DNA of 58,470 bases, taken from the IMG/VR virus record IMGVR_UViG_3300042397_002506, positions 1 through 58,470 of that record; one strand, given 5' to 3'. Positions 1-58,470 of the stretch are shown here, in pieces. The DNA is from a virus. Numbering within the stretch: the stretch's first letter is position 1; every line of letters begins with the position of its first letter. Under the pieces are notes generated by a model that was given only the letters and a program-made list of their open reading frames with translations, had not been told where the DNA came from and searched no databases. A program made the translations under genes and the position numbers.

Positions 1-435
1 GGTACTCCATCTACTCCGTGGGTGCTTACACGCGGAGAATATTTTAACGAATCATCTGAGATTCCTGGCGCTTTCCAATTTGTAACTGACGGTACTCTAA
101 ATAGAAGTACAGGTTGGGTTGCAACCGTAACAGACGCTGAAACTTTTGCTCTTGGTGTTAATCCTGTTGTTTGGTATCAATTCTCTGGTGCTGGTACGTA
201 TACGGCTGGAGAAGGATTAAATTTAACCGGAACACAATTTTCCATTTTAGATGGAGCTATTCAAAATATTAAATTAGCTAATCCTAGCATAAGTATCGCT
301 GGAGAAGCTGGTGCAAATACATCGATTGCTTTAGGTGCTACACTTATTATTGAAGGAACTGATGGCGTAAATACGACAATTTCCAACGGTAAAGTATCAA
401 TTGCAGTAGATGTATTAGACGGTGGAACATTCTAA
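1..435 (+). CDS. C-terminal part of a fibre/virion protein, cut by the left edge
   Basis: The reading frame is open from base 1, so this is the 3' end of a larger gene; the GTG at 22 is not a convincing start because coding continues to its left. The 144 visible residues are Gly/Thr/Ala/Asn-rich with short beta-strand-like blocks (for example GEGLNLTGTQFSILDGAI), as in phage fibre and structural proteins, with no cysteine or catalytic motif. It is followed after 41 bases by another fibre gene in the same direction. Function is inferred from composition and position only. Confidence 0.6.
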   Translation, partial: GTPSTPWVLTRGEYFNESSEIPGAFQFVTDGTLNRSTGWVATVTDAETFALGVNPVVWYQFSGAGTYTAGEGLNLTGTQFSILDGAIQNIKLANPSISIAGEAGANTSIALGATLIIEGTDGVNTTISNGKVSIAVDVLDGGTF

Positions 436-476
436 TATTTAACCTACATAGGTTATTATAACAAAGGGACATAGAT

Positions 477-2753
477 ATGTCAACTATTAAGTTACGTAGG
501 AGTGCCGTACCTGGCAGAATACCTACAGTTGAACAGTTAGATCTTGGCGAATTAGCCATTAACACAGCTGACGGCAAAATTTACTTTAAAAAATATGATG
601 CGGGTGCAAATACTGAATCAATTATTGACGTATCAGCAAACTTAGATGCTAACGCGATCTTAGAGCTTTTAAAAGGTGTTGACGGAGCTAACTCAGGCCT
701 CGATGCTGACCTTTTAGATGGACAGTCAGGTGCATATTACCTAGACTATAATAACTTCACCAACGTCCCTCCAGCCACCTTAGATTTAACTTTAAGTGGC
801 AAAGTAACCGGTAATGCCTTCTCAAATACTGGCATTATGACACTGTTCACTGAGCTGGCAAATACAGGTGTTACTGCTGGTACATACGGTTCTGCTTCTC
901 TTGTTCCAATTATTACTATTGATGAAGATGGTAGAATTACTGTTGCAAATACAGTATCAGTTGCCGGTGTATCGAACACTTACTGGACATCTTCTAATAA
1001 CACATTTACAATTGAAACTGCTGATGGCGGCATTTATGATACCATCATTGAAGAATTTTCTGATATTACAGTAAACGATTTAACTGCAAATAATATCATT
1101 GTAAATGGTTTAGTTGATGGTCGTGATATTGCAGCTGATGGCGCTAAATTAGATTTATTAGAAGATGGTTTAGATCTTACACTAACTGGAAAAGTTACTG
1201 GTACCGCTTTTTCAAACAATGGGATAATGACTCTTGATACAGAGTTAGCAAATACCGGTGTTACTGCAGGAACTTATGGTTCTTCTACTCAAATTCCAGT
1301 TATTACCGTCGACGAAGATGGTCGTATTACTGTTGCGAACACTACATCGGTTGCAGGTGTAGACGATTTCACATACGCTGACGCAAATAATACTATTACA
1401 TTAGAAACCGGTGATGGTTCTGTATTTAATATTCAAACAAAAACAACAGTTGAATTAACTGGTAAAGTTACAGGAACTGCTAATTCATCTTCTGGAACTG
1501 TAAGTATTGATGTTGAACTTGCAAATACCGGTGTTACTGCAGGCACGTATGGTTCTTCTACTGCAATTCCTATTATTACTATCGATGAAGATGGTAGAAT
1601 TACTGTTGCAAATACTGCATCTGTCTCAGGTGTAGACGATTTTTATTGGACTTCTTCTAACAATACTTTAATATTGCAAACAGGAGATGGAACAGCATAC
1701 GTAGTTCCAATTGAAGACTTTAACAATATTACAGTAAACGATTTAACTGCCAACAACATTATAGTTTCAGGTACGGTTGATGGCCGCGACGTCTCTGTAG
1801 ACGGTGCTAAATTAGATGGTATTGAAGATGGTGCTACAGCAGACCAAACAGCCGCAGATATTCGTGGTCTTGGTTTCTTTGACGTAACAAACGATGGTGG
1901 TGGTTCTGGTCTTGACGCTGATCTTTTAGATGGCCAACATGCTTCTGATATTATTGCTGCAGCAGTTAGCCAATCTGGGGCGCAAATTGGTAACGGTAGA
2001 GTAACCATAACTGGTAACACAGGTCTCACTGGAACCGGTTCGTTTAATCTTAACGATTTTTCTAATACATCGATTACAATAACTCACGCTGATACTTCAT
2101 CAGTAGCAAATACTTCAAATGCAAACGGCAACGTAATTACTGGTATTACTTTTGATACCTTTGGGCATACTCAAGCTGTTACGTCAACGGATTTAGATGG
2201 TCGTTACTATACTGAAACAGAGTTAAACGCTGGCCAATTAGATAACAGATATTACACTGAAACAGAATTAAATGCTGGACAGTTAGATAATCGTTATTAT
2301 ACTGAGACAGAACTAAATGCGGGCCAACTAGATAATCGTTACTATACTGAAACTGAAGCAGATTCTAGATTTGTAAATACTACCGGCGATACAATGTCTG
2401 GCAGTTTAACTGTTAATGCAGATATAATTCAAAAAGAATCTAAGTTTATTTCTGAAACGCAGACAACAACGTCTACTTCACAAGCTGCAATATATGCTTT
2501 TGCTCATGCTACATTTAGTGCAGCAGAAGTTTTAATTACAGCAACAGAAACAACAAAAAAGCATATCACAAAACTACTAATAACGCATAACGGTTCCACT
2601 GCAATTGCAACCGAATATGGTGTTGTGTATACTAACACTGAATTAGCAGATTACGATGTATCAATTGTCGGTCCGACATTACAAATATTAGCAACTCCAG
2701 CTAGTTCAATTTCTACTACATTTAAAATTGTAGCAACTTTGATTGATGCATAA
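477..2753 (+). CDS. tail fibre protein with internal repeats
   Basis: A 758-residue protein. The N-terminus (about residues 1-45, LRRSAVPGRIPT...LGELAINTADGKIYFKK) is the attachment-type start seen in many phage fibres: a small module that reads 'data, positive, input, parameter'-like GELAINT and GKIYxK motifs. The body has three copies of a module of about 65 residues (near 104, 234 and 325) with the core ELANTGVTAGTYGS...DEDGRITVANT, two copies of an NDLTANNII...VDGRD...GAKLD module, and from residue 576 three identical 15-residue copies of RYYTETELNAGQLDN plus a partial fourth. The C-terminal 120 residues look like a compact beta domain. ATG start with an AAAGGGA-type site about 7 bases upstream. 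Host-binding role is inferred. Confidence 0.8.
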   Translation: MSTIKLRRSAVPGRIPTVEQLDLGELAINTADGKIYFKKYDAGANTESIIDVSANLDANAILELLKGVDGANSGLDADLLDGQSGAYYLDYNNFTNVPPATLDLTLSGKVTGNAFSNTGIMTLFTELANTGVTAGTYGSASLVPIITIDEDGRITVANTVSVAGVSNTYWTSSNNTFTIETADGGIYDTIIEEFSDITVNDLTANNIIVNGLVDGRDIAADGAKLDLLEDGLDLTLTGKVTGTAFSNNGIMTLDTELANTGVTAGTYGSSTQIPVITVDEDGRITVANTTSVAGVDDFTYADANNTITLETGDGSVFNIQTKTTVELTGKVTGTANSSSGTVSIDVELANTGVTAGTYGSSTAIPIITIDEDGRITVANTASVSGVDDFYWTSSNNTLILQTGDGTAYVVPIEDFNNITVNDLTANNIIVSGTVDGRDVSVDGAKLDGIEDGATADQTAADIRGLGFFDVTNDGGGSGLDADLLDGQHASDIIAAAVSQSGAQIGNGRVTITGNTGLTGTGSFNLNDFSNTSITITHADTSSVANTSNANGNVITGITFDTFGHTQAVTSTDLDGRYYTETELNAGQLDNRYYTETELNAGQLDNRYYTETELNAGQLDNRYYTETEADSRFVNTTGDTMSGSLTVNADIIQKESKFISETQTTTSTSQAAIYAFAHATFSAAEVLITATETTKKHITKLLITHNGSTAIATEYGVVYTNTELADYDVSIVGPTLQILATPASSISTTFKIVATLIDA
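783..1640 (+). repeat. three copies of a fibre module of about 65 residues
   Basis: Copies start near 783, 1173 and 1447. Each encodes (L/V)TGKVTG...ELANTGVTAGTYGSS...PxITxDEDGRITVANT. Copies two and three are followed by VDDF; between copies lie NDLTANNII...VDGRD modules. The repeats are internal to the fibre gene and in frame. Confidence 0.85.
2202..2336 (+). repeat. tandem 45-base repeat, three units
   Basis: Units at 2202-2246, 2247-2291 and 2292-2336 each encode the same 15 residues (RYYTETELNAGQLDN) but differ at many synonymous positions. A partial fourth unit (RYYTETEA) follows. It is a fibre shaft or linker repeat. Confidence 0.9.
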
Positions 2754-2756
2754 AGT

Positions 2757-2764
2757 TATAAATA
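2757..2764 (+). promoter_or_regulatory. T4-type late promoter, TATAAATA
   Basis: Exact match to the T4 late -10 consensus TATAAATA, four bases after the stop of the upstream fibre gene and 48 bases before the ATG of the giant fibre gene. Confidence 0.7.
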
Positions 2765-2812
2765 TACCAATATCTAATTTCATAAAAAGCCTAACTGGGG
2801 AGAGTGAACCGA

Positions 2813-5800
2813 ATGGCGAATAATAAAAAATTCATAGTCAAGAACGGCTTAGAATCGCAAGAAAATGTCGTAATTGGCACAACAACGGACGACGGAGTAA
2901 ATAAACTCCAAGTCACTGGAAGCTCAAAGCTTACAGGCGCCGTTGAAGTCACTCAATCAACCGCGGCAACACCTACTGTAAAATTTACTAACAGCGCTGG
3001 CCCATCTGCGCTTATTGCAGAATTTGCTGGTACAAGTCAAAGTGTTAGAATAACTAATTTTTCTGCTGGCGATTATTCAATTCTTAATACCGGACAAAGC
3101 AACGGTATTCGTCTTTTTAATGATACTGCTGGTCTTGATATCCTTTATAATGGTAACACTGATTTAGTATTTAATTCTACTGGTATTGACTTTAAACGTG
3201 CTCCAACATATCTTGGCAATGTTTTCTGGAATGCAGGTAATGATGGTGCTAACTCTGGTCTTGACGCTGACTTAATTGATGGATTAGATTCTAGCCAATT
3301 CCTTCGCTCTGACGAAAGCGATACAATGAATGGTAGCCTGATAATTACAGGCAACCTAACCGTTCAAGGTACAACTACTACACTTAGTACTGAAACTATT
3401 CTTCTTGCTGATAATATTATTACTCTTAATAGTAATTACACTGGAAGTACACCTTCTGAAAACGCAGGTATTGAAGTTGAACGTGGCACACTAGCTAATT
3501 CAACATTTCAATGGTTAGAAGCTTCTGATAAGTGGGAACTTGGCGGACCATCACTAGGATTGATTCTGGGTGACACTTCTAACCGCCAAGGGGCAATCAC
3601 ATCTTACGCAAATTCGTTCATCATAGAGGCCGGAGGTGCATCTGGCGTATCAAGTGGTACAGTACTATTATCAGGTAGATTGTTCGGAACGGCTGCAAAT
3701 GCAGGTGTAGCAGCATTCCACAATCCAACAACTAATATTTCATATGGTGAACTGCTATATAATGGTAGTCCTCGTATTCGTTCTGAAAGCGTTGGTGTAA
3801 CTGCTCTCGGTAACTCTACAGTACAAGGTACTCTTACTGTTGGAACTGGCAGTGGTGGGGCGTATATTTACTTAGACGGTGCAGGTACAAACGGTACAAT
3901 TTATTCGTCTGCTGGTGAAATTGGTTTCTTAAACGCATCTTTAAATTATGCTTTAAAAGTTGATACAGCTGGTGACGTAAGAGTCACAGACAATATCTAC
4001 GCGCAAAAGTTTATTGATATTAATAACAACACATATCAAGTTGTGCCATCAGTAACTTCTGTTCTAAATAATATTGATTTAGAAGGTTCACTACGCCACA
4101 ACGGTGACACTGATACATTTATTACTTTCCCTACTACAGGCAGAATTGGATTTACATTAGACGGTACTCAATACGGTTTAATGACAAACACTGCTTTCCA
4201 GTATACTGGAGATGTGATTGCTGATAGATTCTTAGATCGTAGTGATAATGCTTATTATGTAGATCCTGCAAATTCTTCTGTTTTAAATACAGTTGGTATT
4301 GATTCCGATTTATTCCATAATGGCGACACTGATACTAAGCTTTCATTTGCTACAGACTCAATTACGCTATCAACTGCTAACGTAGTAAGATTAACAGCCA
4401 ACACAACTGCTCTTACATCGAGTCTTGATGTTTATGCGCCACGTTATTATGATTCAAATAACAACGCATTCTACTTAGATCCTGCTTCAACGTCAGAATT
4501 AAACTCTGCAAACTTCTATAGTGCTTCTGCAAACAACGCTATTAACGTTGGTATCAATGCTGCTCAAAGATTCAACATTGACGTTACAAGCAGCCAAGGA
4601 TATATTCGTTATATTCAAAACGAAATAGATGCTACAGATCATTCAGTAAACTTTGAAATTATATCCGGTAGCGGTGGCCTAAATCGTTTTAACTTCAATA
4701 AAAATATTGATGTTGGATCAAATACTATTACTGGCGGATTCGGTGTATTTACTTCTGGTGCGTATGCTTCTGTTTTCTATGATTACGATAACGAAGCTTT
4801 CTTCGCCGACTTAAACAATACCGGCAATTCTATTAACATTGCGGGTACGGTTCAAGCTGGCAACGGAACTCTTGCGCTTCCTTCATACACGTTTGGTTCT
4901 GATACTAACACTGGAATGTATAGAGCCGGTGTAGACACAATAGGTTTCTCTGCAGGTGGTAACGACGAATTTAGAATTCTTACAACATATACGTTGTCTC
5001 CAGGTTCATCTCGTGCTCCTATCTTCTATGATAGCGATAATACAGCATACTATGGAGATTTTGCTAGCACATCAGTAATGAATCGTGTTGGTATCGATGA
5101 TTACATTCAGCACAATGGAAACATCACTTCTTACTTCGGTTTCTCAGCAAACAACATCTTTAAGTTGTTTACTAACGGCGCTGAAAGATTAAACATCGAT
5201 GATAACTCAGCAGACTTCTCTGTTGATGTTTATGCACCTCGTTATTACGACTCAAACACAATTACTTATTACGGTGATTTTGCTGCAACGTCAGTAATGA
5301 ACCGCATTGATATTGACGACTATATTCGTCACAATGGAAATACGACTTCTTACTTTGGTTTCTCAGCAAATAACATTTATAAGTTATTTACAAATGGTGT
5401 TGAGAGATTAAACGTAGATGACGACTCTGCAGATTTCGCAGTTAACGTTTATGCTCCACAATATTACACTAATGATTATTTAATTCACAATGGTGATACA
5501 AATACTTATGTTGGTTTTGATGCTAATGACCAATTCGGTGTATGGACAAACGGTGTAAAACAAATTGCTGTTAATACAACAGCAGTAGCTATTAACCTTA
5601 ATACAAATATTACTGGCGCACTTGATGTTACTGGTAGAGCTACGATTGGCAACAGTTTAACACGCCCAGACAGTCTTGCTGTTTTAGCTAATTCTGCTGC
5701 GCGAATTGGTGGAGCAGATGTTCATCTTCACGTTGCTTCATTAGGTGCTGCTGCAAACTATGCTGTTGCATTGCAATCTGGTCGCCAATCAGATAATGTT

Positions 5801-8800
5801 AGCTTCCCGTTAGTAATGCAACCAAACGGCGGTAACGTTGGTGTTGGTACACTTACAGCCGGAGCAACTCTTACTGTTAATAAGAAAACTGCGCAAGGAA
5901 ATAACCCATTTGCGGCAGGTACTTCATTATTCAGTTTAGGTGACGTTGACGTAGTTGATTACAGTATTAGAACAGACTCGTTTGGTAATATCTTCCACGT
6001 TAATGATAACGGCGGAAATCAAATTTGGTACACTTCAAGTGCTGGCGGTTTATTTGCAATTTTAAATACCGGTGATGTTGTTGTTAATAACGATTCAACT
6101 ACATACGCAGTAACAGACGCAGCTACAAACTTTATTGCTACCGGAACTGCATCAAATAATAAATTGCACGTCACAGGCAGTATTTCGATGGGATCTATAA
6201 ATGATGTCATTAGTATTTACGGTGCAGACGGTGCTAATACAGCAATCACTTCAGCCACATTCCTTGGTGTTAATGAATTAGGATTTAGTGGCGGTGGCGG
6301 TTTCTACATGAACGATACTGCTACAGTTAGAGTTCGTGGTAATAAAGCCATCTCTACAACTGGTGATATTACTGGTGCCAGATTCATTGATGCAGGTAAC
6401 AACACTTACATCGTAGATCCAGCTGGTACTTCAGTAATGAACCGTATCGATATTGACGATTACATTCGTCATAACGGTGATACTGATAACTACTTTGGCT
6501 TTGCAGCTAACGATACTTTCAGAGTATTTACTGGTAACGCACAACGCCTAAACATTGATAACGATTCAGCAGATTTTACTGTTAACGTTTATGCACCAAT
6601 CTTCTATGATAGCGATAACAATGCTTATTATGGCGATTTCGGTGGAACATCAAACATGTCTCGTATTGATGTTGATGATTATATCCGTCATAGAGGCAAC
6701 ACTGATGCTTACTTCGGTTGGGCTGGAAATAACAACTTTAAGTTATTTACAAACGGCACTGAGCGCTTTAACATAGACGCAGACTCTGCTGATTTTGCAA
6801 TTAACGTTTACGCTCCAAGATATTACGATAGTAATGACTCTACTTATTATGTAGATCCAGCTTCAGTATCAATAATGAACAATGTTTCATTTGGTGTTCC
6901 TGGTAATGGTTCAAACGTAAAAGGTCGTTTCTTATCTATTGAAGGCGACACTGACGCTAGTGGCGAAGGTTCAAGTCGTATCTTCTTTGCAGAACATAAT
7001 TCAACAACTGCAGATCAAGATAAGTACGGTATGGCTCTTGCATATCGTGGCGGTAATGCAGCTATCAATAGTGTTACAGGCCAGCCAACTACATTAACTG
7101 GACTAGGCAACGGCGAATGGGGTCTCCTTGGTTATGATAATAGTATAAGCGGCAACTGGGCAATGAGAGGCCCACGTTCATCGGCTTATGTTGAAGCTCG
7201 TGGCGATTTCCGCGCACCTATCTTCTATGATAGCAACAACACCGCATATTACGGTGACTTTGCTTCTACTTCAATAATGAACATTGTTCGTGTTGGCCAA
7301 CTTCAGGTTGATGACGCAACAACATTTATCGATAGCAGAGCGGGTGATTACGGTACTATTCGTGTAGAAGGTACTACTGGTGCAGGTTCATGGGCAGGTT
7401 ACGCTATTCGTGATGACTGGGTCTTCATGTCAAACGGCGCAGCGTCTGCCGGTATTTACAATGACACTGACAATGAGTGGGCATTAGAAGCAGCTCAAAA
7501 CTCTTGGACAAGATTATACGCTAACGGTGTCCATCAGCTTAGTGCTGAAAACGGTTATGGCTTTGCGCCAACTAGTATGCGTTCACCTATCTTCTATGAT
7601 AGTGACGATATTAACTATTTTGCAAACTTTGCGGCTGGTAACGCAAACAACGCAATCAAAGTAAACGGTAGAATCTTTAGAGAAGGTTTTACTGCTGATA
7701 GTGGTTCAACAAACACATTCTTGCTAGCGCAAGATGAAAACCAATTTATTTGGAACACTGCTACAAACTGGGGTATTTTCTGGGCTACTAACACGTCAGC
7801 TGCTTATCGTTACACGCCGTTTGGCGATAACATGATTTCGTTTGTCGGTGCTGGAAATTTAAGAGCAGCTATTGACCTTGATAATGGTGCTGCGTATTTC
7901 CAAGGTGCTGTAACAGCAGCTGATTTTAAAATCAACGGTGGTAACGAAGATCTAGGTATCTTAAAAACATACGGATCCGGTCTTGGCGATACAATGATGT
8001 TTGACGGTACTGAGTACTGGGAAAAACGTGTTATTAAAGTAATGCAAGGCGCTGAAGCAAACGCGACAAATACTACTGCAGAATATGTTAAAAATAACAA
8101 CGGCCCATTTGCTTCTACATATGCATTAAGAACAAATCAATATCGTACTTTTGATTCTGATTATATTCCAGTTGAACCAGGAGAACAAATTTACGGTGAA
8201 ATTGCTGTAAGATATATTTCTGGATCTGGTGGTCTTGTTTATATGGGTGTTCGCCGCTATGATAAAGACAAACTTGCAATTGCTGGCAATGATGGTATTG
8301 AATATTTCGTTGTTGGTGGCAACAACGTAACAGATACTAACTGGCAAACATTCCGCGGTCATACTACAATTCCTAGTTCACATACTCCGTTTAGTGGATC
8401 TGACGGTGGTGCATGTAAGTATGTTCGTGTAATTGTTCTTATGAACTATCCGAACGCAGGTGGTCCTGCTCTTCGTGAATACGGTCCTCCAGTTTTAAAG
8501 CGCGTAAATCACTTAAGCAACCTTGTAACAGATTTTGACTTGAGCGTTGGTGGAAATGCAACTATCACTGGTGACTTAACTGTTGATGATATCACATCTG
8601 ATGTTATCGACGCTAACCTATTTAGAGATAGAAGCAACAACGCTTACTACGTAGATCCATACGGATTTACTAATCTGGGTCGTGACACTGGTACAGTAGT
8701 AGCAATTACAAAAACTGGCGCAAGTACTGACAATACATTAATTGTTACAAACACACGCGGTGATCATTCTTACGGTATTACTGGCGAGTTTAGAGTTGAA

Positions 8801-11800
8801 GGCACTGCTGGTACAGATAGACCATCTATTCTATTCTCATCTGGATATAACTCAAATACTTGGTCTGCAGGTTTTGGATTTACTGATAGTAATTTTAGAA
8901 TTAAATACGATCACGGCCATAGAAACGGTAGTTGGGGTACAACTTCTCTTGAAATAGACAGAAGCAGCAACGTTTGGGCTTATGGCTCTATGCGTTCACC
9001 TATCTTCTATGACAATGATAACACTGGATACTACGGTGACTTTGCATCAACATCTAACTTAAACGCTTTAAATGCTGAAGCTACTACAGTTCGTCATCTT
9101 AACTTTAAAGGTGAAGGCGGCGATAGTGGTGTAGGTACTCGTGCTTACTCTATCTATCAAGAAGCTGGAGCTTGGTCATTCCCATATCCAGATTTAAGAA
9201 TTGCATTCCACACTGGTATTAAGTTTGGAGCAAATTCAGGCTATCAAGGCATGCGTTTTTATGATGATTATACTATGGTCACGCAGGTCATGTCTATCAA
9301 CAATGCTAATGACGCGCTTGGTGCTAATAACGTTTACGTTAATAACAGTTTGCAAGCTGGTAGTTCATTAAGAGCTCCAATCTTCTATGATTCAAATGAC
9401 ACTAATTATTATGGTGACTTTGCATCAACATCTGTTGTTAACGTTCTAAGAGCTAACCAACTACAACTTGATGGTTCTACATATACTATCGATTCTGTGT
9501 CTGATGATTATGGTTCTATTGCAGTAAACGGATATAGAAACGGTTGGGCTGGTTACTCTATTAATAATCAGTGGGTGTTTATGTCAAGTGGTCCAGGTAA
9601 TGCTGGTATCTACAACGATGTTAACAATCAATGGGCTATTTTAGCTGCGCAAACTTCAGATGTTCAAATCTTCTTCAATGGAACATGGGAAGAGCGTTCA
9701 CGTTCTGGATTTATGGAAGCTCGCGGATCTTACCGTGCACCAATCTTCTATGATTCAGATAACACAGCGTATTTAATTGATGGTAACGGCACATCAAGAC
9801 TCTTAAACCTTAACGTTGATAACGTAATTGGTGGTAGCGTTAATGGATATTCTGAATTACTCTTAAGCAGAGATAACAGAACAATTGCGCCAAGTGAAGA
9901 TCCGGCTGCCAGAATGCGTTTTGGTTTTACATCTTGGGCTAACAACGATTCGGCACCATATGCCGATTACTTGCATTTAAGATCTTATACAGATGCGTCT
10001 GGTGGTTCAGATAATCTTATAACATTCCTAAAATCCGGTATTGGAATGCGTATTAGGCAACAAACTTGGGGTTCTGGAACTGCGTATTCTACTGTTAGAA
10101 ACGTTACAATTTATAACGAAAACCCAGGCGCTGGAAATGATTTGTATGCTTCTATCTATTATGATAGCAATGATACTTCATATCGTGTAGATCCTACCGA
10201 TACATCCATTATAAGATATCTAAAAGTTAATACAGCGGGTTCAAGCTCAGGAACTCGTGCGTTAACTATTAAATCTGACGGACAAGCAGAAATTAACTTC
10301 GGGGCTTATCCCGGAAATTGGACATCCGCGCTGCAAATTCAGAATAACAACAATACTGACTTTGTGTGGATTTCTCCTCTTGATGATGGACAAAATGCAA
10401 GATTTAGAACTGGTGGGTCTGGCTTAGATATCTATACAGATGGTGGTTCTGGTGATGCTGGTACTTATTCAGCATTTATTGGTTCTGGATCTGTTCGTTC
10501 ATCAATCTTCTACGATCTAGATAATACGGGGTATTACTTAAATCTAAACGGTTCTTCAAACCATGCTGGTGATTTTAGAACTGATCAGTTTTATGCTCGT
10601 GGTTGGTTCCGCAATGATAACAGCGGCACTGGTCTTTATAACCAAGCTACTGCGATGCATTGGTATTCTGATACAAGTTCACGTTTTAGATTATACAGTA
10701 CCACATCTACATCACAGATTTTGATGGCTACAGCAGGTGATGTTGCACGTGGTTATGTTTATGCTGAAAACGATAATAGCATTGGTTTCCTTAACAACGG
10801 CGGAAGCTGGCGCATGCGAATCGTTAGCGGCGATTGGATAGACGTTGGTGGTTCAAGCATTCGTGCGCCGATATTCTATGACAACCAAGATACAACTTAT
10901 TACGTAGATCCTAACAGCAGTGCTAGAATAGCAACAGTAGGCGTTGGTCTTGCTGCCAACAACGGCGGTAAACTAAGCGTAACTGGCGGACATGGCGATT
11001 CTAATATTAGAGTAACTGCTCAAGGTAACCAATTAGGTTCTGGTGTTACTTCATCTATGCATTGGTGGGTGTCTGAACCCGGCGTTACATGGAACGAAGG
11101 TGGTTTCGGATTTAACGTAACCAACGATGGTGGTACTCCATCTGGCTTTGGACGTCCTAATACGTCTTATGGCCAAGGCTACATGAGATATACTACTGGC
11201 GGCGATATTGTTGTTTATAACACAAACACGTCTGGTACAAGATTCCAAAATATGGAATTCCTTTCAAACGGAACTGTGTATGCAAACAACTATCTAACTG
11301 GCGGCAACAGTCTTCGTGCTCCTATCTTTTACGATAGTCAAGACACTGGGTATTATAGCGATCCAAATGGCGGCAGTAGATTAAACACTACGGAAAATAT
11401 TGGCAGAGTTGGATTTAGTAATTACCTTGTAAGCCGTAATGAAGGCGGCATGATGGGTAGCTACAACGCTACTGGTACTGCAGATAAGGTAATCTGGACT
11501 ATCGGTGAAAGCTGGCCTCTTGGTAACATGTATGGTCTTGCTTATTCTTACGGCGGTTTTGGACCATTTGGAACTCAACATAAGCTTGTACTGAGAGAAA
11601 ACGGCTCTACATCTACACAATTTGGTTTTGGCGGCAATATGTATGTTGCGGGTTCTGGCGCAGCCCAAAACGACTTCCGTGCTCCTATCTTCTATGACTC
11701 AAATGATACTGCGTATTATTTTGATGGTGCAAGCGTAAACTCTACACGATTCGAAGGTGTGAGTAATAGAACAAAAGCAATGATGGGTCTACCAGGTAGA

Positions 11801-13093
11801 ACCGGATTTAGTGCGGAATATTACTCAGCAAGACCTCGTATCACTGGTGATGTAAACTACTGGACCGGCTCAATGGGCTGGGGTACGATCGATATGAACG
11901 ATCTTGCTCACTGGGGTTCTGGTTTCATTGACTCTTGGAGCAACCCTGGTAACCAACCAAGTGGTACATCACATTGGGTAGGTACGCAAGCATGGCACTA
12001 TACTGATAACGGCAATGCTCGTTATGGTTGGCAGCTAGTTGGTGGTCCAATTGGTAACCTTCGTTTCCGTCAATCATGGTCTGGCTTTAATGCATGGCGC
12101 ACAGTTCCAATGCTTGGTGTTAACGACGGTAACGGCGCTGCAATGTATGCTAACATTTATTATGATAGTGATAACACTGGTTACTACTGCGATCCGTCCG
12201 GTTCTTCAAACTTAAACCTAGATTTAACAACTGACCAGTATTACGCTCGCGGTTGGTTTAGAAATAACAACGTAAATACAGGTCTGTACAATCAGGGTAC
12301 TGGCAGCCACTGGTATTCATCAAGCTCGCAATACTGGAATGCAACTGGTAATAATAACGGCGCGGATATGAACATCCGTGGTTTAGCAGCTTATCAGGGT
12401 ACAAGTCGTTTCTGGTTGCACGGTGCAACTGATGGTTACCAAGGATTCTTGAATTCAAACGGTTCTTGGTTGTTCAGAATGTCTCACAACGCTGGCCAAT
12501 CGCCAGGTATTTGGTTCTACGAAGCTGGCGAAAGCTGGACTGGTAACATTGGTGCTGACGTTGGTAAGATTGAATACCACGCAAACCGTTTCTACATCGT
12601 GTCTGGTTCTAACTCAGATCGTATTGTGCAGTTTAGACGTGACGGTAGTGATTTCTCTTATATTGCTAACGATGGTGTATTTGTTGGTACTGCAACTTCA
12701 GCTCGTTGGGCCGACTTAGCAGAACGTTATGAAGCAGACGCTATCTATGAAGCAGGTACAGTATTAGCTATTGGTGGAGATAAAGAAGTTACTCTTTATC
12801 AACCTGGTATGCCACTTGCTGGAGCAATATCAGTTAAGCCTGCTTATCGTATGAATGATGAGAATTACGGAAACGATAATTCTATCGAATCTAAGATGAA
12901 TCCGTTTGTCGCTCTTAAGGGTCGTATTCCAGTTCTAATTAATGGTTCTGCTAAAAAGGGACAGTGGATTATTGCTGATAAAGACGGAAGAGGTAGAGCT
13001 GTAGATTACGGTACATCCGGTATAAATACGTTTGACATTATTGGTATCGCTATTGGTGATAGTAACGGCGGTGAGGTAGAAGTTAAAATATAA
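2813..13093 (+). CDS. giant repeat-rich tail fibre protein
   Basis: About 3,426 residues from the ATG at 2813, chosen because GGGGAG at 2797-2802 is 10 bases upstream; the in-frame GTG at 2804 would sit on that site. The N-terminus (MANNKKFIVKNGLESQENVVIG) is typical of marine T4-like fibre and structural proteins. The body holds about 22 copies of a motif like APIFYDSNNTAYYGDFASTS (variants: YYVDPxxxS, YYCDPSGSS) at irregular intervals of 60-200 residues, separated by beta-rich domains. The last 140 residues (ARWADLAERYEAD...GTVLAIGGDKEVTLY...GAISVKPAY) form a conserved-looking terminal domain resembling the terminal processing or chaperone domains of phage fibres; I see no proof of self-cleavage. 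One cysteine lies in the last YYCDP unit. No frameshift is apparent. Confidence 0.85.
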   Translation: MANNKKFIVKNGLESQENVVIGTTTDDGVNKLQVTGSSKLTGAVEVTQSTAATPTVKFTNSAGPSALIAEFAGTSQSVRITNFSAGDYSILNTGQSNGIRLFNDTAGLDILYNGNTDLVFNSTGIDFKRAPTYLGNVFWNAGNDGANSGLDADLIDGLDSSQFLRSDESDTMNGSLIITGNLTVQGTTTTLSTETILLADNIITLNSNYTGSTPSENAGIEVERGTLANSTFQWLEASDKWELGGPSLGLILGDTSNRQGAITSYANSFIIEAGGASGVSSGTVLLSGRLFGTAANAGVAAFHNPTTNISYGELLYNGSPRIRSESVGVTALGNSTVQGTLTVGTGSGGAYIYLDGAGTNGTIYSSAGEIGFLNASLNYALKVDTAGDVRVTDNIYAQKFIDINNNTYQVVPSVTSVLNNIDLEGSLRHNGDTDTFITFPTTGRIGFTLDGTQYGLMTNTAFQYTGDVIADRFLDRSDNAYYVDPANSSVLNTVGIDSDLFHNGDTDTKLSFATDSITLSTANVVRLTANTTALTSSLDVYAPRYYDSNNNAFYLDPASTSELNSANFYSASANNAINVGINAAQRFNIDVTSSQGYIRYIQNEIDATDHSVNFEIISGSGGLNRFNFNKNIDVGSNTITGGFGVFTSGAYASVFYDYDNEAFFADLNNTGNSINIAGTVQAGNGTLALPSYTFGSDTNTGMYRAGVDTIGFSAGGNDEFRILTTYTLSPGSSRAPIFYDSDNTAYYGDFASTSVMNRVGIDDYIQHNGNITSYFGFSANNIFKLFTNGAERLNIDDNSADFSVDVYAPRYYDSNTITYYGDFAATSVMNRIDIDDYIRHNGNTTSYFGFSANNIYKLFTNGVERLNVDDDSADFAVNVYAPQYYTNDYLIHNGDTNTYVGFDANDQFGVWTNGVKQIAVNTTAVAINLNTNITGALDVTGRATIGNSLTRPDSLAVLANSAARIGGADVHLHVASLGAAANYAVALQSGRQSDNVSFPLVMQPNGGNVGVGTLTAGATLTVNKKTAQGNNPFAAGTSLFSLGDVDVVDYSIRTDSFGNIFHVNDNGGNQIWYTSSAGGLFAILNTGDVVVNNDSTTYAVTDAATNFIATGTASNNKLHVTGSISMGSINDVISIYGADGANTAITSATFLGVNELGFSGGGGFYMNDTATVRVRGNKAISTTGDITGARFIDAGNNTYIVDPAGTSVMNRIDIDDYIRHNGDTDNYFGFAANDTFRVFTGNAQRLNIDNDSADFTVNVYAPIFYDSDNNAYYGDFGGTSNMSRIDVDDYIRHRGNTDAYFGWAGNNNFKLFTNGTERFNIDADSADFAINVYAPRYYDSNDSTYYVDPASVSIMNNVSFGVPGNGSNVKGRFLSIEGDTDASGEGSSRIFFAEHNSTTADQDKYGMALAYRGGNAAINSVTGQPTTLTGLGNGEWGLLGYDNSISGNWAMRGPRSSAYVEARGDFRAPIFYDSNNTAYYGDFASTSIMNIVRVGQLQVDDATTFIDSRAGDYGTIRVEGTTGAGSWAGYAIRDDWVFMSNGAASAGIYNDTDNEWALEAAQNSWTRLYANGVHQLSAENGYGFAPTSMRSPIFYDSDDINYFANFAAGNANNAIKVNGRIFREGFTADSGSTNTFLLAQDENQFIWNTATNWGIFWATNTSAAYRYTPFGDNMISFVGAGNLRAAIDLDNGAAYFQGAVTAADFKINGGNEDLGILKTYGSGLGDTMMFDGTEYWEKRVIKVMQGAEANATNTTAEYVKNNNGPFASTYALRTNQYRTFDSDYIPVEPGEQIYGEIAVRYISGSGGLVYMGVRRYDKDKLAIAGNDGIEYFVVGGNNVTDTNWQTFRGHTTIPSSHTPFSGSDGGACKYVRVIVLMNYPNAGGPALREYGPPVLKRVNHLSNLVTDFDLSVGGNATITGDLTVDDITSDVIDANLFRDRSNNAYYVDPYGFTNLGRDTGTVVAITKTGASTDNTLIVTNTRGDHSYGITGEFRVEGTAGTDRPSILFSSGYNSNTWSAGFGFTDSNFRIKYDHGHRNGSWGTTSLEIDRSSNVWAYGSMRSPIFYDNDNTGYYGDFASTSNLNALNAEATTVRHLNFKGEGGDSGVGTRAYSIYQEAGAWSFPYPDLRIAFHTGIKFGANSGYQGMRFYDDYTMVTQVMSINNANDALGANNVYVNNSLQAGSSLRAPIFYDSNDTNYYGDFASTSVVNVLRANQLQLDGSTYTIDSVSDDYGSIAVNGYRNGWAGYSINNQWVFMSSGPGNAGIYNDVNNQWAILAAQTSDVQIFFNGTWEERSRSGFMEARGSYRAPIFYDSDNTAYLIDGNGTSRLLNLNVDNVIGGSVNGYSELLLSRDNRTIAPSEDPAARMRFGFTSWANNDSAPYADYLHLRSYTDASGGSDNLITFLKSGIGMRIRQQTWGSGTAYSTVRNVTIYNENPGAGNDLYASIYYDSNDTSYRVDPTDTSIIRYLKVNTAGSSSGTRALTIKSDGQAEINFGAYPGNWTSALQIQNNNNTDFVWISPLDDGQNARFRTGGSGLDIYTDGGSGDAGTYSAFIGSGSVRSSIFYDLDNTGYYLNLNGSSNHAGDFRTDQFYARGWFRNDNSGTGLYNQATAMHWYSDTSSRFRLYSTTSTSQILMATAGDVARGYVYAENDNSIGFLNNGGSWRMRIVSGDWIDVGGSSIRAPIFYDNQDTTYYVDPNSSARIATVGVGLAANNGGKLSVTGGHGDSNIRVTAQGNQLGSGVTSSMHWWVSEPGVTWNEGGFGFNVTNDGGTPSGFGRPNTSYGQGYMRYTTGGDIVVYNTNTSGTRFQNMEFLSNGTVYANNYLTGGNSLRAPIFYDSQDTGYYSDPNGGSRLNTTENIGRVGFSNYLVSRNEGGMMGSYNATGTADKVIWTIGESWPLGNMYGLAYSYGGFGPFGTQHKLVLRENGSTSTQFGFGGNMYVAGSGAAQNDFRAPIFYDSNDTAYYFDGASVNSTRFEGVSNRTKAMMGLPGRTGFSAEYYSARPRITGDVNYWTGSMGWGTIDMNDLAHWGSGFIDSWSNPGNQPSGTSHWVGTQAWHYTDNGNARYGWQLVGGPIGNLRFRQSWSGFNAWRTVPMLGVNDGNGAAMYANIYYDSDNTGYYCDPSGSSNLNLDLTTDQYYARGWFRNNNVNTGLYNQGTGSHWYSSSSQYWNATGNNNGADMNIRGLAAYQGTSRFWLHGATDGYQGFLNSNGSWLFRMSHNAGQSPGIWFYEAGESWTGNIGADVGKIEYHANRFYIVSGSNSDRIVQFRRDGSDFSYIANDGVFVGTATSARWADLAERYEADAIYEAGTVLAIGGDKEVTLYQPGMPLAGAISVKPAYRMNDENYGNDNSIESKMNPFVALKGRIPVLINGSAKKGQWIIADKDGRGRAVDYGTSGINTFDIIGIAIGDSNGGEVEVKI

Positions 13094-13107
13094 TACAGGA
13101 TGTAAAA

Positions 13108-13545
13108 TTGATTAGATTATGCAAGTTACTACCATTGCTTAAGCAAGAAATTATTAGCTATGACAGATATGAGTCCGGGGAACTAAAAGTAATAGGATAC
13201 CCCGGACTTCTTAATTCTGATATATCAGTTAGAGATAAGATGAGTTATTCGCAATGGCTAGAATCGTATCAAACATATCCAATAATTAAAGTAGAAGGAC
13301 TTGAAAGAGTTATCACTAGCTTTAAATCTGTACATCTATTTTACAATCAAAAGTCTCGTTATAGTTTTAAATGGCACACAGACCCAGTAGACGTTCAACT
13401 GTACGTTCTTAAGGGTACAAAGTTTCTGCAAGTAAGAGACAAGAATTACAAATTAGTAGCAGGACAATCTGCTAGAATTCCTAAGAATTATCTCCATAAA
13501 GCATACAGTATTGCTGATACTTGGGCATTGAGTACAGTATCTTGA
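13108..13545 (+). CDS. cupin/JmjC-like protein with HxD...H metal site
   Basis: A 145-residue protein. The TTG at 13108 is taken as start because AGGA lies 7 bases upstream and no early in-frame ATG precedes the conserved core. Residues H90-T-D92 followed by H130 (IPKNYLHKAYS) give the HxD...H arrangement of cupin-fold Fe(II) enzymes; the part between (LYVLKGTKFLQVRDKNYKLVAGQSARIP) fits cupin strands. A 2-oxoglutarate-binding Arg is not obvious. It is the first gene of the modification island, 14 bases after the giant fibre gene, and its stop overlaps the next start (TGATG). It may be an oxygenase or only a sugar/metal-binding cupin. Confidence 0.55.
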   Translation: MIRLCKLLPLLKQEIISYDRYESGELKVIGYPGLLNSDISVRDKMSYSQWLESYQTYPIIKVEGLERVITSFKSVHLFYNQKSRYSFKWHTDPVDVQLYVLKGTKFLQVRDKNYKLVAGQSARIPKNYLHKAYSIADTWALSTVS

Positions 13546-14300
13546 TGCAGCATATTTTTAATCCACCTGCTATAATTGCGAATGCTCCTGCTTTTAAAGA
13601 AGCACCGGCAATTCAAAAAGAACGTATTGAATTTGAAGATAAACTAAAAAGACAAATGTTTTTTGGTTCTATATCTAAAAGAGAAGCAGACGGAAGAACA
13701 TATAATTATATTGATAAAAACGGCGAGTATGTTTCTAGCTTTTTAAGTCCGTATAATGCAAACATTCTTGATAATGTAGAGCCAGAAATAAAAAATTTAA
13801 TATCGGCTTTAATAAGCAAAGGTTATTTAACAGCCGGATCTTGTCAAGGACATACCGTTGGTAAAGAAAAAAGTTTAACACGATGGGTAATGATTTCTTT
13901 TATTAGTTTGGAAGAACAAAATCGATTTATTAGTCAAATTAATAGCTTTAAATTGCCGGTGTTTTGGTATTTTAATTTTTTAAACACTGTTGAGAATCCT
14001 AAAACAGAAGAAACTAGAGACGGTAAGTCGCTATCTATAAATTTTAAAGATGTCCAGCATAAATCAACAGATGAAGCAAAACACAATAAATACACTAATA
14101 AAGACCTAGCAGATTATTGGAACATTATGTTTGCTAGGAAGTACGCAGAATATTATCCTGTAATGATGTGTATTTGCTCTTGTCCTGGCGATATATCAGT
14201 TTTAGAAAAAATTAAAACATTTATGTTTTGGCCTTTTCGAAATTACTACACTACCAAACTGACAGCTAAAATAAAGAGTATTAATAATTATGAATGGTGA
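13545..14300 (+). CDS. unknown protein of the modification island
   Basis: 251 residues from the ATG at 13545, which overlaps the upstream stop (TGATG) and so suggests translational coupling. I do not recognise a family with certainty. Visible features: an acidic/basic helical N-terminal half, the segment LISKGYLTAGSCQGHTVG near residue 105, which has the look of a ligand-binding loop with Cys and His, and MMCICSCPGDIS near residue 210. Four cysteines in two clusters could bind metal. It sits between the cupin-like gene and the first radical SAM gene and is probably co-transcribed with them. Confidence 0.6.
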   Translation: MQHIFNPPAIIANAPAFKEAPAIQKERIEFEDKLKRQMFFGSISKREADGRTYNYIDKNGEYVSSFLSPYNANILDNVEPEIKNLISALISKGYLTAGSCQGHTVGKEKSLTRWVMISFISLEEQNRFISQINSFKLPVFWYFNFLNTVENPKTEETRDGKSLSINFKDVQHKSTDEAKHNKYTNKDLADYWNIMFARKYAEYYPVMMCICSCPGDISVLEKIKTFMFWPFRNYYTTKLTAKIKSINNYEW

Positions 14301-14303
14301 AAT

Positions 14304-15362
14304 GTGAAAGATATTTTAATATATTTAAAAACAACCGAAACTTGTAATCTTAATTGCATGCATTGCTTTACTAGTGGAAGTAAAGGTGCAAAAATTTATT
14401 GGGATTATAAAAAGGTAGCAGATTGGTTGCATCGATTATCAGTCGAGATTCCGCAAACAAGTCATACTCATTTAGAGTTTCATGGCGGCGAACCGTTCTT
14501 AGCTGACCTTGAAACTATGCAATACGTATACGATGATTGCAAAGACTTGTGGACAAGCCAAAGTTGGGGTATTACAACTAACTTAACATTTAAATTAACA
14601 CAAGATAAAATAGATTTTATTCAAGGGCCGTTAGGCGGACACATTGGTACAAGCTGGGATCCTGATATTAGATTTTCCAGTCCTAAACAATATGATCTCT
14701 GGCGTAAAAACGTAGAAACATTAATTGACTTAGGCGTAACTATAAAATTGTTTGTTAGTGTAACAAAAGGCACAATAGCTATAGAGCCTATTGATTTACT
14801 AGAATGGGTTCGAGACTTAGGAGTCAAAGAATTAGCACTAGAGCGTTTAACAATGAATGGTAGTGCTAGAAATAATTTGCATATATTCCCTACTAACACA
14901 GAACAAGACAGTTGGTTCTTAAAAATGCATGAACAAAGCAAAAAAGCAGGCGCTCGAGATTGGTTTGATAATGAATTTTTCGAAAACGTATATGCTAAAT
15001 TTGAATCTGGAATGACAAAAGGTGGCACATTTTGTAGAGACTGTGAAGAGAAACTATTTACAGTTAATGCAGATGGATCTATTTCTGGATGTCCAAATAG
15101 TGCGCCAGAACATTCTTTTGGACATATTAATGATGATATACCACAATTATTGTACAGTCCAAAGCGAATAGAAAACATTGCTTGCGAAAGAAGCAGAGAT
15201 CCGAGATGTTATGAATGCCCAGTTTTTCAATATTGCGGCGGTGATTGTCATCAATTAGAATGGCAAGATGATGTTTGCGGAGCTCCAAAGAGTTTGATGC
15301 GCGAGTTAGCTGGAATAAATAGAATAAATACTAATAAAGTATTCTTAATAAAGGAATTATAA
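14304..15362 (+). CDS. radical SAM/SPASM peptide- or protein-modifying enzyme
   Basis: 352 residues from a GTG start three bases after the previous stop. The radical SAM cluster motif is C14-x3-C18-x2-C21 (ETCNLNCMHC). HGGEP (about residue 59) is the SAM-binding GGE-type motif. The C-terminal quarter has a Cys-rich SPASM region: CRDCEEKLFTVNADGSISGCPN, then ECPVFQYCGGDCHQLEW and a final Cys, enough for two auxiliary Fe-S clusters. Enzymes of this type (anaerobic sulfatase maturases, sactipeptide and HxS-type maturases) modify peptide side chains. It lies immediately upstream (1 base) of the gene for a protein with a Cys-His tail, which is the natural substrate candidate. Substrate and reaction are inferred. 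Confidence 0.85.
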   Translation: MKDILIYLKTTETCNLNCMHCFTSGSKGAKIYWDYKKVADWLHRLSVEIPQTSHTHLEFHGGEPFLADLETMQYVYDDCKDLWTSQSWGITTNLTFKLTQDKIDFIQGPLGGHIGTSWDPDIRFSSPKQYDLWRKNVETLIDLGVTIKLFVSVTKGTIAIEPIDLLEWVRDLGVKELALERLTMNGSARNNLHIFPTNTEQDSWFLKMHEQSKKAGARDWFDNEFFENVYAKFESGMTKGGTFCRDCEEKLFTVNADGSISGCPNSAPEHSFGHINDDIPQLLYSPKRIENIACERSRDPRCYECPVFQYCGGDCHQLEWQDDVCGAPKSLMRELAGINRINTNKVFLIKEL

Positions 15363-15363
15363 A

Positions 15364-15936
15364 ATGGCAGGCGGTTTAACCGATAATATTAATGCGCAGA
15401 ACGTTGTAAATAGATTTGCTGATTACGTTCGCGGAGCAGCAAATCAAGGTATTTCATGGGGAACTAACTCCTATCCTTTTGGAGAGTTTAGTGCTATTGC
15501 GTTTGTATTTGGTGGAGACACTAATGGCAAACCCATCGAAATTAGTGGTGGAAACATTAATAGCAACCCTATTACTGCTCAAACAGTATATCAAGTATTA
15601 ATTGACGAAACCACAAGATATACACGTGTTAGATTAATGCGAGCATTGCTGTTTGTCGATGGCGCCGGCGGAAATACTGGAACCCGACCAAATCCTGGAT
15701 ACGTATATGACGGCACCGCAGTAGCACATCTTAACAGTAATTACCAAGTTGGAGTTAGTGCTGGTAGAAATAACGTGTTTGCCGGAAACGTTATGACTAG
15801 AGGCGGTACCGCCGATATGTTTAACAATATGCGTGCAGCTTATAACAACATTCGTGGGCAGGCTGTAACATTTCAAGTCAACGTTTGCCATGCTAGTTGC
15901 CATAGCAATTGCCACAACTCTAGATCGAGAAGATAA
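15364..15936 (+). CDS. virion-like protein with C-terminal CHxx-CHxx-CHxx-SRxRR tail; candidate modification substrate
   Basis: 190 residues. Residues 1-170 are Gly/Asn/Ala-rich and beta-like, as in phage structural proteins (FADYVRGAANQGISWGTNSYPFGEF; TAQTVYQVL). All cysteines lie in the last 16 residues, 175-190, where three consecutive four-residue units each start Cys-His (CHAS, CHSN, CHNS) and end in SRSRR. Such a terminal Cys/His repeat is unlike a structural core and resembles a substrate tail for radical SAM chemistry; the His-x-Ser element recalls the HxsA repeat protein of the HxsABCD system, which is processed by two radical SAM enzymes. The gene begins 1 base after a SPASM enzyme gene and its stop overlaps the next start (TAATG). 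Modification is inferred, not shown. Confidence 0.75.
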   Translation: MAGGLTDNINAQNVVNRFADYVRGAANQGISWGTNSYPFGEFSAIAFVFGGDTNGKPIEISGGNINSNPITAQTVYQVLIDETTRYTRVRLMRALLFVDGAGGNTGTRPNPGYVYDGTAVAHLNSNYQVGVSAGRNNVFAGNVMTRGGTADMFNNMRAAYNNIRGQAVTFQVNVCHASCHSNCHNSRSRR

Positions 15937-16655
15937 TGAACTTTATTAAAACAACCGCACCTATTTCAATCGACAATTTAAAAAAATATTTTGTTGATAA
16001 AGACACATTTTTTCTTATTGACTACAAAAATTCTGCTTTAAATGGTAGCAAACTATTAACATATCTCAGCAATCTAGATGTGCCAGCAGACATAGATTTT
16101 ACTGGATGTTCTGATGATGAATTTTTTGAAATGACAAAAGAATATTTAAATTCGCAAACTATTTGTAACATTGCATTTTTAGAAAAAGCTGTAATAACTA
16201 TTTTAAAAGAAAAAAACGGATTATCAAATACTGAATTCTTTAAAGATTTCATATCTAAAAATTCAGTAATATTAGATGAATGGTTATCTAAAATTTATAG
16301 CTTGTCGTTATTTAATATGTATGCGATAGATGCGCCAGAGTACAAAAAATTTGTAACTGATCATCCATTAGATACTACTGATTCATTAGTTGGCATTAAT
16401 TTTGTTAGCTTATTAAAGCATGAAGAATTATATGACTTGTATCAGACAGTCGAAACAAGCAAAATGAAATATTACAAAACATATTTTGACGAATACATGT
16501 TTAAAGGTAAAAACTTGTATTCGTATTGGGCTAACGAAAACAATCCAATGTTTTTATTAACTTTTAATATAGCAGAGGGAACTATTACAGGTGATGAGTA
16601 TTTTGCGAATATAAAAGAAACAATTAAGGAGATAGAAAATGCTACACCTGTTTAA
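15936..16655 (+). CDS. unknown protein of the modification island, possible substrate-recognition partner
   Basis: 239 residues; ATG start overlapping the stop of the Cys-His-tail gene (TAATG), so the two are probably translated together. No family recognised. The sequence is acidic, rich in Phe/Tyr/Asp, mainly helical after a short alpha/beta N-terminus (TFFLIDYKNSALNGSKLLTYLSNLDVPADIDF), without a signal peptide or membrane segment and with only two scattered cysteines. Coupling to the presumed substrate gene makes a chaperone or recognition role possible, but nothing in the sequence proves it. Its last 17 bases overlap the next gene. Confidence 0.6.
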   Translation: MNFIKTTAPISIDNLKKYFVDKDTFFLIDYKNSALNGSKLLTYLSNLDVPADIDFTGCSDDEFFEMTKEYLNSQTICNIAFLEKAVITILKEKNGLSNTEFFKDFISKNSVILDEWLSKIYSLSLFNMYAIDAPEYKKFVTDHPLDTTDSLVGINFVSLLKHEELYDLYQTVETSKMKYYKTYFDEYMFKGKNLYSYWANENNPMFLLTFNIAEGTITGDEYFANIKETIKEIENATPV

Positions 16656-17682
16656 CAAAGTTTATATTGTTAGTGATTCATTAGTAAATATAAACTTTGA
16701 TAGAGTAGTTATTTCTCAGCAATATGGTAAGCAAATGCTTGAGACATTAGATAAGATTGCGTACGGAGATCTTATAGCCTACGGTGCTAATATTAATGAA
16801 GTGTTAGCAGATTCTAGCTTTCCTGAGTTTATTCAATTAATTAAAAACAAAGCTGCAGTATCCGACAAAAAGATTATAATATACGCAGATGACGCAAGCT
16901 TTTCTAAGTTTGTAGCAATGTGGTTTAAATCTATTTTTAAAAATATTTCATTAGAATCTGCTTGGCTAATATTGTCTTCGTATATTGAAAAAGAAAAGCT
17001 AATGAGAGGTTCTAGAACAAACTTATATACCGCTAATGTTGCAGATGTTTTTCCATTATTAACCGAAGAACAATTTACCAGCGATTTTACTGATGCAATA
17101 TCTCATGATTTAATTGACATTACTTCAAGTATTAGCTTTGAGATATTGCTAGCAAATTACATTAATAATAATACTTATAAAGAAGAATTAAAAAGTTCAA
17201 TAATTACTATTTTAAAAAGAGCTTTGGAAGAATTAGCTATTGAAGTAAAGTATTCGTATGTAAAGAATTTTAAAAATACTCAATATCCAATAATTGCTGA
17301 TGCCAAAAACTTCTTTACCAATTCCAGCATTTATACTGGATTGAATTTAGGCCGAGTTAGTAGCCAACATAACACAACAAATTTAACCAGTGCTACAACT
17401 GAAGATATTGCTAAGTTTAAAACTGTAGCTAATTTAATCATGTTAAACTGGGAACAATTCCAACAACAGTCAACAATTTTTTCTTTAATACAGTTTCTTG
17501 ATGTAATTAGACAAACAGAAATTACAGATGCAAACTTAGAATCGATTATCAATTTTGAAAAAAATGCTTTAGGTACAATGAGAATATATTCTTCAGCAGA
17601 CGAAGAAAAAATTAACATTTATTTTCTTAGACATGTGTTGTCTGCTGCGCCTAGTGATTTAGAAGAATATGAACTTAAATGA
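16639..17682 (+). CDS. unknown alpha/beta protein of the modification island
   Basis: 347 residues, starting at an ATG inside the end of the preceding gene with GGAG 10 bases upstream. The first 120 residues alternate strands and helices (VYIVSDSLVNINFDRVVIS, GDLIAYGANINEVL, KKIIIYADDASFSKFVAMWF), suggesting a Rossmann-like domain; the remainder is helical. There are no cysteines in any cluster pattern and no recognisable catalytic motif. It overlaps the following oxygenase gene by 14 bases. A role in the island is inferred from coupling only. Confidence 0.6.
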   Translation: MLHLFNKVYIVSDSLVNINFDRVVISQQYGKQMLETLDKIAYGDLIAYGANINEVLADSSFPEFIQLIKNKAAVSDKKIIIYADDASFSKFVAMWFKSIFKNISLESAWLILSSYIEKEKLMRGSRTNLYTANVADVFPLLTEEQFTSDFTDAISHDLIDITSSISFEILLANYINNNTYKEELKSSIITILKRALEELAIEVKYSYVKNFKNTQYPIIADAKNFFTNSSIYTGLNLGRVSSQHNTTNLTSATTEDIAKFKTVANLIMLNWEQFQQQSTIFSLIQFLDVIRQTEITDANLESIINFEKNALGTMRIYSSADEEKINIYFLRHVLSAAPSDLEEYELK

Positions 17683-18298
17683 TCAATATTATGATCGTGG
17701 TTTTTTTGCAGTAGAGTTAGACGGACTAACTAAAAGTCTTTTGTGGAATGAAATTACTACTACTAATTGGGTGCCAGATACAGTAGATGGTATTTACAAA
17801 CAAATACCAGATTGGTACAAAAGTAATGTTAACTTAAAGAATATTACTGGAGCAAATCGAGCCGATTGCGAGCGAATTATTGGTGATCATATTATGAAGC
17901 TTGCTCCAGAATCTCTATTAAATGTTGGTAATATTTTAGTAGATACTGAACCATTTCAGTTGTTTAAAAAATACTTTAAACGACATGAGTTAAAATTTGT
18001 AGATATGTGGAATGGTAGCGAAGAAATACCATATCATTTTGACACTATTAACGGGTGCGATACATTAGTACTAATATATTTAACAGATCAACACGTCTGG
18101 GATCCAAAATGGGGTGGTGCTATTTCTATGAAAAAAGAAGTAGATAATTTTGTTATATTTGAACAAGAAATATTACCTAACAATGGTACTATGCTAGTAA
18201 TTAATAATGCTAATCCGTTAGTTTATCACAAAGTTACAGCACTCAAAAATACTAACATAAATAGATATACATTTTCTTTTAATTATAATTGGTTTTAA
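17669..18298 (+). CDS. 2-oxoglutarate/Fe(II)-dependent oxygenase-like protein
   Basis: 209 residues. The double-stranded beta-helix core shows H123-F-D125 and H187 as the Fe(II) triad and R199 (NINRYTFSFNY) as the likely 2-oxoglutarate ligand; WGGAISM at 148-154 is the usual strand before the distal His. This matches prolyl-4-hydroxylase-like oxygenases, which hydroxylate protein side chains or small molecules. It resembles the C-terminal half of the gene at 19310 over its whole length (both have TTNW...K.PDWY and WNGSE..P.H.D). It overlaps the preceding gene by 14 bases and is followed after 1 base by a radical SAM gene. All key residues are present, so it is probably active. Confidence 0.85.
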   Translation: MNLNDQYYDRGFFAVELDGLTKSLLWNEITTTNWVPDTVDGIYKQIPDWYKSNVNLKNITGANRADCERIIGDHIMKLAPESLLNVGNILVDTEPFQLFKKYFKRHELKFVDMWNGSEEIPYHFDTINGCDTLVLIYLTDQHVWDPKWGGAISMKKEVDNFVIFEQEILPNNGTMLVINNANPLVYHKVTALKNTNINRYTFSFNYNWF

Positions 18299-18299
18299 T

Positions 18300-19313
18300 A
18301 TGATTGCTTCGCAGCTAATTGACATGCATAATAAGCGCCCTACGACTGGCGAAATAATTGTTACGCTGTTTGAACTCTGTAATTTGTCGTGTTTATTTTG
18401 CCCACAAGACCATGCTAGTATCGAAGGCATTGATACAATCGTAAGTAAGATAGATCAAATTAAAAGTGTAATTGATACTCTGCGCAAAAAAGGAAAAAAA
18501 GACTTTTCAATTCATCTTATGGGCGGAGAATTGTTTTCTGATGAGCTAGATGATTCTGTATTTAGAGATTACAAAACTCTTATAGACTCAATAAATACTT
18601 ATTGTATTGAACAAAACGTGCCAGTAAATATTTCAGTTGTAAGTAATTTAGTATGGCAAAAGAAAGATAGAGTTAAACGGTTTTTAGCTGATACTGATGT
18701 TAGCATTATGACTAGTTATGATCCTTCTGGCAGATTCGATAAACACTCTTTAGAAATATTTAAAGAAAATGTTGTAGAATTTAAAGATCATATTGTAACG
18801 GTAAACGTCATTATAACAAAACCTACAATAGATAAGTTTTTAAAAAATCAAATACCATTCTTTGATTATTTGTACGAAAATTTTAATGTTTATTTTGATC
18901 AATACGGACCTGAAAAAAATCAAAAGTTTTTAATGGCGACTGATTTGCAGGTCCGTGACTTTATGATTTACTTAGTAGATCACTGGCCAAACGTAATGCC
19001 AGTTACAGATTACTTTTCAAAAACAAAAAGTCAAATGACATGCATGGATACATATACAGTGATGCCTGCTGGTAAATGGGGTGGGTGTGGTCAATTCGAA
19101 GAAATAGATAAAGTAATACCAATTAAACTAGTCACTGAGCAATCGTGGCTAGATGGATATAACTGCTTAGAATGTGAGCATTTTAATAGATGCTCTCTTG
19201 GTTGTTTTATGAGCAACCATGTAAGAGATATGCGAACCCAAAAAGAATGTTGGCTAAAAGAAGTTTATGATTATGTTGACAATAAGATAACGACTGATGA
19301 GGATTCAAAATGA
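18300..19313 (+). CDS. radical SAM enzyme with C-terminal SPASM-type cysteines
   Basis: 337 residues. C27-x3-C31-x2-C34 (ELCNLSCLFC) is the canonical radical SAM cluster site, and HLMGGELF near residue 73 is the SAM-binding GGE motif. The C-terminal part carries CMDTYTVMPAGKWGGCGQF, then CLECEHFNRCSLGCFMSNHVRD and another Cys, the spacing expected of SPASM auxiliary clusters. The N-terminal 20 residues before the core are an extension. It starts 1 base after an oxygenase gene, and its stop overlaps the start of the next (ATGA). The substrate is unknown; from context, a virion protein of the same operon. Confidence 0.85.
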   Translation: MIASQLIDMHNKRPTTGEIIVTLFELCNLSCLFCPQDHASIEGIDTIVSKIDQIKSVIDTLRKKGKKDFSIHLMGGELFSDELDDSVFRDYKTLIDSINTYCIEQNVPVNISVVSNLVWQKKDRVKRFLADTDVSIMTSYDPSGRFDKHSLEIFKENVVEFKDHIVTVNVIITKPTIDKFLKNQIPFFDYLYENFNVYFDQYGPEKNQKFLMATDLQVRDFMIYLVDHWPNVMPVTDYFSKTKSQMTCMDTYTVMPAGKWGGCGQFEEIDKVIPIKLVTEQSWLDGYNCLECEHFNRCSLGCFMSNHVRDMRTQKECWLKEVYDYVDNKITTDEDSK

Positions 19314-20410
19314 TTTTAACATTAATAGAACAAAACAAAGACTTTATTGCTGAGGAAGCAATCAGCTATATTAGAAAGAAATATCCCAGTTTTAAATACG
19401 ACTACGAACTTCTAAGAAGAGATATTCATATGATAGCTGATATTTTTATGGGTGAGCTTGAATTAGAAGGTGGTGTGTATTTTTTAGATACTAGAGACGG
19501 AGTTGATTTGTCTAATGCACAAATGAACAGATATAAAAGATCTTTTACAGTATTTCGAAATCACAATATTGAAACCATTGAATGTATTGAATATGTATCA
19601 ATGTTAATTGAAAAAATATATAACAATGAAGTTATTGAAAATACGTACAATACTAAATTTCCGCAAATAAAAAATTCTAGCATACCTCAACAAGAAAATA
19701 AAACAATAAACTTCCAAGAAATTACTGGTTTGATTGTTGCTAACTCTGCAGCAGGCGCAACAAGGAACTATCACATTGAATTTATAGAAGAATACTTTGA
19801 TAAAGGATTTGTAGTTACAAAAATTCCACCTCAAATTTATGAAAAGCTTTGGGAACAAGTTCGTACAACAAACTGGATAGATGCTAAAAAGTCAACTTAT
19901 AAAAAAGTGCCAGACTGGTATCACGAAAATGAAAAACATTATGTTGATCCAACTGGATATGACAGACCCAGTTATGAAAGAAAAATTGGAGCAGACATGT
20001 TTACTAATGCTCCGCAAAGTCTTATCGATATTTCAGATGAATTGATTAAAGATCCTTTGTTTGATCCTTTAAAGATGTACCGCCCGCCTAATCCGGTAAC
20101 TAAGTATTTGCACTTTTGGAATGGAAGTGAAAACTCTCCGCACCATGTCGATGCTATTGATGGATCTGATCTAATGATTTTCTGTTATTTAACAGATGAA
20201 ACGGATTGGAAAGAAGAATGGGGTGGATATATTAACATCATGAAAGAAGTTAATTCGGAAATAACTAATACAAAAACAGTGTTGCCAAACGATGGTGTTA
20301 TGGTCCTTGTCAATAATTCAGCTCCTATTTTTAAACATGGAATTAGAAACTTGGTAAAACGAGATGTAAACAGATACACATTCATTTTCCACTATACTTG
20401 GACCTTCTAA
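19310..20410 (+). CDS. virion-type N-terminal domain fused to a 2-oxoglutarate/Fe(II) oxygenase
   Basis: 366 residues; start overlaps the upstream stop (ATGA). Residues 8-50 (NKDFIAEEAISYIRKKYPSF, then LLRRDIHMIADIF) match a motif that recurs in marine T4-like structural proteins, where it reads like NKxFIxxEAxxYI...CxRDxxxIIDA. After a linker (about 105-150), residues 155-366 are an oxygenase closely related to the one at 17669: H279-V-D281, H343 and R355 give the Fe(II) and 2-oxoglutarate ligands, and WGGYINIM precedes the distal His. The fusion suggests that the oxygenase is carried by, or acts on, a virion component. The reading of the N-terminal motif is from memory of the family. Confidence 0.8.
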   Translation: MILTLIEQNKDFIAEEAISYIRKKYPSFKYDYELLRRDIHMIADIFMGELELEGGVYFLDTRDGVDLSNAQMNRYKRSFTVFRNHNIETIECIEYVSMLIEKIYNNEVIENTYNTKFPQIKNSSIPQQENKTINFQEITGLIVANSAAGATRNYHIEFIEEYFDKGFVVTKIPPQIYEKLWEQVRTTNWIDAKKSTYKKVPDWYHENEKHYVDPTGYDRPSYERKIGADMFTNAPQSLIDISDELIKDPLFDPLKMYRPPNPVTKYLHFWNGSENSPHHVDAIDGSDLMIFCYLTDETDWKEEWGGYINIMKEVNSEITNTKTVLPNDGVMVLVNNSAPIFKHGIRNLVKRDVNRYTFIFHYTWTF

Positions 20411-20428
20411 TTCAACCATAAATATACT

Positions 20429-21499
20429 ATGGAATTGATAATTAAACCAACTGAACGATGCAATTTTAAATGTACATTTTGCTCTTCAACTCGTATTACA
20501 GAAGATAAAACTGACGAGTTGTCGCATGATACTATATTTGAATTTTTAGAACGTTTTCCAGAAACAAACACTATAATTGTTAACGGTGGCGATCCGTTAA
20601 TGATGTGTCCTGGATACTACTGGAAAATTATCGAGTATCTTGATGAAAAAGAAATGCCTACTACTATCAGTTTTACTAGTAACTTGTGGCCGTTCTATAA
20701 AAATCCTAACAAATGGAAAGAATTATTTAATCATCCGAGATTAGGTATTACCACAAGTTTCCAATACGGCGGTGGTAGACTCAAAGGCGATTTGTCGGAG
20801 TTTAGTGAAGAAGATTTTTGGGCAGTTAGTGACGCTATGTTAGAGCATGTTGGATATAGACCAGACTTTATTAGCGTAATTACTAAAGAAAATGAACATT
20901 TGGCTATTAAGAATGTTGAATTAGCAAAGCGAATGGGAGTTGAATGCAAACTAAACTATGCATTTAGTAGTGGTCCACCTGTAAAATTTAAAAACATTAC
21001 TATGGGGCAAGAAGGTCAACCTTATATGCTAGCTGACATATATGAAATTTATGTTAAAGTTTGGCAGTTAGGTTTGACTGAATGGGAATATAATACAAAG
21101 CAAATGGTAAAACGTTTAAAGGGACATAGCACCACTTGCCCACAAAGTAGAAATTGTGATTCTAATATTAGAACTTTACAGCCAAGCGGAGACTACTACA
21201 GTTGTGGTTCGTTTGGAGATGATAGACAATATGCTATAGACTTTAAAAAAGAAATGGCTGGAGAAAAAATATATCCACTCAGATTTCAGCTAGAATTGCA
21301 AAATTTAAAAGAAAGTTGCTACACGTGTCCAATGTTTCAAATTTGTAATGGTTGCAAAAAGACTATCAAAGATTTAAAGGTTCACGGATTAGTAGAAAAA
21401 CATTGTGCTAAAATGAAAACGCTAGCTCCGTTAATAATCGAATCAAACAATATGACTGGTATGATGGAAATAACACCGTATTTAAACGAAAATGTCTAA
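20429..21499 (+). CDS. radical SAM/SPASM enzyme
   Basis: 356 residues. C11-x3-C15-x2-C18 (ERCNFKCTFC) is at the very N-terminus, VNGGDP near residue 52 replaces the usual GGE, and the C-terminal third has CPQSRNC, CGSFGDD, then CYTCPMFQICNGCKK and a final HC, a full SPASM-like set. These enzymes act on peptide or protein side chains. The 18-base gap before the gene contains CATAAATA only 4 bases from the ATG, so there is little room for a ribosome site; a leaderless transcript or readthrough are both possible. The gene is followed by another radical SAM gene 6 bases downstream. Confidence 0.85.
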   Translation: MELIIKPTERCNFKCTFCSSTRITEDKTDELSHDTIFEFLERFPETNTIIVNGGDPLMMCPGYYWKIIEYLDEKEMPTTISFTSNLWPFYKNPNKWKELFNHPRLGITTSFQYGGGRLKGDLSEFSEEDFWAVSDAMLEHVGYRPDFISVITKENEHLAIKNVELAKRMGVECKLNYAFSSGPPVKFKNITMGQEGQPYMLADIYEIYVKVWQLGLTEWEYNTKQMVKRLKGHSTTCPQSRNCDSNIRTLQPSGDYYSCGSFGDDRQYAIDFKKEMAGEKIYPLRFQLELQNLKESCYTCPMFQICNGCKKTIKDLKVHGLVEKHCAKMKTLAPLIIESNNMTGMMEITPYLNENV

Positions 21500-21505
21500 T
21501 ATATT

Positions 21506-22414
21506 ATGAACATTAGCGTTAACCCTACATACTACTGCAATTTTAGATGCGATTTTTGTTATTTAACACCAGAACAATTATCCGATCGAGCTCTATTATC
21601 ACTTGATTCACTATCAGAAAAATTAGCAGAAATTATATCTCACACTAATATAGATATGGTAGACATATATGGTGGAGAAATTGGACTGCTGTCAGAATCT
21701 TATTGGAATAACTTAATTTCAATACTTTATTCTTATGGTATAGATGATATAAATTTAATAACAAACTTATCAATGTTAAATGTCGTAACAGAAGATGATA
21801 GAGTACACACTTCTGTCAGTTATGATTTTGAGGCAAGAGAATCATCCGATAAAGTATGGAGAAATATGGCATTGTTAAACAAACCATTTTCTGTTTTGAT
21901 GCTAGCGTCGCCATCACTTATTAAGCAAGACGTTGACTATATGGTTAACATGTTTAATACATTAGGTAATTTAATATCGGTGGAAATTAAACCGTACAGC
22001 GCAAATCAAGCCAATCAATTACAAGTTTCTTATACAGAGTATGAAGAGTTTGTTAAAAAATGGATTGAAAATAAAAATAAAAAGTTTCAACTAAACAATA
22101 TACACCTGTTAAATTCAGTAGTAGATGCAAGTCGCAATAGTTTTTCAGATGATCACGTATATATAACACCATCTGGCAACTACGGTGTACTAGAGTTTGA
22201 TCTAAACGAAAATGAATTTTTTAAAGAATACAAAACATTTAAAGAATATCTCCAATGGTGTAATTTAGAAAAGGTTAGAGTATCAAATAATAAATTTTGT
22301 TCAAAATGTGACTACTATGGCAAATGTCTTTCAGAGCATTTACGTGATGTAAAGAATGTAAAAAACAGCTGTAATGGATTTGTAAACCTTATTAAATGGT
22401 ATGAAGATAAATAA
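21506..22414 (+). CDS. radical SAM enzyme with a shortened SPASM region
   Basis: 302 residues. C11-x3-C15-x2-C18 (YYCNFRCDFC) and IYGGEIG (about residue 55) mark the radical SAM domain. The C-terminal part keeps WCNLEKV, CSKCDYYGKCLSEHLRD and one further Cys, fewer than in the other three paralogues, so probably one auxiliary cluster. Overall similarity to the other island enzymes seems low apart from motifs, so this is a distinct subfamily rather than a recent duplicate. The ribosome site is poor, which suggests translation coupled to the upstream gene 6 bases away. Confidence 0.8.
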   Translation: MNISVNPTYYCNFRCDFCYLTPEQLSDRALLSLDSLSEKLAEIISHTNIDMVDIYGGEIGLLSESYWNNLISILYSYGIDDINLITNLSMLNVVTEDDRVHTSVSYDFEARESSDKVWRNMALLNKPFSVLMLASPSLIKQDVDYMVNMFNTLGNLISVEIKPYSANQANQLQVSYTEYEEFVKKWIENKNKKFQLNNIHLLNSVVDASRNSFSDDHVYITPSGNYGVLEFDLNENEFFKEYKTFKEYLQWCNLEKVRVSNNKFCSKCDYYGKCLSEHLRDVKNVKNSCNGFVNLIKWYEDK

Positions 22415-22415
22415 T

Positions 22416-22826
22416 ATGGAAGAATGGAAAATTAGACAAGAAATTTATCATCGAATAAACACTGAGTATTCTGATGATCTCAAAAAATTTAATATTGAAC
22501 TAACTAATGATATTGTAGGCGATGCTATAAGATACTTCTATGACAGAAATATTGGGTGGGTTTATCCATCTAAGTCATATATGGTTGCTATATGTTATGC
22601 TCGATGGCTAGAACACTATTTTGGTGGCGATGTATATGACTATCTTAATGATCCGGAATTACTGCATGGAAACGACCCTTATTTTGTAGAATATAGTAAA
22701 GACCCTAAAACATATCACAAAATATTAGCAGTTGTTACATGGGAATTTAATGAAAATTCAGGATTAGTACCTGATGTGAAAGAATACTTTTTGAAGGAAT
22801 TTTTAATTGATGAACCCGGGATTTAA
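22416..22826 (+). CDS. unknown protein of the modification island
   Basis: 136 residues from the ATG just after the upstream stop; an in-frame ATG at 22401 would overlap the previous gene by 14 bases and cannot be excluded. The protein is aromatic and acidic (YFYDRNIGWVYPSKSYMVAICYARWLEHYFGGDVYDYLNDPELLHGNDPYF), soluble, and mainly helical. No family recognised. It overlaps the oxygenase gene downstream by 17 bases, so the two are probably co-translated. Confidence 0.6.
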   Translation: MEEWKIRQEIYHRINTEYSDDLKKFNIELTNDIVGDAIRYFYDRNIGWVYPSKSYMVAICYARWLEHYFGGDVYDYLNDPELLHGNDPYFVEYSKDPKTYHKILAVVTWEFNENSGLVPDVKEYFLKEFLIDEPGI

Positions 22827-23379
22827 CGAACTGTGGCCTACGACAGTATACTTAGGTAAAATTGAAGATGAAACTTTGCTTTCCAGAGTATGCGATGCAA
22901 TTTTTACTGAAGTTGATTTAACAAATCCGCCTAACGATTTTCACGAATATGATATACTTCGTGATGGATCTGAAGTATTCCAAGAATTTCGTGATAAGGT
23001 TGTATGGCCAGCATTTGAAAAATACTTGTTAAACTGGAACATTGATATAAATGATTTTGAAGAAAGACGAGTAAGAGCTTGGCTTACCGGCAGTTATACC
23101 GGATATGCCATGCCAGTTCATAATCATAGCGGATCTCCAATTAGCTCAGTATTTTACCTCATGAATGAAGAACAACAAGCTGGCGGAGAACTAGTATTAA
23201 TGGATCCTCGTCATAATGCAAATAGAGGCTACCAAGAAGAATTTAAGTCCATGTTTGAAAATCAATGCTATACACCTAAATCTGGCGAATTTACCATGTT
23301 TCCTGGGTTCGTTTATCACCATACTTTGCCTTTTAAGGGAAAAATCCGATTGGCAATGCCCGTTGATCTATTTCTATAA
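22810..23379 (+). CDS. TIGR02466-like 2-oxoglutarate/Fe(II) oxygenase
   Basis: 189 residues from the ATG at 22810 (a TTG lies directly before it). HNHSGSPISSVFYL (H104, H106), GGELVLMDPR (126-134), SGEFTMFPGFVYHHT (H170/H171) and KIRLAMPVD (R180) follow the pattern of the putative oxygenase family TIGR02466, in which the first metal motif is HxH rather than HxD. It is not similar to the two other oxygenases of the island beyond the fold. It is the last gene of the island; a pair of late-promoter boxes starts at its stop codon. Confidence 0.8.
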   Translation: MNPGFNELWPTTVYLGKIEDETLLSRVCDAIFTEVDLTNPPNDFHEYDILRDGSEVFQEFRDKVVWPAFEKYLLNWNIDINDFEERRVRAWLTGSYTGYAMPVHNHSGSPISSVFYLMNEEQQAGGELVLMDPRHNANRGYQEEFKSMFENQCYTPKSGEFTMFPGFVYHHTLPFKGKIRLAMPVDLFL

Positions 23380-23382
23380 ATA
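23375..23382 (+). promoter_or_regulatory. T4-type late promoter, TATAAATA (first of a pair)
   Basis: Exact TATAAATA overlapping the stop codon of the island's last gene, 47 bases before the ATG at 23430. A second copy follows 14 bases later. Confidence 0.65.
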
Positions 23383-23388
23383 GAATCA

Positions 23389-23396
23389 TATAAATA
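23389..23396 (+). promoter_or_regulatory. T4-type late promoter, TATAAATA (second of a pair)
   Basis: Exact TATAAATA 33 bases before the ATG at 23430. This spacing is the same as for other structural genes here, so it may be the main start for the small structural genes that follow. Confidence 0.7.
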
Positions 23397-23429
23397 ACTT
23401 AACAATCCCTAACTTACGGAGAAATAAAA

Positions 23430-23816
23430 ATGGCTCTTACATTATCATATTCAATTACAAGTCTTAAAGTAAAAGACGAAGTAAACAGCGAAGGCGTTAC
23501 GCTTACAAACGCAGTATGCCAAACATATTGGAAAGTAGTTGGAACAGACTCTACTGGCGCAACTGGCGAATTTTCTGGCGCAACACCATTCAGTGCAGCA
23601 AGCGTTAACTTAGAATCTTTCGTAGATTTTGCAGATCTGCAAGAAGAAGATGTTATTTCTTGGGTCCAAGCTGTTGTTAATGGCGATCCAGGATATAAAG
23701 CACACATTGAAGGCAAAATCCAAGGTCAAATTGATGCAGATAAAGTACGCGAAACAGCAATGCCTTGGGCAACTGATGTAACACCAGTACCTCCAGTACC
23801 AACTCCTGGCGTTTAA
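23430..23816 (+). CDS. small virion-type protein, paralogue of its neighbour
   Basis: 128 residues, with GGAG 9 bases before ATG. It aligns through its length with the next protein: both have a beta-rich N-terminus, (S/D)GVxLxNAVxQxxWK, and a helix (VISWVQAVV / VITWLQDVL). The C-terminus is a Pro/Val tail (PVPPVPTPGV). Similar small proteins occur among marine T4-like structural genes; no domain function known. It is the first gene behind a double late promoter, so expression is probably high and late. Confidence 0.65.
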   Translation: MALTLSYSITSLKVKDEVNSEGVTLTNAVCQTYWKVVGTDSTGATGEFSGATPFSAASVNLESFVDFADLQEEDVISWVQAVVNGDPGYKAHIEGKIQGQIDADKVRETAMPWATDVTPVPPVPTPGV

Positions 23817-23834
23817 TAACAAAAGGAATCTGTC

Positions 23835-24164
23835 GTGAATTATAATTGGCGTATCGTAAAATTGGGTCTAAACGATCAGTTGAATCAAGATGGTGTACTT
23901 CTTGAGAATGCTGTCGTTCAGGTTCAATGGAAATTAATAGCTGAAGACACAGACGGAGTAAAAGCAAGTTATCTCGGTAACACTACTTTAGATGCAAGTT
24001 CTATTCCTGCAAATCAATTTGTACCGTTAAACGATGTAACTTCAGCTCAAGTTATTACTTGGTTGCAGGATGTCTTAGCCGGTGCTGAGCAAGACCGCAT
24101 AAATAAACAGTTAGATGCAAAAATTGAAAGAAGCAAACTACGTACAATAAAACCTAATTGGTAA
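23835..24164 (+). CDS. small virion-type protein, paralogue of its neighbour
   Basis: 109 residues from a GTG start with AAAGGA about 9 bases upstream. It is related to the preceding protein, from which it probably arose by duplication, but lacks the Pro-rich tail and ends in a basic helix (RINKQLDAKIERSKLRTIKPNW). No enzymatic motif is visible. It sits between structural genes and the glycan block. Confidence 0.6.
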   Translation: MNYNWRIVKLGLNDQLNQDGVLLENAVVQVQWKLIAEDTDGVKASYLGNTTLDASSIPANQFVPLNDVTSAQVITWLQDVLAGAEQDRINKQLDAKIERSKLRTIKPNW

Positions 24165-24199
24165 TGTAGGCGATTTCTTTATTATATAATGGAGGTGAC

Positions 24200-25237
24200 A
24201 TGCACGATTTGCATATGGGTGGTTTAGCAACTTATGCTCTGAAAAGAGGTGGTTCAATACACCCAATTTTAGTACCAAAAGCAGTTTTGGGAAATGAAAC
24301 TGGTATTATGAATCCGTCTATTTTTCTTAAAGACGGAAAGCTTCTTGTTAACGTTAGACACGTTAACTACATTCTTTATCATAGCGAGGGGAAAAAGTTT
24401 CCACACCAGTGGGGACCTCTCGTATACATACATCCCGAAAATGACGTAGCGTTAAAAACTCATAACGTGATGTGCGAGCTAGATAGTAATCTTAATTTAG
24501 CCTCAGCACAACGTGTTAATATGAAGTTAGACGTAGCACCAACTTGGAACTTTGTTGGTTTGGAAGATGCTCGTCTGTTTGAATGGGATAAAAAACTATA
24601 TCTTTGCGGTGTTCGTCGTGATTGCTATGATGAAAAAGGCAAGGGTCGTATGGAACTTTGTCATATAGATTTTAAAGATGGTGAATGGCAAGAAATTTCA
24701 AGACATCCAATTCCGGCTCCGGGTGAAGACGCTAGTTATTGTGAAAAGAATTGGATGCCAGTTCTTGATATGCCTTATCACTTTGTTAAATGGTGTAACC
24801 CTACTCAATTAGTTAAATTTAACATTGAAGAAGGTACAACCATAGAAGTATTTGTTGAACAAAACGAAAGAAAACCGTTTAAGCGCGACTTCAGAGGTGG
24901 TTCACAAGTAATTCGTCTTAACGACAAACAAAGAATGGCTTTTGTTCATGAAACAAATCTTTTAAGAGATCCATTCGGTAGAAAAGATGGAGACTATTCT
25001 CATAGAGTTCTTGTATGGGATAACGATTGGAATTTGATTCATGTTTCACGCAACTTCCATTTTATGGGAACGTATTATGATCACGTAACAAATACAGATT
25101 ACAACATTGAATTTGTAACTGGTATGACCATTCATAATAACAACGTTTTGATTTCGTTTGGTTTTCAAGATAACGCTTCGTTTATTCTTAAGATGCCAAT
25201 ACAAGTATTTTTAGAATTTTTAGCTGATAACGGATAA
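24200..25237 (+). CDS. GH130-like five-bladed beta-propeller glycosidase/phosphorylase
   Basis: 345 residues; a very strong ribosome site (GGAGGTGAC) precedes the ATG. Motifs fit the GH130 mannoside phosphorylase/hydrolase fold: GIMNPSIFLKDGKLLVNVRHVNY near the start, FVGLEDARLFEWDKKLYLCGVRRD in the middle, EKNWMPV...FVKWCNPTQLVKF, FRGGSQVIRL and a final TDYNIEFVTGMTIHNNNVLISFGFQD. The Asp of LEDARL corresponds to the usual catalytic acid position. It heads a three-gene block with a methyltransferase and a nucleotidyltransferase, which suggests handling of a glycan on the host surface or on the virion. Substrate unknown. Confidence 0.75.
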   Translation: MHDLHMGGLATYALKRGGSIHPILVPKAVLGNETGIMNPSIFLKDGKLLVNVRHVNYILYHSEGKKFPHQWGPLVYIHPENDVALKTHNVMCELDSNLNLASAQRVNMKLDVAPTWNFVGLEDARLFEWDKKLYLCGVRRDCYDEKGKGRMELCHIDFKDGEWQEISRHPIPAPGEDASYCEKNWMPVLDMPYHFVKWCNPTQLVKFNIEEGTTIEVFVEQNERKPFKRDFRGGSQVIRLNDKQRMAFVHETNLLRDPFGRKDGDYSHRVLVWDNDWNLIHVSRNFHFMGTYYDHVTNTDYNIEFVTGMTIHNNNVLISFGFQDNASFILKMPIQVFLEFLADNG

Positions 25238-25242
25238 TACGT

Positions 25243-26478
25243 ATGAAATTTACAAATATGAAACTATTGAATGACGTTATTTTAGATTATTCTAACCCAG
25301 ATAAAATCTATAAATTAGCTCGCGAATACGATAAATTAGAACAAGGTTCTGCTGCTTTCAGTTATTATCTTCGTGCAGCTGATATGTCGCCGGGTAAAAC
25401 TATAAAAGAAAAATGGCTTCAATATAAGTGCATGATTCTTGGTTCTTTTATCTATGAACGTAATGGCGATAGAGATCATAGTGTAGAAGGCTTACTTAAA
25501 ATTGCCATTGATACATTTCCAGATCGACCAGAAGCTTATTACTTTCTTTCTAAATTTAAACAAAAAAAGAATGATTGGCGAGAATCAATGATGTATGCTG
25601 CAATCGGTCTTAAATTTGAGCAGTGGCATGACAGATTTGATGATGATCTCGGCTATCCAGGTATTAACGCTTTACGTTTACTATATGCACGTGCTAAATG
25701 GAAAACTGACGGCAGAGACGAATCTAAAAACCTTGCTTTTGATTTAAAATATAAAAATTCTATTAGCGAAGAAGTAGACAAAGGAGCTACTGCTTTATTA
25801 GCAGAACATGGTTATCCAAGTACACTTACATTTACTGAAGACGAACTTGACATATACAAGTTTAAGTTTAAAGGTATTGATAGCATAGAAAAGAACTATT
25901 CACGTCACTTCCAAGACATGTTTGTATTGTCTGTTTTAGATGGACAAAGAAATGGCACATTTGTAGAAATTGGATCTGGACATCCTGAACTGTTTAATAA
26001 TACTCTACTACTTGAAAAACAATTCGGTTGGAAAGGTATTTCATTAGATAACTCAGAAAGAATGTGTCATATCTTTTCGAGAAGTAGAAATACTACTTCA
26101 GTACTTGCAGATGCTGCCAATACGGATTATAAAGTGTTATTTAAACAACATTGTTTAGAGCAAAGGATTGAATATTTGAGAATCAATGCTGAGGGAGCTT
26201 CTCTTACAGCTCTTAAAGCAATTCCTTTTGATAAGTATGAATTTTCTGTTTTGCAGTTTCAGCATAATGCAGTCTGGTGGGGCAATGATATCAGAGATGA
26301 ATCTAGAAAAGTACTTAGCAAACTTGGATATATATTAATGGTAAGCGATGTCGCGGTTGATGAAAAATCTAGCTATGAAGACTGGTGGGTTCATCCAGAC
26401 TATGCTAAAACTAAACCTGAAATGCGATCTTCTACAAAAGTTAATTTTGCATGGAACTATATAATGGAGAAACTATAA
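25243..26478 (+). CDS. TPR-like domain fused to an FkbM-type methyltransferase
   Basis: 411 residues, starting 5 bases after the GH130-like gene. Residues 20-190 are paired helices with TPR-like spacing (AAFSYYLRAADMSPG, AYYFLSKFKQKKNDWRESMMYAAIGLKF). Residues 225-411 are an FkbM-type SAM-dependent methyltransferase: GTFVEIGSGHPELFNNTLLLEKQFGWKGISLDN is the SAM-binding motif I/II region and YLRINAEGASLTALKAIPF the conserved EG motif, with Asn where an Asp is common. Such proteins O-methylate sugars of glycolipids or glycans. The stop overlaps the next start (TAATG). Confidence 0.8.
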   Translation: MKFTNMKLLNDVILDYSNPDKIYKLAREYDKLEQGSAAFSYYLRAADMSPGKTIKEKWLQYKCMILGSFIYERNGDRDHSVEGLLKIAIDTFPDRPEAYYFLSKFKQKKNDWRESMMYAAIGLKFEQWHDRFDDDLGYPGINALRLLYARAKWKTDGRDESKNLAFDLKYKNSISEEVDKGATALLAEHGYPSTLTFTEDELDIYKFKFKGIDSIEKNYSRHFQDMFVLSVLDGQRNGTFVEIGSGHPELFNNTLLLEKQFGWKGISLDNSERMCHIFSRSRNTTSVLADAANTDYKVLFKQHCLEQRIEYLRINAEGASLTALKAIPFDKYEFSVLQFQHNAVWWGNDIRDESRKVLSKLGYILMVSDVAVDEKSSYEDWWVHPDYAKTKPEMRSSTKVNFAWNYIMEKL

Positions 26479-27239
26479 TGGGAATGAAAGTTGTTATTGT
26501 AACCGGTGGCTTTGATCCACTACATTCTGGTCACATTGAATATTTTAAAGCAGCAAAAGAGCTTGGCGATATTTTATGTGTTGGTGTAAATAGCGATGCT
26601 TGGCTAACTCGTAAAAAAGGCCAACCATTTATGTCCTTTGAAGAACGATCAAATATAGTTAGTAACATTAAATGTGTTGGACACGCATTTGGTTTTAATG
26701 ATGACGATGGTTCTGCAATTGGCGCAATTGAACACATTAAAAATAGCTTTCCAAAAAATTCACAAATCATTTTTGCAAATGGTGGTGATCGTACAAAAGA
26801 TAACATTCCTGAAATGATCTTTGATGATGTTGACTTTGTATTTGGTGTTGGCGGTACAGACAAATTAAATTCTTCTAGTTGGATTTTAAATAATTGGGGC
26901 AAGCCATCAACTGAAAGAGTCTGGGGAAAATACAGAGATCTTGATCAGAATGGTCATTGGAAAGTAAAAGAACTATCTATTGATATTGGTAAGTCTTTAT
27001 CTGATCAGCGACACTTCGGTAGATCAGAACATTGGCACATTGTAGATGGTGCTCTTGAAATGAATCTTGAATATGCAAATGATTATAGAACTTCTAGAAT
27101 CTATAAATCTGGCGACAGCATTGATATACCAAGAAACTGCTGGCATAAAGCTACAAATGTTGGTAAAACACCAGTTAAGGTAATTGAAGTCTGGATGGGT
27201 GATATTCTGTCAGAAGATGATATTGAAAGAAGAACATAA
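26478..27239 (+). CDS. HxGH nucleotidyltransferase fused to a cupin (sugar isomerase-like)
   Basis: 253 residues from the ATG overlapping the upstream stop, with GGAG 9 bases before; an earlier ATG at 26451 lies within the methyltransferase gene. Residues 4-130 are a cytidylyltransferase-like domain: GGFDPLHSGHIEYF (H16, H19), GVNSDAWLTRKKGQP, and FANGGDRTKDN. Residues 150-250 are a cupin like the C-terminal domain of mannose-6-phosphate isomerase/GDP-mannose pyrophosphorylase (LSDQRHFGRSEHWHIVDGALEM, NCWHKATNVGKTPVKVIEVW). The fusion suggests activation of a sugar or alditol phosphate. With the two preceding genes it forms a glycan block. Confidence 0.8.
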   Translation: MGMKVVIVTGGFDPLHSGHIEYFKAAKELGDILCVGVNSDAWLTRKKGQPFMSFEERSNIVSNIKCVGHAFGFNDDDGSAIGAIEHIKNSFPKNSQIIFANGGDRTKDNIPEMIFDDVDFVFGVGGTDKLNSSSWILNNWGKPSTERVWGKYRDLDQNGHWKVKELSIDIGKSLSDQRHFGRSEHWHIVDGALEMNLEYANDYRTSRIYKSGDSIDIPRNCWHKATNVGKTPVKVIEVWMGDILSEDDIERRT

Positions 27240-27265
27240 TACTATATTGATGGAGCCATAAGGCT

Positions 27266-27293
27266 ATTATAATTGGTTCTGAAAAACTGTCAA
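27266..27293 (-). promoter_or_regulatory. antisense sigma70-type promoter, TTGACA-N16-TATAAT
   Basis: On the minus strand, a perfect TTGACA (27288-27293) and a perfect TATAAT (27266-27271) are 16 bases apart, in the 110-base gap between the nucleotidyltransferase and the next structural gene. It points back into the plus-strand glycan block. AACAGTTGACA is shared with the early promoters at 50-56 kb. A short AGCC-TTAT-GGCT hairpin would begin the transcript. The rest of this gap holds the late promoter below and a GGAG site. Confidence 0.55.
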
Positions 27294-27302
27294 CTGTTTT
27301 TA

Positions 27303-27310
27303 TATAAATA
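27303..27310 (+). promoter_or_regulatory. T4-type late promoter, TATAAATA
   Basis: Exact TATAAATA 39 bases before the ATG at 27350. It restarts late transcription for the small structural genes ahead of the neck genes. Confidence 0.7.
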
Positions 27311-27349
27311 TGTAAAATATATTAAACAATTTCATTTAAGGAGATACAG

Positions 27350-27757
27350 ATGGCTTTTCAGTTATCGGTTAATGCAAGAAATGCTACTTTGGCAGCAATT
27401 GAGACAGAAGTTGGCGAAAATCCAATTATGACTGTTTCTACTGGTTCGCCACCAGCTAACTGTGGTACGGCAAATACGGGTACGGTTGTTGCAACTATGG
27501 TTCTTCCTACAGACTGGTTATCAAACCCAACATTAGGTTCTGTTACATTATCAGGAACTTGGCAAGATTTGTCAGCTGACGCTTCTGGTACAGCTGGTTA
27601 CTTTAGACTACACAACAATGATGGTACTGTATGTCATATGCAAGGTTCTATTTCTGCCACAGGCGGTGGTGGCGATATGCAATTAGATAACACTAACATT
27701 GCAACTGGCCAACAAATTAATATTACAGCATTTACTATTACAGCTGGTGGGGCGTAA
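27350..27757 (+). CDS. small virion-type protein
   Basis: 135 residues with AAGGAG 7 bases before the ATG and a late promoter upstream. Gly/Thr/Ala-rich beta protein (SVTLSGTWQDLSADASGTAGYFRLHNNDGTVCHMQGSISATGGGGDMQLDN) of the type found in phage tails and capsid decorations. Two Cys are isolated. No precise function can be given. Confidence 0.6.
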   Translation: MAFQLSVNARNATLAAIETEVGENPIMTVSTGSPPANCGTANTGTVVATMVLPTDWLSNPTLGSVTLSGTWQDLSADASGTAGYFRLHNNDGTVCHMQGSISATGGGGDMQLDNTNIATGQQINITAFTITAGGA

Positions 27758-27778
27758 CTTTAACAAAAGGTAAGCCTC

Positions 27779-28372
27779 ATGTCTGCTAATGGAGCGTTTT
27801 CAACAACATTAGATTTTGAATTTTTTGCAGGTGGATATACCACACTTACAGGGGAAGCTTCAGTATCAATTGAACCTTCCCTTGTTTCTTATGCAAGGGT
27901 ACCAATTACCGGCACATTAAACGATTTTAATTTAAATTTTTCGTTTACCGGTAGGATTACTCCACCAATTATTCAAGCTTCGGCTGAAGATCTAAGTTTT
28001 GGTTTTACATCAAGTTCTTTCATAGAATTTGGTGTGCAGCGCTATGCGAAAGCAGAATATGGTTCGCTTGTAATACCATTCACACAATCAGCCCAAGGTT
28101 ATAACCTTACTCACGCTTATTTAAATAAGACTCTTAGTTTTACTCTTAACACCAAGATTTACGTATTCTCATTAGGTGAATCTGCTGGCACATATGGTTT
28201 TAATCTTGAAAGTACTGCACTAAATGTATCTACTAGAGCTTACTCTGGGGATGGAGCAAATTATTGTACATTTAACGGTGTAAACTTCAACGGAGTTACA
28301 ATTAACAAACAATCTAATAGTGTTAGAATCATCGATAATGGCATTAGACAGGCCGAAGTGCTACAAAAATAA
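27779..28372 (+). CDS. unknown beta-rich structural protein
   Basis: 197 residues, AAAGGTAAG site 8 bases before the ATG. The sequence is dominated by alternating hydrophobic and Thr/Ser residues with many Phe (ITGTLNDFNLNFSFTGRITPP, SLSFTLNTKIYVFSLGES), typical of a beta-sandwich virion protein. No signal peptide, Cys cluster or active site is seen. It is co-directional with the gene before it, separated by 21 bases. Confidence 0.55.
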   Translation: MSANGAFSTTLDFEFFAGGYTTLTGEASVSIEPSLVSYARVPITGTLNDFNLNFSFTGRITPPIIQASAEDLSFGFTSSSFIEFGVQRYAKAEYGSLVIPFTQSAQGYNLTHAYLNKTLSFTLNTKIYVFSLGESAGTYGFNLESTALNVSTRAYSGDGANYCTFNGVNFNGVTINKQSNSVRIIDNGIRQAEVLQK

Positions 28373-28384
28373 CTAATTGATTTT

Positions 28385-28392
28385 AATAAATA
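28385..28392 (+). promoter_or_regulatory. late-promoter variant, AATAAATA
   Basis: One mismatch to TATAAATA, 22 bases before the ATG at 28415. It is a weak candidate supported mainly by position. Confidence 0.35.
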
Positions 28393-28414
28393 AAAGTAAA
28401 ATCCGGAGAAACAA

Positions 28415-28747
28415 ATGTCTGCTAGCTTCTATATAAAACAAAACGATACCGCACCATCTATTGAAGCTGCGCTTTCAGATTCTAACGGTAGAGTTAAATC
28501 TATGATTAACGCTCAAGCAATAAGATTTCATATGCAAGATGAAAATGGTAATTTGCTTGTAGAAGATGGTATTGGTACTATTATTAATGCTGCTAAAGGC
28601 ATCGTGGCTTACGAATGGCAAGCTGGAGATACTGCTAATACCGGCATTCATAGTGCAGAATTTGAAATTCAATACACTAATGGCCAAGTAGAAACCTTTC
28701 CAAATACCGGTTACATTAAAGTAATCATAAAAGACGAACTGGCTTAA
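28415..28747 (+). CDS. BppU-type N-terminal domain baseplate/fibre-anchor protein
   Basis: 110 residues, GGAG 8 bases before the ATG. The whole protein matches the BppU N-terminal immunoglobulin-like domain of phage baseplate upper proteins: FYIKQNDTAPSIEAALSDSNGRV, an RFHMQDENGNLLV strand, GIVAYEWQAGDTANTGIHSAEFEI, and FPNTGYIKVII. In lactococcal phages this domain anchors receptor-binding proteins; here it stands alone, 9 bases before gp13. Confidence 0.75.
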   Translation: MSASFYIKQNDTAPSIEAALSDSNGRVKSMINAQAIRFHMQDENGNLLVEDGIGTIINAAKGIVAYEWQAGDTANTGIHSAEFEIQYTNGQVETFPNTGYIKVIIKDELA

Positions 28748-28756
28748 GGAAAACAA

Positions 28757-29500
28757 ATGGCACAACCACAATCAAGAGAAGAATTTAAAGAGTATATCTT
28801 AAGAAAAATCGGTGCGCCGGTTATTCAAATCAACGTAGCTGAAGAGCAAGTAGAAGATCGTGTAGATGAAGCTGTTTCTTTTTGGAGAGATTATCACTAT
28901 AATGGTAGCCAATTAGTTTATTTAAAACATAAGCTTACAGCACAAGATGTAGAAAATGGTTATGTTACATTGCCACAAAACCTTCTTGGTATTTCCAAAA
29001 TTTTTGATCTTGATACTTCTATCTCTACTGGTACAGGTATCTTCAACGTACAATACCAATTTGTACTTAATAACATCTCAGACATCACAGGTTATTCAGT
29101 TACGAATTACTGGATGACTATGTCGCATATGGAGTTTTTACAAGAAATTCTTGTAGGAATGCCTCTTATTCGTTATAACAAACACGTAAATAAGCTTTAT
29201 ATAGATTCTGATAAAGCATCTTTGGTTGCTGACAGATATATCATTATAGAAGCTTACGACATTATTGATCCAGACGCGTACTCTGACGTATGGGGTGATC
29301 GTTGGTTGCAGAATTATGCTTCTGTTTTGGTTCGTGAACAATGGGGTTTAAACCTAACTAAGTTTACAGGCATGCAATTACTTGGCGGAGTACAATTTAA
29401 CGGCGAACAAATTTTAGCTGAAGCAAGAGCAGAGCGTCAAGCTATGGAAGAAGACGCAATAAGAAGTCTACAACCTCTTACATATAACTTTATTGGATAA
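28757..29500 (+). CDS. 13: neck protein gp13
   Basis: 247 residues. REEFKEYILRKIGAPVIQINVAEEQVEDRVDEAVSFW is the hallmark N-terminus of T4 gp13, the head-completion/neck protein that with gp14 joins the filled head to the tail. It is shorter than T4 gp13 (309 residues), as usual in marine relatives. It is followed directly by gp14 and gp15 in T4 order, with a 6-base gap. Confidence 0.9.
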   Translation: MAQPQSREEFKEYILRKIGAPVIQINVAEEQVEDRVDEAVSFWRDYHYNGSQLVYLKHKLTAQDVENGYVTLPQNLLGISKIFDLDTSISTGTGIFNVQYQFVLNNISDITGYSVTNYWMTMSHMEFLQEILVGMPLIRYNKHVNKLYIDSDKASLVADRYIIIEAYDIIDPDAYSDVWGDRWLQNYASVLVREQWGLNLTKFTGMQLLGGVQFNGEQILAEARAERQAMEEDAIRSLQPLTYNFIG

Positions 29501-29506
29501 TTTGTA

Positions 29507-30187
29507 ATGGCAACGAGTGTATACTTCAATAATTATGGCAATTTTAATGAACAAAATTTAATTGATGATCTAGTAATAGAGTCAATTCAAATTTATGGCA
29601 TTGATATAAGCTATCTTAGTGGAGAGTTTAATAACATAGATACTATCCTCAATCAAGATGATACGCCGTTGTACGATGAAATGTATTCATTTGAAGTGTA
29701 TATTAAAAATGTTGATGGCTTTGAAGGTGAAGGCGACTTCTTATCTAAGTTTGGTTTGCAAATTAGAGACCAAGTTACATTTACTGTAGCTATTAGAACA
29801 TTCGAACAAAACGTAACTAGAAAAACACAAAGAAAAGTTCGCCCTCGTGAAAATGATGTCATTTGGCTTCCAATAAATCAGAATTTGTATAGAATTACAC
29901 ACGTAGAACATGAGAGTGTATTCTATCAGTCTGGAAGTCTTCAAGTCTATGACCTTAAATGTGAATTAATGGAATTTTCAAATGAAAGATTTGAAACGGG
30001 CAGATACGAAATCGATCATTATTTTGATAACGTTAATTCAACAACCGCTTTTGTAGAAACGCTCGAAGACTTGGCAAATACCGATGTAATTTCTCAAAAT
30101 CTTGATTTTGAAACAGAAGCAGACGGAATTTTAGATTTTTCGGAGATGGATCCGTTTAGCGAAAATATTAATATTCAGGATCGATAA
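29507..30187 (+). CDS. 14: neck protein gp14
   Basis: 226 residues. NEQNLIDDLVIESIQIYGIDISYL and PRENDVIWLPINQNLYRITHVEHESVFYQSGSLQVYDLKCELMEFSNERFETG are characteristic of T4 gp14, which forms the neck with gp13 and closes the portal. T4 gp14 has 256 residues. The C-terminus is acidic and probably disordered. It lies between gp13 and gp15; its stop abuts the gp15 start. Confidence 0.92.
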   Translation: MATSVYFNNYGNFNEQNLIDDLVIESIQIYGIDISYLSGEFNNIDTILNQDDTPLYDEMYSFEVYIKNVDGFEGEGDFLSKFGLQIRDQVTFTVAIRTFEQNVTRKTQRKVRPRENDVIWLPINQNLYRITHVEHESVFYQSGSLQVYDLKCELMEFSNERFETGRYEIDHYFDNVNSTTAFVETLEDLANTDVISQNLDFETEADGILDFSEMDPFSENINIQDR

Positions 30188-31111
30188 ATGGCTATAGCAA
30201 ACTATTTTTATAATGCAACTACTAAAAAATATGTAGCATTATTTGGCACTATTTTCAATCAAATTAAAATTGAAAGAAAAGACAACGCAGGCAACTTAGT
30301 GCAAACTATGATTGTGCCGTTATCTTATGCTCCGTTCCAAAAAGTACTTTCAAAATTAGTGCAAGAGCCAGATTTAATAAATGGTACAAGAGCTGCTGAT
30401 GCTATTTCGTTACCTCGCATGTCGTTTGAAATTACAAACATGCAATACGATTCTCAAAGAAAACTTGCTTCGTCTCTTAAGATGCGCAAAGAATCAAAAG
30501 CAGAAACAAACTCTGCAAGAAACTTTGTTTATGCTGCTACACCATATAACCTAGATTTTTCGTTATATATTATGACTAAGTATTCGGAAGATGCAACTAA
30601 GATATTAGAGCAAATTCTTCCATTCTTTACGCCAGATTGGACTGTTAGTGCGTTTCTTATACCTGATCTTGATTCTTTTGATCTTCCTATTATTTTAAAT
30701 AGTGTTACTACAGAAGATCTTTACGAAGGTGATTACATTGAAAGACAAACAATTTTATACACTTTAAATTTTACTTTAAAGGGTTACTTTTTTGGGCCTG
30801 AGAAAACTAAAAAGGTTATTAAATTTGTTGATGCAGGCTTTGCGGCAAGCACTTTAGCAAATGCACCGCTTGAAGAAGATGTTAACGTATATCCAGTTAT
30901 TCTTGCTAATAATTCAATTGGATGGTCTGATATTGAATTTGATGATAACTGGGTTGCAAATACAGATTACGTAAATCCAAATGGAGCAAATCAACCATTT
31001 GTGCTTGACATTGTATACAGCAATACAGATTTAAGTTCAACATCTAACAATGTTATCATTGATCTTGAAAGCGGATACGCTATAGATGATTTAAACTTAC
31101 CACAAACATAA
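30188..31111 (+). CDS. 15: tail terminator/completion protein gp15
   Basis: 307 residues. YFYNATTKKYVALFGTIFNQIKIER, VPLSYAPFQKVLSKL, LPRMSFEITNMQYDSQRKL and ILPFFTPDWTVSAFLIPDL are hallmarks of T4 gp15, the hexameric protein that caps the tail tube and sheath and binds the neck. T4 gp15 has 272 residues; here the C-terminus has about 60 extra acidic residues. It starts on the base after the gp14 stop. Confidence 0.92.
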   Translation: MAIANYFYNATTKKYVALFGTIFNQIKIERKDNAGNLVQTMIVPLSYAPFQKVLSKLVQEPDLINGTRAADAISLPRMSFEITNMQYDSQRKLASSLKMRKESKAETNSARNFVYAATPYNLDFSLYIMTKYSEDATKILEQILPFFTPDWTVSAFLIPDLDSFDLPIILNSVTTEDLYEGDYIERQTILYTLNFTLKGYFFGPEKTKKVIKFVDAGFAASTLANAPLEEDVNVYPVILANNSIGWSDIEFDDNWVANTDYVNPNGANQPFVLDIVYSNTDLSSTSNNVIIDLESGYAIDDLNLPQT

Positions 31112-31114
31112 ATA
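31107..31114 (+). promoter_or_regulatory. late-promoter variant, CATAAATA
   Basis: One mismatch to the late consensus, overlapping the gp15 stop codon and 27 bases before the ATG at 31142. Confidence 0.45.
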
Positions 31115-31141
31115 AATTAAACGTTTATAGGAACAACTTAA

Positions 31142-34100
31142 ATGGCACAAATTCTACAACACAGAAGAAATACGACTACTGGTCTGCAAAACGAGCGCGG
31201 ATCTGTTGGTGAAATTTTAATTGACACAACCAAAAATACAGTAGTTGTAATGGATGGTGCTACTAATGGCGGTACTCCTTTAGCAAAAGAATCTGATATT
31301 CCAACTGATGTAAGTCAACTAACTGATACTGAAGGACTATTAGGCGGTGGAGGTGGCACTGCTAATTTAGAAGATATTGTAGTAACTAATAATACAGGGT
31401 CTACAAAGTTAGCTCTGTCTAATAAAGATTTTACTATTGAAACTACTAGAACAGGAAGTCAGGATGCTGACATAAATCTTACTGCAGCAGACGATATTTT
31501 CATTGAAGCACTTGGTGATGATATGGAACTTAGTGCTAACGATGAAATACGCATTTACACAAACGATTATAACAAAGAATGGACATTTAATTCTGGTGGA
31601 AATATAGTACTACCAGTAGGTGGTGACATCTTAAATAGCGATGGTATTAGCGTATTGGCTGGACCAGGAGATCCAAATGTTTGGGTGCAAACATTCGAGT
31701 CTGCAAACGGCGCACCTGATGATGTGCCGGCTTTAGCATCTAGCGTAGAATATGATTCTGACGGCAATATTATTGCTTTATTCAGTCATATAAGCGAGAT
31801 TAATTATTCAAGCTATTATTCAGTAGGTAAGTACACTAGCAGTGGTACTAAGATGTGGTCAGCAAGATTTCTGTCAGATTTTAACACAGACGGGTGGGGT
31901 CTTGCAGTAGATAATATCAGCAATTCAATATACATAGCAGGCAAAACAATTCCAGAAGCAAATGGATATAGTGTATCTACTTTAACTAAAATTGATAGTT
32001 TAGATGGCAGCTTGGAATGGAGCAAAGAATACGATTTTGGATATCAAAGTACTAGCTCAGTAGTTGATGTAGCTTCAGACGGTAACCCAGTTATGGTAGG
32101 TTATGCATCTAATAGTACTGATAGCTATGTTGCTACTACAAAAGTCAACGCGGCAAATGGCAGTATTGACTGGACAAGAAGTCTGAATGGACAGGGCGAT
32201 GAAGAAGCATATGGAATGGCTGTTGGACCTAATGGTGAAATAGTAGCAATTGGTTACATGGATCAATTAGGTGAAGCTAGTGATACAGAAAATCATATGC
32301 TTGTTGTTAAGTATAATAGTTCTGGCGCTATACAGTGGCAAAAAGCTATACTGTTTGATGCTGGGTTTGACTGCAGAGGCGCAGATGCAGACATTGACAG
32401 CACGGGCAATATCTATGTGACTGGTAGTTATCAATATAGTTTTGACGGAGGCACAACTAGCGCTATAAGCATACTAAAACTTAATAGTGAAGGTGTTAAA
32501 CAATGGAGCAGACGAGTTGCAGGCAATTGTGACTCATTTGGAGTTAGCATAGTGGTTGGTCCAGACGATAAATTGTATCTGTCTGGAGTCACAGCCAACC
32601 CAAATAATTTTCCAGACAGCTATGTGTGGGTTGCAGCAAAATACGGTTTTGACGGCACAGTAGAATGGCAAAGATTAATAGACAATGTTACTACTTGGTC
32701 ATTTGCAGGCGGCATGTTTTTTAGTGAAGGTTCTGGCAGCACTATAGCAGTTAAACAAGATTATGTCGCACTTAGTGGTGGCTTCGGAGATGCAGGCCAA
32801 ATGCCGCATGCTGCTGTTGTACAAATTTCTGCAACAGGAGACCAATTTGCAGCAGGCGATTGGGATATCAGATCAGCCACATTTAGCGGATTTCTAGATA
32901 ATGCAGCCAGCGATATTACAGTAGTTAATGCTAATAAAACTGACGCAAACAACGCAAACAACGTTAATACTAGTACAGTCTCGCCAATTACAGATGGTTC
33001 TAATTTCTTGCTTGGAACATTATATAATTCAGGAGATACTGGAAACAGCATTTATAATGGACAATATTCTGTTAGAATAGATACTGACGGCGTTGTTACA
33101 ATGTCAACAAGCCGCGGCAGTTTGGAGTTTGGCGCATTGCCAGAACCAGGTGGTCCATCACACTTCCATATTATGCGAGCTGCCGGTGATTCTCAAGACT
33201 TGTATTTTGGCGATGATTATAACTATGTGTTACAGCGTGGGCCAGATTATGGCCCTGTACCCGGATATGGATACGGTGTAGAGATTGGTACCAATGATAA
33301 CGATGAGGGCGATCAGCATGTGTGGAGGTTTGGTACAGATGGTGCTATGACATTCCCAACGCTAACAGTTCCTATTAATGATAATGCTAACCCAAGTGGC
33401 ACTGGACAAACATTAAAGTTTGGTGATTCAGCGCAACAAGCAATTATATTTGGACCAGAATCAACAGAAAGCGCTATTAACGCTGAACGCGTTATCATTC
33501 AAGGCGCTGCAGGTTATGCAAACACCGCTGGCGAAGGTGGTGACGTTTACTTGTGGGCAGGCCCTGGTGGAGATGCTAATGGTAACGGCGGAGATATTAA
33601 GATTCGTGCCGGTCGAGGCATTGGCTCGGGCACCGGCGGTTACCTAAACTTCCAAGCAGGTGATTCTGGTACTAGTGACGGCGGATGGATCAATATTGAA
33701 AGTGGCGAAACACAAACGTACGGTCTAGGCGGCTACGTATTAATACGAGCAATGAGTGGTGGCGAAATAACATTACGCACATTCCCAGAAACAGGTAATA
33801 GTAATGATTGGCAATTTACTAATGCTGGTGGTACGATATTCCCAAATAACACTTTAAAGACTATCGACGGCGGAGATGCTGCTGGCAATAGTGTTGGTGG
33901 TTCTGGTATTCCATTAACAATCACTACTGGAGTAGGCGGTGATGCTCGTACTGACGGCTTTACTGGTTGGAATGCTGGCAACGGAGGTAACTTAACAATT
34001 GCTGCCGGTAATGCTGGGTCTGATATAGGTAGTAGTACATGGGGAGCGATAGGTGGAGACATTGAGTTAATAGCTGGAAATTCTTCAAGGCCATATGTTG

Positions 34101-35149
34101 GCGGCAATGTTATAATAAGAAGTGGCGATGCGGTAAATGGGCCAGGTGCAATAACTTTGAACACTGGCACAAATCAGTGGAAGTTTGACGCAACTGGCAG
34201 ATTAGTTAATATAGATGGCTTAACGTTAACAACAGGCGGTCAATTTAATATTTGTACTATACAAAATGCTGGCAGTGGATACACTAGTGATGATCCACTA
34301 CCATCTACAACTACAGGTGGTACTGGCAGTGGAATGACTGTGAATTTTGGATACGGGTTAAGTGGGCAATTGGCCAGCGTTTCTGTATCTAATCCTGGTA
34401 CAGGCTACACTAATGGCGATGTTATAAGTGTAGGTGGTGGTACAGGCACATTTGTTATTACTCGATATAATGATCAAGCTAATCAAGGTAACAATAATTT
34501 TGTTGAACAAAACTGGGAATTTGGCACAGACGGCAATATAACATTCCCAGACGCGTCAGTTCAAAGAACTGCTTATACCGGTAATTATACTACTATTGCT
34601 AAAACTGGTGCTGATATTAATGGTAATGATGTATTGTTCGAAATTACGGCTGTTGACGGTTCTGATGTAGTAACTGAAGTGATAGTGACTAACAGCCCCA
34701 ATCCTGTTTGGGTTGCTAATACAAGCGGTTTAGCATTGGGTGACATAGACTTCACAGTTAATTTTGATGAATCTGGAAATGCTACAGTTATAGTAAACAG
34801 CGGTGGTACTGGACATTCTGTCGGTGAAACATTTTTACTGCCACCAACTGCAGTTGGTGCTACTGCGCCAACACCAACGGCGTTAGATATAACAAAAGTT
34901 GTTAATAAACTAACTAATGGTGTTTATACGTTAGCAGATGGTGTTGAAGGACAAATGATGTATCTAGTAAGACAAACAGGAACTACATATAATACAGTTG
35001 CTGTAATAATTGCAAATGCTCGCATTGACGGACTTGTATATACATCTATCGAACATTATCCTTTCAGTTATAATACTAGCGGTATTGATATAGATACTTT
35101 AATCTTCACAGACGGTGCTTGGCAAGCAAATGGCGGCACCTGGGATTAA
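31142..35149 (+). CDS. fibre-type protein with beta-propeller and glycine-rich domains, inserted between gp15 and gp16
   Basis: 1,335 residues. Residues 1-50 (ILQHRRNTTTGLQNERGSVGEILIDTTKNTVVVMDGATNGGTPL) are a fibre attachment module. Residues about 175-560 contain six or seven blades of the SBBP/PQQ-like beta-propeller type (GKYTSSGTKMWSARF, IDSLDGSLEWSKEY, VGPNGEIVAIGYM, DSTGNIYVTGSY). Residues about 800-1030 are glycine-rich with GG(D/N)(I/V)xIxAG units, a stacked beta or polyglycine fold; the rest is beta-rich with GSGYTSDDP/GTGYTNGD repeats. No enzyme site is visible. In T4 gp15 and gp16 are adjacent, so this gene interrupts the order. It is likely a second adhesin or whisker/collar-type fibre. 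Confidence 0.7.
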   Translation: MAQILQHRRNTTTGLQNERGSVGEILIDTTKNTVVVMDGATNGGTPLAKESDIPTDVSQLTDTEGLLGGGGGTANLEDIVVTNNTGSTKLALSNKDFTIETTRTGSQDADINLTAADDIFIEALGDDMELSANDEIRIYTNDYNKEWTFNSGGNIVLPVGGDILNSDGISVLAGPGDPNVWVQTFESANGAPDDVPALASSVEYDSDGNIIALFSHISEINYSSYYSVGKYTSSGTKMWSARFLSDFNTDGWGLAVDNISNSIYIAGKTIPEANGYSVSTLTKIDSLDGSLEWSKEYDFGYQSTSSVVDVASDGNPVMVGYASNSTDSYVATTKVNAANGSIDWTRSLNGQGDEEAYGMAVGPNGEIVAIGYMDQLGEASDTENHMLVVKYNSSGAIQWQKAILFDAGFDCRGADADIDSTGNIYVTGSYQYSFDGGTTSAISILKLNSEGVKQWSRRVAGNCDSFGVSIVVGPDDKLYLSGVTANPNNFPDSYVWVAAKYGFDGTVEWQRLIDNVTTWSFAGGMFFSEGSGSTIAVKQDYVALSGGFGDAGQMPHAAVVQISATGDQFAAGDWDIRSATFSGFLDNAASDITVVNANKTDANNANNVNTSTVSPITDGSNFLLGTLYNSGDTGNSIYNGQYSVRIDTDGVVTMSTSRGSLEFGALPEPGGPSHFHIMRAAGDSQDLYFGDDYNYVLQRGPDYGPVPGYGYGVEIGTNDNDEGDQHVWRFGTDGAMTFPTLTVPINDNANPSGTGQTLKFGDSAQQAIIFGPESTESAINAERVIIQGAAGYANTAGEGGDVYLWAGPGGDANGNGGDIKIRAGRGIGSGTGGYLNFQAGDSGTSDGGWINIESGETQTYGLGGYVLIRAMSGGEITLRTFPETGNSNDWQFTNAGGTIFPNNTLKTIDGGDAAGNSVGGSGIPLTITTGVGGDARTDGFTGWNAGNGGNLTIAAGNAGSDIGSSTWGAIGGDIELIAGNSSRPYVGGNVIIRSGDAVNGPGAITLNTGTNQWKFDATGRLVNIDGLTLTTGGQFNICTIQNAGSGYTSDDPLPSTTTGGTGSGMTVNFGYGLSGQLASVSVSNPGTGYTNGDVISVGGGTGTFVITRYNDQANQGNNNFVEQNWEFGTDGNITFPDASVQRTAYTGNYTTIAKTGADINGNDVLFEITAVDGSDVVTEVIVTNSPNPVWVANTSGLALGDIDFTVNFDESGNATVIVNSGGTGHSVGETFLLPPTAVGATAPTPTALDITKVVNKLTNGVYTLADGVEGQMMYLVRQTGTTYNTVAVIIANARIDGLVYTSIEHYPFSYNTSGIDIDTLIFTDGAWQANGGTWD

Positions 35150-35180
35150 CACGTTAAATAATTTTGTGAGATAAAAAATA

Positions 35181-35765
35181 ATGAGTGATGATAAAATAGC
35201 AATGGCTCTTGGATTAAGACCTTTACAGATGGCACAAGATGACGCACAAGAGGGAAAAGCCAGTAATAATGTGGAACAGCAAATGGATGCTGACTGGGAA
35301 GATGACTGTGAAGAAAATAAAGGATCGAGGGATAATACATATCATAGAGATTCCGGAAGTGATATTAGTGAACTTGGACGAAATGGAACCTCAACAGAAC
35401 TCGCAACAAAACAAGAAATAAATCCTCCTGCTATTATTGTTGAAGATGATGAAAACTTAAAAGATATTGAAACAGTTCGCAATAATATTGCAAATGTTAT
35501 TGATATTGGTAAAGAAGCTATGGAAGAAATGCTTGAAATTGCAAAGCAATCTGAACAACCACGAGCATTTGAAGTTGTTTCTACTTTAATGAAAACATTG
35601 CTTGATGCTAACAAAGATTATGCTGACATATCTTCTAAAAAGAAATATGCCAAAGAAGAATTACTTGGGCCTAAGCAAGCAGCACAAACAAATGTTACAA
35701 ACAATAACTTAATCGTATCAACAGCAGATCTTTTAAAAATGCTAAAGGGTGATTCTAATGGGTGA
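35181..35765 (+). CDS. 16: small terminase subunit gp16
   Basis: 194 residues. Position directly before gp17, with an 8-base overlap, and the C-terminal half (IETVRNNIANVIDIGKEAMEEMLEIAKQSEQPRAFEVVSTLMKTLLDANKDYADI) match T4-type gp16, which forms the ring that recognises DNA and regulates gp17. The N-terminal 90 residues are acidic and low in structure, longer than in T4 (164 residues in total). Confidence 0.85.
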   Translation: MSDDKIAMALGLRPLQMAQDDAQEGKASNNVEQQMDADWEDDCEENKGSRDNTYHRDSGSDISELGRNGTSTELATKQEINPPAIIVEDDENLKDIETVRNNIANVIDIGKEAMEEMLEIAKQSEQPRAFEVVSTLMKTLLDANKDYADISSKKKYAKEELLGPKQAAQTNVTNNNLIVSTADLLKMLKGDSNG

Positions 35766-37344
35766 TGGTTACTTAGGCAATTCACACCTTAAAAAGGTAG
35801 ATCAAGAAATTGAGTGGACTCCTGAGCTCATAAAAGAGTATATTAAGTGCTCTAAAGATCCTGTTTATTTTGCCAAAACGTACATTAAAATTGTACACGT
35901 AGACCGAGGTCTTATTCCTTTTGATATGTATGACTATCAAAAAGAAATTGTTGAAAAAATATCAAATAATAGAAGAGCAGCTGTTTTAACTGCTCGACAA
36001 TCTGGTAAAACAACAACTGCCGTTGCTGTTATTCTTCATTATATTTTGTTTAATGAATTTGCAACTGTAGCTATTCTTGCTAATAAAGGAGATGCAGCTA
36101 GAGAAGTTTTAGCACGTATTAAATTAGCTTATGAAGCTTTACCTAAGTGGTTACAACAAGGTATTACAGAGTGGAACAAAGGTAACATAGAACTAGAAAA
36201 TGGCTGTAAAGTTCTTGCCGGTACTACTACATCATCTGCTATCCGTGGTAAGTCTATCAACTTCCTATATCTGGATGAGGTGGCGTTCATTGAGGGATAC
36301 GACGAGTTCTTTGCCTCTGTATACCCAACCATTTCGTCTGGTGAGTCTACAAAGCTTCTGATGACCTCTACACCCAACGGTTTAAACCACTTTTGGAAAA
36401 CATGTAAAGGCGCAGAAGAAGGTACAAACGGATATCAATTCGTTAAAGTTATGTGGTATGATGTACCTGGCAGAGGAGAAGCGTGGAAAAAAGAAACTAT
36501 TGAATCACTCGATCATGACGAAGATAAGTTCAATCAAGAATATTGTTGCGAATTCCTTGGATCGTCTGGTACACTTATCAGCGGTTCAAAGTTAAAAGAA
36601 CTTTATCCTGATAGACCTATAATGAAAAGCGAAGGTTTAATTCAATACGAAAGACCCGAAAAAAATCAACAATACGTAATTACTGCTGACGTTGCTAGAG
36701 GAAAAGGATTAGACTATTCAACGTTTACAGTTTTTAACATTACGGAAATGCCTTATCGACAAGTTGCTGTTTTTAGAGATAATTACATAGGACCTATTGA
36801 TTTTGCTTCTGTATTAAATAGAATTGGAATGGTTTACAATACCGCCGGATTGCTAGTTGAAATTAACGATATTGGTGGTCAAGTTGTAGACGTATTGCAT
36901 ATAGACTATGGTTATGAGAATTTACTTTATACGCAAAACTCAGGTCGAAGCGGAAAAGTACTTAGTGCCGGTTTTGGTAAAAACGTAGAAAATGGTATTA
37001 GAACAACAAAAACTGTAAAAGGTACTGGGTGTTCTATGCTTAAAATGCTGGTTGAGCAAAACCAATTACTCATAAGAGACTATGATACTATACAAGAATT
37101 GAGTAGGTTTTCTAAAAAAGCAAACTCATTTGAGGCAGAACCAGGTTTTCATGATGACCTAGTTATGAATCTAGTGTTATTTTCTTGGATGACAGAGCAA
37201 GCATACTTTAAGGACATGACAGACATAAACACATTAATCAAGTTAAGAGAAAAAACAGACGAGCAAATTGAAGAAGATATGTTACCATTTGGATTTATAG
37301 ATGACGGTGACGTTTTCTATGAGAACGACGGTCTTGTATTATGA
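35758..37344 (+). CDS. 17: large terminase subunit gp17
   Basis: 528 residues from the ATG at 35758; a GTG 9 bases earlier is less likely. N-terminal ATPase: Walker A TARQSGKTT (78-86), Walker B NFLYLDEVAF (D173, E174), and the coupling motif TSTPNG near 204. C-terminal nuclease: ADVARGKGLDYS (D311) and FHDDLVM near 465 give the acidic residues of the RNase H-like site. This is the DNA-packaging motor and headful nuclease, acting at the portal gp20. T4 gp17 has 610 residues. No intron or intein interrupts it. Confidence 0.95.
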   Translation: MGDGYLGNSHLKKVDQEIEWTPELIKEYIKCSKDPVYFAKTYIKIVHVDRGLIPFDMYDYQKEIVEKISNNRRAAVLTARQSGKTTTAVAVILHYILFNEFATVAILANKGDAAREVLARIKLAYEALPKWLQQGITEWNKGNIELENGCKVLAGTTTSSAIRGKSINFLYLDEVAFIEGYDEFFASVYPTISSGESTKLLMTSTPNGLNHFWKTCKGAEEGTNGYQFVKVMWYDVPGRGEAWKKETIESLDHDEDKFNQEYCCEFLGSSGTLISGSKLKELYPDRPIMKSEGLIQYERPEKNQQYVITADVARGKGLDYSTFTVFNITEMPYRQVAVFRDNYIGPIDFASVLNRIGMVYNTAGLLVEINDIGGQVVDVLHIDYGYENLLYTQNSGRSGKVLSAGFGKNVENGIRTTKTVKGTGCSMLKMLVEQNQLLIRDYDTIQELSRFSKKANSFEAEPGFHDDLVMNLVLFSWMTEQAYFKDMTDINTLIKLREKTDEQIEEDMLPFGFIDDGDVFYENDGLVL

Positions 37345-37371
37345 CGGCTCACTCAAGCAAATCGATAAATT

Positions 37372-37379
37372 TATAAATA
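37372..37379 (+). promoter_or_regulatory. T4-type late promoter, TATAAATA
   Basis: Exact TATAAATA in the 89-base gap between gp17 and gp18, 54 bases before the gp18 ATG. Confidence 0.75.
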
Positions 37380-37433
37380 GAAACAGTAATAATAAATTAA
37401 ACACGTGTTTCTAATTCAATAAAGGAGAAAAAC

Positions 37434-39368
37434 ATGGCTTTTTCCGTAAGTCCTTCCGTTATTGTTCGCGAAGTGGACGCAAGTCAGTCAGTTTCTGGCT
37501 TTGCAACTCCACCAGCAGCAATCGCGGGAATTTTTAAATGGGGTCCAACTAACGATCCTATTCTGATTACGTCAGAAAATGATCTAGTAGACCGCTTTGG
37601 TAAACCAACAGACACAAACTATGAGACATTTTTTACTGCGGCAGATTATCTTTCGTACTCAAACGCGGTTTATGTAGTTCGTGCTGACGACGGTTCTGAA
37701 ACTGCTTCAGGTACATCACTTGTTCTTAATGGTAATAATGAAGTTATTCCGGGAAGTAGTGTTTATGGTGCTTTTGATGCAAAATATCCAGGCGCATTAG
37801 GTAACTCTATTGAAGTTGCTTGGTCTACAAAAGACGCTTTTTCTAAAGAAATTGCTGCAGTCGGTACTATTCCACCTAACGCTATTGCAAACACATCAGT
37901 TACTCAAACTATAGCATTTAATGCTAATACGGTTTCTTTTGAAGTTGCAAACAACGTTAGTATTCCGACTATCACTGCCGGTGACGTTATGGTTGTTGGC
38001 AACTCAAGTGTTGGCTTCCAAGAATTGGTTGTTACAGCAGCGTCTGTTACTAACATTCAACAAACTTTTGGTACTGGTAATACTGCAATAACTGCTACGG
38101 TTGGTTTTACACAATCTATTTCGTTTAGCAGCAGATATACGTTAGCAGAATCTAATCTAAACAATTTATCTGTTGTTAAAAAATGGCAATATGGTTCAGT
38201 ATTTGGTAAAGCACCAAACACAAATTATGTACACGTAGCTGTTATCGATAAAGACGGTTTAATTAGTGGTACTCCAAACGCTGTGCTTGAAAGATTTGAA
38301 AACTTATCTACTGCTAATAATGCAACAACTCCGCAAGGCGCAACTAATTACTACGCAACAGTTATTGACAACATGTCTTCATGGATTAAAGTTGCTAATA
38401 CTACAGTAATTGGGGCAGCAACTTCGCAAGAAAACGTGTATGAAAGAATGGACGGCGGAACAGACACATCAACAGAAAGTAATGCAACTCTAAGCTCTTT
38501 AGCATTCGCTTGGGATACTTTAAAGAATACAAACGAAATTGATATTTCTTTTGTTCTTCAAGGTAAAGGCGATGATGCTGGTGTTAGAGCAAACTACATT
38601 GTTTCAAACGTTGTAGACTACAGAAGAGATTGCGTAGCTTTCTTATCACCTTCTAAAGAAGCTGTTGTTGACGAGCTTAAGACTAATACTAAGATGGATA
38701 ACGCTATTGCATATCGCAACAAGATCCAGAACTCATCATATGCATTTATGGATAGCGGTTATAAGTACCGTTATGACAAATACAATGATAAGTATCGTTG
38801 GACTCCTCTAAACGGCGATATGGCAGGTCTTTCTTCAAGAGTTGAAGCTTGGGAATCACCAGCTGGCTATAGAAAAGGTATCATCAAAAACATTGTTAAG
38901 CTAGCTTTTAATCCAAGCAAGCCACAAAGAGATGTACTATACAGCGCAGACGTTAACCCAGTTATGTCACAAACTGGCCGTGGTATTGTTCTATTTGGCG
39001 ATAAAACAATGCTTGGTCTTGCAAGCGCATTTGATCGCATTAATGTTCGTAGACTGTTTATTGCGGTTGAAAAATCAATTGCTACAGCAGCTGAAAGTTT
39101 CTTATTTGAATTTAATGATGAATTTTCTCAGACGCAATTCAAGAATATTGTAGATCCGTTCCTTCGCGATATTCAAGGTCGTCGTGGTATTATTGACTTT
39201 AGAGTCGTTTCTGACGCTTCTGTTAATACACCAGAAATCATCGACCAAAACAAGTTCCGCGCAAGCATCTTTATCAAACCTGCTCGTTCTATTAATGTTA
39301 TCGAACTTACATTCGTAGCAACTAGAACAGGTGTAGAATTTGATGAAATTGTTGGCCAACTTACTTAA
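37434..39368 (+). CDS. 18: tail sheath protein gp18
   Basis: 644 residues, close to T4 gp18 (659), with AAAGGAG 7 bases before the ATG. The N-terminus (VSPSVIVREVDASQSVSGFATPPAAIAGIFKWGP) and the C-terminal domain (FLFEFNDEFSQTQFKNIVDPFLRDIQGRRGIIDFRVVSD...SIFIKPARSINVIELTFVATRTGVEFDEI) are the two conserved sheath regions that form the contractile handshake between subunits. The middle is a variable outer domain. Late promoter directly upstream. Confidence 0.95.
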   Translation: MAFSVSPSVIVREVDASQSVSGFATPPAAIAGIFKWGPTNDPILITSENDLVDRFGKPTDTNYETFFTAADYLSYSNAVYVVRADDGSETASGTSLVLNGNNEVIPGSSVYGAFDAKYPGALGNSIEVAWSTKDAFSKEIAAVGTIPPNAIANTSVTQTIAFNANTVSFEVANNVSIPTITAGDVMVVGNSSVGFQELVVTAASVTNIQQTFGTGNTAITATVGFTQSISFSSRYTLAESNLNNLSVVKKWQYGSVFGKAPNTNYVHVAVIDKDGLISGTPNAVLERFENLSTANNATTPQGATNYYATVIDNMSSWIKVANTTVIGAATSQENVYERMDGGTDTSTESNATLSSLAFAWDTLKNTNEIDISFVLQGKGDDAGVRANYIVSNVVDYRRDCVAFLSPSKEAVVDELKTNTKMDNAIAYRNKIQNSSYAFMDSGYKYRYDKYNDKYRWTPLNGDMAGLSSRVEAWESPAGYRKGIIKNIVKLAFNPSKPQRDVLYSADVNPVMSQTGRGIVLFGDKTMLGLASAFDRINVRRLFIAVEKSIATAAESFLFEFNDEFSQTQFKNIVDPFLRDIQGRRGIIDFRVVSDASVNTPEIIDQNKFRASIFIKPARSINVIELTFVATRTGVEFDEIVGQLT

Positions 39369-39374
39369 TAAATA
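39367..39374 (+). promoter_or_regulatory. late-promoter variant, AATAAATA
   Basis: Directly at the gp18 stop and 22 bases before the gp19 ATG; one mismatch to TATAAATA. It probably adds gp19 transcripts to readthrough from gp18. Confidence 0.4.
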
Positions 39375-39396
39375 GATTTAAATAGGAGATAGACAT

Positions 39397-39930
39397 ATGG
39401 CATTTAACATCAACCAGTTCAAGTCAGAACTTGTAGGTGGCGGTGCACGTCCTACACTCTTCCAATGTCAAATCACTAACCCTGTTAATCCAGCTGCTGA
39501 TATCAAAATTCCATTTATGATTAGAGCAGCTGGCATTCCAGAGTCAACACTTGGTCAATACGTGGTGCCTTATTTTGGGCGCCAGGTCAAGTATGCTGGT
39601 GATAGAACATTTGCAGATTGGACAGTAACCGTTATCAACGACGAAGATTTTGCTATTCGCAACTCTATGGAAGAGTGGATGAACTTCATCAACTCACATG
39701 ACTCTAACTCAAGAGGTTTACCTCAACAGTACAAGTCTACCGGACAAGTTACTCAATATAGTAAAGATGGTTCACCACTGCGTACATACGTTTTCGAAGG
39801 TATGTTCCCAATTTCTGTTGATGGTATTCAATTGGATTGGTCTCAAACAGACGCAATTGAAGAATTTAATATTACATTCCAGTACGATTTATGGAAAGTT
39901 GAAGGCGCTACCGGCATTCCAACTACGTAA
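39397..39930 (+). CDS. 19: tail tube protein gp19
   Basis: 177 residues (T4: 163), GGAG 10 bases upstream. ELVGGGARPTLFQCQITNP, YVVPYFGRQVKYAGDRTFADWTVTVINDEDFAIRNSMEEWMNFINSH and DGIQLDWSQTDAIEEFNITFQYDLW are hallmarks of the T4 tube protein, which forms hexameric rings inside the sheath. Confidence 0.95.
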   Translation: MAFNINQFKSELVGGGARPTLFQCQITNPVNPAADIKIPFMIRAAGIPESTLGQYVVPYFGRQVKYAGDRTFADWTVTVINDEDFAIRNSMEEWMNFINSHDSNSRGLPQQYKSTGQVTQYSKDGSPLRTYVFEGMFPISVDGIQLDWSQTDAIEEFNITFQYDLWKVEGATGIPTT

Positions 39931-39952
39931 TTATATAATATGAGGAAATAAA

Positions 39953-41581
39953 GTGAAGATATTTGGCTTTGAAATAAAAAGAGAAGACGACGAAGACACC
40001 GGCACAGCGCCGGTTTCTTTTGCCGAGCCCCAAAATGACGACGGTGCTATTACCGTTGGCACTGCTATGGGCGGGTTTTATAGTACCATTCTTGATATGG
40101 AAGGTACTGCTAAAACAGAATCTGAATTAGTAACCAAATATCGCGGTTTAGCGATGCAGCCTGAAATTAACCAAGCTGTAGACGAAATTGTAAACGAAGC
40201 AATTAGCGTAGACTTAGATGAAGACGTTGTTGAATTGGTTTTAGATGATGTAGATTTACCAGACAAAGTTAAAGATAAGCTTACCGAAGAATTTCAAGAA
40301 GTACTTTCTTTAATGGATTTTTCTAATGCAGCTTACGATATTTTTAGTAAATTTTATGTTGATGGTAGATTAAACTATCATGTTATTATTGATAATGACA
40401 ATATCAAAGATGGTATTCAAGAACTAAGATATGTAGATCCTCGTAAAATCAAACTTATTCGTGAAATGGATAAGAGAGAAAAAGATCCACATTCTGGCAT
40501 GCCAATTAAAAAAATCAAAAACGAATACTACATGTATTCAGAAAACGGTTTTGGCACAGATAATTCAACTAGCGTATCGCAAGGTGTTCAAGGATATAGG
40601 ATTGCAAAAGACTCTATTGCTCGTGTAACATCAGGTATTATGAGCGAAAACAACTCACTTGTTCTTTCTCATTTGCATCCAGCTATTAAGCCAATCAACC
40701 AGTTAAGGATGCTTGAAGATGCTACAATCATTTATACTCTTACACGAGCTCCTGAAAGAAGAATTTTCTATATTGACGTTGGTAATCTTCCTAAGTCGAA
40801 AGCTGAGCAGTATCTAAGAGACATGATGACTCGCCACAAGAATAAGTTGCAATATAATTCTGCAACTGGCGAAATATCTGATGCTCGTAAAATGATGACA
40901 ATGACAGAAGACTTTTGGTTCCCACGTAGAGGCGGGGAAAGAACTACAGAAGTTGATACTCTAGCAGGTGGTAGTGCAGCAGGTTTAACTGATGACAGTA
41001 ACATGCAATACTTCCAACGAAAACTTTACAAATCACTTAAAGTTCCTTTATCTCGTTTAGAACCAGAAACAATGTATTCGTTTGGTCGTGTTTCAGAAAT
41101 CACTCGAGACGAATTAAAATTCGGTAAGTTTATTAAGCGTTTAAGAACACGATTTGCATCTATTTTTAACCAACTATTAGAAAAGCAAGTTATTCTTAAA
41201 GGTATAATGACACCTGAAGAATTTGCTGAGATTAAAAATGATTTACGCTTTGACTTCATTAAAGATAACTATTTTGAAGAATTAAAAGAAGCAGAAATTA
41301 TGCGAGAGAGACTTTCTACTCTTCAGCAAGTTCAAGATCATATTGGCACATATTATTCTAAAGCATGGATTCGTAAAAATGTTCTTCGCATGTCAGATGA
41401 AGAAGTAAAAGATATGGATAAAGAGATGGCCAAAGAAGGCCCAATAGAAGATCCTGACGAAGAAGAAGCTGATGCTGCTCCACCACAAGCATCAGCCCCA
41501 GTTGCTGCACCATCAGCAATTCCGCCAGCGCAATTACAAAGTAGTACTACCCGAAAAAATACAAAGATTATAAATGGATAA
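39953..41581 (+). CDS. 20: portal protein gp20
   Basis: 542 residues (T4: 524) from a GTG start with GAGGA 8 bases upstream. LVTKYRGLAMQPEINQAVDEIVNEAIS, RRIFYIDVGNLPKSKAEQYLRDMMTRHKNKLQYNSATGEI, EDFWFPRRGGERTTEVDTLAGG and ETMYSFGRVSEITRDELKFGKFIKRLR are the conserved portal blocks. The dodecamer sits at one head vertex, starts prohead assembly, and docks the terminase and then the neck. The C-terminus is an acidic/Pro-Ala tail. Confidence 0.95.
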   Translation: MKIFGFEIKREDDEDTGTAPVSFAEPQNDDGAITVGTAMGGFYSTILDMEGTAKTESELVTKYRGLAMQPEINQAVDEIVNEAISVDLDEDVVELVLDDVDLPDKVKDKLTEEFQEVLSLMDFSNAAYDIFSKFYVDGRLNYHVIIDNDNIKDGIQELRYVDPRKIKLIREMDKREKDPHSGMPIKKIKNEYYMYSENGFGTDNSTSVSQGVQGYRIAKDSIARVTSGIMSENNSLVLSHLHPAIKPINQLRMLEDATIIYTLTRAPERRIFYIDVGNLPKSKAEQYLRDMMTRHKNKLQYNSATGEISDARKMMTMTEDFWFPRRGGERTTEVDTLAGGSAAGLTDDSNMQYFQRKLYKSLKVPLSRLEPETMYSFGRVSEITRDELKFGKFIKRLRTRFASIFNQLLEKQVILKGIMTPEEFAEIKNDLRFDFIKDNYFEELKEAEIMRERLSTLQQVQDHIGTYYSKAWIRKNVLRMSDEEVKDMDKEMAKEGPIEDPDEEEADAAPPQASAPVAAPSAIPPAQLQSSTTRKNTKIING

Positions 41582-41584
41582 ATA
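41577..41584 (+). promoter_or_regulatory. late-promoter variant, GATAAATA
   Basis: Overlaps the gp20 stop and lies 33 bases before the prohead core gene. TATAAATG at 41569-41576 is a second near-match. Confidence 0.4.
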
Positions 41585-41617
41585 TAATCAAATCAAATTA
41601 AACCCAGGAGATTCCCG

Positions 41618-43390
41618 ATGAAGTCCTTTAAAGCAATGATGGCAGAAGTTGCGCAACCAGAACCAGCAGAAGAAAAAGCTTTTAAAGCTCAGCACAAGGT
41701 TGAGGTGAAGAATCACCCAGTTGCTCCTGAGACACAGTTTAAAGGCACTAAGCCAAAAGCAAAGAATAAAGCAGACCAAGAAGGCGATGCTAATTACGAT
41801 CTTGCATATGAATCTGTTGATCTTGAAGAGATGAAGGTTAAAAACTCTGATGCTGCTTTTAAACTTGAAACAGAAATTTCAAATTTAGAAAAACGAATCG
41901 AAAAATTAAAACCTTTAGCACCAAAAGATGACGAAGCTAATATGAAATTAGCTATGGCTAAAAAATCTTTAAAGCAAAAGCAAGATGCGCATAGTGCATT
42001 AATGAGAGAATCTACAGATCTAACAGAACAGCCTCAAGAAGAAATTCCAATGATGATGAATCAACTAGCATTTATTTGCTATGCTGCTGAAGAAATTTCT
42101 GGTATGCTAAAGCTTAATAGCGACCCAGAAGAGTGGTTCCAAAATAAATTAGCTGCTACACATTCAGAAATGAAAACCTTGTATTCGTATATGCAAGGAC
42201 AAAATCAGATGGACTACATGAACATGGGTTACGCTGATGATATGGATGAAGCACTTTCTCCTAAGCAAAAGAAAATAGACCATAATAAGAATAATAAGAT
42301 TGATGGTGAAGACTTGGCTATGATTAGAGCTAAGAAGAATGAAGGTTTTGCTTCTGATGCACAACGCAAAGCAATCTGGGCATCTAAAAATGAAAAAGGT
42401 GTTAAAGAAGAACTTAAAGGCGATCAGCACAAGATTGATAAAAATAAGAACGGTAAAATCGATAAGCACGATTTTAAGTTATTAAACAAAGAAGCTGCTG
42501 AGCAAGTAGATGAAGGCCGTGGCGATGCTGTTATTAAAACAACAGCTAATAACATGGACGATAACGATAAGCATATCAGTAAATTGAAAAAAGCTGGTAT
42601 TTTTGCACAACAAGGTGCAGGCGCTGGACATCATATTATTGTTGGTCAAAGAGATCATGAAAAGGCTAAAAAGCTTTTAGCTGGTAGCTTAAAAGAAGAA
42701 GTAGAACAAGTAGATGAAGCTCAAAGTCATCAGGCTAAAACTACAATGAAGCACATTAACAATCCAACTGCCGGTGAAAAGAAAGCAGCAAAAGATATTA
42801 AACCTGGTATAGCAGGTGTTGCTGATCGTATTGCTATGTTAGCATCAGCTCAAGCACGAGGCGCTTTAAAGAAAGAAGCAGCAGAAAAACCAGTAAGCCC
42901 TTTTGATTTAAAGAATTATAAGAGCCAGATCCCAACAAAGGCTGGTGAAAAGGCTGGTTTTGATTCTAAGAAAGTTTCTACGGGTACTGTCTATTCTAGA
43001 AAGCCGGTAAAAGAAGCTGCTTACGAAAAAGACATGGATGACAAGAAAAAGGTTGTTGTTAAAGGTGTTAAGGGTATGAAGTCAACACCGTTCACTAAGA
43101 CATTTAGAAATATGGCTGCTTACGATAAGTGGTCTGATTCTGACGCGGCTGGTGATTACGAAGTTCAACACGTAATGCATGAAGAAGTTGAGTTAGACGA
43201 AGCATTCCAACAAGGTATTGTTAAGTTTAAAGATGGTTCATCATCGGTTCTTAAAAAAGAAGATGCCGACATTCTTAATAAACTTATGGGCGGTATGTCT
43301 TCTGGTAGCGTAAAGAAAATGACTGAAACTGCAATGAAAGATAAAACAGGATTTGCAGAAATTTTAGCATTTGCTAAAGAGGCAATGTAA
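41618..43390 (+). CDS. prohead core-type protein with two EF-hand-like loops and repeated protease-site-like motifs
   Basis: 590 residues at the place of T4 genes 67/68 (between gp20 and gp21). The sequence is very rich in Lys, Glu and Ala and helical, as expected for a core or scaffold protein. Two 12-residue loops, D221-D232 (DHNKNNKIDGED) and D274-D285 (DKNKNGKIDKHD), fit the EF-hand Ca-binding pattern (D-x-N-x-N-x-K-I-D-x-x-D). Four sites fit the gp21 rule hydrophobic-x-Glu before Ala/Gly: MDE/A (211), VDE/G (299), VDE/A (367) and LDE/A (528). It is far longer than T4 gp67/gp68. Core function is inferred from position and composition. Confidence 0.65.
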   Translation: MKSFKAMMAEVAQPEPAEEKAFKAQHKVEVKNHPVAPETQFKGTKPKAKNKADQEGDANYDLAYESVDLEEMKVKNSDAAFKLETEISNLEKRIEKLKPLAPKDDEANMKLAMAKKSLKQKQDAHSALMRESTDLTEQPQEEIPMMMNQLAFICYAAEEISGMLKLNSDPEEWFQNKLAATHSEMKTLYSYMQGQNQMDYMNMGYADDMDEALSPKQKKIDHNKNNKIDGEDLAMIRAKKNEGFASDAQRKAIWASKNEKGVKEELKGDQHKIDKNKNGKIDKHDFKLLNKEAAEQVDEGRGDAVIKTTANNMDDNDKHISKLKKAGIFAQQGAGAGHHIIVGQRDHEKAKKLLAGSLKEEVEQVDEAQSHQAKTTMKHINNPTAGEKKAAKDIKPGIAGVADRIAMLASAQARGALKKEAAEKPVSPFDLKNYKSQIPTKAGEKAGFDSKKVSTGTVYSRKPVKEAAYEKDMDDKKKVVVKGVKGMKSTPFTKTFRNMAAYDKWSDSDAAGDYEVQHVMHEEVELDEAFQQGIVKFKDGSSSVLKKEDADILNKLMGGMSSGSVKKMTETAMKDKTGFAEILAFAKEAM

Positions 43391-43391
43391 T

Positions 43392-43616
43392 ATGGCTTGG
43401 GTAGTAGTTCCAGGATCTAACGGCATATGGGAATTTGATGATGCTGCAACTGCAGCTGACACATATGTAGATGCTAATGGAACTACTGCAGCTGGAATTA
43501 GAACGTTTACACCACCTGGTGGTAACCCACAATATACGTATGTTAAATGCAGAAAAGCTGGCGAAACATATGTTCGTGGTGAAATATCCAAGAATTATTA
43601 TGACGCTAGAGTCTAA
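43392..43616 (+). CDS. small protein between prohead core and protease genes
   Basis: 74 residues from the ATG one base after the previous stop; AGAGG about 11 bases upstream lies inside the upstream gene. The sequence (MAWVVVPGSNGIWEFDDAATAADTY...GIRTFTPPGGNPQYTYVKCRKAGETYVRGEISKNYYDARV) is a compact beta-type protein. No known domain. Its position in the head block suggests a head component. Confidence 0.65.
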   Translation: MAWVVVPGSNGIWEFDDAATAADTYVDANGTTAAGIRTFTPPGGNPQYTYVKCRKAGETYVRGEISKNYYDARV

Positions 43617-43626
43617 TAAACGTAAT

Positions 43627-43634
43627 TATAAATA
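43627..43634 (+). promoter_or_regulatory. T4-type late promoter, TATAAATA
   Basis: Exact match 27 bases before the gp21 ATG and 10 bases after the preceding stop. Confidence 0.7.
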
Positions 43635-43661
43635 CAAATTAGAATAACAAAAGGTGCTTAA

Positions 43662-44354
43662 ATGAAACTAATAACCGAAGTTGTAGAAGAATGCAGCTTT
43701 AAAACAGAGCTAAATGAAGCAACAGGCGAAAAGTCTCACTTCATTGAAGGCATCTTCATGCAAGGTGATATCAAAAACCGTAATGGTAGAATGTATTCAT
43801 CTGAAATTCTTGAAAAAGAAATGAAAAGATATCAGAAAGACTTTATTAGCACTAAGAGAGCTCTTGGTGAACTAGGTCATCCTGACGGTCCAGCCATTAA
43901 TGGCGACAGAGTATCTCATCTTATTACAGAAATGAAGAGAGATGGATCTAACTTTGTTGGCAAAGCAAAAATTCTCGGCACTCCAATGGGTAATATCGTT
44001 AAGACATTAATGGACGAAGGTGTTATGTTTGGTGTATCAACTCGAGGCCTAGGCTCTGTAAAACAGACAGCAGAAGGTATTATGGAAGTCCAAAAAGATT
44101 TCCATTTAGCTACAGTTGATATTGTAACAGATCCTTCAGGTCCAAATTGCTTCGTAAATGGCATTATGGAAAACACCGAGTATTTTTACGATATTGCTCG
44201 TGGAAACTGGTTACCTACAAACGTATCAGTTGAACAAGCAATTGAAGAAATTCAAGAAGAAATTGAAAAAGAAGTTAAAAGAGTAGTTCGTCGAGTAGAC
44301 GAAAGCACAGCGGCTCGTTTGTTCGAGCGCTTTGTGAAATCGCTTAAAAATTAA
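43662..44354 (+). CDS. 21: prohead core protease gp21
   Basis: 230 residues (T4: 212). H73 in ELGHPDGP and S126 in MFGVSTRGLGSV are the catalytic His and Ser of the gp21 (herpesvirus-type) serine protease family; GKAKILGTPMGNIVKTLMDEG is the conserved helix between. The C-terminal helical tail (about 190-230) is probably the part removed on activation. It cleaves core and capsid proteins after Glu during head maturation. AAAGGTG site before ATG. Confidence 0.95.
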   Translation: MKLITEVVEECSFKTELNEATGEKSHFIEGIFMQGDIKNRNGRMYSSEILEKEMKRYQKDFISTKRALGELGHPDGPAINGDRVSHLITEMKRDGSNFVGKAKILGTPMGNIVKTLMDEGVMFGVSTRGLGSVKQTAEGIMEVQKDFHLATVDIVTDPSGPNCFVNGIMENTEYFYDIARGNWLPTNVSVEQAIEEIQEEIEKEVKRVVRRVDESTAARLFERFVKSLKN

Positions 44355-44359
44355 TTTAT

Positions 44360-44367
44360 TATAAATA
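44360..44367 (+). promoter_or_regulatory. T4-type late promoter, TATAAATA
   Basis: Exact match 5 bases after the gp21 stop and 39 bases before the gp22 ATG. Confidence 0.75.
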
Positions 44368-44406
44368 GTTAAGCATATAGAATATAACCTAAAAGGAGTA
44401 AAACTT

Positions 44407-45375
44407 ATGACAAAAGAACTAGTTGAAAAACTTGCGTCTGATAACGGAGTCTCAACGATTGCAGACCCTGTAACCGGTGCAGGCGGAGCAATTGCTAAGA
44501 AAAAAGCGGATGTTAAAAAGTCTGTTGATCCAACACCTGGCAAAGTTCCTGGCGCACCAGGGGCTGTTAAAGAAGAAGCGGACGCTGACTCTGAAGTAGT
44601 TATCGAAGAAATTGAGATTGAGGAATCAATCGCAGCAATCTTCGAAGGTATGGATCTTTCAGAAGAATTCACATCTAAAGTAAAATTAGTATTTGAAGCA
44701 GCTGTTAATGAAGCAGCTACAGCAAAAGCTAACGAAATTATTGCAGAACAAACAGAAATTCTTGAAAAAGAAATGAAAGAATCTGTTGATTCAGCAGTAG
44801 AAAAAATTGTAGAAAATCTTGACTCATATCTCGACTACGTAGTAGAAGAGTGGATGAAAGAAAATGAACTTGCTATCGAAGCCGGAATTAAGGTTGAAAT
44901 GGCTGAGTCATTAATGACGGGTCTTAAGACTCTCTTTGAAGAGCACAACATCGACGTTACTGATGAAACAGTTGACGTAGTTGCTGGTCTTGAAGAAGAA
45001 GTTGAGCAACTTAAAACTACTGCTAATGAAGCAATCAACGAAAACGTTGAACTACAAAAGCAAGTAGCATCGCTCAAAGCCGGAAAAGTTTTTGACGAAA
45101 TGACTGAAGATCTTACTATCACTCAACGTGAAAGATTGAAAGTACTTTCTGAAAAGCTTGGTACTAATGATATCGAAGAATACAAATCGGATCTTACTAC
45201 TCTAAAAGAATCTTTCTTTAATACACCAAAGAAAGTTATTGCAGAAGATGTTTCCGATGTTGAGCAAGAAATCATTACAGAAGAAGCAGCAATTAAGAAA
45301 CCAGTCTCTGACTATTCTTCAATTAACGCTCTTGTTGCGTCGTTGAACTCAAGACAACAGTCAGCAAAACAGTAA
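44407..45375 (+). CDS. 22: prohead scaffolding protein gp22
   Basis: 322 residues (T4: 269). Almost wholly helical and acidic, with a Pro/Gly-rich segment near residue 40 and coiled-coil stretches (VAGLEEEVEQLKTTANEAINENVELQKQVASL). The C-terminal part with VFDEMTEDLTITQRERLKVLSEKL and the end SSINALVASLNSRQQS are conserved in gp22. Several hydrophobic-x-Glu/(Ala,Ser,Gly) sites (IEE/S, IFE/G, VFE/A) suit digestion by gp21. Located between gp21 and gp23 as in T4. Confidence 0.9.
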   Translation: MTKELVEKLASDNGVSTIADPVTGAGGAIAKKKADVKKSVDPTPGKVPGAPGAVKEEADADSEVVIEEIEIEESIAAIFEGMDLSEEFTSKVKLVFEAAVNEAATAKANEIIAEQTEILEKEMKESVDSAVEKIVENLDSYLDYVVEEWMKENELAIEAGIKVEMAESLMTGLKTLFEEHNIDVTDETVDVVAGLEEEVEQLKTTANEAINENVELQKQVASLKAGKVFDEMTEDLTITQRERLKVLSEKLGTNDIEEYKSDLTTLKESFFNTPKKVIAEDVSDVEQEIITEEAAIKKPVSDYSSINALVASLNSRQQSAKQ

Positions 45376-45379
45376 TTTT

Positions 45380-45387
45380 TATAAATA
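45380..45387 (+). promoter_or_regulatory. T4-type late promoter, TATAAATA
   Basis: Exact match 4 bases after the gp22 stop and 36 bases before the gp23 ATG. It would drive the major capsid gene. Confidence 0.8.
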
Positions 45388-45423
45388 GATTCAGATAGAA
45401 CTTTAATTAAGGAGATAGACAAT

Positions 45424-46752
45424 ATGGCACAGTCAAACTATCAAGCACTTGTCGAAAAATGGGGCCCAATTCTTGAGCACTCTTCTTTCGCACCAATCGC
45501 TGATCAACACAAGCGTAGCGTAACTGCTACTATTCTAGAGAACACAGAGCGCGCTCTAATGGAATCAGGCGATATTTCTGCTTCCATGACAGGTTTGCTT
45601 TCTGAAACTCCAACTAACGCTGTCGGTACAGGCGGTTATAGTTCTGGTTCTACAGCTACTGGTCCAGTAGCCGGTTACGATCCAGTACTTATTTCCCTAG
45701 TACGTCGTGCAATGCCTAACCTAATGGCATATGATATTGCTGGCGTTCAACCAATGACAGGCCCAACAGGCTTGATCTTTGCAATGCGTTCTAAGTATAC
45801 AAACGCAACAAACGGTACAGAAGCTTTCTTCAATGAAACTAATACCGGTTTCTCTGGTGCAGGTACACACACTGGTACTATTCCAGGTACTGTTGCTAAC
45901 ACATCGTTGTTCTCAACTGGTACTGGTATGGCTACTGCAGCTGCTGAAGCCCTAGGCGACGGTAACGGCACTAACTTTGCAGAAATGGCTTTCTCTATCG
46001 AGAAAGTAACTGTTGCTGCTAAGTCAAGAGCTCTAAAAGCTGAGTACACTACTGAGCTTGCACAGGATCTTAAAGCCGTTCACGGTCTAGATGCTGAAAC
46101 AGAACTAGCGAACATTCTACAGTCTGAAATCTTAGTTGAAATCAACCGTGAATTAGTTCGTACAGTTTATTCTACAGCCGTAGCAGGCGCAGCAGGTACT
46201 GCAGTTGCAGGTACTTTCGATCTTGACGTTGACGCTAACGGTCGTTGGTCAGTTGAGAAATTCAAGGGTCTAATGTTCCAAATCGAACAAGAAGCCAACG
46301 CAATCGCTAAAGCTACTCGTCGTGGTAAAGGCAATATCGTTATTTGTTCTTCAGATGTTGCATCTGCTCTACAAATGGCCGGTATCCTTGACTACACTCC
46401 AGCTCTAAACGGCAACGCACTAGCCGTTGATGACACAGGCAATACATTTGCTGGTGTTCTAAACGGTCGCTACAGAGTGTACATCGATCCATATGCTGGC
46501 GCAAACTACCTAGTAGTTGGCTACAAAGGATCTTCTGCATTCGACGCAGGTCTCTTCTACTGCCCATACGTACCGCTACAAATGGTTCGCGCAGTTGGTG
46601 AGAACAGCTTCCAGCCAAAAATCGGATTCAAAACCCGTTACGGCATGGTTGCTAACCCATTCGCACGCGGCGGAGCTACTGCAAACGACGGTTCACTAGT
46701 TACAAGTACTAACGTGTACTACCGTAGAGTTGCAATCGCTAACTTGTTCTAA
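45424..46752 (+). CDS. 23: major capsid protein gp23
   Basis: 442 residues (T4: 521), GGAG site 9 bases before ATG. Conserved blocks: YDPVLISLVRRAMPNLMAYDIAGVQPMTGPTGLIFAMRSKY, KSRALKAEYTTELAQDLKAVHGLDAETELANILQSEILVEINRELVRTV, NGRYRVYIDPYAG, FYCPYVPLQMVRAVGENSFQPKIGFKTRYGMVANPF. A processing site is expected near residue 60, where LLSE/T occurs; Thr instead of Ala/Gly after Glu is unusual. Codon choice is richer in C at third positions than in neighbours, as in highly expressed genes. A strong terminator follows. Confidence 0.97.
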   Translation: MAQSNYQALVEKWGPILEHSSFAPIADQHKRSVTATILENTERALMESGDISASMTGLLSETPTNAVGTGGYSSGSTATGPVAGYDPVLISLVRRAMPNLMAYDIAGVQPMTGPTGLIFAMRSKYTNATNGTEAFFNETNTGFSGAGTHTGTIPGTVANTSLFSTGTGMATAAAEALGDGNGTNFAEMAFSIEKVTVAAKSRALKAEYTTELAQDLKAVHGLDAETELANILQSEILVEINRELVRTVYSTAVAGAAGTAVAGTFDLDVDANGRWSVEKFKGLMFQIEQEANAIAKATRRGKGNIVICSSDVASALQMAGILDYTPALNGNALAVDDTGNTFAGVLNGRYRVYIDPYAGANYLVVGYKGSSAFDAGLFYCPYVPLQMVRAVGENSFQPKIGFKTRYGMVANPFARGGATANDGSLVTSTNVYYRRVAIANLF

Positions 46753-46770
46753 GATAGCACACAATAAGAA

Positions 46771-46828
46771 GGCCGGATTAACCGGCCCACTTAAAATAAT
46801 TGGGAAGCTTTCGAGCTTCCCTTTTTTT
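46771..46828 (+). terminator. tandem hairpins ending the late block; strong rho-independent terminator with TTCG loop
   Basis: First hairpin GGCCGG-ATTAA-CCGGCC (46771-46787). Second: an 8-bp GGGAAGCT stem with TTCG loop (46802-46821) followed by seven T (46822-46828). It lies between gp23 and a convergent minus-strand gene. Confidence 0.9.
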
Positions 46829-46836
46829 CGTCAGTA

Positions 46837-47088
46837 TTAAGCTGCGAAATATCCGGCTGCGGCAGCAGCTGCAACGATTCCTTTAGTGAGGTTAGTACCA
46901 ACTTTGTACTTAGTCACTGTGGTGCCATTGCGTAGTTTTGTTGTATTTGCATAAATTGCAAAACCTTCTTTGCGCAACTCAGATACGGTTGCAGAAGGAT
47001 TAGCGATACCAAACATACTTGTGATTTGTTTAGGTGTAGCTGCAGAACCATTTTGCAAGAAAGAAAGCAAGCGTTCTTTTTTAGTCAT
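46837..47088 (-). CDS. small winged-helix-like DNA-binding protein
   Basis: 83 residues. The first 60 residues fit a winged helix-turn-helix: KKERLLSFLQNGSAATPKQITSMFGIANPSATVSELRKEGFAIYANTTKLRNGTTVTKYKVG, with helix 2-turn-helix 3 at about 18-40 and a wing with basic residues. The C-terminus is an Ala-rich stretch (GIVAAAAAAGYFAA) not seen in most regulators. It could be a regulator or an anti-host protein. A hairpin separates it from the upstream gene and I see no clear promoter of its own. Weak ribosome site (AATGGAG) before ATG. Confidence 0.65.
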   Translation of the reverse strand: MTKKERLLSFLQNGSAATPKQITSMFGIANPSATVSELRKEGFAIYANTTKLRNGTTVTKYKVGTNLTKGIVAAAAAAGYFAA

Positions 47089-47126
47089 AAAAACTCCATT
47101 TTAAAAATTCCACCCTCATTTCAAAA

Positions 47127-47160
47127 CAAGGCAACAGCGGGTGGGTATGCTGTTGCCTTG
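47127..47160 (-). terminator. 12-bp hairpin downstream of the DsbA-like gene
   Basis: Perfect stem CAAGGCAACAGC/GCTGTTGCCTTG with a 10-base loop, 9 bases after the stop of the gene at 47170. On the minus strand it is followed by only four T, so it may be a leaky terminator or an RNA-stabilising structure. Confidence 0.7.
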
Positions 47161-47169
47161 GGCATTTAA

Positions 47170-47472
47170 TTAGCTATTGCTAATACGTCGATCCATTGGA
47201 GCCAATACAGCTTCTGCAAACTGCATGAACTCTTCACTCTTAGCAGCTTCTTGTGCTAGTGTAGATGCGTGGTAAATCTTGGCAAGTCTAACAAAATCTT
47301 TCTTAGGTACCATACACTCAGTAAGAATCATCTCGGCAATACCTTTTTGATGATCTTTTTCTGCTTCAGCTCGTGTATAAGAAGCAGACATCTCAGACAA
47401 TGCTCCTTGGATTTTCTTTCGATGTTCCTCAGTAATTACTGTAGGCAACGTTTCAGTATCAATAACGCTCAT
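47170..47472 (-). CDS. dsbA: DsbA-like double-stranded DNA-binding protein
   Basis: 100 residues (T4 DsbA: 89). Helical and charged; the central part with FVRLAKIYHASTLAQEAAKSEEFMQFAEAVL resembles T4 DsbA (FNRLLALYH...), a DNA-binding protein that helps late transcription. AGGAG-type site (CGGAGAA) before ATG and a perfect sigma70 promoter just upstream. Assignment rests on short similarity recalled from the family. Confidence 0.6.
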   Translation of the reverse strand: MSVIDTETLPTVITEEHRKKIQGALSEMSASYTRAEAEKDHQKGIAEMILTECMVPKKDFVRLAKIYHASTLAQEAAKSEEFMQFAEAVLAPMDRRISNS

Positions 47473-47503
47473 AATTTTCTCCGTTTAGGTTGTTCATAGA
47501 TAT

Positions 47504-47532
47504 ATTATACACTGTTTTTCAGTGATTGTCAA
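47504..47532 (-). promoter_or_regulatory. sigma70-type promoter, TTGACA-N17-TATAAT
   Basis: TTGACA at 47527-47532 and TATAAT at 47504-47509 (minus strand), 17 bases apart, between the ligase stop and the dsbA-like gene. The spacer differs from that of the cassettes at 50.7-55.8 kb. Confidence 0.85.
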
Positions 47533-47535
47533 CAG

Positions 47536-48678
47536 TTAATCTTCACGTTTTCCTGTACCCCAGTCAATTACAACTGGAAACCGTGGGATACCATCTGGTG
47601 TTGGTGTGAAGTACCTCAGAGTGGCCCAGGAAGGCACTTCTTTACTCTCAAACATAGTAGCCATAGTCTCCTGTGTTCCGCGTACTCCAGCACCAAACTG
47701 GGTGCCTCCAGGAAGGGCCAGAATGAACCGTTTAATGTGTCCAGACCAGTTACCCTTACCTTCTTCTACAGCCACTACTGGGAACTCATCTGTAAGGAAT
47801 TCTTTACGTTTAATGAGTGATTTTGAGCGTTTATTTTGCTCGTAAACTGTATTCTTTCGTATCATTTGTCCTTCATATCCGTCTTGCAGATATTCACCAT
47901 AAATGGCATCAAGTTTTTCACGATGTGAAATAATGTCAGTGTTTACGACCTTAACAAAAGTATTAAATTTCTGGCTGCGAAGCCACTTCCATCGATCGAT
48001 AAAGAGTACATCTTCGACTTCTTCTGGCACTTCTACTACGTCATATGTGTGGTATTGCACCAATTGCTTTGCTTCTGCAATATCTTCTGCGGTTGGTTTA
48101 GTTTTACGAACCAAAGAAGTAATCTTATTGAAGTCATCTTTAAGATCGTGGTTGTATAGTTCACCATCGAGAATAGCATCTGGATACTTTTCAAAGAATC
48201 CTTTAAGTGCTTCTTCAATATGCGGAACTGCTACAATTTCTTTTCCAGCACGAGACCACAAACCATCGATACGAGCAATACAACGAATGCCGTCTAGTTT
48301 TGGCTGAGAATAATACACTTCTTTTTCGAAGTTGTAATCAACGTCCTCGTGCTTAATAGCAAGCATTGGTTTAATCTTTTCAAATGTATCAATATTTGAA
48401 AGCGATTCGAAGTAACCACGTTCTCTTTTCTTGCTAAACTCAGCTTGCATTTCTGCACGAGCTTGTTTTTGTAGAGAAGTTTCGTTAGCTTTACCAACGT
48501 TCTTTTGCTCTACAATCTTCCATCCTGATTGAACTTTCTTACCGTCATCAAGACCAGAGACTGTGCACCAATACCAGTTAGTGCCATCGGTGCCAGACAT
48601 AGCTTCCCATTCGCGAACTTTACCTTTAGAATCGCGTTTGAATAGTTGGCAAGTATGTTCTTGTACTTCGATTTTCAT
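47536..48678 (-). CDS. ATP-dependent DNA ligase
   Basis: 380 residues. N-terminal part (about 1-90) is WGR-like (WYWCTVSGLDDGKKVQSGWKIVEQKNVGKANETSLQKQARAEMQAEF). Motif I YSQPKLDGIR has the adenylated K127; DGELYNH (motif III), DGYEGQMIRK (motif IV) and SLIKRKEF (motif V) follow in order, with an OB domain at the C-terminus. It seals nicks in phage replication and repair like T4 gp30 (487 residues) but belongs to the shorter WGR-containing phage type. Its start codon overlaps the stop of the upstream gene by one base. Confidence 0.92.
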   Translation of the reverse strand: MKIEVQEHTCQLFKRDSKGKVREWEAMSGTDGTNWYWCTVSGLDDGKKVQSGWKIVEQKNVGKANETSLQKQARAEMQAEFSKKRERGYFESLSNIDTFEKIKPMLAIKHEDVDYNFEKEVYYSQPKLDGIRCIARIDGLWSRAGKEIVAVPHIEEALKGFFEKYPDAILDGELYNHDLKDDFNKITSLVRKTKPTAEDIAEAKQLVQYHTYDVVEVPEEVEDVLFIDRWKWLRSQKFNTFVKVVNTDIISHREKLDAIYGEYLQDGYEGQMIRKNTVYEQNKRSKSLIKRKEFLTDEFPVVAVEEGKGNWSGHIKRFILALPGGTQFGAGVRGTQETMATMFESKEVPSWATLRYFTPTPDGIPRFPVVIDWGTGKRED

Positions 48679-49103
48679 TACAGTTTACCTTCTTCACGGA
48701 GTTGTGCCCGAATTTTAGTAGCAGAAATACTATGAATTGCTTCACCAAGATCATGTTGTGTAAATGTATATCCTACACCACGACCATAACTAATGTCAAC
48801 AATGTTTGGTACCACAAGGATAATATATTCGAAGCCATTATTAAAACCTTCTTTTGCAAGGCCGGCTTCAATGTTCTCGACTACTTGGATTTCATTAAAA
48901 GGATTATCATCTTGTTTTACTGTGCGGCCGGCACCAGCATCTTGTCCAACAATACCGCCAACATCTCGAATCATAATAGCTACTTGACCTGTTACAGCAA
49001 GAGCCTTTTTAAACAACTCAGTATGTCCATCATGCCAAGGTTGCCACCTGCCCAACATTTGTGTGGTAGGCTTTTTATAATCAAACATAGGTTTATCGTA
49101 CAT
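48678..49103 (-). CDS. HxGH-type nucleotidyltransferase
   Basis: 141 residues. GRWQPWHDGHTELFKKA has the HxGH-type site (H-D-G-H), and SISATKIRAQL at the C-terminus the ISxTxxR motif that binds the triphosphate. This fits the family of NMN adenylyltransferase, pantetheine-phosphate adenylyltransferase and ATP-sulfurylase-like enzymes. The adjacent APS-kinase-like gene makes a sulfonucleotide role possible; NAD synthesis is the other option. It overlaps the upstream gene by 11 bases. Confidence 0.75.
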   Translation of the reverse strand: MYDKPMFDYKKPTTQMLGRWQPWHDGHTELFKKALAVTGQVAIMIRDVGGIVGQDAGAGRTVKQDDNPFNEIQVVENIEAGLAKEGFNNGFEYIILVVPNIVDISYGRGVGYTFTQHDLGEAIHSISATKIRAQLREEGKL

Positions 49104-49320
49104 CTTCTTTACCTTTCAATCCAATTTTAATATAATTGTACCATACTCGTTCATGAATGTAATATAGTACTGTGTTAACAACAACTTGAGCAACACCGAT
49201 AGTACCAGCAATGCCAAAACTGCCTGTCATCAAATAAGCAATTAAGAATGTAGCTGATGAACCTGTAATTCGCCAAGTGATAGTTTTGACAATGTGCCGT
49301 GTTTTAGTTACTTCACTCAT
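49093..49320 (-). CDS. DUF2061 membrane protein
   Basis: 75 residues. KTRHIVKTITWRITGSSATFLIAYLMTGSFGIAGTIGVAQVVVNTVLYYIHERVWYNY is the DUF2061 signature with two membrane segments (about 21-36 and 38-55). Function unknown. It overlaps both neighbours (nucleotidyltransferase by 11 bases, kinase by 8), so the three are one translational unit. Confidence 0.85.
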   Translation of the reverse strand: MSEVTKTRHIVKTITWRITGSSATFLIAYLMTGSFGIAGTIGVAQVVVNTVLYYIHERVWYNYIKIGLKGKEDVR

Positions 49321-49747
49321 TATCGTTTCGCTTCATAAATGATGAAAGAACTTTTAGCAATTGCACGTGGGTATCATCAAACCATGCAGATACTTCATAA
49401 TCAACGTCTGCTGGGTCTGGTTTAACAAACATTTTATTCGTATCTTCGAATCGACCTGCATCAATTGTATTCATCCAGATTGTGTAGTCAGCTCCAAACT
49501 CATCACGAGCTTGTTTAGTAGGAGCTACAAAATCCGTGACTACGATCTTTCCAGCTTTTACAACACCATCACTTAAGTATTTCATTCGCATTGCTTGACG
49601 CATACGACCTTCTGGTGTAAAGTCCCAATCATTATAATGTGTGCGTACTTCATCGGCATTGATATGAATCCCGCCGAGAAGTTCAGCCAATGGTTTTGCC
49701 AAAGTAGTTTTTCCACTACCTGGCAATCCAAAGATAAGAATCTTCAT
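49313..49747 (-). CDS. P-loop kinase resembling adenylylsulfate kinase
   Basis: 144 residues. Walker A is GLPGSGKTT (7-15); HINADEVRTHYNDWDFTPEGRMRQAMRMKYLSDGVVKAGKIVVTDFVAPTKQARDEFG follows the order of APS kinase (DGD.VR..., R....R, A...ISP...R). APS kinase makes PAPS from APS. The usual GDxxR is replaced by ADEVR. A generic phage nucleotide kinase cannot be excluded. First gene of a three-gene unit with DUF2061 and an HxGH nucleotidyltransferase. Confidence 0.7.
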   Translation of the reverse strand: MKILIFGLPGSGKTTLAKPLAELLGGIHINADEVRTHYNDWDFTPEGRMRQAMRMKYLSDGVVKAGKIVVTDFVAPTKQARDEFGADYTIWMNTIDAGRFEDTNKMFVKPDPADVDYEVSAWFDDTHVQLLKVLSSFMKRNDNE

Positions 49748-49762
49748 GTTTTATTTTCCCTT

Positions 49763-49783
49763 AAAAAGACGGCTTACGCCGCC
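49763..49783 (-). terminator. rho-independent terminator overlapping the DUF932 stop codon
   Basis: Minus strand: GGCGGC-GTAA-GCCGTC then five T. The last codons of the DUF932 gene form part of the stem. The next start codon lies 16 bases beyond the T run, so readthrough may supply the kinase operon. Confidence 0.65.
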
Positions 49784-50730
49784 TCCGCCATTTCGATGGC
49801 CATATCCAACGCTTCAACTTTACGTTTTGCATTGGTACCAAACCAAGCAGAAGTCATACGCGTATCTGCACTACGACCCAACTTGTGATCAGCCATAAAG
49901 GTGACTGCATTGTAAGCATTCCACCATGTACCTGGGCGGAAGTTATCGCCTGGCTGATTTTCTACGTATTCCATAGCCTGTTCTGCAGTACGAGACAGTA
50001 CTTTGTTTTCGCGAGTAGATTCGCCGAACACTTTACCGAAGAAGCGCTCAAGCTGAGCACGGTCGTATCGCTTAGAGCCAAGGAATTCTGCAGCTTCTTT
50101 GAACTTCTCAACTTTGTTGTGTGACAAGCCAAGAATTTCTTTAACTTTATTTGCATCAAACTTTGAACGGTGGTTAACTCGCAAAGAAGGTTGACCTTTT
50201 TCGTTAAGAGCAACAGCCAATGTGTTATTGCAAACAACTCGTTCCATTACGAACTTAATGTCGATTGCTTTACCGTATTGATGTGGGTTAGAGAACAGCA
50301 AGTAACCTTTAACTTCGTCACCGCCAAACAGAGAGAAGCCATCACGAACGTCTGCAAGAGCCCAGACAATCTGTCCATCTTTCAAGGAGCCAGCTGTATC
50401 CATGATCATGTCGCCAGCGCTTACGAAGTCTGTAAAGAAGTCAAAAGCTTCTGCGTTTTGCACTGGATTCCAACCAGGTCCAACTTGCGTAAGAATTTTA
50501 CCATCATTAGAACGCACCAGAGCTTGCTGGCCGGTCTTAATAGTGTCACCCTTATAGCGAATAAAGGTATCAACTTTCTCAACATCCCAATCCAATCCAG
50601 CAGCTTTCATCATCTCTGGTGGAGTCATTTCATCGTTAACAGGAGTACCGAGACCGTGCCAAGGTTTACCTTTAGATTCGCGGTAAGCCATTTGAGCAAC
50701 GCCATTTACAAATTCAAGTTCGTGAGCCAT
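49774..50730 (-). CDS. DUF932 phage/plasmid-like protein
   Basis: 318 residues. KPWHGLGTPV near residue 22, AGLDWDVEK, GWNPVQNAEAFDFFTDFV, GQIVWALADV, GYLLFSNPHQYGKAIDIKFVMERVVCNNTLAVAL and WWNAYNAVTFMADHKLGR are typical of the DUF932 family (also called phage/plasmid-like protein). The role is unknown; homologues are frequent in phages and plasmids. AGGA site before ATG, and a perfect sigma70 promoter overlaps the intergenic gap, so it is an early gene. Confidence 0.88.
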   Translation of the reverse strand: MAHELEFVNGVAQMAYRESKGKPWHGLGTPVNDEMTPPEMMKAAGLDWDVEKVDTFIRYKGDTIKTGQQALVRSNDGKILTQVGPGWNPVQNAEAFDFFTDFVSAGDMIMDTAGSLKDGQIVWALADVRDGFSLFGGDEVKGYLLFSNPHQYGKAIDIKFVMERVVCNNTLAVALNEKGQPSLRVNHRSKFDANKVKEILGLSHNKVEKFKEAAEFLGSKRYDRAQLERFFGKVFGESTRENKVLSRTAEQAMEYVENQPGDNFRPGTWWNAYNAVTFMADHKLGRSADTRMTSAWFGTNAKRKVEALDMAIEMAEAA

Positions 50731-50757
50731 AATATAAGTCCTGTGGTTTAAAAATTA

Positions 50758-50786
50758 ATTATACATCGTTTGAGAACGAATGTCAA
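50758..50786 (-). promoter_or_regulatory. early sigma70 promoter cassette (DUF932 gene)
   Basis: TTGACA 50781-50786 and TATAAT 50758-50763, 17 bases apart; the spacer TTCGTTCTCAAACGATG is close to the shared one. It lies 27 bases before the ATG of the DUF932 gene. Confidence 0.9.
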
Positions 50787-50791
50787 CTGTT

Positions 50792-51022
50792 TTAGACGTA
50801 AAAGTCTGTGTCAAATTCGAGAGCAGTGTAGACACATTCGCGAACTGCAGTGTCAGTAGCTTCGCCGAAGTCTTCTGGAAAGCGCTTAGCAAGATCGCTA
50901 AGTTCTTGCAGAACTTGTGGCCATGTTAGCTTAAGCGTTTTAGCACCGCGAACAATGGCATCTACAGCATCGTTACCGAAGTCTGTATACATAGCGTAAT
51001 CTGGAGTTTCACATTTAATCAT
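50792..51022 (-). CDS. small early protein, unknown
   Basis: 76 residues, acidic, helical (DFGNDAVDAIVRGAKTLKLTWPQVLQELSDLAKRFPEDFGEATDTAVRECVYTALEFDTDF). AAGGA site before ATG, own promoter cassette upstream. No family recognised; such single-promoter small early genes often encode host-takeover factors. Confidence 0.7.
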   Translation of the reverse strand: MIKCETPDYAMYTDFGNDAVDAIVRGAKTLKLTWPQVLQELSDLAKRFPEDFGEATDTAVRECVYTALEFDTDFYV

Positions 51023-51051
51023 TTCTGATCCTTTGTTTTGTTGTATGATTA

Positions 51052-51080
51052 ATTATACATCATTTAAGAACGAATGTCAA
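51052..51080 (-). promoter_or_regulatory. early sigma70 promoter cassette
   Basis: TTGACA 51075-51080, TATAAT 51052-51057, N17 spacer TTCGTTCTTAAATGATG. Drives the gene at 50792. Confidence 0.9.
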
Positions 51081-51087
51081 CTGTTTT

Positions 51088-51357
51088 TTAGTCTGCAGAA
51101 AATTCGTACATTTCTTTGGCAGCAACAGGGTCCAACCGAGCCAACTCTTTTGCTGCAGCAGTCAACGCTTTGTAGCGAGTTTGCACTTGGCTGCGGCTTA
51201 ATTCGCCATCACAAGTAAGATTTTCTGGACTGAGATCCGAATCGATGCTTCTTGCAATACTTTTGCGATCTTCAGAATTTTGCAAACTCAATTGCTTTCC
51301 TTTGAAGATTTTAGCCCAAGCGTTTTTGCGATCTACGTAAGTTGTCAATGCACTCAT
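51088..51357 (-). CDS. small early protein, unknown
   Basis: 89 residues with AAGGATATAAA before ATG and its own promoter. Charged and helical; RSQVQTRYKALTAAAKELARLDPVAAKEMYEF looks like a C-terminal helical hairpin. No family recognised. Confidence 0.7.
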   Translation of the reverse strand: MSALTTYVDRKNAWAKIFKGKQLSLQNSEDRKSIARSIDSDLSPENLTCDGELSRSQVQTRYKALTAAAKELARLDPVAAKEMYEFSAD

Positions 51358-51386
51358 TTTATATCCTTTGTTTCGTTGTATGATTA

Positions 51387-51415
51387 ATTATACATCATTT
51401 CAGATCAAATGTCAA
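51387..51415 (-). promoter_or_regulatory. early sigma70 promoter cassette, -35 inside the upstream gene
   Basis: TTGACA 51410-51415, TATAAT 51387-51392, N17 spacer TTTGATCTGAAATGATG. The -35 box encodes the last residues (VDI) of the gene at 51405. Drives the gene at 51088. Confidence 0.9.
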
Positions 51416-51797
51416 CTGTTTGTTGAACATTTTCTAAATTAATTGCAACTTCTTCGAATCCAACATTTTTGTTTTTGCAGAAGAACCAAGCTTCGCCATC
51501 GAAAAGGTAAAGATAGTCTACACCGTAATCATCAAATCCAGCTTTCATGTATTCGATAACGCTAGCGTAATTCACAGCTTCATCAGAATTAGCAGATTTT
51601 TGCTTCGATTCTTCGTAATCTGCACCGAGACATGAAATGTATCCACCAGTAGCTATGTTAGCTGCATTCCAAGTGTTATTGTGCGACTTAACTAAAGTAG
51701 CACCAACACCATCGAGATAACCATCATAATGGCAATAAGAAGCAGTAACTGAACCATCTTCTGCGTCGTAAATACCAATCAATGAACGAGTACCCAT
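51405..51797 (-). CDS. small early protein, unknown
   Basis: 130 residues from the ATG at 51797, which has AAGGA 8 bases upstream; a longer frame from 51815 would swallow that site. MGTRSLIGIYDAEDGSVTASYCHYDGYLDGVGATLVKSHN is the start of a widespread phage hypothetical family. The rest has DDYGVDYLYLFDGEAWFFCK. No function known. Confidence 0.75.
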   Translation of the reverse strand: MGTRSLIGIYDAEDGSVTASYCHYDGYLDGVGATLVKSHNNTWNAANIATGGYISCLGADYEESKQKSANSDEAVNYASVIEYMKAGFDDYGVDYLYLFDGEAWFFCKNKNVGFEEVAINLENVQQTVDI

Positions 51798-51825
51798 TTT
51801 AGTTCCTTTTTTCAATCTATGATTA

Positions 51826-51854
51826 ATTATACATCATTTCAGAACAAATGTCAA
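51826..51854 (-). promoter_or_regulatory. early sigma70 promoter cassette
   Basis: TTGACA 51849-51854, TATAAT 51826-51831, N17 spacer TTTGTTCTGAAATGATG, identical to the spacer at 55765-55781. Drives the gene at 51405. Confidence 0.9.
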
Positions 51855-51861
51855 CTCTTTT

Positions 51862-52194
51862 TTAAAGAGAATTCAAAGCAGGTTTCATAGTTGCAATCAG
51901 TTCACGTTCTCTAGCATGAGCAGACGTTTTGCCACGTACAACTTCTAGCAAGTAAGGAGTAAACTTTTCACATCCATGTGTACGAAGTGCTTCGCACAAG
52001 TTCCATTTCCAAGTGTCTGTATTAGCACGGCTAACGTGAGAGTTAAACCGTTTACGTACAGAATTCAATGCAGAACCAGAACAAACAGTAACTCCAATGT
52101 AGCTTTCGCCAGTTGCTTCGCAAAACAATTCGTAAATTGCATGGTTGCGATCTGTTCTACGCTTACGTTTGGTAGTATTGTTTGTTCCGTTCAT
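51862..52194 (-). CDS. GIY-YIG nuclease-like protein
   Basis: 110 residues. IYELFCEATGESYIGVTV (Y21, Y32-I-G) is the GIY-YIG motif; RKRFNSH (about 47-53) gives the catalytic Arg and His, and ARERELIATMKPALN at the C-terminus the metal-binding Glu and closing Asn. This is a compact nuclease domain without extra DNA-binding parts, so it may be a free-standing homing-type or host-DNA-degrading enzyme. TATAAT ends 6 bases before the ATG with no ribosome site between, which suggests a leaderless mRNA. Highly basic N-terminus (TTKRKRRTDRN). Confidence 0.8.
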   Translation of the reverse strand: MNGTNNTTKRKRRTDRNHAIYELFCEATGESYIGVTVCSGSALNSVRKRFNSHVSRANTDTWKWNLCEALRTHGCEKFTPYLLEVVRGKTSAHARERELIATMKPALNSL

Positions 52195-52200
52195 GTATTA

Positions 52201-52229
52201 ATTATACATCAATTCAGAACAAGTGTCAA
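52201..52229 (-). promoter_or_regulatory. early sigma70 promoter cassette before the GIY-YIG gene
   Basis: TTGACA 52224-52229, TATAAT 52201-52206, N17 spacer CTTGTTCTGAATTGATG. The ATG is only 6 bases beyond the -10 box. Confidence 0.9.
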
Positions 52230-52240
52230 CTGTTTTAGCT

Positions 52241-52266
52241 AAAGTGTGTCAAAAAAGATACACTTT
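52241..52266. other. near-perfect inverted repeat next to the early promoter
   Basis: AAAGTGTGTC and GATACACTTT are inverted arms of 10 bases with one mismatch and an A6/T6 loop. On the minus strand the loop is T6. It could be a weak terminator for the upstream gene or part of a regulatory site. Confidence 0.5.
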
Positions 52267-52290
52267 TTGCAAAAATATGCTCATTTTTTA

Positions 52291-52310
52291 GTGTAAACGA
52301 TCGTTTACAC
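52291..52310. promoter_or_regulatory. perfect 20-base palindrome, operator candidate 1
   Basis: GTGTAAACGA and its exact reverse complement. Core architecture is TGTAAA-N6-TTTACA. It lies 62 bases upstream of the -35 box of the GIY-YIG gene. The TGTAAACG half-site resembles those bound by LacI/GalR-type regulators. Confidence 0.55.
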
Positions 52311-52315
52311 CTAAT

Positions 52316-52335
52316 CTGTAAACAATAATTTACAG
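52316..52335. promoter_or_regulatory. inverted repeat with the same half-sites, operator candidate 2
   Basis: CTGTAAA-CAATAA-TTTACAG. It again has TGTAAA-N6-TTTACA, centred 25 bases from candidate 1 and directly after the stop of the gene at 52337. Confidence 0.5.
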
Positions 52336-52336
52336 T

Positions 52337-52687
52337 TTAATGTATGGTATCACTTGGAGTTGGTAGAGCATCAATCATACCCCAAGCATATTCTCCATAG
52401 CCAGATTTAACAATATCAACAACATCTACGTATGGATCGTTATTGTTTTCATCTTGAACGCTAGCAACAAAAGATTCTGGAAACCTCTTTCCAATATACA
52501 ATTTTCTGTATTCTAGAGCGTCTTTCTCTGTAAAAAAGCCAACGGCTTTAACAATATCGAATATATTATTAGATGAAAAAAGCGCAAGTATTCTTGGACT
52601 TTGAATTTCGCCGTCAACGCTAAGTCCATGATTTTTTGTAGTACCAAGAAATATTCCTTCAGTAGGATGTATGATAATATATTTCAT
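52337..52687 (-). CDS. small early protein, unknown
   Basis: 116 residues. Begins MKYIIIHPTEGIFLGTT, then IVKAVGFFTEKDALEYRKLYIGKRFPESFVASVQDE; mixed alpha/beta, soluble, acidic C-terminus. Last gene of the operon running from about 55.5 kb. Two inverted repeats follow its stop codon. No family recognised. Confidence 0.65.
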   Translation of the reverse strand: MKYIIIHPTEGIFLGTTKNHGLSVDGEIQSPRILALFSSNNIFDIVKAVGFFTEKDALEYRKLYIGKRFPESFVASVQDENNNDPYVDVVDIVKSGYGEYAWGMIDALPTPSDTIH

Positions 52688-52690
52688 ATA

Positions 52691-52885
52691 TCATTCTTCG
52701 TTATACTTCATTAACTCAAGTTGACCATTTTCGTCTTTACGAGTTTTAATATATCCATCGGCTATCAATCTATCGACAGTAGTTTCAATAATAGTAATTG
52801 CCATATCTTTCTGAGATGGTCTAAAAGACATGCCGACAAATGTATAAACAATTGCCGTAATAAGTAACCAAACTTCTGTAATCAC
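52691..52885 (-). CDS. small membrane-anchored early protein
   Basis: 64 residues from the GTG at 52885, which overlaps the upstream stop (GTGA) and has AAGGA 9 bases before it; a longer frame starts at 52912 without such a site. Residues 3-20 (TEVWLLITAIVYTFVGMSF) are one membrane segment; the rest is a charged helix (MAITIIETTVDRLIADGYIKTRKDENGQLELMKYNEE). Function unknown. Confidence 0.65.
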   Translation of the reverse strand: MITEVWLLITAIVYTFVGMSFRPSQKDMAITIIETTVDRLIADGYIKTRKDENGQLELMKYNEE

Positions 52886-53451
52886 GCAGCTATTCCTTTG
52901 TATCCTTCCCACCAGCTTGGAGCTTGCCTGCCTTTAGCCCATTTTGCAAAAGACTTAGCAACATGATAATAGTTACGATATGCTTGTACTGAATCGCCTT
53001 CTACCATGCATTCTGGATAATGCTTCATCGCTTGTGGAAACGCGGTTAATGTGGTATCAGGTATATTTATTGGAGGTGTTCTGAGGACTTCTGTGAGCTT
53101 CTGTGCAGTAAGGTGTTGTTTACCATATCTGAATTCAAACTCAGCACAGAGAGCTACGAAGTGCTTGTAGTGCCACTCGTAATTAGCTTTTGTCTCCATA
53201 GTCCAGACAGTACAAGGATGTGCGTGATGCACAGCATTATACAGCACGCTGTCTAGTGTTGGATTCAGATGCACGTATCCATTCACTGTTCGCTTGCTAG
53301 ATTTAGACGGCTTTCTTTCAAGACGGCCGTCTAGCATGCGATGAGCCGTAGAAAGCATTTGAGCAGCTTCTACAATCATTTTTGGAATGTGCTTGTCGCA
53401 CATCATTTGAGCTGCTTCTGTCGGACATTTAGAAAGAACAAATAAATTCAT
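52882..53451 (-). CDS. conserved phage protein with DKHxxKM...AQMLSTAHR motif
   Basis: 189 residues. NLFVLSKCPTEAAQMMCDKHIPKMIVEAAQMLSTAHRML is the N-terminus of a family that is frequent in phages; the later HPCTVWTMETKANYEWHYKHFVALCAEFEFRYGK and FPQAMKHYPEC are also conserved. The function is not known to me; many His, Cys and Trp residues suggest metal or nucleic-acid binding. Overlaps the upstream start by one base. Confidence 0.75.
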   Translation of the reverse strand: MNLFVLSKCPTEAAQMMCDKHIPKMIVEAAQMLSTAHRMLDGRLERKPSKSSKRTVNGYVHLNPTLDSVLYNAVHHAHPCTVWTMETKANYEWHYKHFVALCAEFEFRYGKQHLTAQKLTEVLRTPPINIPDTTLTAFPQAMKHYPECMVEGDSVQAYRNYYHVAKSFAKWAKGRQAPSWWEGYKGIAA

Positions 53452-53666
53452 TATTTTACCCAGATATGATTATATTTAGTTGGTAGGTTTTCGCAACTGT
53501 AAACAGGATTTTCAAATAAGATTGCCATATAGTTTTGTACTCCAACACATTCTCCTGTTGAGTGACTAAACAGCACATCTGGAATTGCGCTAGAATAATC
53601 GACTATCAAAAGAAATGCTGCTAGAACAACTACAATTGAAACAATATACATTATAGCACTTTTCAT
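53451..53666 (-). CDS. small membrane/exported phage protein
   Basis: 71 residues. Residues 5-22 (IMYIVSIVVVLAAFLLIV) form a membrane segment or uncleaved signal; the outside part has two Cys that could pair (TGECVGVQNY...VYSCENLPTKYNHIWVK). Proteins with SxGECV...SCENLPxKYxHxWV occur in many phages; no function known. ATGA overlap with the gene upstream. Confidence 0.75.
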   Translation of the reverse strand: MKSAIMYIVSIVVVLAAFLLIVDYSSAIPDVLFSHSTGECVGVQNYMAILFENPVYSCENLPTKYNHIWVK

Positions 53667-53869
53667 GGTATATCTACTCGTGTTCCTAGTGCAGAAATAA
53701 AGTTATCAAAACTTCCTTCTACATTTATGCCATTGATAACAAGATAACAGTTTTGGCTTCCCCATTGGCTTTCGATAGTCTTGATTTCAGATTCTCTGAA
53801 TGCATAAAGTAAAGGACGCGTTGAGTCTGATACTTTTTGCTTAAATACAAACACTCGTTCGATATTCAT
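53663..53869 (-). CDS. small early protein, unknown
   Basis: 68 residues (MNIERVFVFKQKVSDSTRPLLYAFRESEIKTIESQWGSQNCYLVINGINVEGSFDNFISAL). A mixed alpha/beta small domain, with 4-base overlaps at both ends, so translation is coupled. AACGGAG site before the ATG. No family recognised. Confidence 0.65.
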   Translation of the reverse strand: MNIERVFVFKQKVSDSTRPLLYAFRESEIKTIESQWGSQNCYLVINGINVEGSFDNFISALGTRVDIP

Positions 53870-54093
53870 TTAAAACTCCGTTTAATTTCAATTGCTGCAT
53901 GCTTATAATAGTTATGATTTCCATTAACCTTTTGGTCCATATCTAATAGCTTGAGACAGCATTCGTCAATAACCAGCTCGGCGAACTTTTCTTTACTGAA
54001 GTGCTCAGTATATTGTGTAGTGTCGAACCCTCTACCCCATATCTCCTCAAAGGTAGTAGCCTGTTCGATCAGTTCTTTAATTCGTTCGTTCAT
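53866..54093 (-). CDS. small early protein, member of a tandem MNERIKEL family
   Basis: 75 residues: MNERIKELIEQATTFEEIWGRGF...EKFAELVIDECCLKLLDMD. It shares the N-terminus MNxxIKEL and the core FAELxxxEC with the genes at 54090 and 54627. Helical, acidic. ATGA overlap with its neighbour. Function unknown. Confidence 0.7.
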   Translation of the reverse strand: MNERIKELIEQATTFEEIWGRGFDTTQYTEHFSKEKFAELVIDECCLKLLDMDQKVNGNHNYYKHAAIEIKRSFK

Positions 54094-54362
54094 TCTTGGA
54101 CTCCGAAATGTTTTTCAATCAAGGATATGTCATCAATACATTGATTTGAACGAATTTCATATTCCTCAGCCGAGTCCCAATTGTCTTCGTCCGAATACAA
54201 TCCAGACAATCTTTCCGATTCATCAAATAAAGCCGCGGTACATTCTGCCACAATCAACTCGGCGAACTTTTCCATATCTAATTCGCTACCAATCCAATAA
54301 CCATATTGATCTTTAATATCAATAGTAGCCTGTTCGGCAAGTTCTTTAATTCGTTCGTTCAT
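54090..54362 (-). CDS. small early protein, member of a tandem MNERIKEL family
   Basis: 90 residues from the ATG at 54362 (an upstream in-frame extension to 54443 lies in another gene). MNERIKELAEQATIDIKDQYGYW...MEKFAELIVAECTAALFDESERLSG...ISLIEKHFGVQE: the family pattern is MNxxIKEL, FAELIVxEC and a C-terminal HFGVxE. Function unknown. Confidence 0.7.
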   Translation of the reverse strand: MNERIKELAEQATIDIKDQYGYWIGSELDMEKFAELIVAECTAALFDESERLSGLYSDEDNWDSAEEYEIRSNQCIDDISLIEKHFGVQE

Positions 54363-54363
54363 T

Positions 54364-54630
54364 TCACCACTCCACGATTGTGTACATGTCCACAAATTGT
54401 CGTTCTTCGTAAAAGAAACGAACAGTGTAACCTTCACCTTCAAGAATCATGCGGGCTTGTTTGTAGTCTTTGCTACCAGCATAACCTTGATGCGCCCACC
54501 AGTCGTGCAGTACGACTCGGCGTTGCTTTTTTTCTGCGGCTTCACGAATTAGTGGATACACTGCCACCACACGTTCTTCAACTGTGGGTCCTGCAAGTTC
54601 ACGGGCTTCATGTGCTGTGATTTTGGTCAT
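54364..54630 (-). CDS. small early phage protein, unknown
   Basis: 88 residues: a basic, helical protein (EARELAGPTVEERVVAVYPLIREAAEKKQRRVVLHDWWAHQGYAGSKDYKQARMILEGEGYTVRFFYEERQFVDMYTIVEW). The C-terminal half looks like a small alpha/beta domain. Codon use is richer in G/C than in its neighbours, which may indicate separate origin. Start overlaps the upstream stop (ATGA). Confidence 0.7.
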   Translation of the reverse strand: MTKITAHEARELAGPTVEERVVAVYPLIREAAEKKQRRVVLHDWWAHQGYAGSKDYKQARMILEGEGYTVRFFYEERQFVDMYTIVEW

Positions 54631-54839
54631 TCTTTAACTCCGAAATGTTCAAATAATATCTTGTAAACGACTGAACTACCATGAGAATAATTGTCGTTTA
54701 CAACATTAGCACATTCTCTAACAATCAACTCGGCGAATTCTTTATCATAATCTGATCGGCGACCAAAAGAAGAATTCGGATTCCTTGCCAAATGATTTTT
54801 ATAAGCAATGTCCGAAAGTTCTTGAATTTGTTCGTTCAT
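54627..54839 (-). CDS. small early protein, member of a tandem MNERIKEL family
   Basis: 70 residues from the ATG at 54839 with GGGA 7 bases before; a start at 54863 would lie in the microprotein gene. MNEQIQELSDIAYKNH...EFAELIVRECANVVNDNYSHGSSVVYKILFEHFGVKE follows the family pattern with the C-terminal HFGVKE. Function unknown. Confidence 0.7.
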   Translation of the reverse strand: MNEQIQELSDIAYKNHLARNPNSSFGRRSDYDKEFAELIVRECANVVNDNYSHGSSVVYKILFEHFGVKE

Positions 54840-54840
54840 A

Positions 54841-54909
54841 TTATTTTCCCAAATAATGTACAATTATTGTTGGTCCAACAAGACAAATTAATGCGAGCAA
54901 CTCAATCAT
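54841..54909 (-). CDS. 22-residue membrane microprotein
   Basis: MIELLALICLVGPTIIVHYLGK: almost the whole peptide is one membrane helix. A strong ribosome site (GGAGG) lies 8 bases before the ATG. It overlaps the end of the gene at 54902 by 8 bases and stops one base before the next start, so it fits exactly between two operon genes. Confidence 0.6.
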   Translation of the reverse strand: MIELLALICLVGPTIIVHYLGK

Positions 54910-55111
54910 CTACAGTGCCTCCAAAATAAGCAATCAGCAATTTCAGTGCAGGGATATACTTAACTGTATTGTTGTAATAATCCTCTGGATGCAACCATGC
55001 TCCATCTTCAACGTGTGCACGAGTTTCTTCGATTAAATATTTTAGTTGATCTTGCATGCAAGCTACTGCAATACCATCTGCAACTTCATGTGGAATAGTA
55101 AGGTTACTCAT
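54902..55111 (-). CDS. small early protein, unknown
   Basis: 69 residues: IPHEVADGIAVACMQDQLKYLIEETRAHVEDGAWLHPEDYYNNTVKYIPALKLLIAYFGG. Helical, acidic; proteins with EVADGIAVAxLxDQL...HPED are frequent in phages, without known function. Start overlaps the upstream stop (ATGA). Confidence 0.7.
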   Translation of the reverse strand: MSNLTIPHEVADGIAVACMQDQLKYLIEETRAHVEDGAWLHPEDYYNNTVKYIPALKLLIAYFGGTVDD

Positions 55112-55371
55112 TTGTCAACTCCAAAATGATCTTTGCTTTTATCAATCAATTTTTCAAAGTGATCGATCTTACCTTGATGCCAACTGAAATCAAAGTTATT
55201 GCAAGCTGTCGACTGATATCCTTTAACAAGATCTATTTCAGTTTGAAGAATATCGATGAATTCGAGAGTAATCGCTTCGAGAAGTTTCTCGACGTGATCA
55301 ACGCCCATCCATTTGCCGCTGGTATCTGTGCCAGCGTGCTTCATTAGTTCTTTGATTTTATCTTTGTTCAT
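55108..55371 (-). CDS. small early protein, distant MNERIKEL family member
   Basis: 87 residues: MNKDKIKELMKHAGTDTSGKWMG...LLEAITLEFIDILQTEIDLVKG...HFEKLIDKSKDHFGVDK. N-terminus (IKEL) and C-terminus (HFGVxK) follow the tandem family although the central FAELIVxEC is replaced. Overlaps the upstream microprotein gene by 4 bases. Confidence 0.7.
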   Translation of the reverse strand: MNKDKIKELMKHAGTDTSGKWMGVDHVEKLLEAITLEFIDILQTEIDLVKGYQSTACNNFDFSWHQGKIDHFEKLIDKSKDHFGVDK

Positions 55372-55463
55372 GGCTTCATTACGAAAAGAAAGTATGCAAA
55401 CATTGGACCACCGAAAAGCAATGCTGCGATGGCGGCTTGAAAGAGTTCTTTAACAAATTTCAT
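55368..55463 (-). CDS. 31-residue membrane microprotein
   Basis: MKFVKELFQAAIAALLFGGPMFAYFLFVMKP: a basic amphipathic start followed by one membrane helix with a central Gly-Gly-Pro kink. AAGGA lies 8 bases before the ATG, the stop overlaps the next start (ATGA), and a promoter-like sequence ends 26 bases upstream. All three support a real gene. Confidence 0.65.
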   Translation of the reverse strand: MKFVKELFQAAIAALLFGGPMFAYFLFVMKP

Positions 55464-55489
55464 GATGTAATCCTTGTTGATATAGATAT

Positions 55490-55518
55490 ATTATAACACA
55501 AATTCAGCGTTTTGTATC
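55490..55518 (-). promoter_or_regulatory. weak sigma70-type promoter, GATACA-N17-TATAAT
   Basis: Perfect TATAAT at 55490-55495; the -35 (55513-55518) matches TTGACA in three of six positions. It sits within the end of the gene at 55491 and would serve the small-gene operon beginning with the 31-residue microprotein. Confidence 0.5.
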
Positions 55519-55733
55519 ATTTCTTGTATAACAAATTTAGCTTCTGGAACAGATTTGCATCTGTCGCCGTTAACTTTTATATTACGATTGTTAACAATAT
55601 CGATTTCAAATTGTCCTGCTTGAAGGGACCATTTTTCAGGCGTTTTTGTCTTTGTTGGGCGAGTACCCGTAGCAAAAAATAGCGTATCTGTGAGTTCGTC
55701 AGAAGCTAGTTTGCGTAGAAACTGCATGTTCAT
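55491..55733 (-). CDS. small early protein, unknown
   Basis: 80 residues, AGGA 7 bases before the ATG, own perfect promoter. MNMQFLRKLASDELTDTLFFATG...WSLQAGQFEIDIVNNRNIKVNGDRCKSVPEAKFVIQEMIQNAEFVL: an alpha-beta-beta-alpha order is likely. No family recognised. Confidence 0.65.
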   Translation of the reverse strand: MNMQFLRKLASDELTDTLFFATGTRPTKTKTPEKWSLQAGQFEIDIVNNRNIKVNGDRCKSVPEAKFVIQEMIQNAEFVL

Positions 55734-55758
55734 AATGTATTCCTGTTGATATAGATAT

Positions 55759-55787
55759 ATTATACATCATTTCAGAACAAATGTCAA
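55759..55787 (-). promoter_or_regulatory. early sigma70 promoter cassette
   Basis: TTGACA 55782-55787, TATAAT 55759-55764, N17 spacer TTTGTTCTGAAATGATG, identical to that at 51832-51848. Drives the gene at 55491. Confidence 0.9.
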
Positions 55788-55790
55788 CAG

Positions 55791-56465
55791 TTATTTTGCG
55801 ATTTCGTACATTTCTTTGTACTTTTTACGAACTGAAATGAAATGGTCTAAGTAATCAAAAGTATTAACTTTGAAGATCAGTGGTTCGTTGTCATCTACAG
55901 CCATTACTACCACGGCTTGCTTAATAGCTATACCAGTTCTTTCTAAGAAAGCTGCTGCATAGAAACACATTTGTATGAAGTAGTTTGTGATATCTTCTTC
56001 TTTTTTTACTCGCTTAGATGTTTTAAAATCGATGATAGAAAGAACACCATCCCATTCGCCAATACAGTCAACTTGACCTGCAGTTTTTAGTTTATCACTA
56101 TAAAGAAAAACTTCTTGCATCCAGACATTATTTAGTCTTGCATCTAAGACTGGTCTAAGAGTATTAAATGTAGCAATATTAGAAGGCATATGTTTGCCTT
56201 TCCAATCTGGTTTATTATCTACATAGTCTTCTGCAAGTTTGTGAACTGCTGTACCGCGAGTAGAAGCTTGGCGCGAAATTTTATTTGCTTCTTCTTCACC
56301 TACTCGTTTGCGCCATGCAATAATTTCTTCTTTGCCAAGAATAGAAAGAACTGTGGTGATAGACGGGTAAGCATTGCCGTCGGGTGTAAAGTATTTGCGG
56401 CCAGACTCGGTCGTCTGCCGTGTAAGAGTTGGGAGTACAATCCCGTGATCAACGTGTGTAAACAT
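55791..56465 (-). CDS. RecB-family PD-(D/E)XK nuclease
   Basis: 224 residues. The order of motifs is that of RecB/Cas4-type nucleases: GTAVHKL (H75), E118, GQVDCIGEW (D133), IIDFKTS (D146, K148) and QMCFY (Q165, Y169). No helicase domain or Cys cluster is attached, so it is a stand-alone exonuclease of the type common in phages, acting in recombination or host DNA breakdown. A perfect TTGACA-N17-TATAAT sequence lies in the second gene upstream. Ribosome site is weak. Confidence 0.85.
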   Translation of the reverse strand: MFTHVDHGIVLPTLTRQTTESGRKYFTPDGNAYPSITTVLSILGKEEIIAWRKRVGEEEANKISRQASTRGTAVHKLAEDYVDNKPDWKGKHMPSNIATFNTLRPVLDARLNNVWMQEVFLYSDKLKTAGQVDCIGEWDGVLSIIDFKTSKRVKKEEDITNYFIQMCFYAAAFLERTGIAIKQAVVVMAVDDNEPLIFKVNTFDYLDHFISVRKKYKEMYEIAK

Positions 56466-56479
56466 AATATAATTTTAAT

Positions 56480-56782
56480 TTAACTACCAATAAAAACTTT
56501 AGGCGATCCTGTAATAATAACACCAAGGTCTGCTGGATCGCCAATTCTAGCTACATTCAGGACACCGATAAAAACTCTTGAGCTAGTAGCAGTTACTGTT
56601 GCTGGATGTATAACACATGCTTTACCAGCTTTTATAAAATGCGGTACTACTAAATCACCTGTAACTGCAGCTAACAAACCATCTATTGCAACTTTAGATT
56701 GCAAAGCGCCTAGAATAGGCGCTGTTGCATCACATAGATGACCGGTTGCAATTAAATCTGTTAATCTTGCTGCTGCTGGCAT
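56480..56782 (-). CDS. PAAR-motif tail spike tip protein
   Basis: 100 residues, close to the usual PAAR protein length. MPAAARLTDLIATGHLCDATAPI, VVPHFIKAGKACVIHPATVTATSSRVFIGVLNVARIGDPADLGVIITGSPKVFIGS follow the PAAR pattern with conserved Gly-His/Cys metal ligands (H15, C17, H48, H59 region). Such proteins cap the central spike (like T4 gp5.4) and sharpen it for membrane piercing. It is on the early strand, next to another virion-type gene and away from the other tail genes. Confidence 0.85.
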   Translation of the reverse strand: MPAAARLTDLIATGHLCDATAPILGALQSKVAIDGLLAAVTGDLVVPHFIKAGKACVIHPATVTATSSRVFIGVLNVARIGDPADLGVIITGSPKVFIGS

Positions 56783-56783
56783 T

Positions 56784-57329
56784 TTAGTACTCGCTATTTG
56801 CTACTTGTTGTTGTAATTTTGCTGCGCCTGATACAAAATCCCAAAAGAAATCTTGAGCTAATGTTACAGTTGCAGTTTGACCCAACAAAGATTGATTCGG
56901 TATACTATACATTATATCAAATGTGTAATTTGCTGTCAACCGTTTTATAGGTGGTGTATCCCATCCTACAATATTTAATCCTTCTGGAAGCTCTGATAAA
57001 TCTGTATAAGTTGTCTGTTCTGTAGAACCAAATGTTACGAATCTATAACCTTCACCTAGAAATATCAATTCATTTGGATTTTTTGACATCGAAATTACGT
57101 TATTCGCAACATTAGATTTTATTACGTAAGTTGGTGTAGTCGCAACAATACTAGTAACAGAGATTGGGTCTCCTTGAGTGCTATCAGTTCCTGAAAATGC
57201 TAACTCGAAAGACCAATCTCTATTACCGTAAATACCTTCTAGAGTAGTAAGCGGGTCCAGTGTGTCTAGACCCGCTTCTTCATATTCGCTATTAGTATTT
57301 TGAACTATATACGAAATTGCTATTGTCAT
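56784..57329 (-). CDS. virion-type protein next to PAAR
   Basis: 181 residues, beta-rich (SVTSIVATTPTYVIKSNVANNVISMSKNPNELIFLGEGYRFVTFG, TANYTFDIMYSIPNQSLLGQTATVTLAQDFFWDF). Proteins of this type accompany PAAR genes in marine T4-like phages, so a baseplate role is likely, but no domain is known. Start overlaps the PhoH stop by 4 bases. It contains an internal sigma70-type promoter sequence. Confidence 0.6.
   Translation of the reverse strand: MTIAISYIVQNTNSEYEEAGLDTLDPLTTLEGIYGNRDWSFELAFSGTDSTQGDPISVTSIVATTPTYVIKSNVANNVISMSKNPNELIFLGEGYRFVTFGSTEQTTYTDLSELPEGLNIVGWDTPPIKRLTANYTFDIMYSIPNQSLLGQTATVTLAQDFFWDFVSGAAKLQQQVANSEY
56911..56939 (-). promoter_or_regulatory. perfect sigma70-type promoter inside a coding region
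   Basis: TTGACA 56934-56939, TATAAT 56911-56916, N17, within the gene at 56784. It would allow early expression of the PAAR and RecB-nuclease genes downstream. The spacer differs from the cassette type. Confidence 0.5.
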
Positions 57330-58081
57330 GCTAATTGCAAATATGCCTCTTTTGCTAAAATATATTCTTTTACTAAACCTGATCTTACGATATCTTCAGG
57401 CGTAAATTGAATAGTTTCAAAGGAATGAATATTCTTAAGTACCTTTAAAAATGAACCAAGTCCTGAAACATCTGCTCTATTTTTAGATTGCTGTAGATCG
57501 TCTTGTCTTGTATCTCCGCAGAAAATAATTTTTGAAGATTCGCCTACTCGAGTAATGATAGTATCTAGTTCGTGATACGTCATTGATTGGCATTCATCTA
57601 CAATAATAACTGAATTATCAAAAGTTAATCCTCTAACGAATGAGGATGTCATAAATTTGATCATGCCTTTTGACTGTAAAATTTGATACGCGTCGCCACG
57701 ACCAAATAAGTCATTTACAATATCAGAATAAGGAACACTATATAGAGCTTCTTTTTGCTCTTTACTTCCTGGCATAAATCCTTGTTCGCGAGTTTGAACT
57801 GCTGATCTAACAACAATTATTTGATCGTATCCTTTATTGTTTAGTACATCGTCTAGTGCTAAATATAGCGCACACATTGTTTTACCTGTACCAGCTGTTC
57901 CAATAGCTGCAATGTTATAACCCTGTTTATAAGAATCAAACATATCAGATTGCGTCGGAGTTAGCGGCTTAATAGCTCTCATTCCAAATTTAGAATTTAG
58001 AATGCTGACCATGTGATCAGTTTCTCTTTCGTTTCTTTGCTTTTCTTTACGAGACAATCTGCGTTGCTGCTTATATGGCAT
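57326..58081 (-). CDS. phoH: PhoH-like P-loop ATPase
   Basis: 251 residues from the ATG at 58081, which has AAGGAG 7 bases upstream; a longer frame to 58234 overlaps the preceding gene. Walker A GTAGTGKT (61-68), Walker B VIIVDECQ (D162, E163), and the family segments PLTPTQ, TREQGFMPGSKEQKEALY, and FCGDTRQDD define the PhoH family. In marine phages it is a frequent auxiliary gene; the biochemical role (RNA helicase/ATPase) is unsettled. The Lys/Arg-rich N-terminus (KQQRRLSRKEKQR) may bind nucleic acid. Confidence 0.93.
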   Translation of the reverse strand: MPYKQQRRLSRKEKQRNERETDHMVSILNSKFGMRAIKPLTPTQSDMFDSYKQGYNIAAIGTAGTGKTMCALYLALDDVLNNKGYDQIIVVRSAVQTREQGFMPGSKEQKEALYSVPYSDIVNDLFGRGDAYQILQSKGMIKFMTSSFVRGLTFDNSVIIVDECQSMTYHELDTIITRVGESSKIIFCGDTRQDDLQQSKNRADVSGLGSFLKVLKNIHSFETIQFTPEDIVRSGLVKEYILAKEAYLQLA

Positions 58082-58124
58082 TAAACTCTCCTTGTTATCA
58101 GGATAATTTTTTATCAAAACAGTT

Positions 58125-58367
58125 TTACCATGTATTGATACTATCCTTTTTGTGGTGGTGTTGAATATTTTTAAGAACATCACGAAAACCGGCATCAGGT
58201 TTTTTACGCCCGAGACGGTGAGAATCACCAACATAAGCTGGTGCTCCTACAATTAGTTGAGTTAGGTGCGGGTTTTGAAGCTTGAATTCGTCAAGTTCTG
58301 AGATGCGCATGGATTTCTCCATGACCTGCTGATTGTTATTTTCGTCACGAAATGTATACGTAGGCAA
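58125..58367 (-). CDS. FmdB-like small protein without its zinc-binding cysteines
   Basis: 80 residues from a TTG start with AGGAG 6 bases upstream; the TTG gives MPTYTFRDE, the expected beginning of this family. MPTYxFxD...EKSMRISELDEFKLQNPHLTQL fits the FmdB-like regulatory proteins of T4-like phages found next to phoH. The zinc-ribbon cysteines of bacterial FmdB are absent. The C-terminus ends HHHKKDSINTW. Function unknown. Confidence 0.75.
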   Translation of the reverse strand: MPTYTFRDENNNQQVMEKSMRISELDEFKLQNPHLTQLIVGAPAYVGDSHRLGRKKPDAGFRDVLKNIQHHHKKDSINTW

Positions 58368-58385
58368 TACATTCTCCTGTTATGA

Positions 58386-58422
58386 TGTAAAAAAAGCTGA
58401 CCTATAATACGAGGTCAGCTTT
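58386..58422 (-). terminator. rho-independent terminator (minus strand)
   Basis: An 11-bp stem (AAAGCTGACCT/AGGTCAGCTTT, 58393-58403 and 58412-58422) with an 8-base loop; on the minus strand it ends in a run of T (58389-58395). It lies between a late-promoter box at the right edge and the FmdB-like gene. Confidence 0.75.
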
Positions 58423-58455
58423 AATAAAGTTGTTATTAAGGCTTGCATTATGATT

Positions 58456-58463
58456 TATTTATA
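58456..58463 (-). promoter_or_regulatory. T4-type late promoter on the minus strand, TATAAATA
   Basis: Exact match on the minus strand, 88 bases before the TTG of the FmdB-like gene. It would drive the FmdB-phoH-PAAR group late, but the terminator hairpin lies in the leader. Alternatively it serves no gene here. Confidence 0.5.
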
Positions 58464-58470
58464 ATAAGCC

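Follow-up and report, generated by a model that had tools for sequence, protein, structure and literature searches.

The window, a 58,470-nucleotide stretch of viral DNA, is a T4-like structural region encoding neck, sheath, tube, portal, S77 protease, scaffold and major head proteins. Within it, positions 13108 to 23379 carry thirteen closely packed plus-strand open reading frames, with overlaps at seven of the twelve junctions and gaps of only 1–18 bases at the others (Table 1). This agrees with the original prediction of thirteen co-directional, mostly overlapping genes directly behind a giant fibre gene. The cassette sits between fibre and neck genes: fibre genes lie upstream, and genes for a head-tail adaptor, a head closure protein and a sheath stabiliser lie downstream.

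Table 1. Features of the cassette and of the fibre gene preceding it (rSAM, radical SAM; 2OG, 2OG/Fe(II) oxygenase)
Feature	Coordinates	Strand	Remarks
Giant fibre gene, 3429 aa	2804..13093	+	Immediately upstream of the cassette; C-terminal end INTFDIIGIAIGDSNGGEVEVKI
Cupin/JmjC-like protein	13108..13545	+	H90-x-D92...H130 kept in homologues; usually the cassette's first gene
Accessory protein, no assigned function	13521..14300	+	Present in few cassettes
rSAM-A	14304..15362	+	SPASM cysteines complete; normally immediately upstream of the tail gene
TAIL protein, likely substrate	15364..15936	+	Folded alpha/beta body and disordered C-terminal tail
Near-invariant tail C-H-A-S-C-H-S-N-C-H-N-S-R-S-R-R, then stop codon	15886..15933	+	
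g15936 (phrog_20767), conserved partner protein	15936..16655	+	Usually immediately 3' of TAIL; no known-fold match
g16639 (phrog_36207), conserved partner protein	16639..17682	+	
2OG	17669..18298	+	H123-x-D125...H187...R199
rSAM-B	18300..19313	+	SPASM cysteines
2OG, N-terminally extended	19310..20410	+	H279-x-D281...H343...R355
rSAM-C	20429..21499	+	SPASM cysteines; ~60% identity in distant jumbo phages
rSAM-D	21506..22414	+	SPASM/twitch region reduced
Conserved protein phrog_20737, no assigned function	22401..22826	+	
2OG (PF13759, phrog_81)	22807..23379	+	ATG at 22810

The enzyme assignments largely held. All four predicted radical SAM enzymes match phrog_1802 (E 1e-40 to 3e-68), and C-x3-C-x2-C is invariant across them in an alignment with named phages. 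SPASM-type cysteines, predicted for all four, are complete in rSAM-A, rSAM-B and rSAM-C, but rSAM-D lacks the first pair and is thus better described as SPASM/twitch-like with one auxiliary site. The three oxygenase-like proteins and the cupin-like protein also stood: H-x-D...H...R is conserved across homologues of the 17669 and 19310 products, the 22807 product scores above the Pfam 2OG-FeII_Oxy_5 cut-off with H...H...R conserved, and the cupin keeps its H-x-D...H triad. Three of the four supposed orphans proved to belong to phrog families (g15936, g16639 and the 22401 product), and the remaining one, at 13521, is merely rare, with 7 ORFs among about 130 loci. The structure predicted for g15936 (pLDDT 93) has no clear match in the PDB. 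We considered whether g15936 might be a degenerate rSAM and rejected the idea; it gave low-Z alignments to an anaerobic sulfatase-maturating enzyme (anSME) and SuiB, but profile comparison with rSAMs returned a probability of only 0.2%. A Pfam search for a leader-binding RRE/PqqD-like domain found no match.

The most conserved element of the island is the predicted Cys-His tail of the 15364 product. TAIL is a folded protein of 190 aa whose last 16 residues, CHxSCHxxCHxxRxRR-stop, are nearly invariant. Over 1953 pairs, median pairwise identity was 28% for the body (minimum 8%) versus 81% for the tail (minimum 62.5%), and all ten invariant alignment columns fall within the tail. A DNA pattern for the tail found at least 142 matches in at least 119 IMG/VR stretches, against ∼0.05 expected. 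The pattern itself demanded no stop codon; among the IMG/VR matches listed, nearly all reading frames stop directly after RxRR, whereas chance matches in bacterial genomes, our internal control, continue beyond it. The TAIL body matched no solved structure in the PDB, so its position in the particle is undetermined. Against BFVD, all matches with E < 0.001 were phage proteins, including a 296-aa protein of Atu_ph07 of the same length as gp170. Single linkage placed 156 of 164 TAIL bodies in one strongly diverged group, which counters the notion that many unrelated bodies share the tail; we therefore claim divergence and not unrelatedness. No cultured relative was found for the tandem tail class.

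We then asked how tightly the enzymes and the tail gene are linked across loci. The core order is cupin, rSAM-A, TAIL, g15936, g16639, rSAM-B, rSAM-C and rSAM-D, with 2OG genes variable. Among the IMG/VR matches listed, 94 of 119 tail loci have rSAM homologues. Of another 21 whole contigs that were tested, 18 have phrog_1802 matches, 16 of these at E ≤ 1e-19; we take only the strong ones as linkage, because phrog_1802 covers rSAM proteins in general. The three contigs without a match are 5.6–18 kb long. In the reverse test, the tail gene was present in 52 of the 55 rSAM-A loci having 9 kb downstream; two of the exceptions (L218 and L225) are cut where sister loci bear the tail gene upstream, and the third (L221) begins inside rSAM-A. 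In the phage collection, only seven records contain rSAM-A or rSAM-C. Co-occurrence in metagenomic phage contigs, proposed earlier as a check, is thus near-universal in both directions.

This linkage bears on a metabolic reading, in which the rSAM genes would be auxiliary metabolic genes for host Fe-S or cofactor metabolism, unrelated to the virion. Such a reading has a precedent in PMC5332604, where the rSAM genes of a marine T4-like contig (12 rSAM genes) were placed with Fe-S metabolism. However, several phage lineages keep a fixed gene order around a tail gene that lies in the structural region, the cassette showed no association with metabolic genes, and SPASM architecture typifies enzymes that modify peptides; we consider this reading highly improbable. 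Enzymes standing alone among metabolic genes would have refuted the original prediction, and this arrangement was not seen.

The cassette's surroundings point to the particle. In unrelated phages (T4-like, Rak2-like and phiKZ-like), the genes in front of it encode fibre, baseplate or virion proteins, and the fibre-gene ending seen here (INTFDIIGIAIGDSNGGEVEVKI) is common to fibre genes upstream of other cassettes. For Atu_ph07, a published mass-spectrometric analysis defines a cluster of virion proteins as 'CDS 170-215' (PMC6102473). The numbering of the Atu_ph07 record fits the published cluster (gp198 is the portal and gp215 the major head protein), and gp170, which bounds the cluster and adjoins the rSAM gp171, is the tail protein. 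That gp170 is present in virions is inferred from the boundary given for this cluster. That TAIL is both the substrate and a virion component is well supported: the two-way linkage, the invariant tail on a diverged body, the fibre, baseplate or virion placement and the gp170 boundary all favour the earlier guess of an enzymatic maturation of the 15364 product as a virion or fibre component, although neither modification nor its chemistry has been demonstrated.

Might the tail instead be an unmodified metal-binding (Zn, Fe or Cu) or redox peptide of a virion protein, with the enzymes acting on the neighbouring fibre or another target? Three Cys-His pairs spaced four residues apart form a natural metal site, such a tail would equally account for the conservation of Cys and His, and the most constant neighbours are fibre genes. 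Some virion proteins are known to carry metal sites. Yet in most cassettes the direct neighbour of rSAM-A and g15936 is the tail gene and not the fibre gene, also where the fibre families differ; the tail gene is absent only at contig ends, and a metal site gives no evident reason for the invariant Ser and RxRR. We judge this explanation unlikely. A tail serving as a sacrificial scaffold for a released small molecule aimed at the host or rival phages (compare PQQ, mycofactocin and 3-thiaglutamate) appears less plausible still. Pathways in which many rSAM and 2OG enzymes work on a peptide scaffold have precedents, and 2OG genes differ between cassettes in number and order, as tailoring genes do, but the cassette lacks any constant transporter or peptidase, its neighbours are fibre and structural genes (S74 fibre genes in bacteria), and gp170 bounds the virion cluster; we regard a released product as improbable.

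We compared the island with known maturation systems. Like rSAM-SPASM peptide maturation cassettes (ranthipeptide PapB, dynobactin DynA, Haft/Basu type), it groups rSAM-SPASM genes with an adjacent precursor whose conserved C-terminus contains Cys. It meets two of the criteria for an rSAM-RiPP system: an rSAM core with auxiliary-cluster cysteines (C-x3-C-x2-C in all four enzymes, SPASM full in A, B and C and reduced in D), and an adjacent TAIL with a near-invariant core. It differs in combining four rSAMs with several 2OG enzymes, in occurring mostly in phages, and in having as its substrate a folded protein of 130–300 aa within a structural gene region. The best NCBIfam matches of the island rSAMs, PapB (56 of 340 bits) and DynA (46 of 450 bits), fall far under the equivalog cut-offs, which rules out membership of either family. 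The His-Xaa-Ser (HxsA/B/C/D) system likewise has paired rSAMs and a C-terminus with repeated H-x-S, whereas the island unit is C-H-x-S with a period of 4 and a fixed RxRR end. Membership of HxsB or HxsC was excluded by scores under the cut-offs (34 of 370 and 30 of 268 bits, respectively), and the 15364 product had no HxsA match in NCBIfam at E 1.

The solved structure nearest to the rSAM profile is anSME (E 8e-15), which shares the rSAM-SPASM architecture and acts on protein Cys or Ser. One rSAM might accordingly turn the last tail Cys into formylglycine, yielding a reactive aldehyde on the virion: C-H-x-S-R resembles the C-x-P-S-R sulfatase motif, and the tail Cys and Arg, spaced four residues apart, are both invariant. 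Against this, SPASM enzymes usually return anSME as their nearest structure, and Asp277, the residue after Cys276 of anSME, which we take to be catalytic, has no equivalent in the phage rSAMs, where the position is Pro, Gly, Gly or absent. The island also lacks a sulfatase and has several enzymes rather than one. The absence of the key Asp led us to reject anSME-type formylglycine formation, and an aldehyde-bearing virion seems scarcely credible.

Published precedents are partial. The island resembles the host recognition cluster of pelagimyophages and cyanomyophages in lying between fibres and neck or in a structural cluster. The prediction knew of no described phage system with this set; multi-rSAM phage clusters are in fact in print (332-Vera, RP12/RP31 and a TARA T4-like contig), but they were presented only as unusual or puzzling or classed as metabolism, and we found no published substrate, tail or role.

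Overall, we think it probable that the cassette matures a virion protein post-translationally and that the modified tail of this protein aids the grip on the host. In the mechanism we propose, g15936 and g16639 would present or hold TAIL, while rSAM-A to rSAM-D, with the JmjC-like cupin and the variable 2OG oxygenases, would modify the Cys, His, Ser and perhaps Arg of the tail, possibly by radical cross-links or C-H functionalisation together with hydroxylation. The finished TAIL might then be incorporated at the end of the particle that carries the fibres or baseplate, where it would help to grip the Gram-negative host surface. Tail modification and its chemistry are inferred, as are a part in adhesion and the functions of the two partner proteins; no modified residue has been seen anywhere. 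Having a concrete substrate makes the question testable, because tail mass can be measured in virions of cultured phages (Atu_ph07, FLC6/FLC8, SURPRISE13, pPa_SNUABM_DT01 and Phosso). If the proposal is true, it would represent multi-enzyme radical maturation of a virion protein, with new rSAM and 2OG peptide chemistry likely, and would give a reason for the Fe-S assembly genes in some such phages.

The cassette is also chromosomal in a few Bdellovibrionota, with COX1, SecA and acyl-CoA dehydrogenase genes on either side; these flanks led us to reject a purely phage-borne cassette. Strict tail matches are rare in this group (5 of 291 genomes), and two genomes have divergent tails. A tail-fibre chaperone S74 domain (PF13884, above cut-off) lies within 15 kb of the cassette in five of seven Bdellovibrionota genomes, a distance picked after the data were seen; these genomes contain just 1–4 S74 matches each, and the chance of such proximity is ∼2e-8. 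Predatory Bdellovibrionota may employ a chromosomal version beside S74 fibre proteins. We suggest, tentatively and with more doubt than confidence, that a radical-chemistry pathway common to phages and predatory bacteria makes the near-invariant C-H-x-S tail a special peptide at the fibre end, a shared gripping or piercing tip for Gram-negative envelopes; this would be a hitherto unknown class of enzymatic particle-protein maturation. If so, phage and Bdellovibrio-type attachment would be linked via one molecular part, and the cassette may reveal a novel means of constructing the structures that hold on to another bacterium. The mosaic adhesive trimer (MAT) fibres that Bdellovibrio uses on prey also carry an S74 chaperone, and the paper describing them makes no mention of radical SAM. 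In comparison with MAT fibres, the S74 neighbours of the predator cassettes are shorter, and several bear prepilin-like N-termini.

The product of the tail gene (TAIL), the proposed substrate of the 13-gene island, ends in VCHASCHSNCHNSRSRR, and homologues adjacent to rSAM-A (the radical SAM gene 14304) in five named phages carry the same kind of ending on different bodies (see the table). In an alignment of 63 TAIL proteins, all ten invariant columns lay within the last 16 residues, and the median pairwise identity among homologues was 81% for this tail compared with 28% for the body. In the AlphaFold prediction, the alpha/beta body was modelled with confidence (mean pLDDT 86, pTM 0.80) and the tail with low confidence. 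A pattern specifying only C-H-x-S-C-H-x-x-C-H-x-x-R-x-R-R matched at least 119 IMG/VR stretches, against a chance expectation of ∼0.05 (taking contigs to average 20 kb). Among the 142 matches listed, nearly all end exactly after RxRR; L043 and L057 run on and are clear chance matches, and the L113 match is truncated where its contig stops. At positions not fixed by the pattern, we observed Ser at −9 in 140/167 tails (otherwise Asn or Ala), Ser at −5 in 152/167 and Gly at −3 in 155/167. The same search of bacterial and archaeal genomes (257 Gb) yielded 23 stretches, ∼14 of them genuine tails; in the remainder the frame mostly continues past RxRR, providing an internal control.

The window is a structural region of a T4-like phage, in which the tail fibre, giant fibre, island, DUF7936 pair and sugar genes come ahead of the neck genes, the sheath-stabiliser genes, terminase, sheath, tube and portal, and then the S77 prohead protease, the scaffold and the major head protein. 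The island was originally described as co-directional with mostly overlapping genes, and all 13 lie on the + strand with intergenic gaps of −25 to +18 bases. All four radical SAM genes matched phrog_1802. The SPASM-type cysteines originally ascribed to all four were found as a full set in rSAM-A, rSAM-B (18300) and rSAM-C (20429); rSAM-D (21506) has only a reduced set. Across homologues, H-x-D...H...R is kept in two of the 2OG enzymes and H-x-D...H in the cupin (13108).

Features of the window and of other loci (L numbers; positions without a locus are those of the window)
Feature	Location	Remark
Tail fibre	477-2753	
Giant fibre	2804-13093	directly ahead of island
TAIL	15364-15936	
2OG oxygenase	19310-20410	extra N-terminal region of ∼150 aa, weakly similar to short tail fibre family (phrog_4527, E 6e-4)
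DUF7936 tandem genes (PF25590, phrog_7802)	23430-24164	right behind cassette; block ahead of cassette on opposite strand in L013, L015, L042, L044, L079
Sugar block	24200-27239	gene without Pfam match, weak glycosyltransferase-like protein, cytidylyltransferase/mannose-6-phosphate-isomerase-type cupin fusion; might glycosylate the particle
1335-aa protein	31142-35149	between sheath stabiliser and terminase; no PHROG match at 1e-5
Two consecutive tail genes	L070:11753-13464	bodies unlike main group; one 133-kb phage contig
Two dihydrofolate-reductase-like genes	L008:20394-21571	within cassettes of Burkholderia phages; assigned in print to nucleotide metabolism, may be part of tail pathway
B12-binding radical SAM proteins	L227:629-2308, L231:13568-15277	Bdellovibrionota cassettes; none seen within window's cassette
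∼190-aa protein	L231:10929-11525, L151:1563-2153, L226:17698-18324, L243:4333-4884	adjoins Peptidase_S74 genes of Bdellovibrionota cassettes
Tail-bearing homologues beside rSAM-A		Pseudomonas phage pPa_SNUABM_DT01; Agrobacterium phage Atu_ph07; Sinorhizobium phage Phosso; Burkholderia phages SURPRISE13, FLC6

Conserved co-occurrence of the island genes in metagenomic phage contigs, proposed as a check in the original prediction, was borne out in both directions, using HMMs built for this analysis from the window and the named phages, on which the homology groups rest. Among the matches listed, 94/119 tail loci had radical SAM homologues. Where loci showed few or none, whole-contig searches found phrog_1802 in 18/21 (16 at E ≤ 1e-19); the three contigs without it are 5.6, 7.2 and 18 kb long. 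Conversely, a protein-based search gave 71 rSAM-A loci, and in the 55 with 9 kb downstream, to which the counts are restricted, the tail gene, rSAM-B and the conserved partner proteins g15936 and g16639 were each present in 52, rSAM-C in 51, rSAM-D in 50 and the cupin in 49. Of the three loci without the tail gene, L218 and L225 are cut at the point, ∼6 kb upstream of rSAM-A, where it is found in sister loci L217 and L219, and the contig of L221 begins within rSAM-A. Locus sets overlap, with some contigs carrying two ids, and the counts are not phylogenetically independent. The core order is cupin, rSAM-A, TAIL, g15936, g16639, rSAM-B, rSAM-C and rSAM-D; the number and location of the 2OG genes differ among cassettes, and a marine group has a tandem pair of tail genes directly behind the giant fibre gene.

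Virions of Atu_ph07 were analysed by ESI-MS/MS, and the authors assign most virion proteins to the clusters 'CDS 31-76, CDS 170-215, and CDS 284-329' (PMC6102473). The record follows the authors' numbering (gp198 portal, gp215 major head protein), and the tail-bearing gp170 adjoins the radical SAM gp171. The evidence placing gp170 in the virion is strong but indirect, resting on its position at the boundary of one of these clusters. In phiKZ-like and Rak2-like phages, the genes ahead of the cassette encode tail-fibre or virion proteins; T4-like phages have fibre-like giants or phrog_358 proteins there. Pelagimyophage radical SAM cassettes, noted but unexplained, occupy the same genomic place, a 'host recognition cluster' (PMC7029224). 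All cultured hosts found are Gram-negative.

The simplest account of the cassette is that TAIL would be made with an unmodified C-terminus and bound by g15936/g16639, its C-H-x-S units would be acted on by rSAM-A to rSAM-D and the hydroxylases, and the product would be mounted at a fibre or baseplate end, meeting the host envelope. Comparative evidence supports this account as far as TAIL being the substrate and a virion component; tail modification, its chemistry and an adhesion role are inferences, and no laboratory data show the tail to be modified. Iterative cross-links from Cys to a neighbouring residue would fit the period-4 spacing, but the data do not separate this from other chemistry. 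A formylglycine reaction of the anaerobic sulfatase-maturating type on the tail was considered and is disfavoured.

The original claim that no such phage system had been described held only in part. Multi-radical-SAM phages are already in print: 332-Vera, called 'highly unusual', RP12/RP31, and a TARA T4-like contig with 12 such genes, interpreted as Fe-S metabolism. In the accessible literature (subscription journals and preprints not covered), we found no substrate named for these clusters, none of four typical tail strings, and no description of the setting of this cassette, which we file as a form of radical SAM-dependent peptide maturation.

Several genuine genomic tails belong to Bdellovibrionota, where cassettes sit amid chromosomal genes (acyl-CoA dehydrogenase; COX1, SecA). 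Seven cassette-bearing genomes hold only 1-4 copies of the tail-fibre chaperone Peptidase_S74 (S74) each, and in five an S74 gene lies ≤15 kb from the cassette (chance ∼2e-8 in a simple model, the distance being chosen afterwards). Prepilin N-termini on the S74 proteins near the cassette exceed the Pfam cut-off in two genomes; in one genome they score below it, and in two only the motif is seen. In Bdellovibrio, S74 fibres are deployed on prey (PMC10769870). Strict tails are rare (5/291 Bdellovibrionota genomes); two further genomes, found via g15936, have variant tails, YCHSNHCSHSNHGSRGRR and ICHSNCYTPPPKSRSRR, with SRxRR kept, and the tail pattern therefore undercounts. The B12-binding radical SAM proteins could possibly provide an extra (methylating) step. 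The ∼190-aa S74 neighbour has the C-terminus ...NRHWVKVK in L151 and L243; that of L231 is nearly identical.
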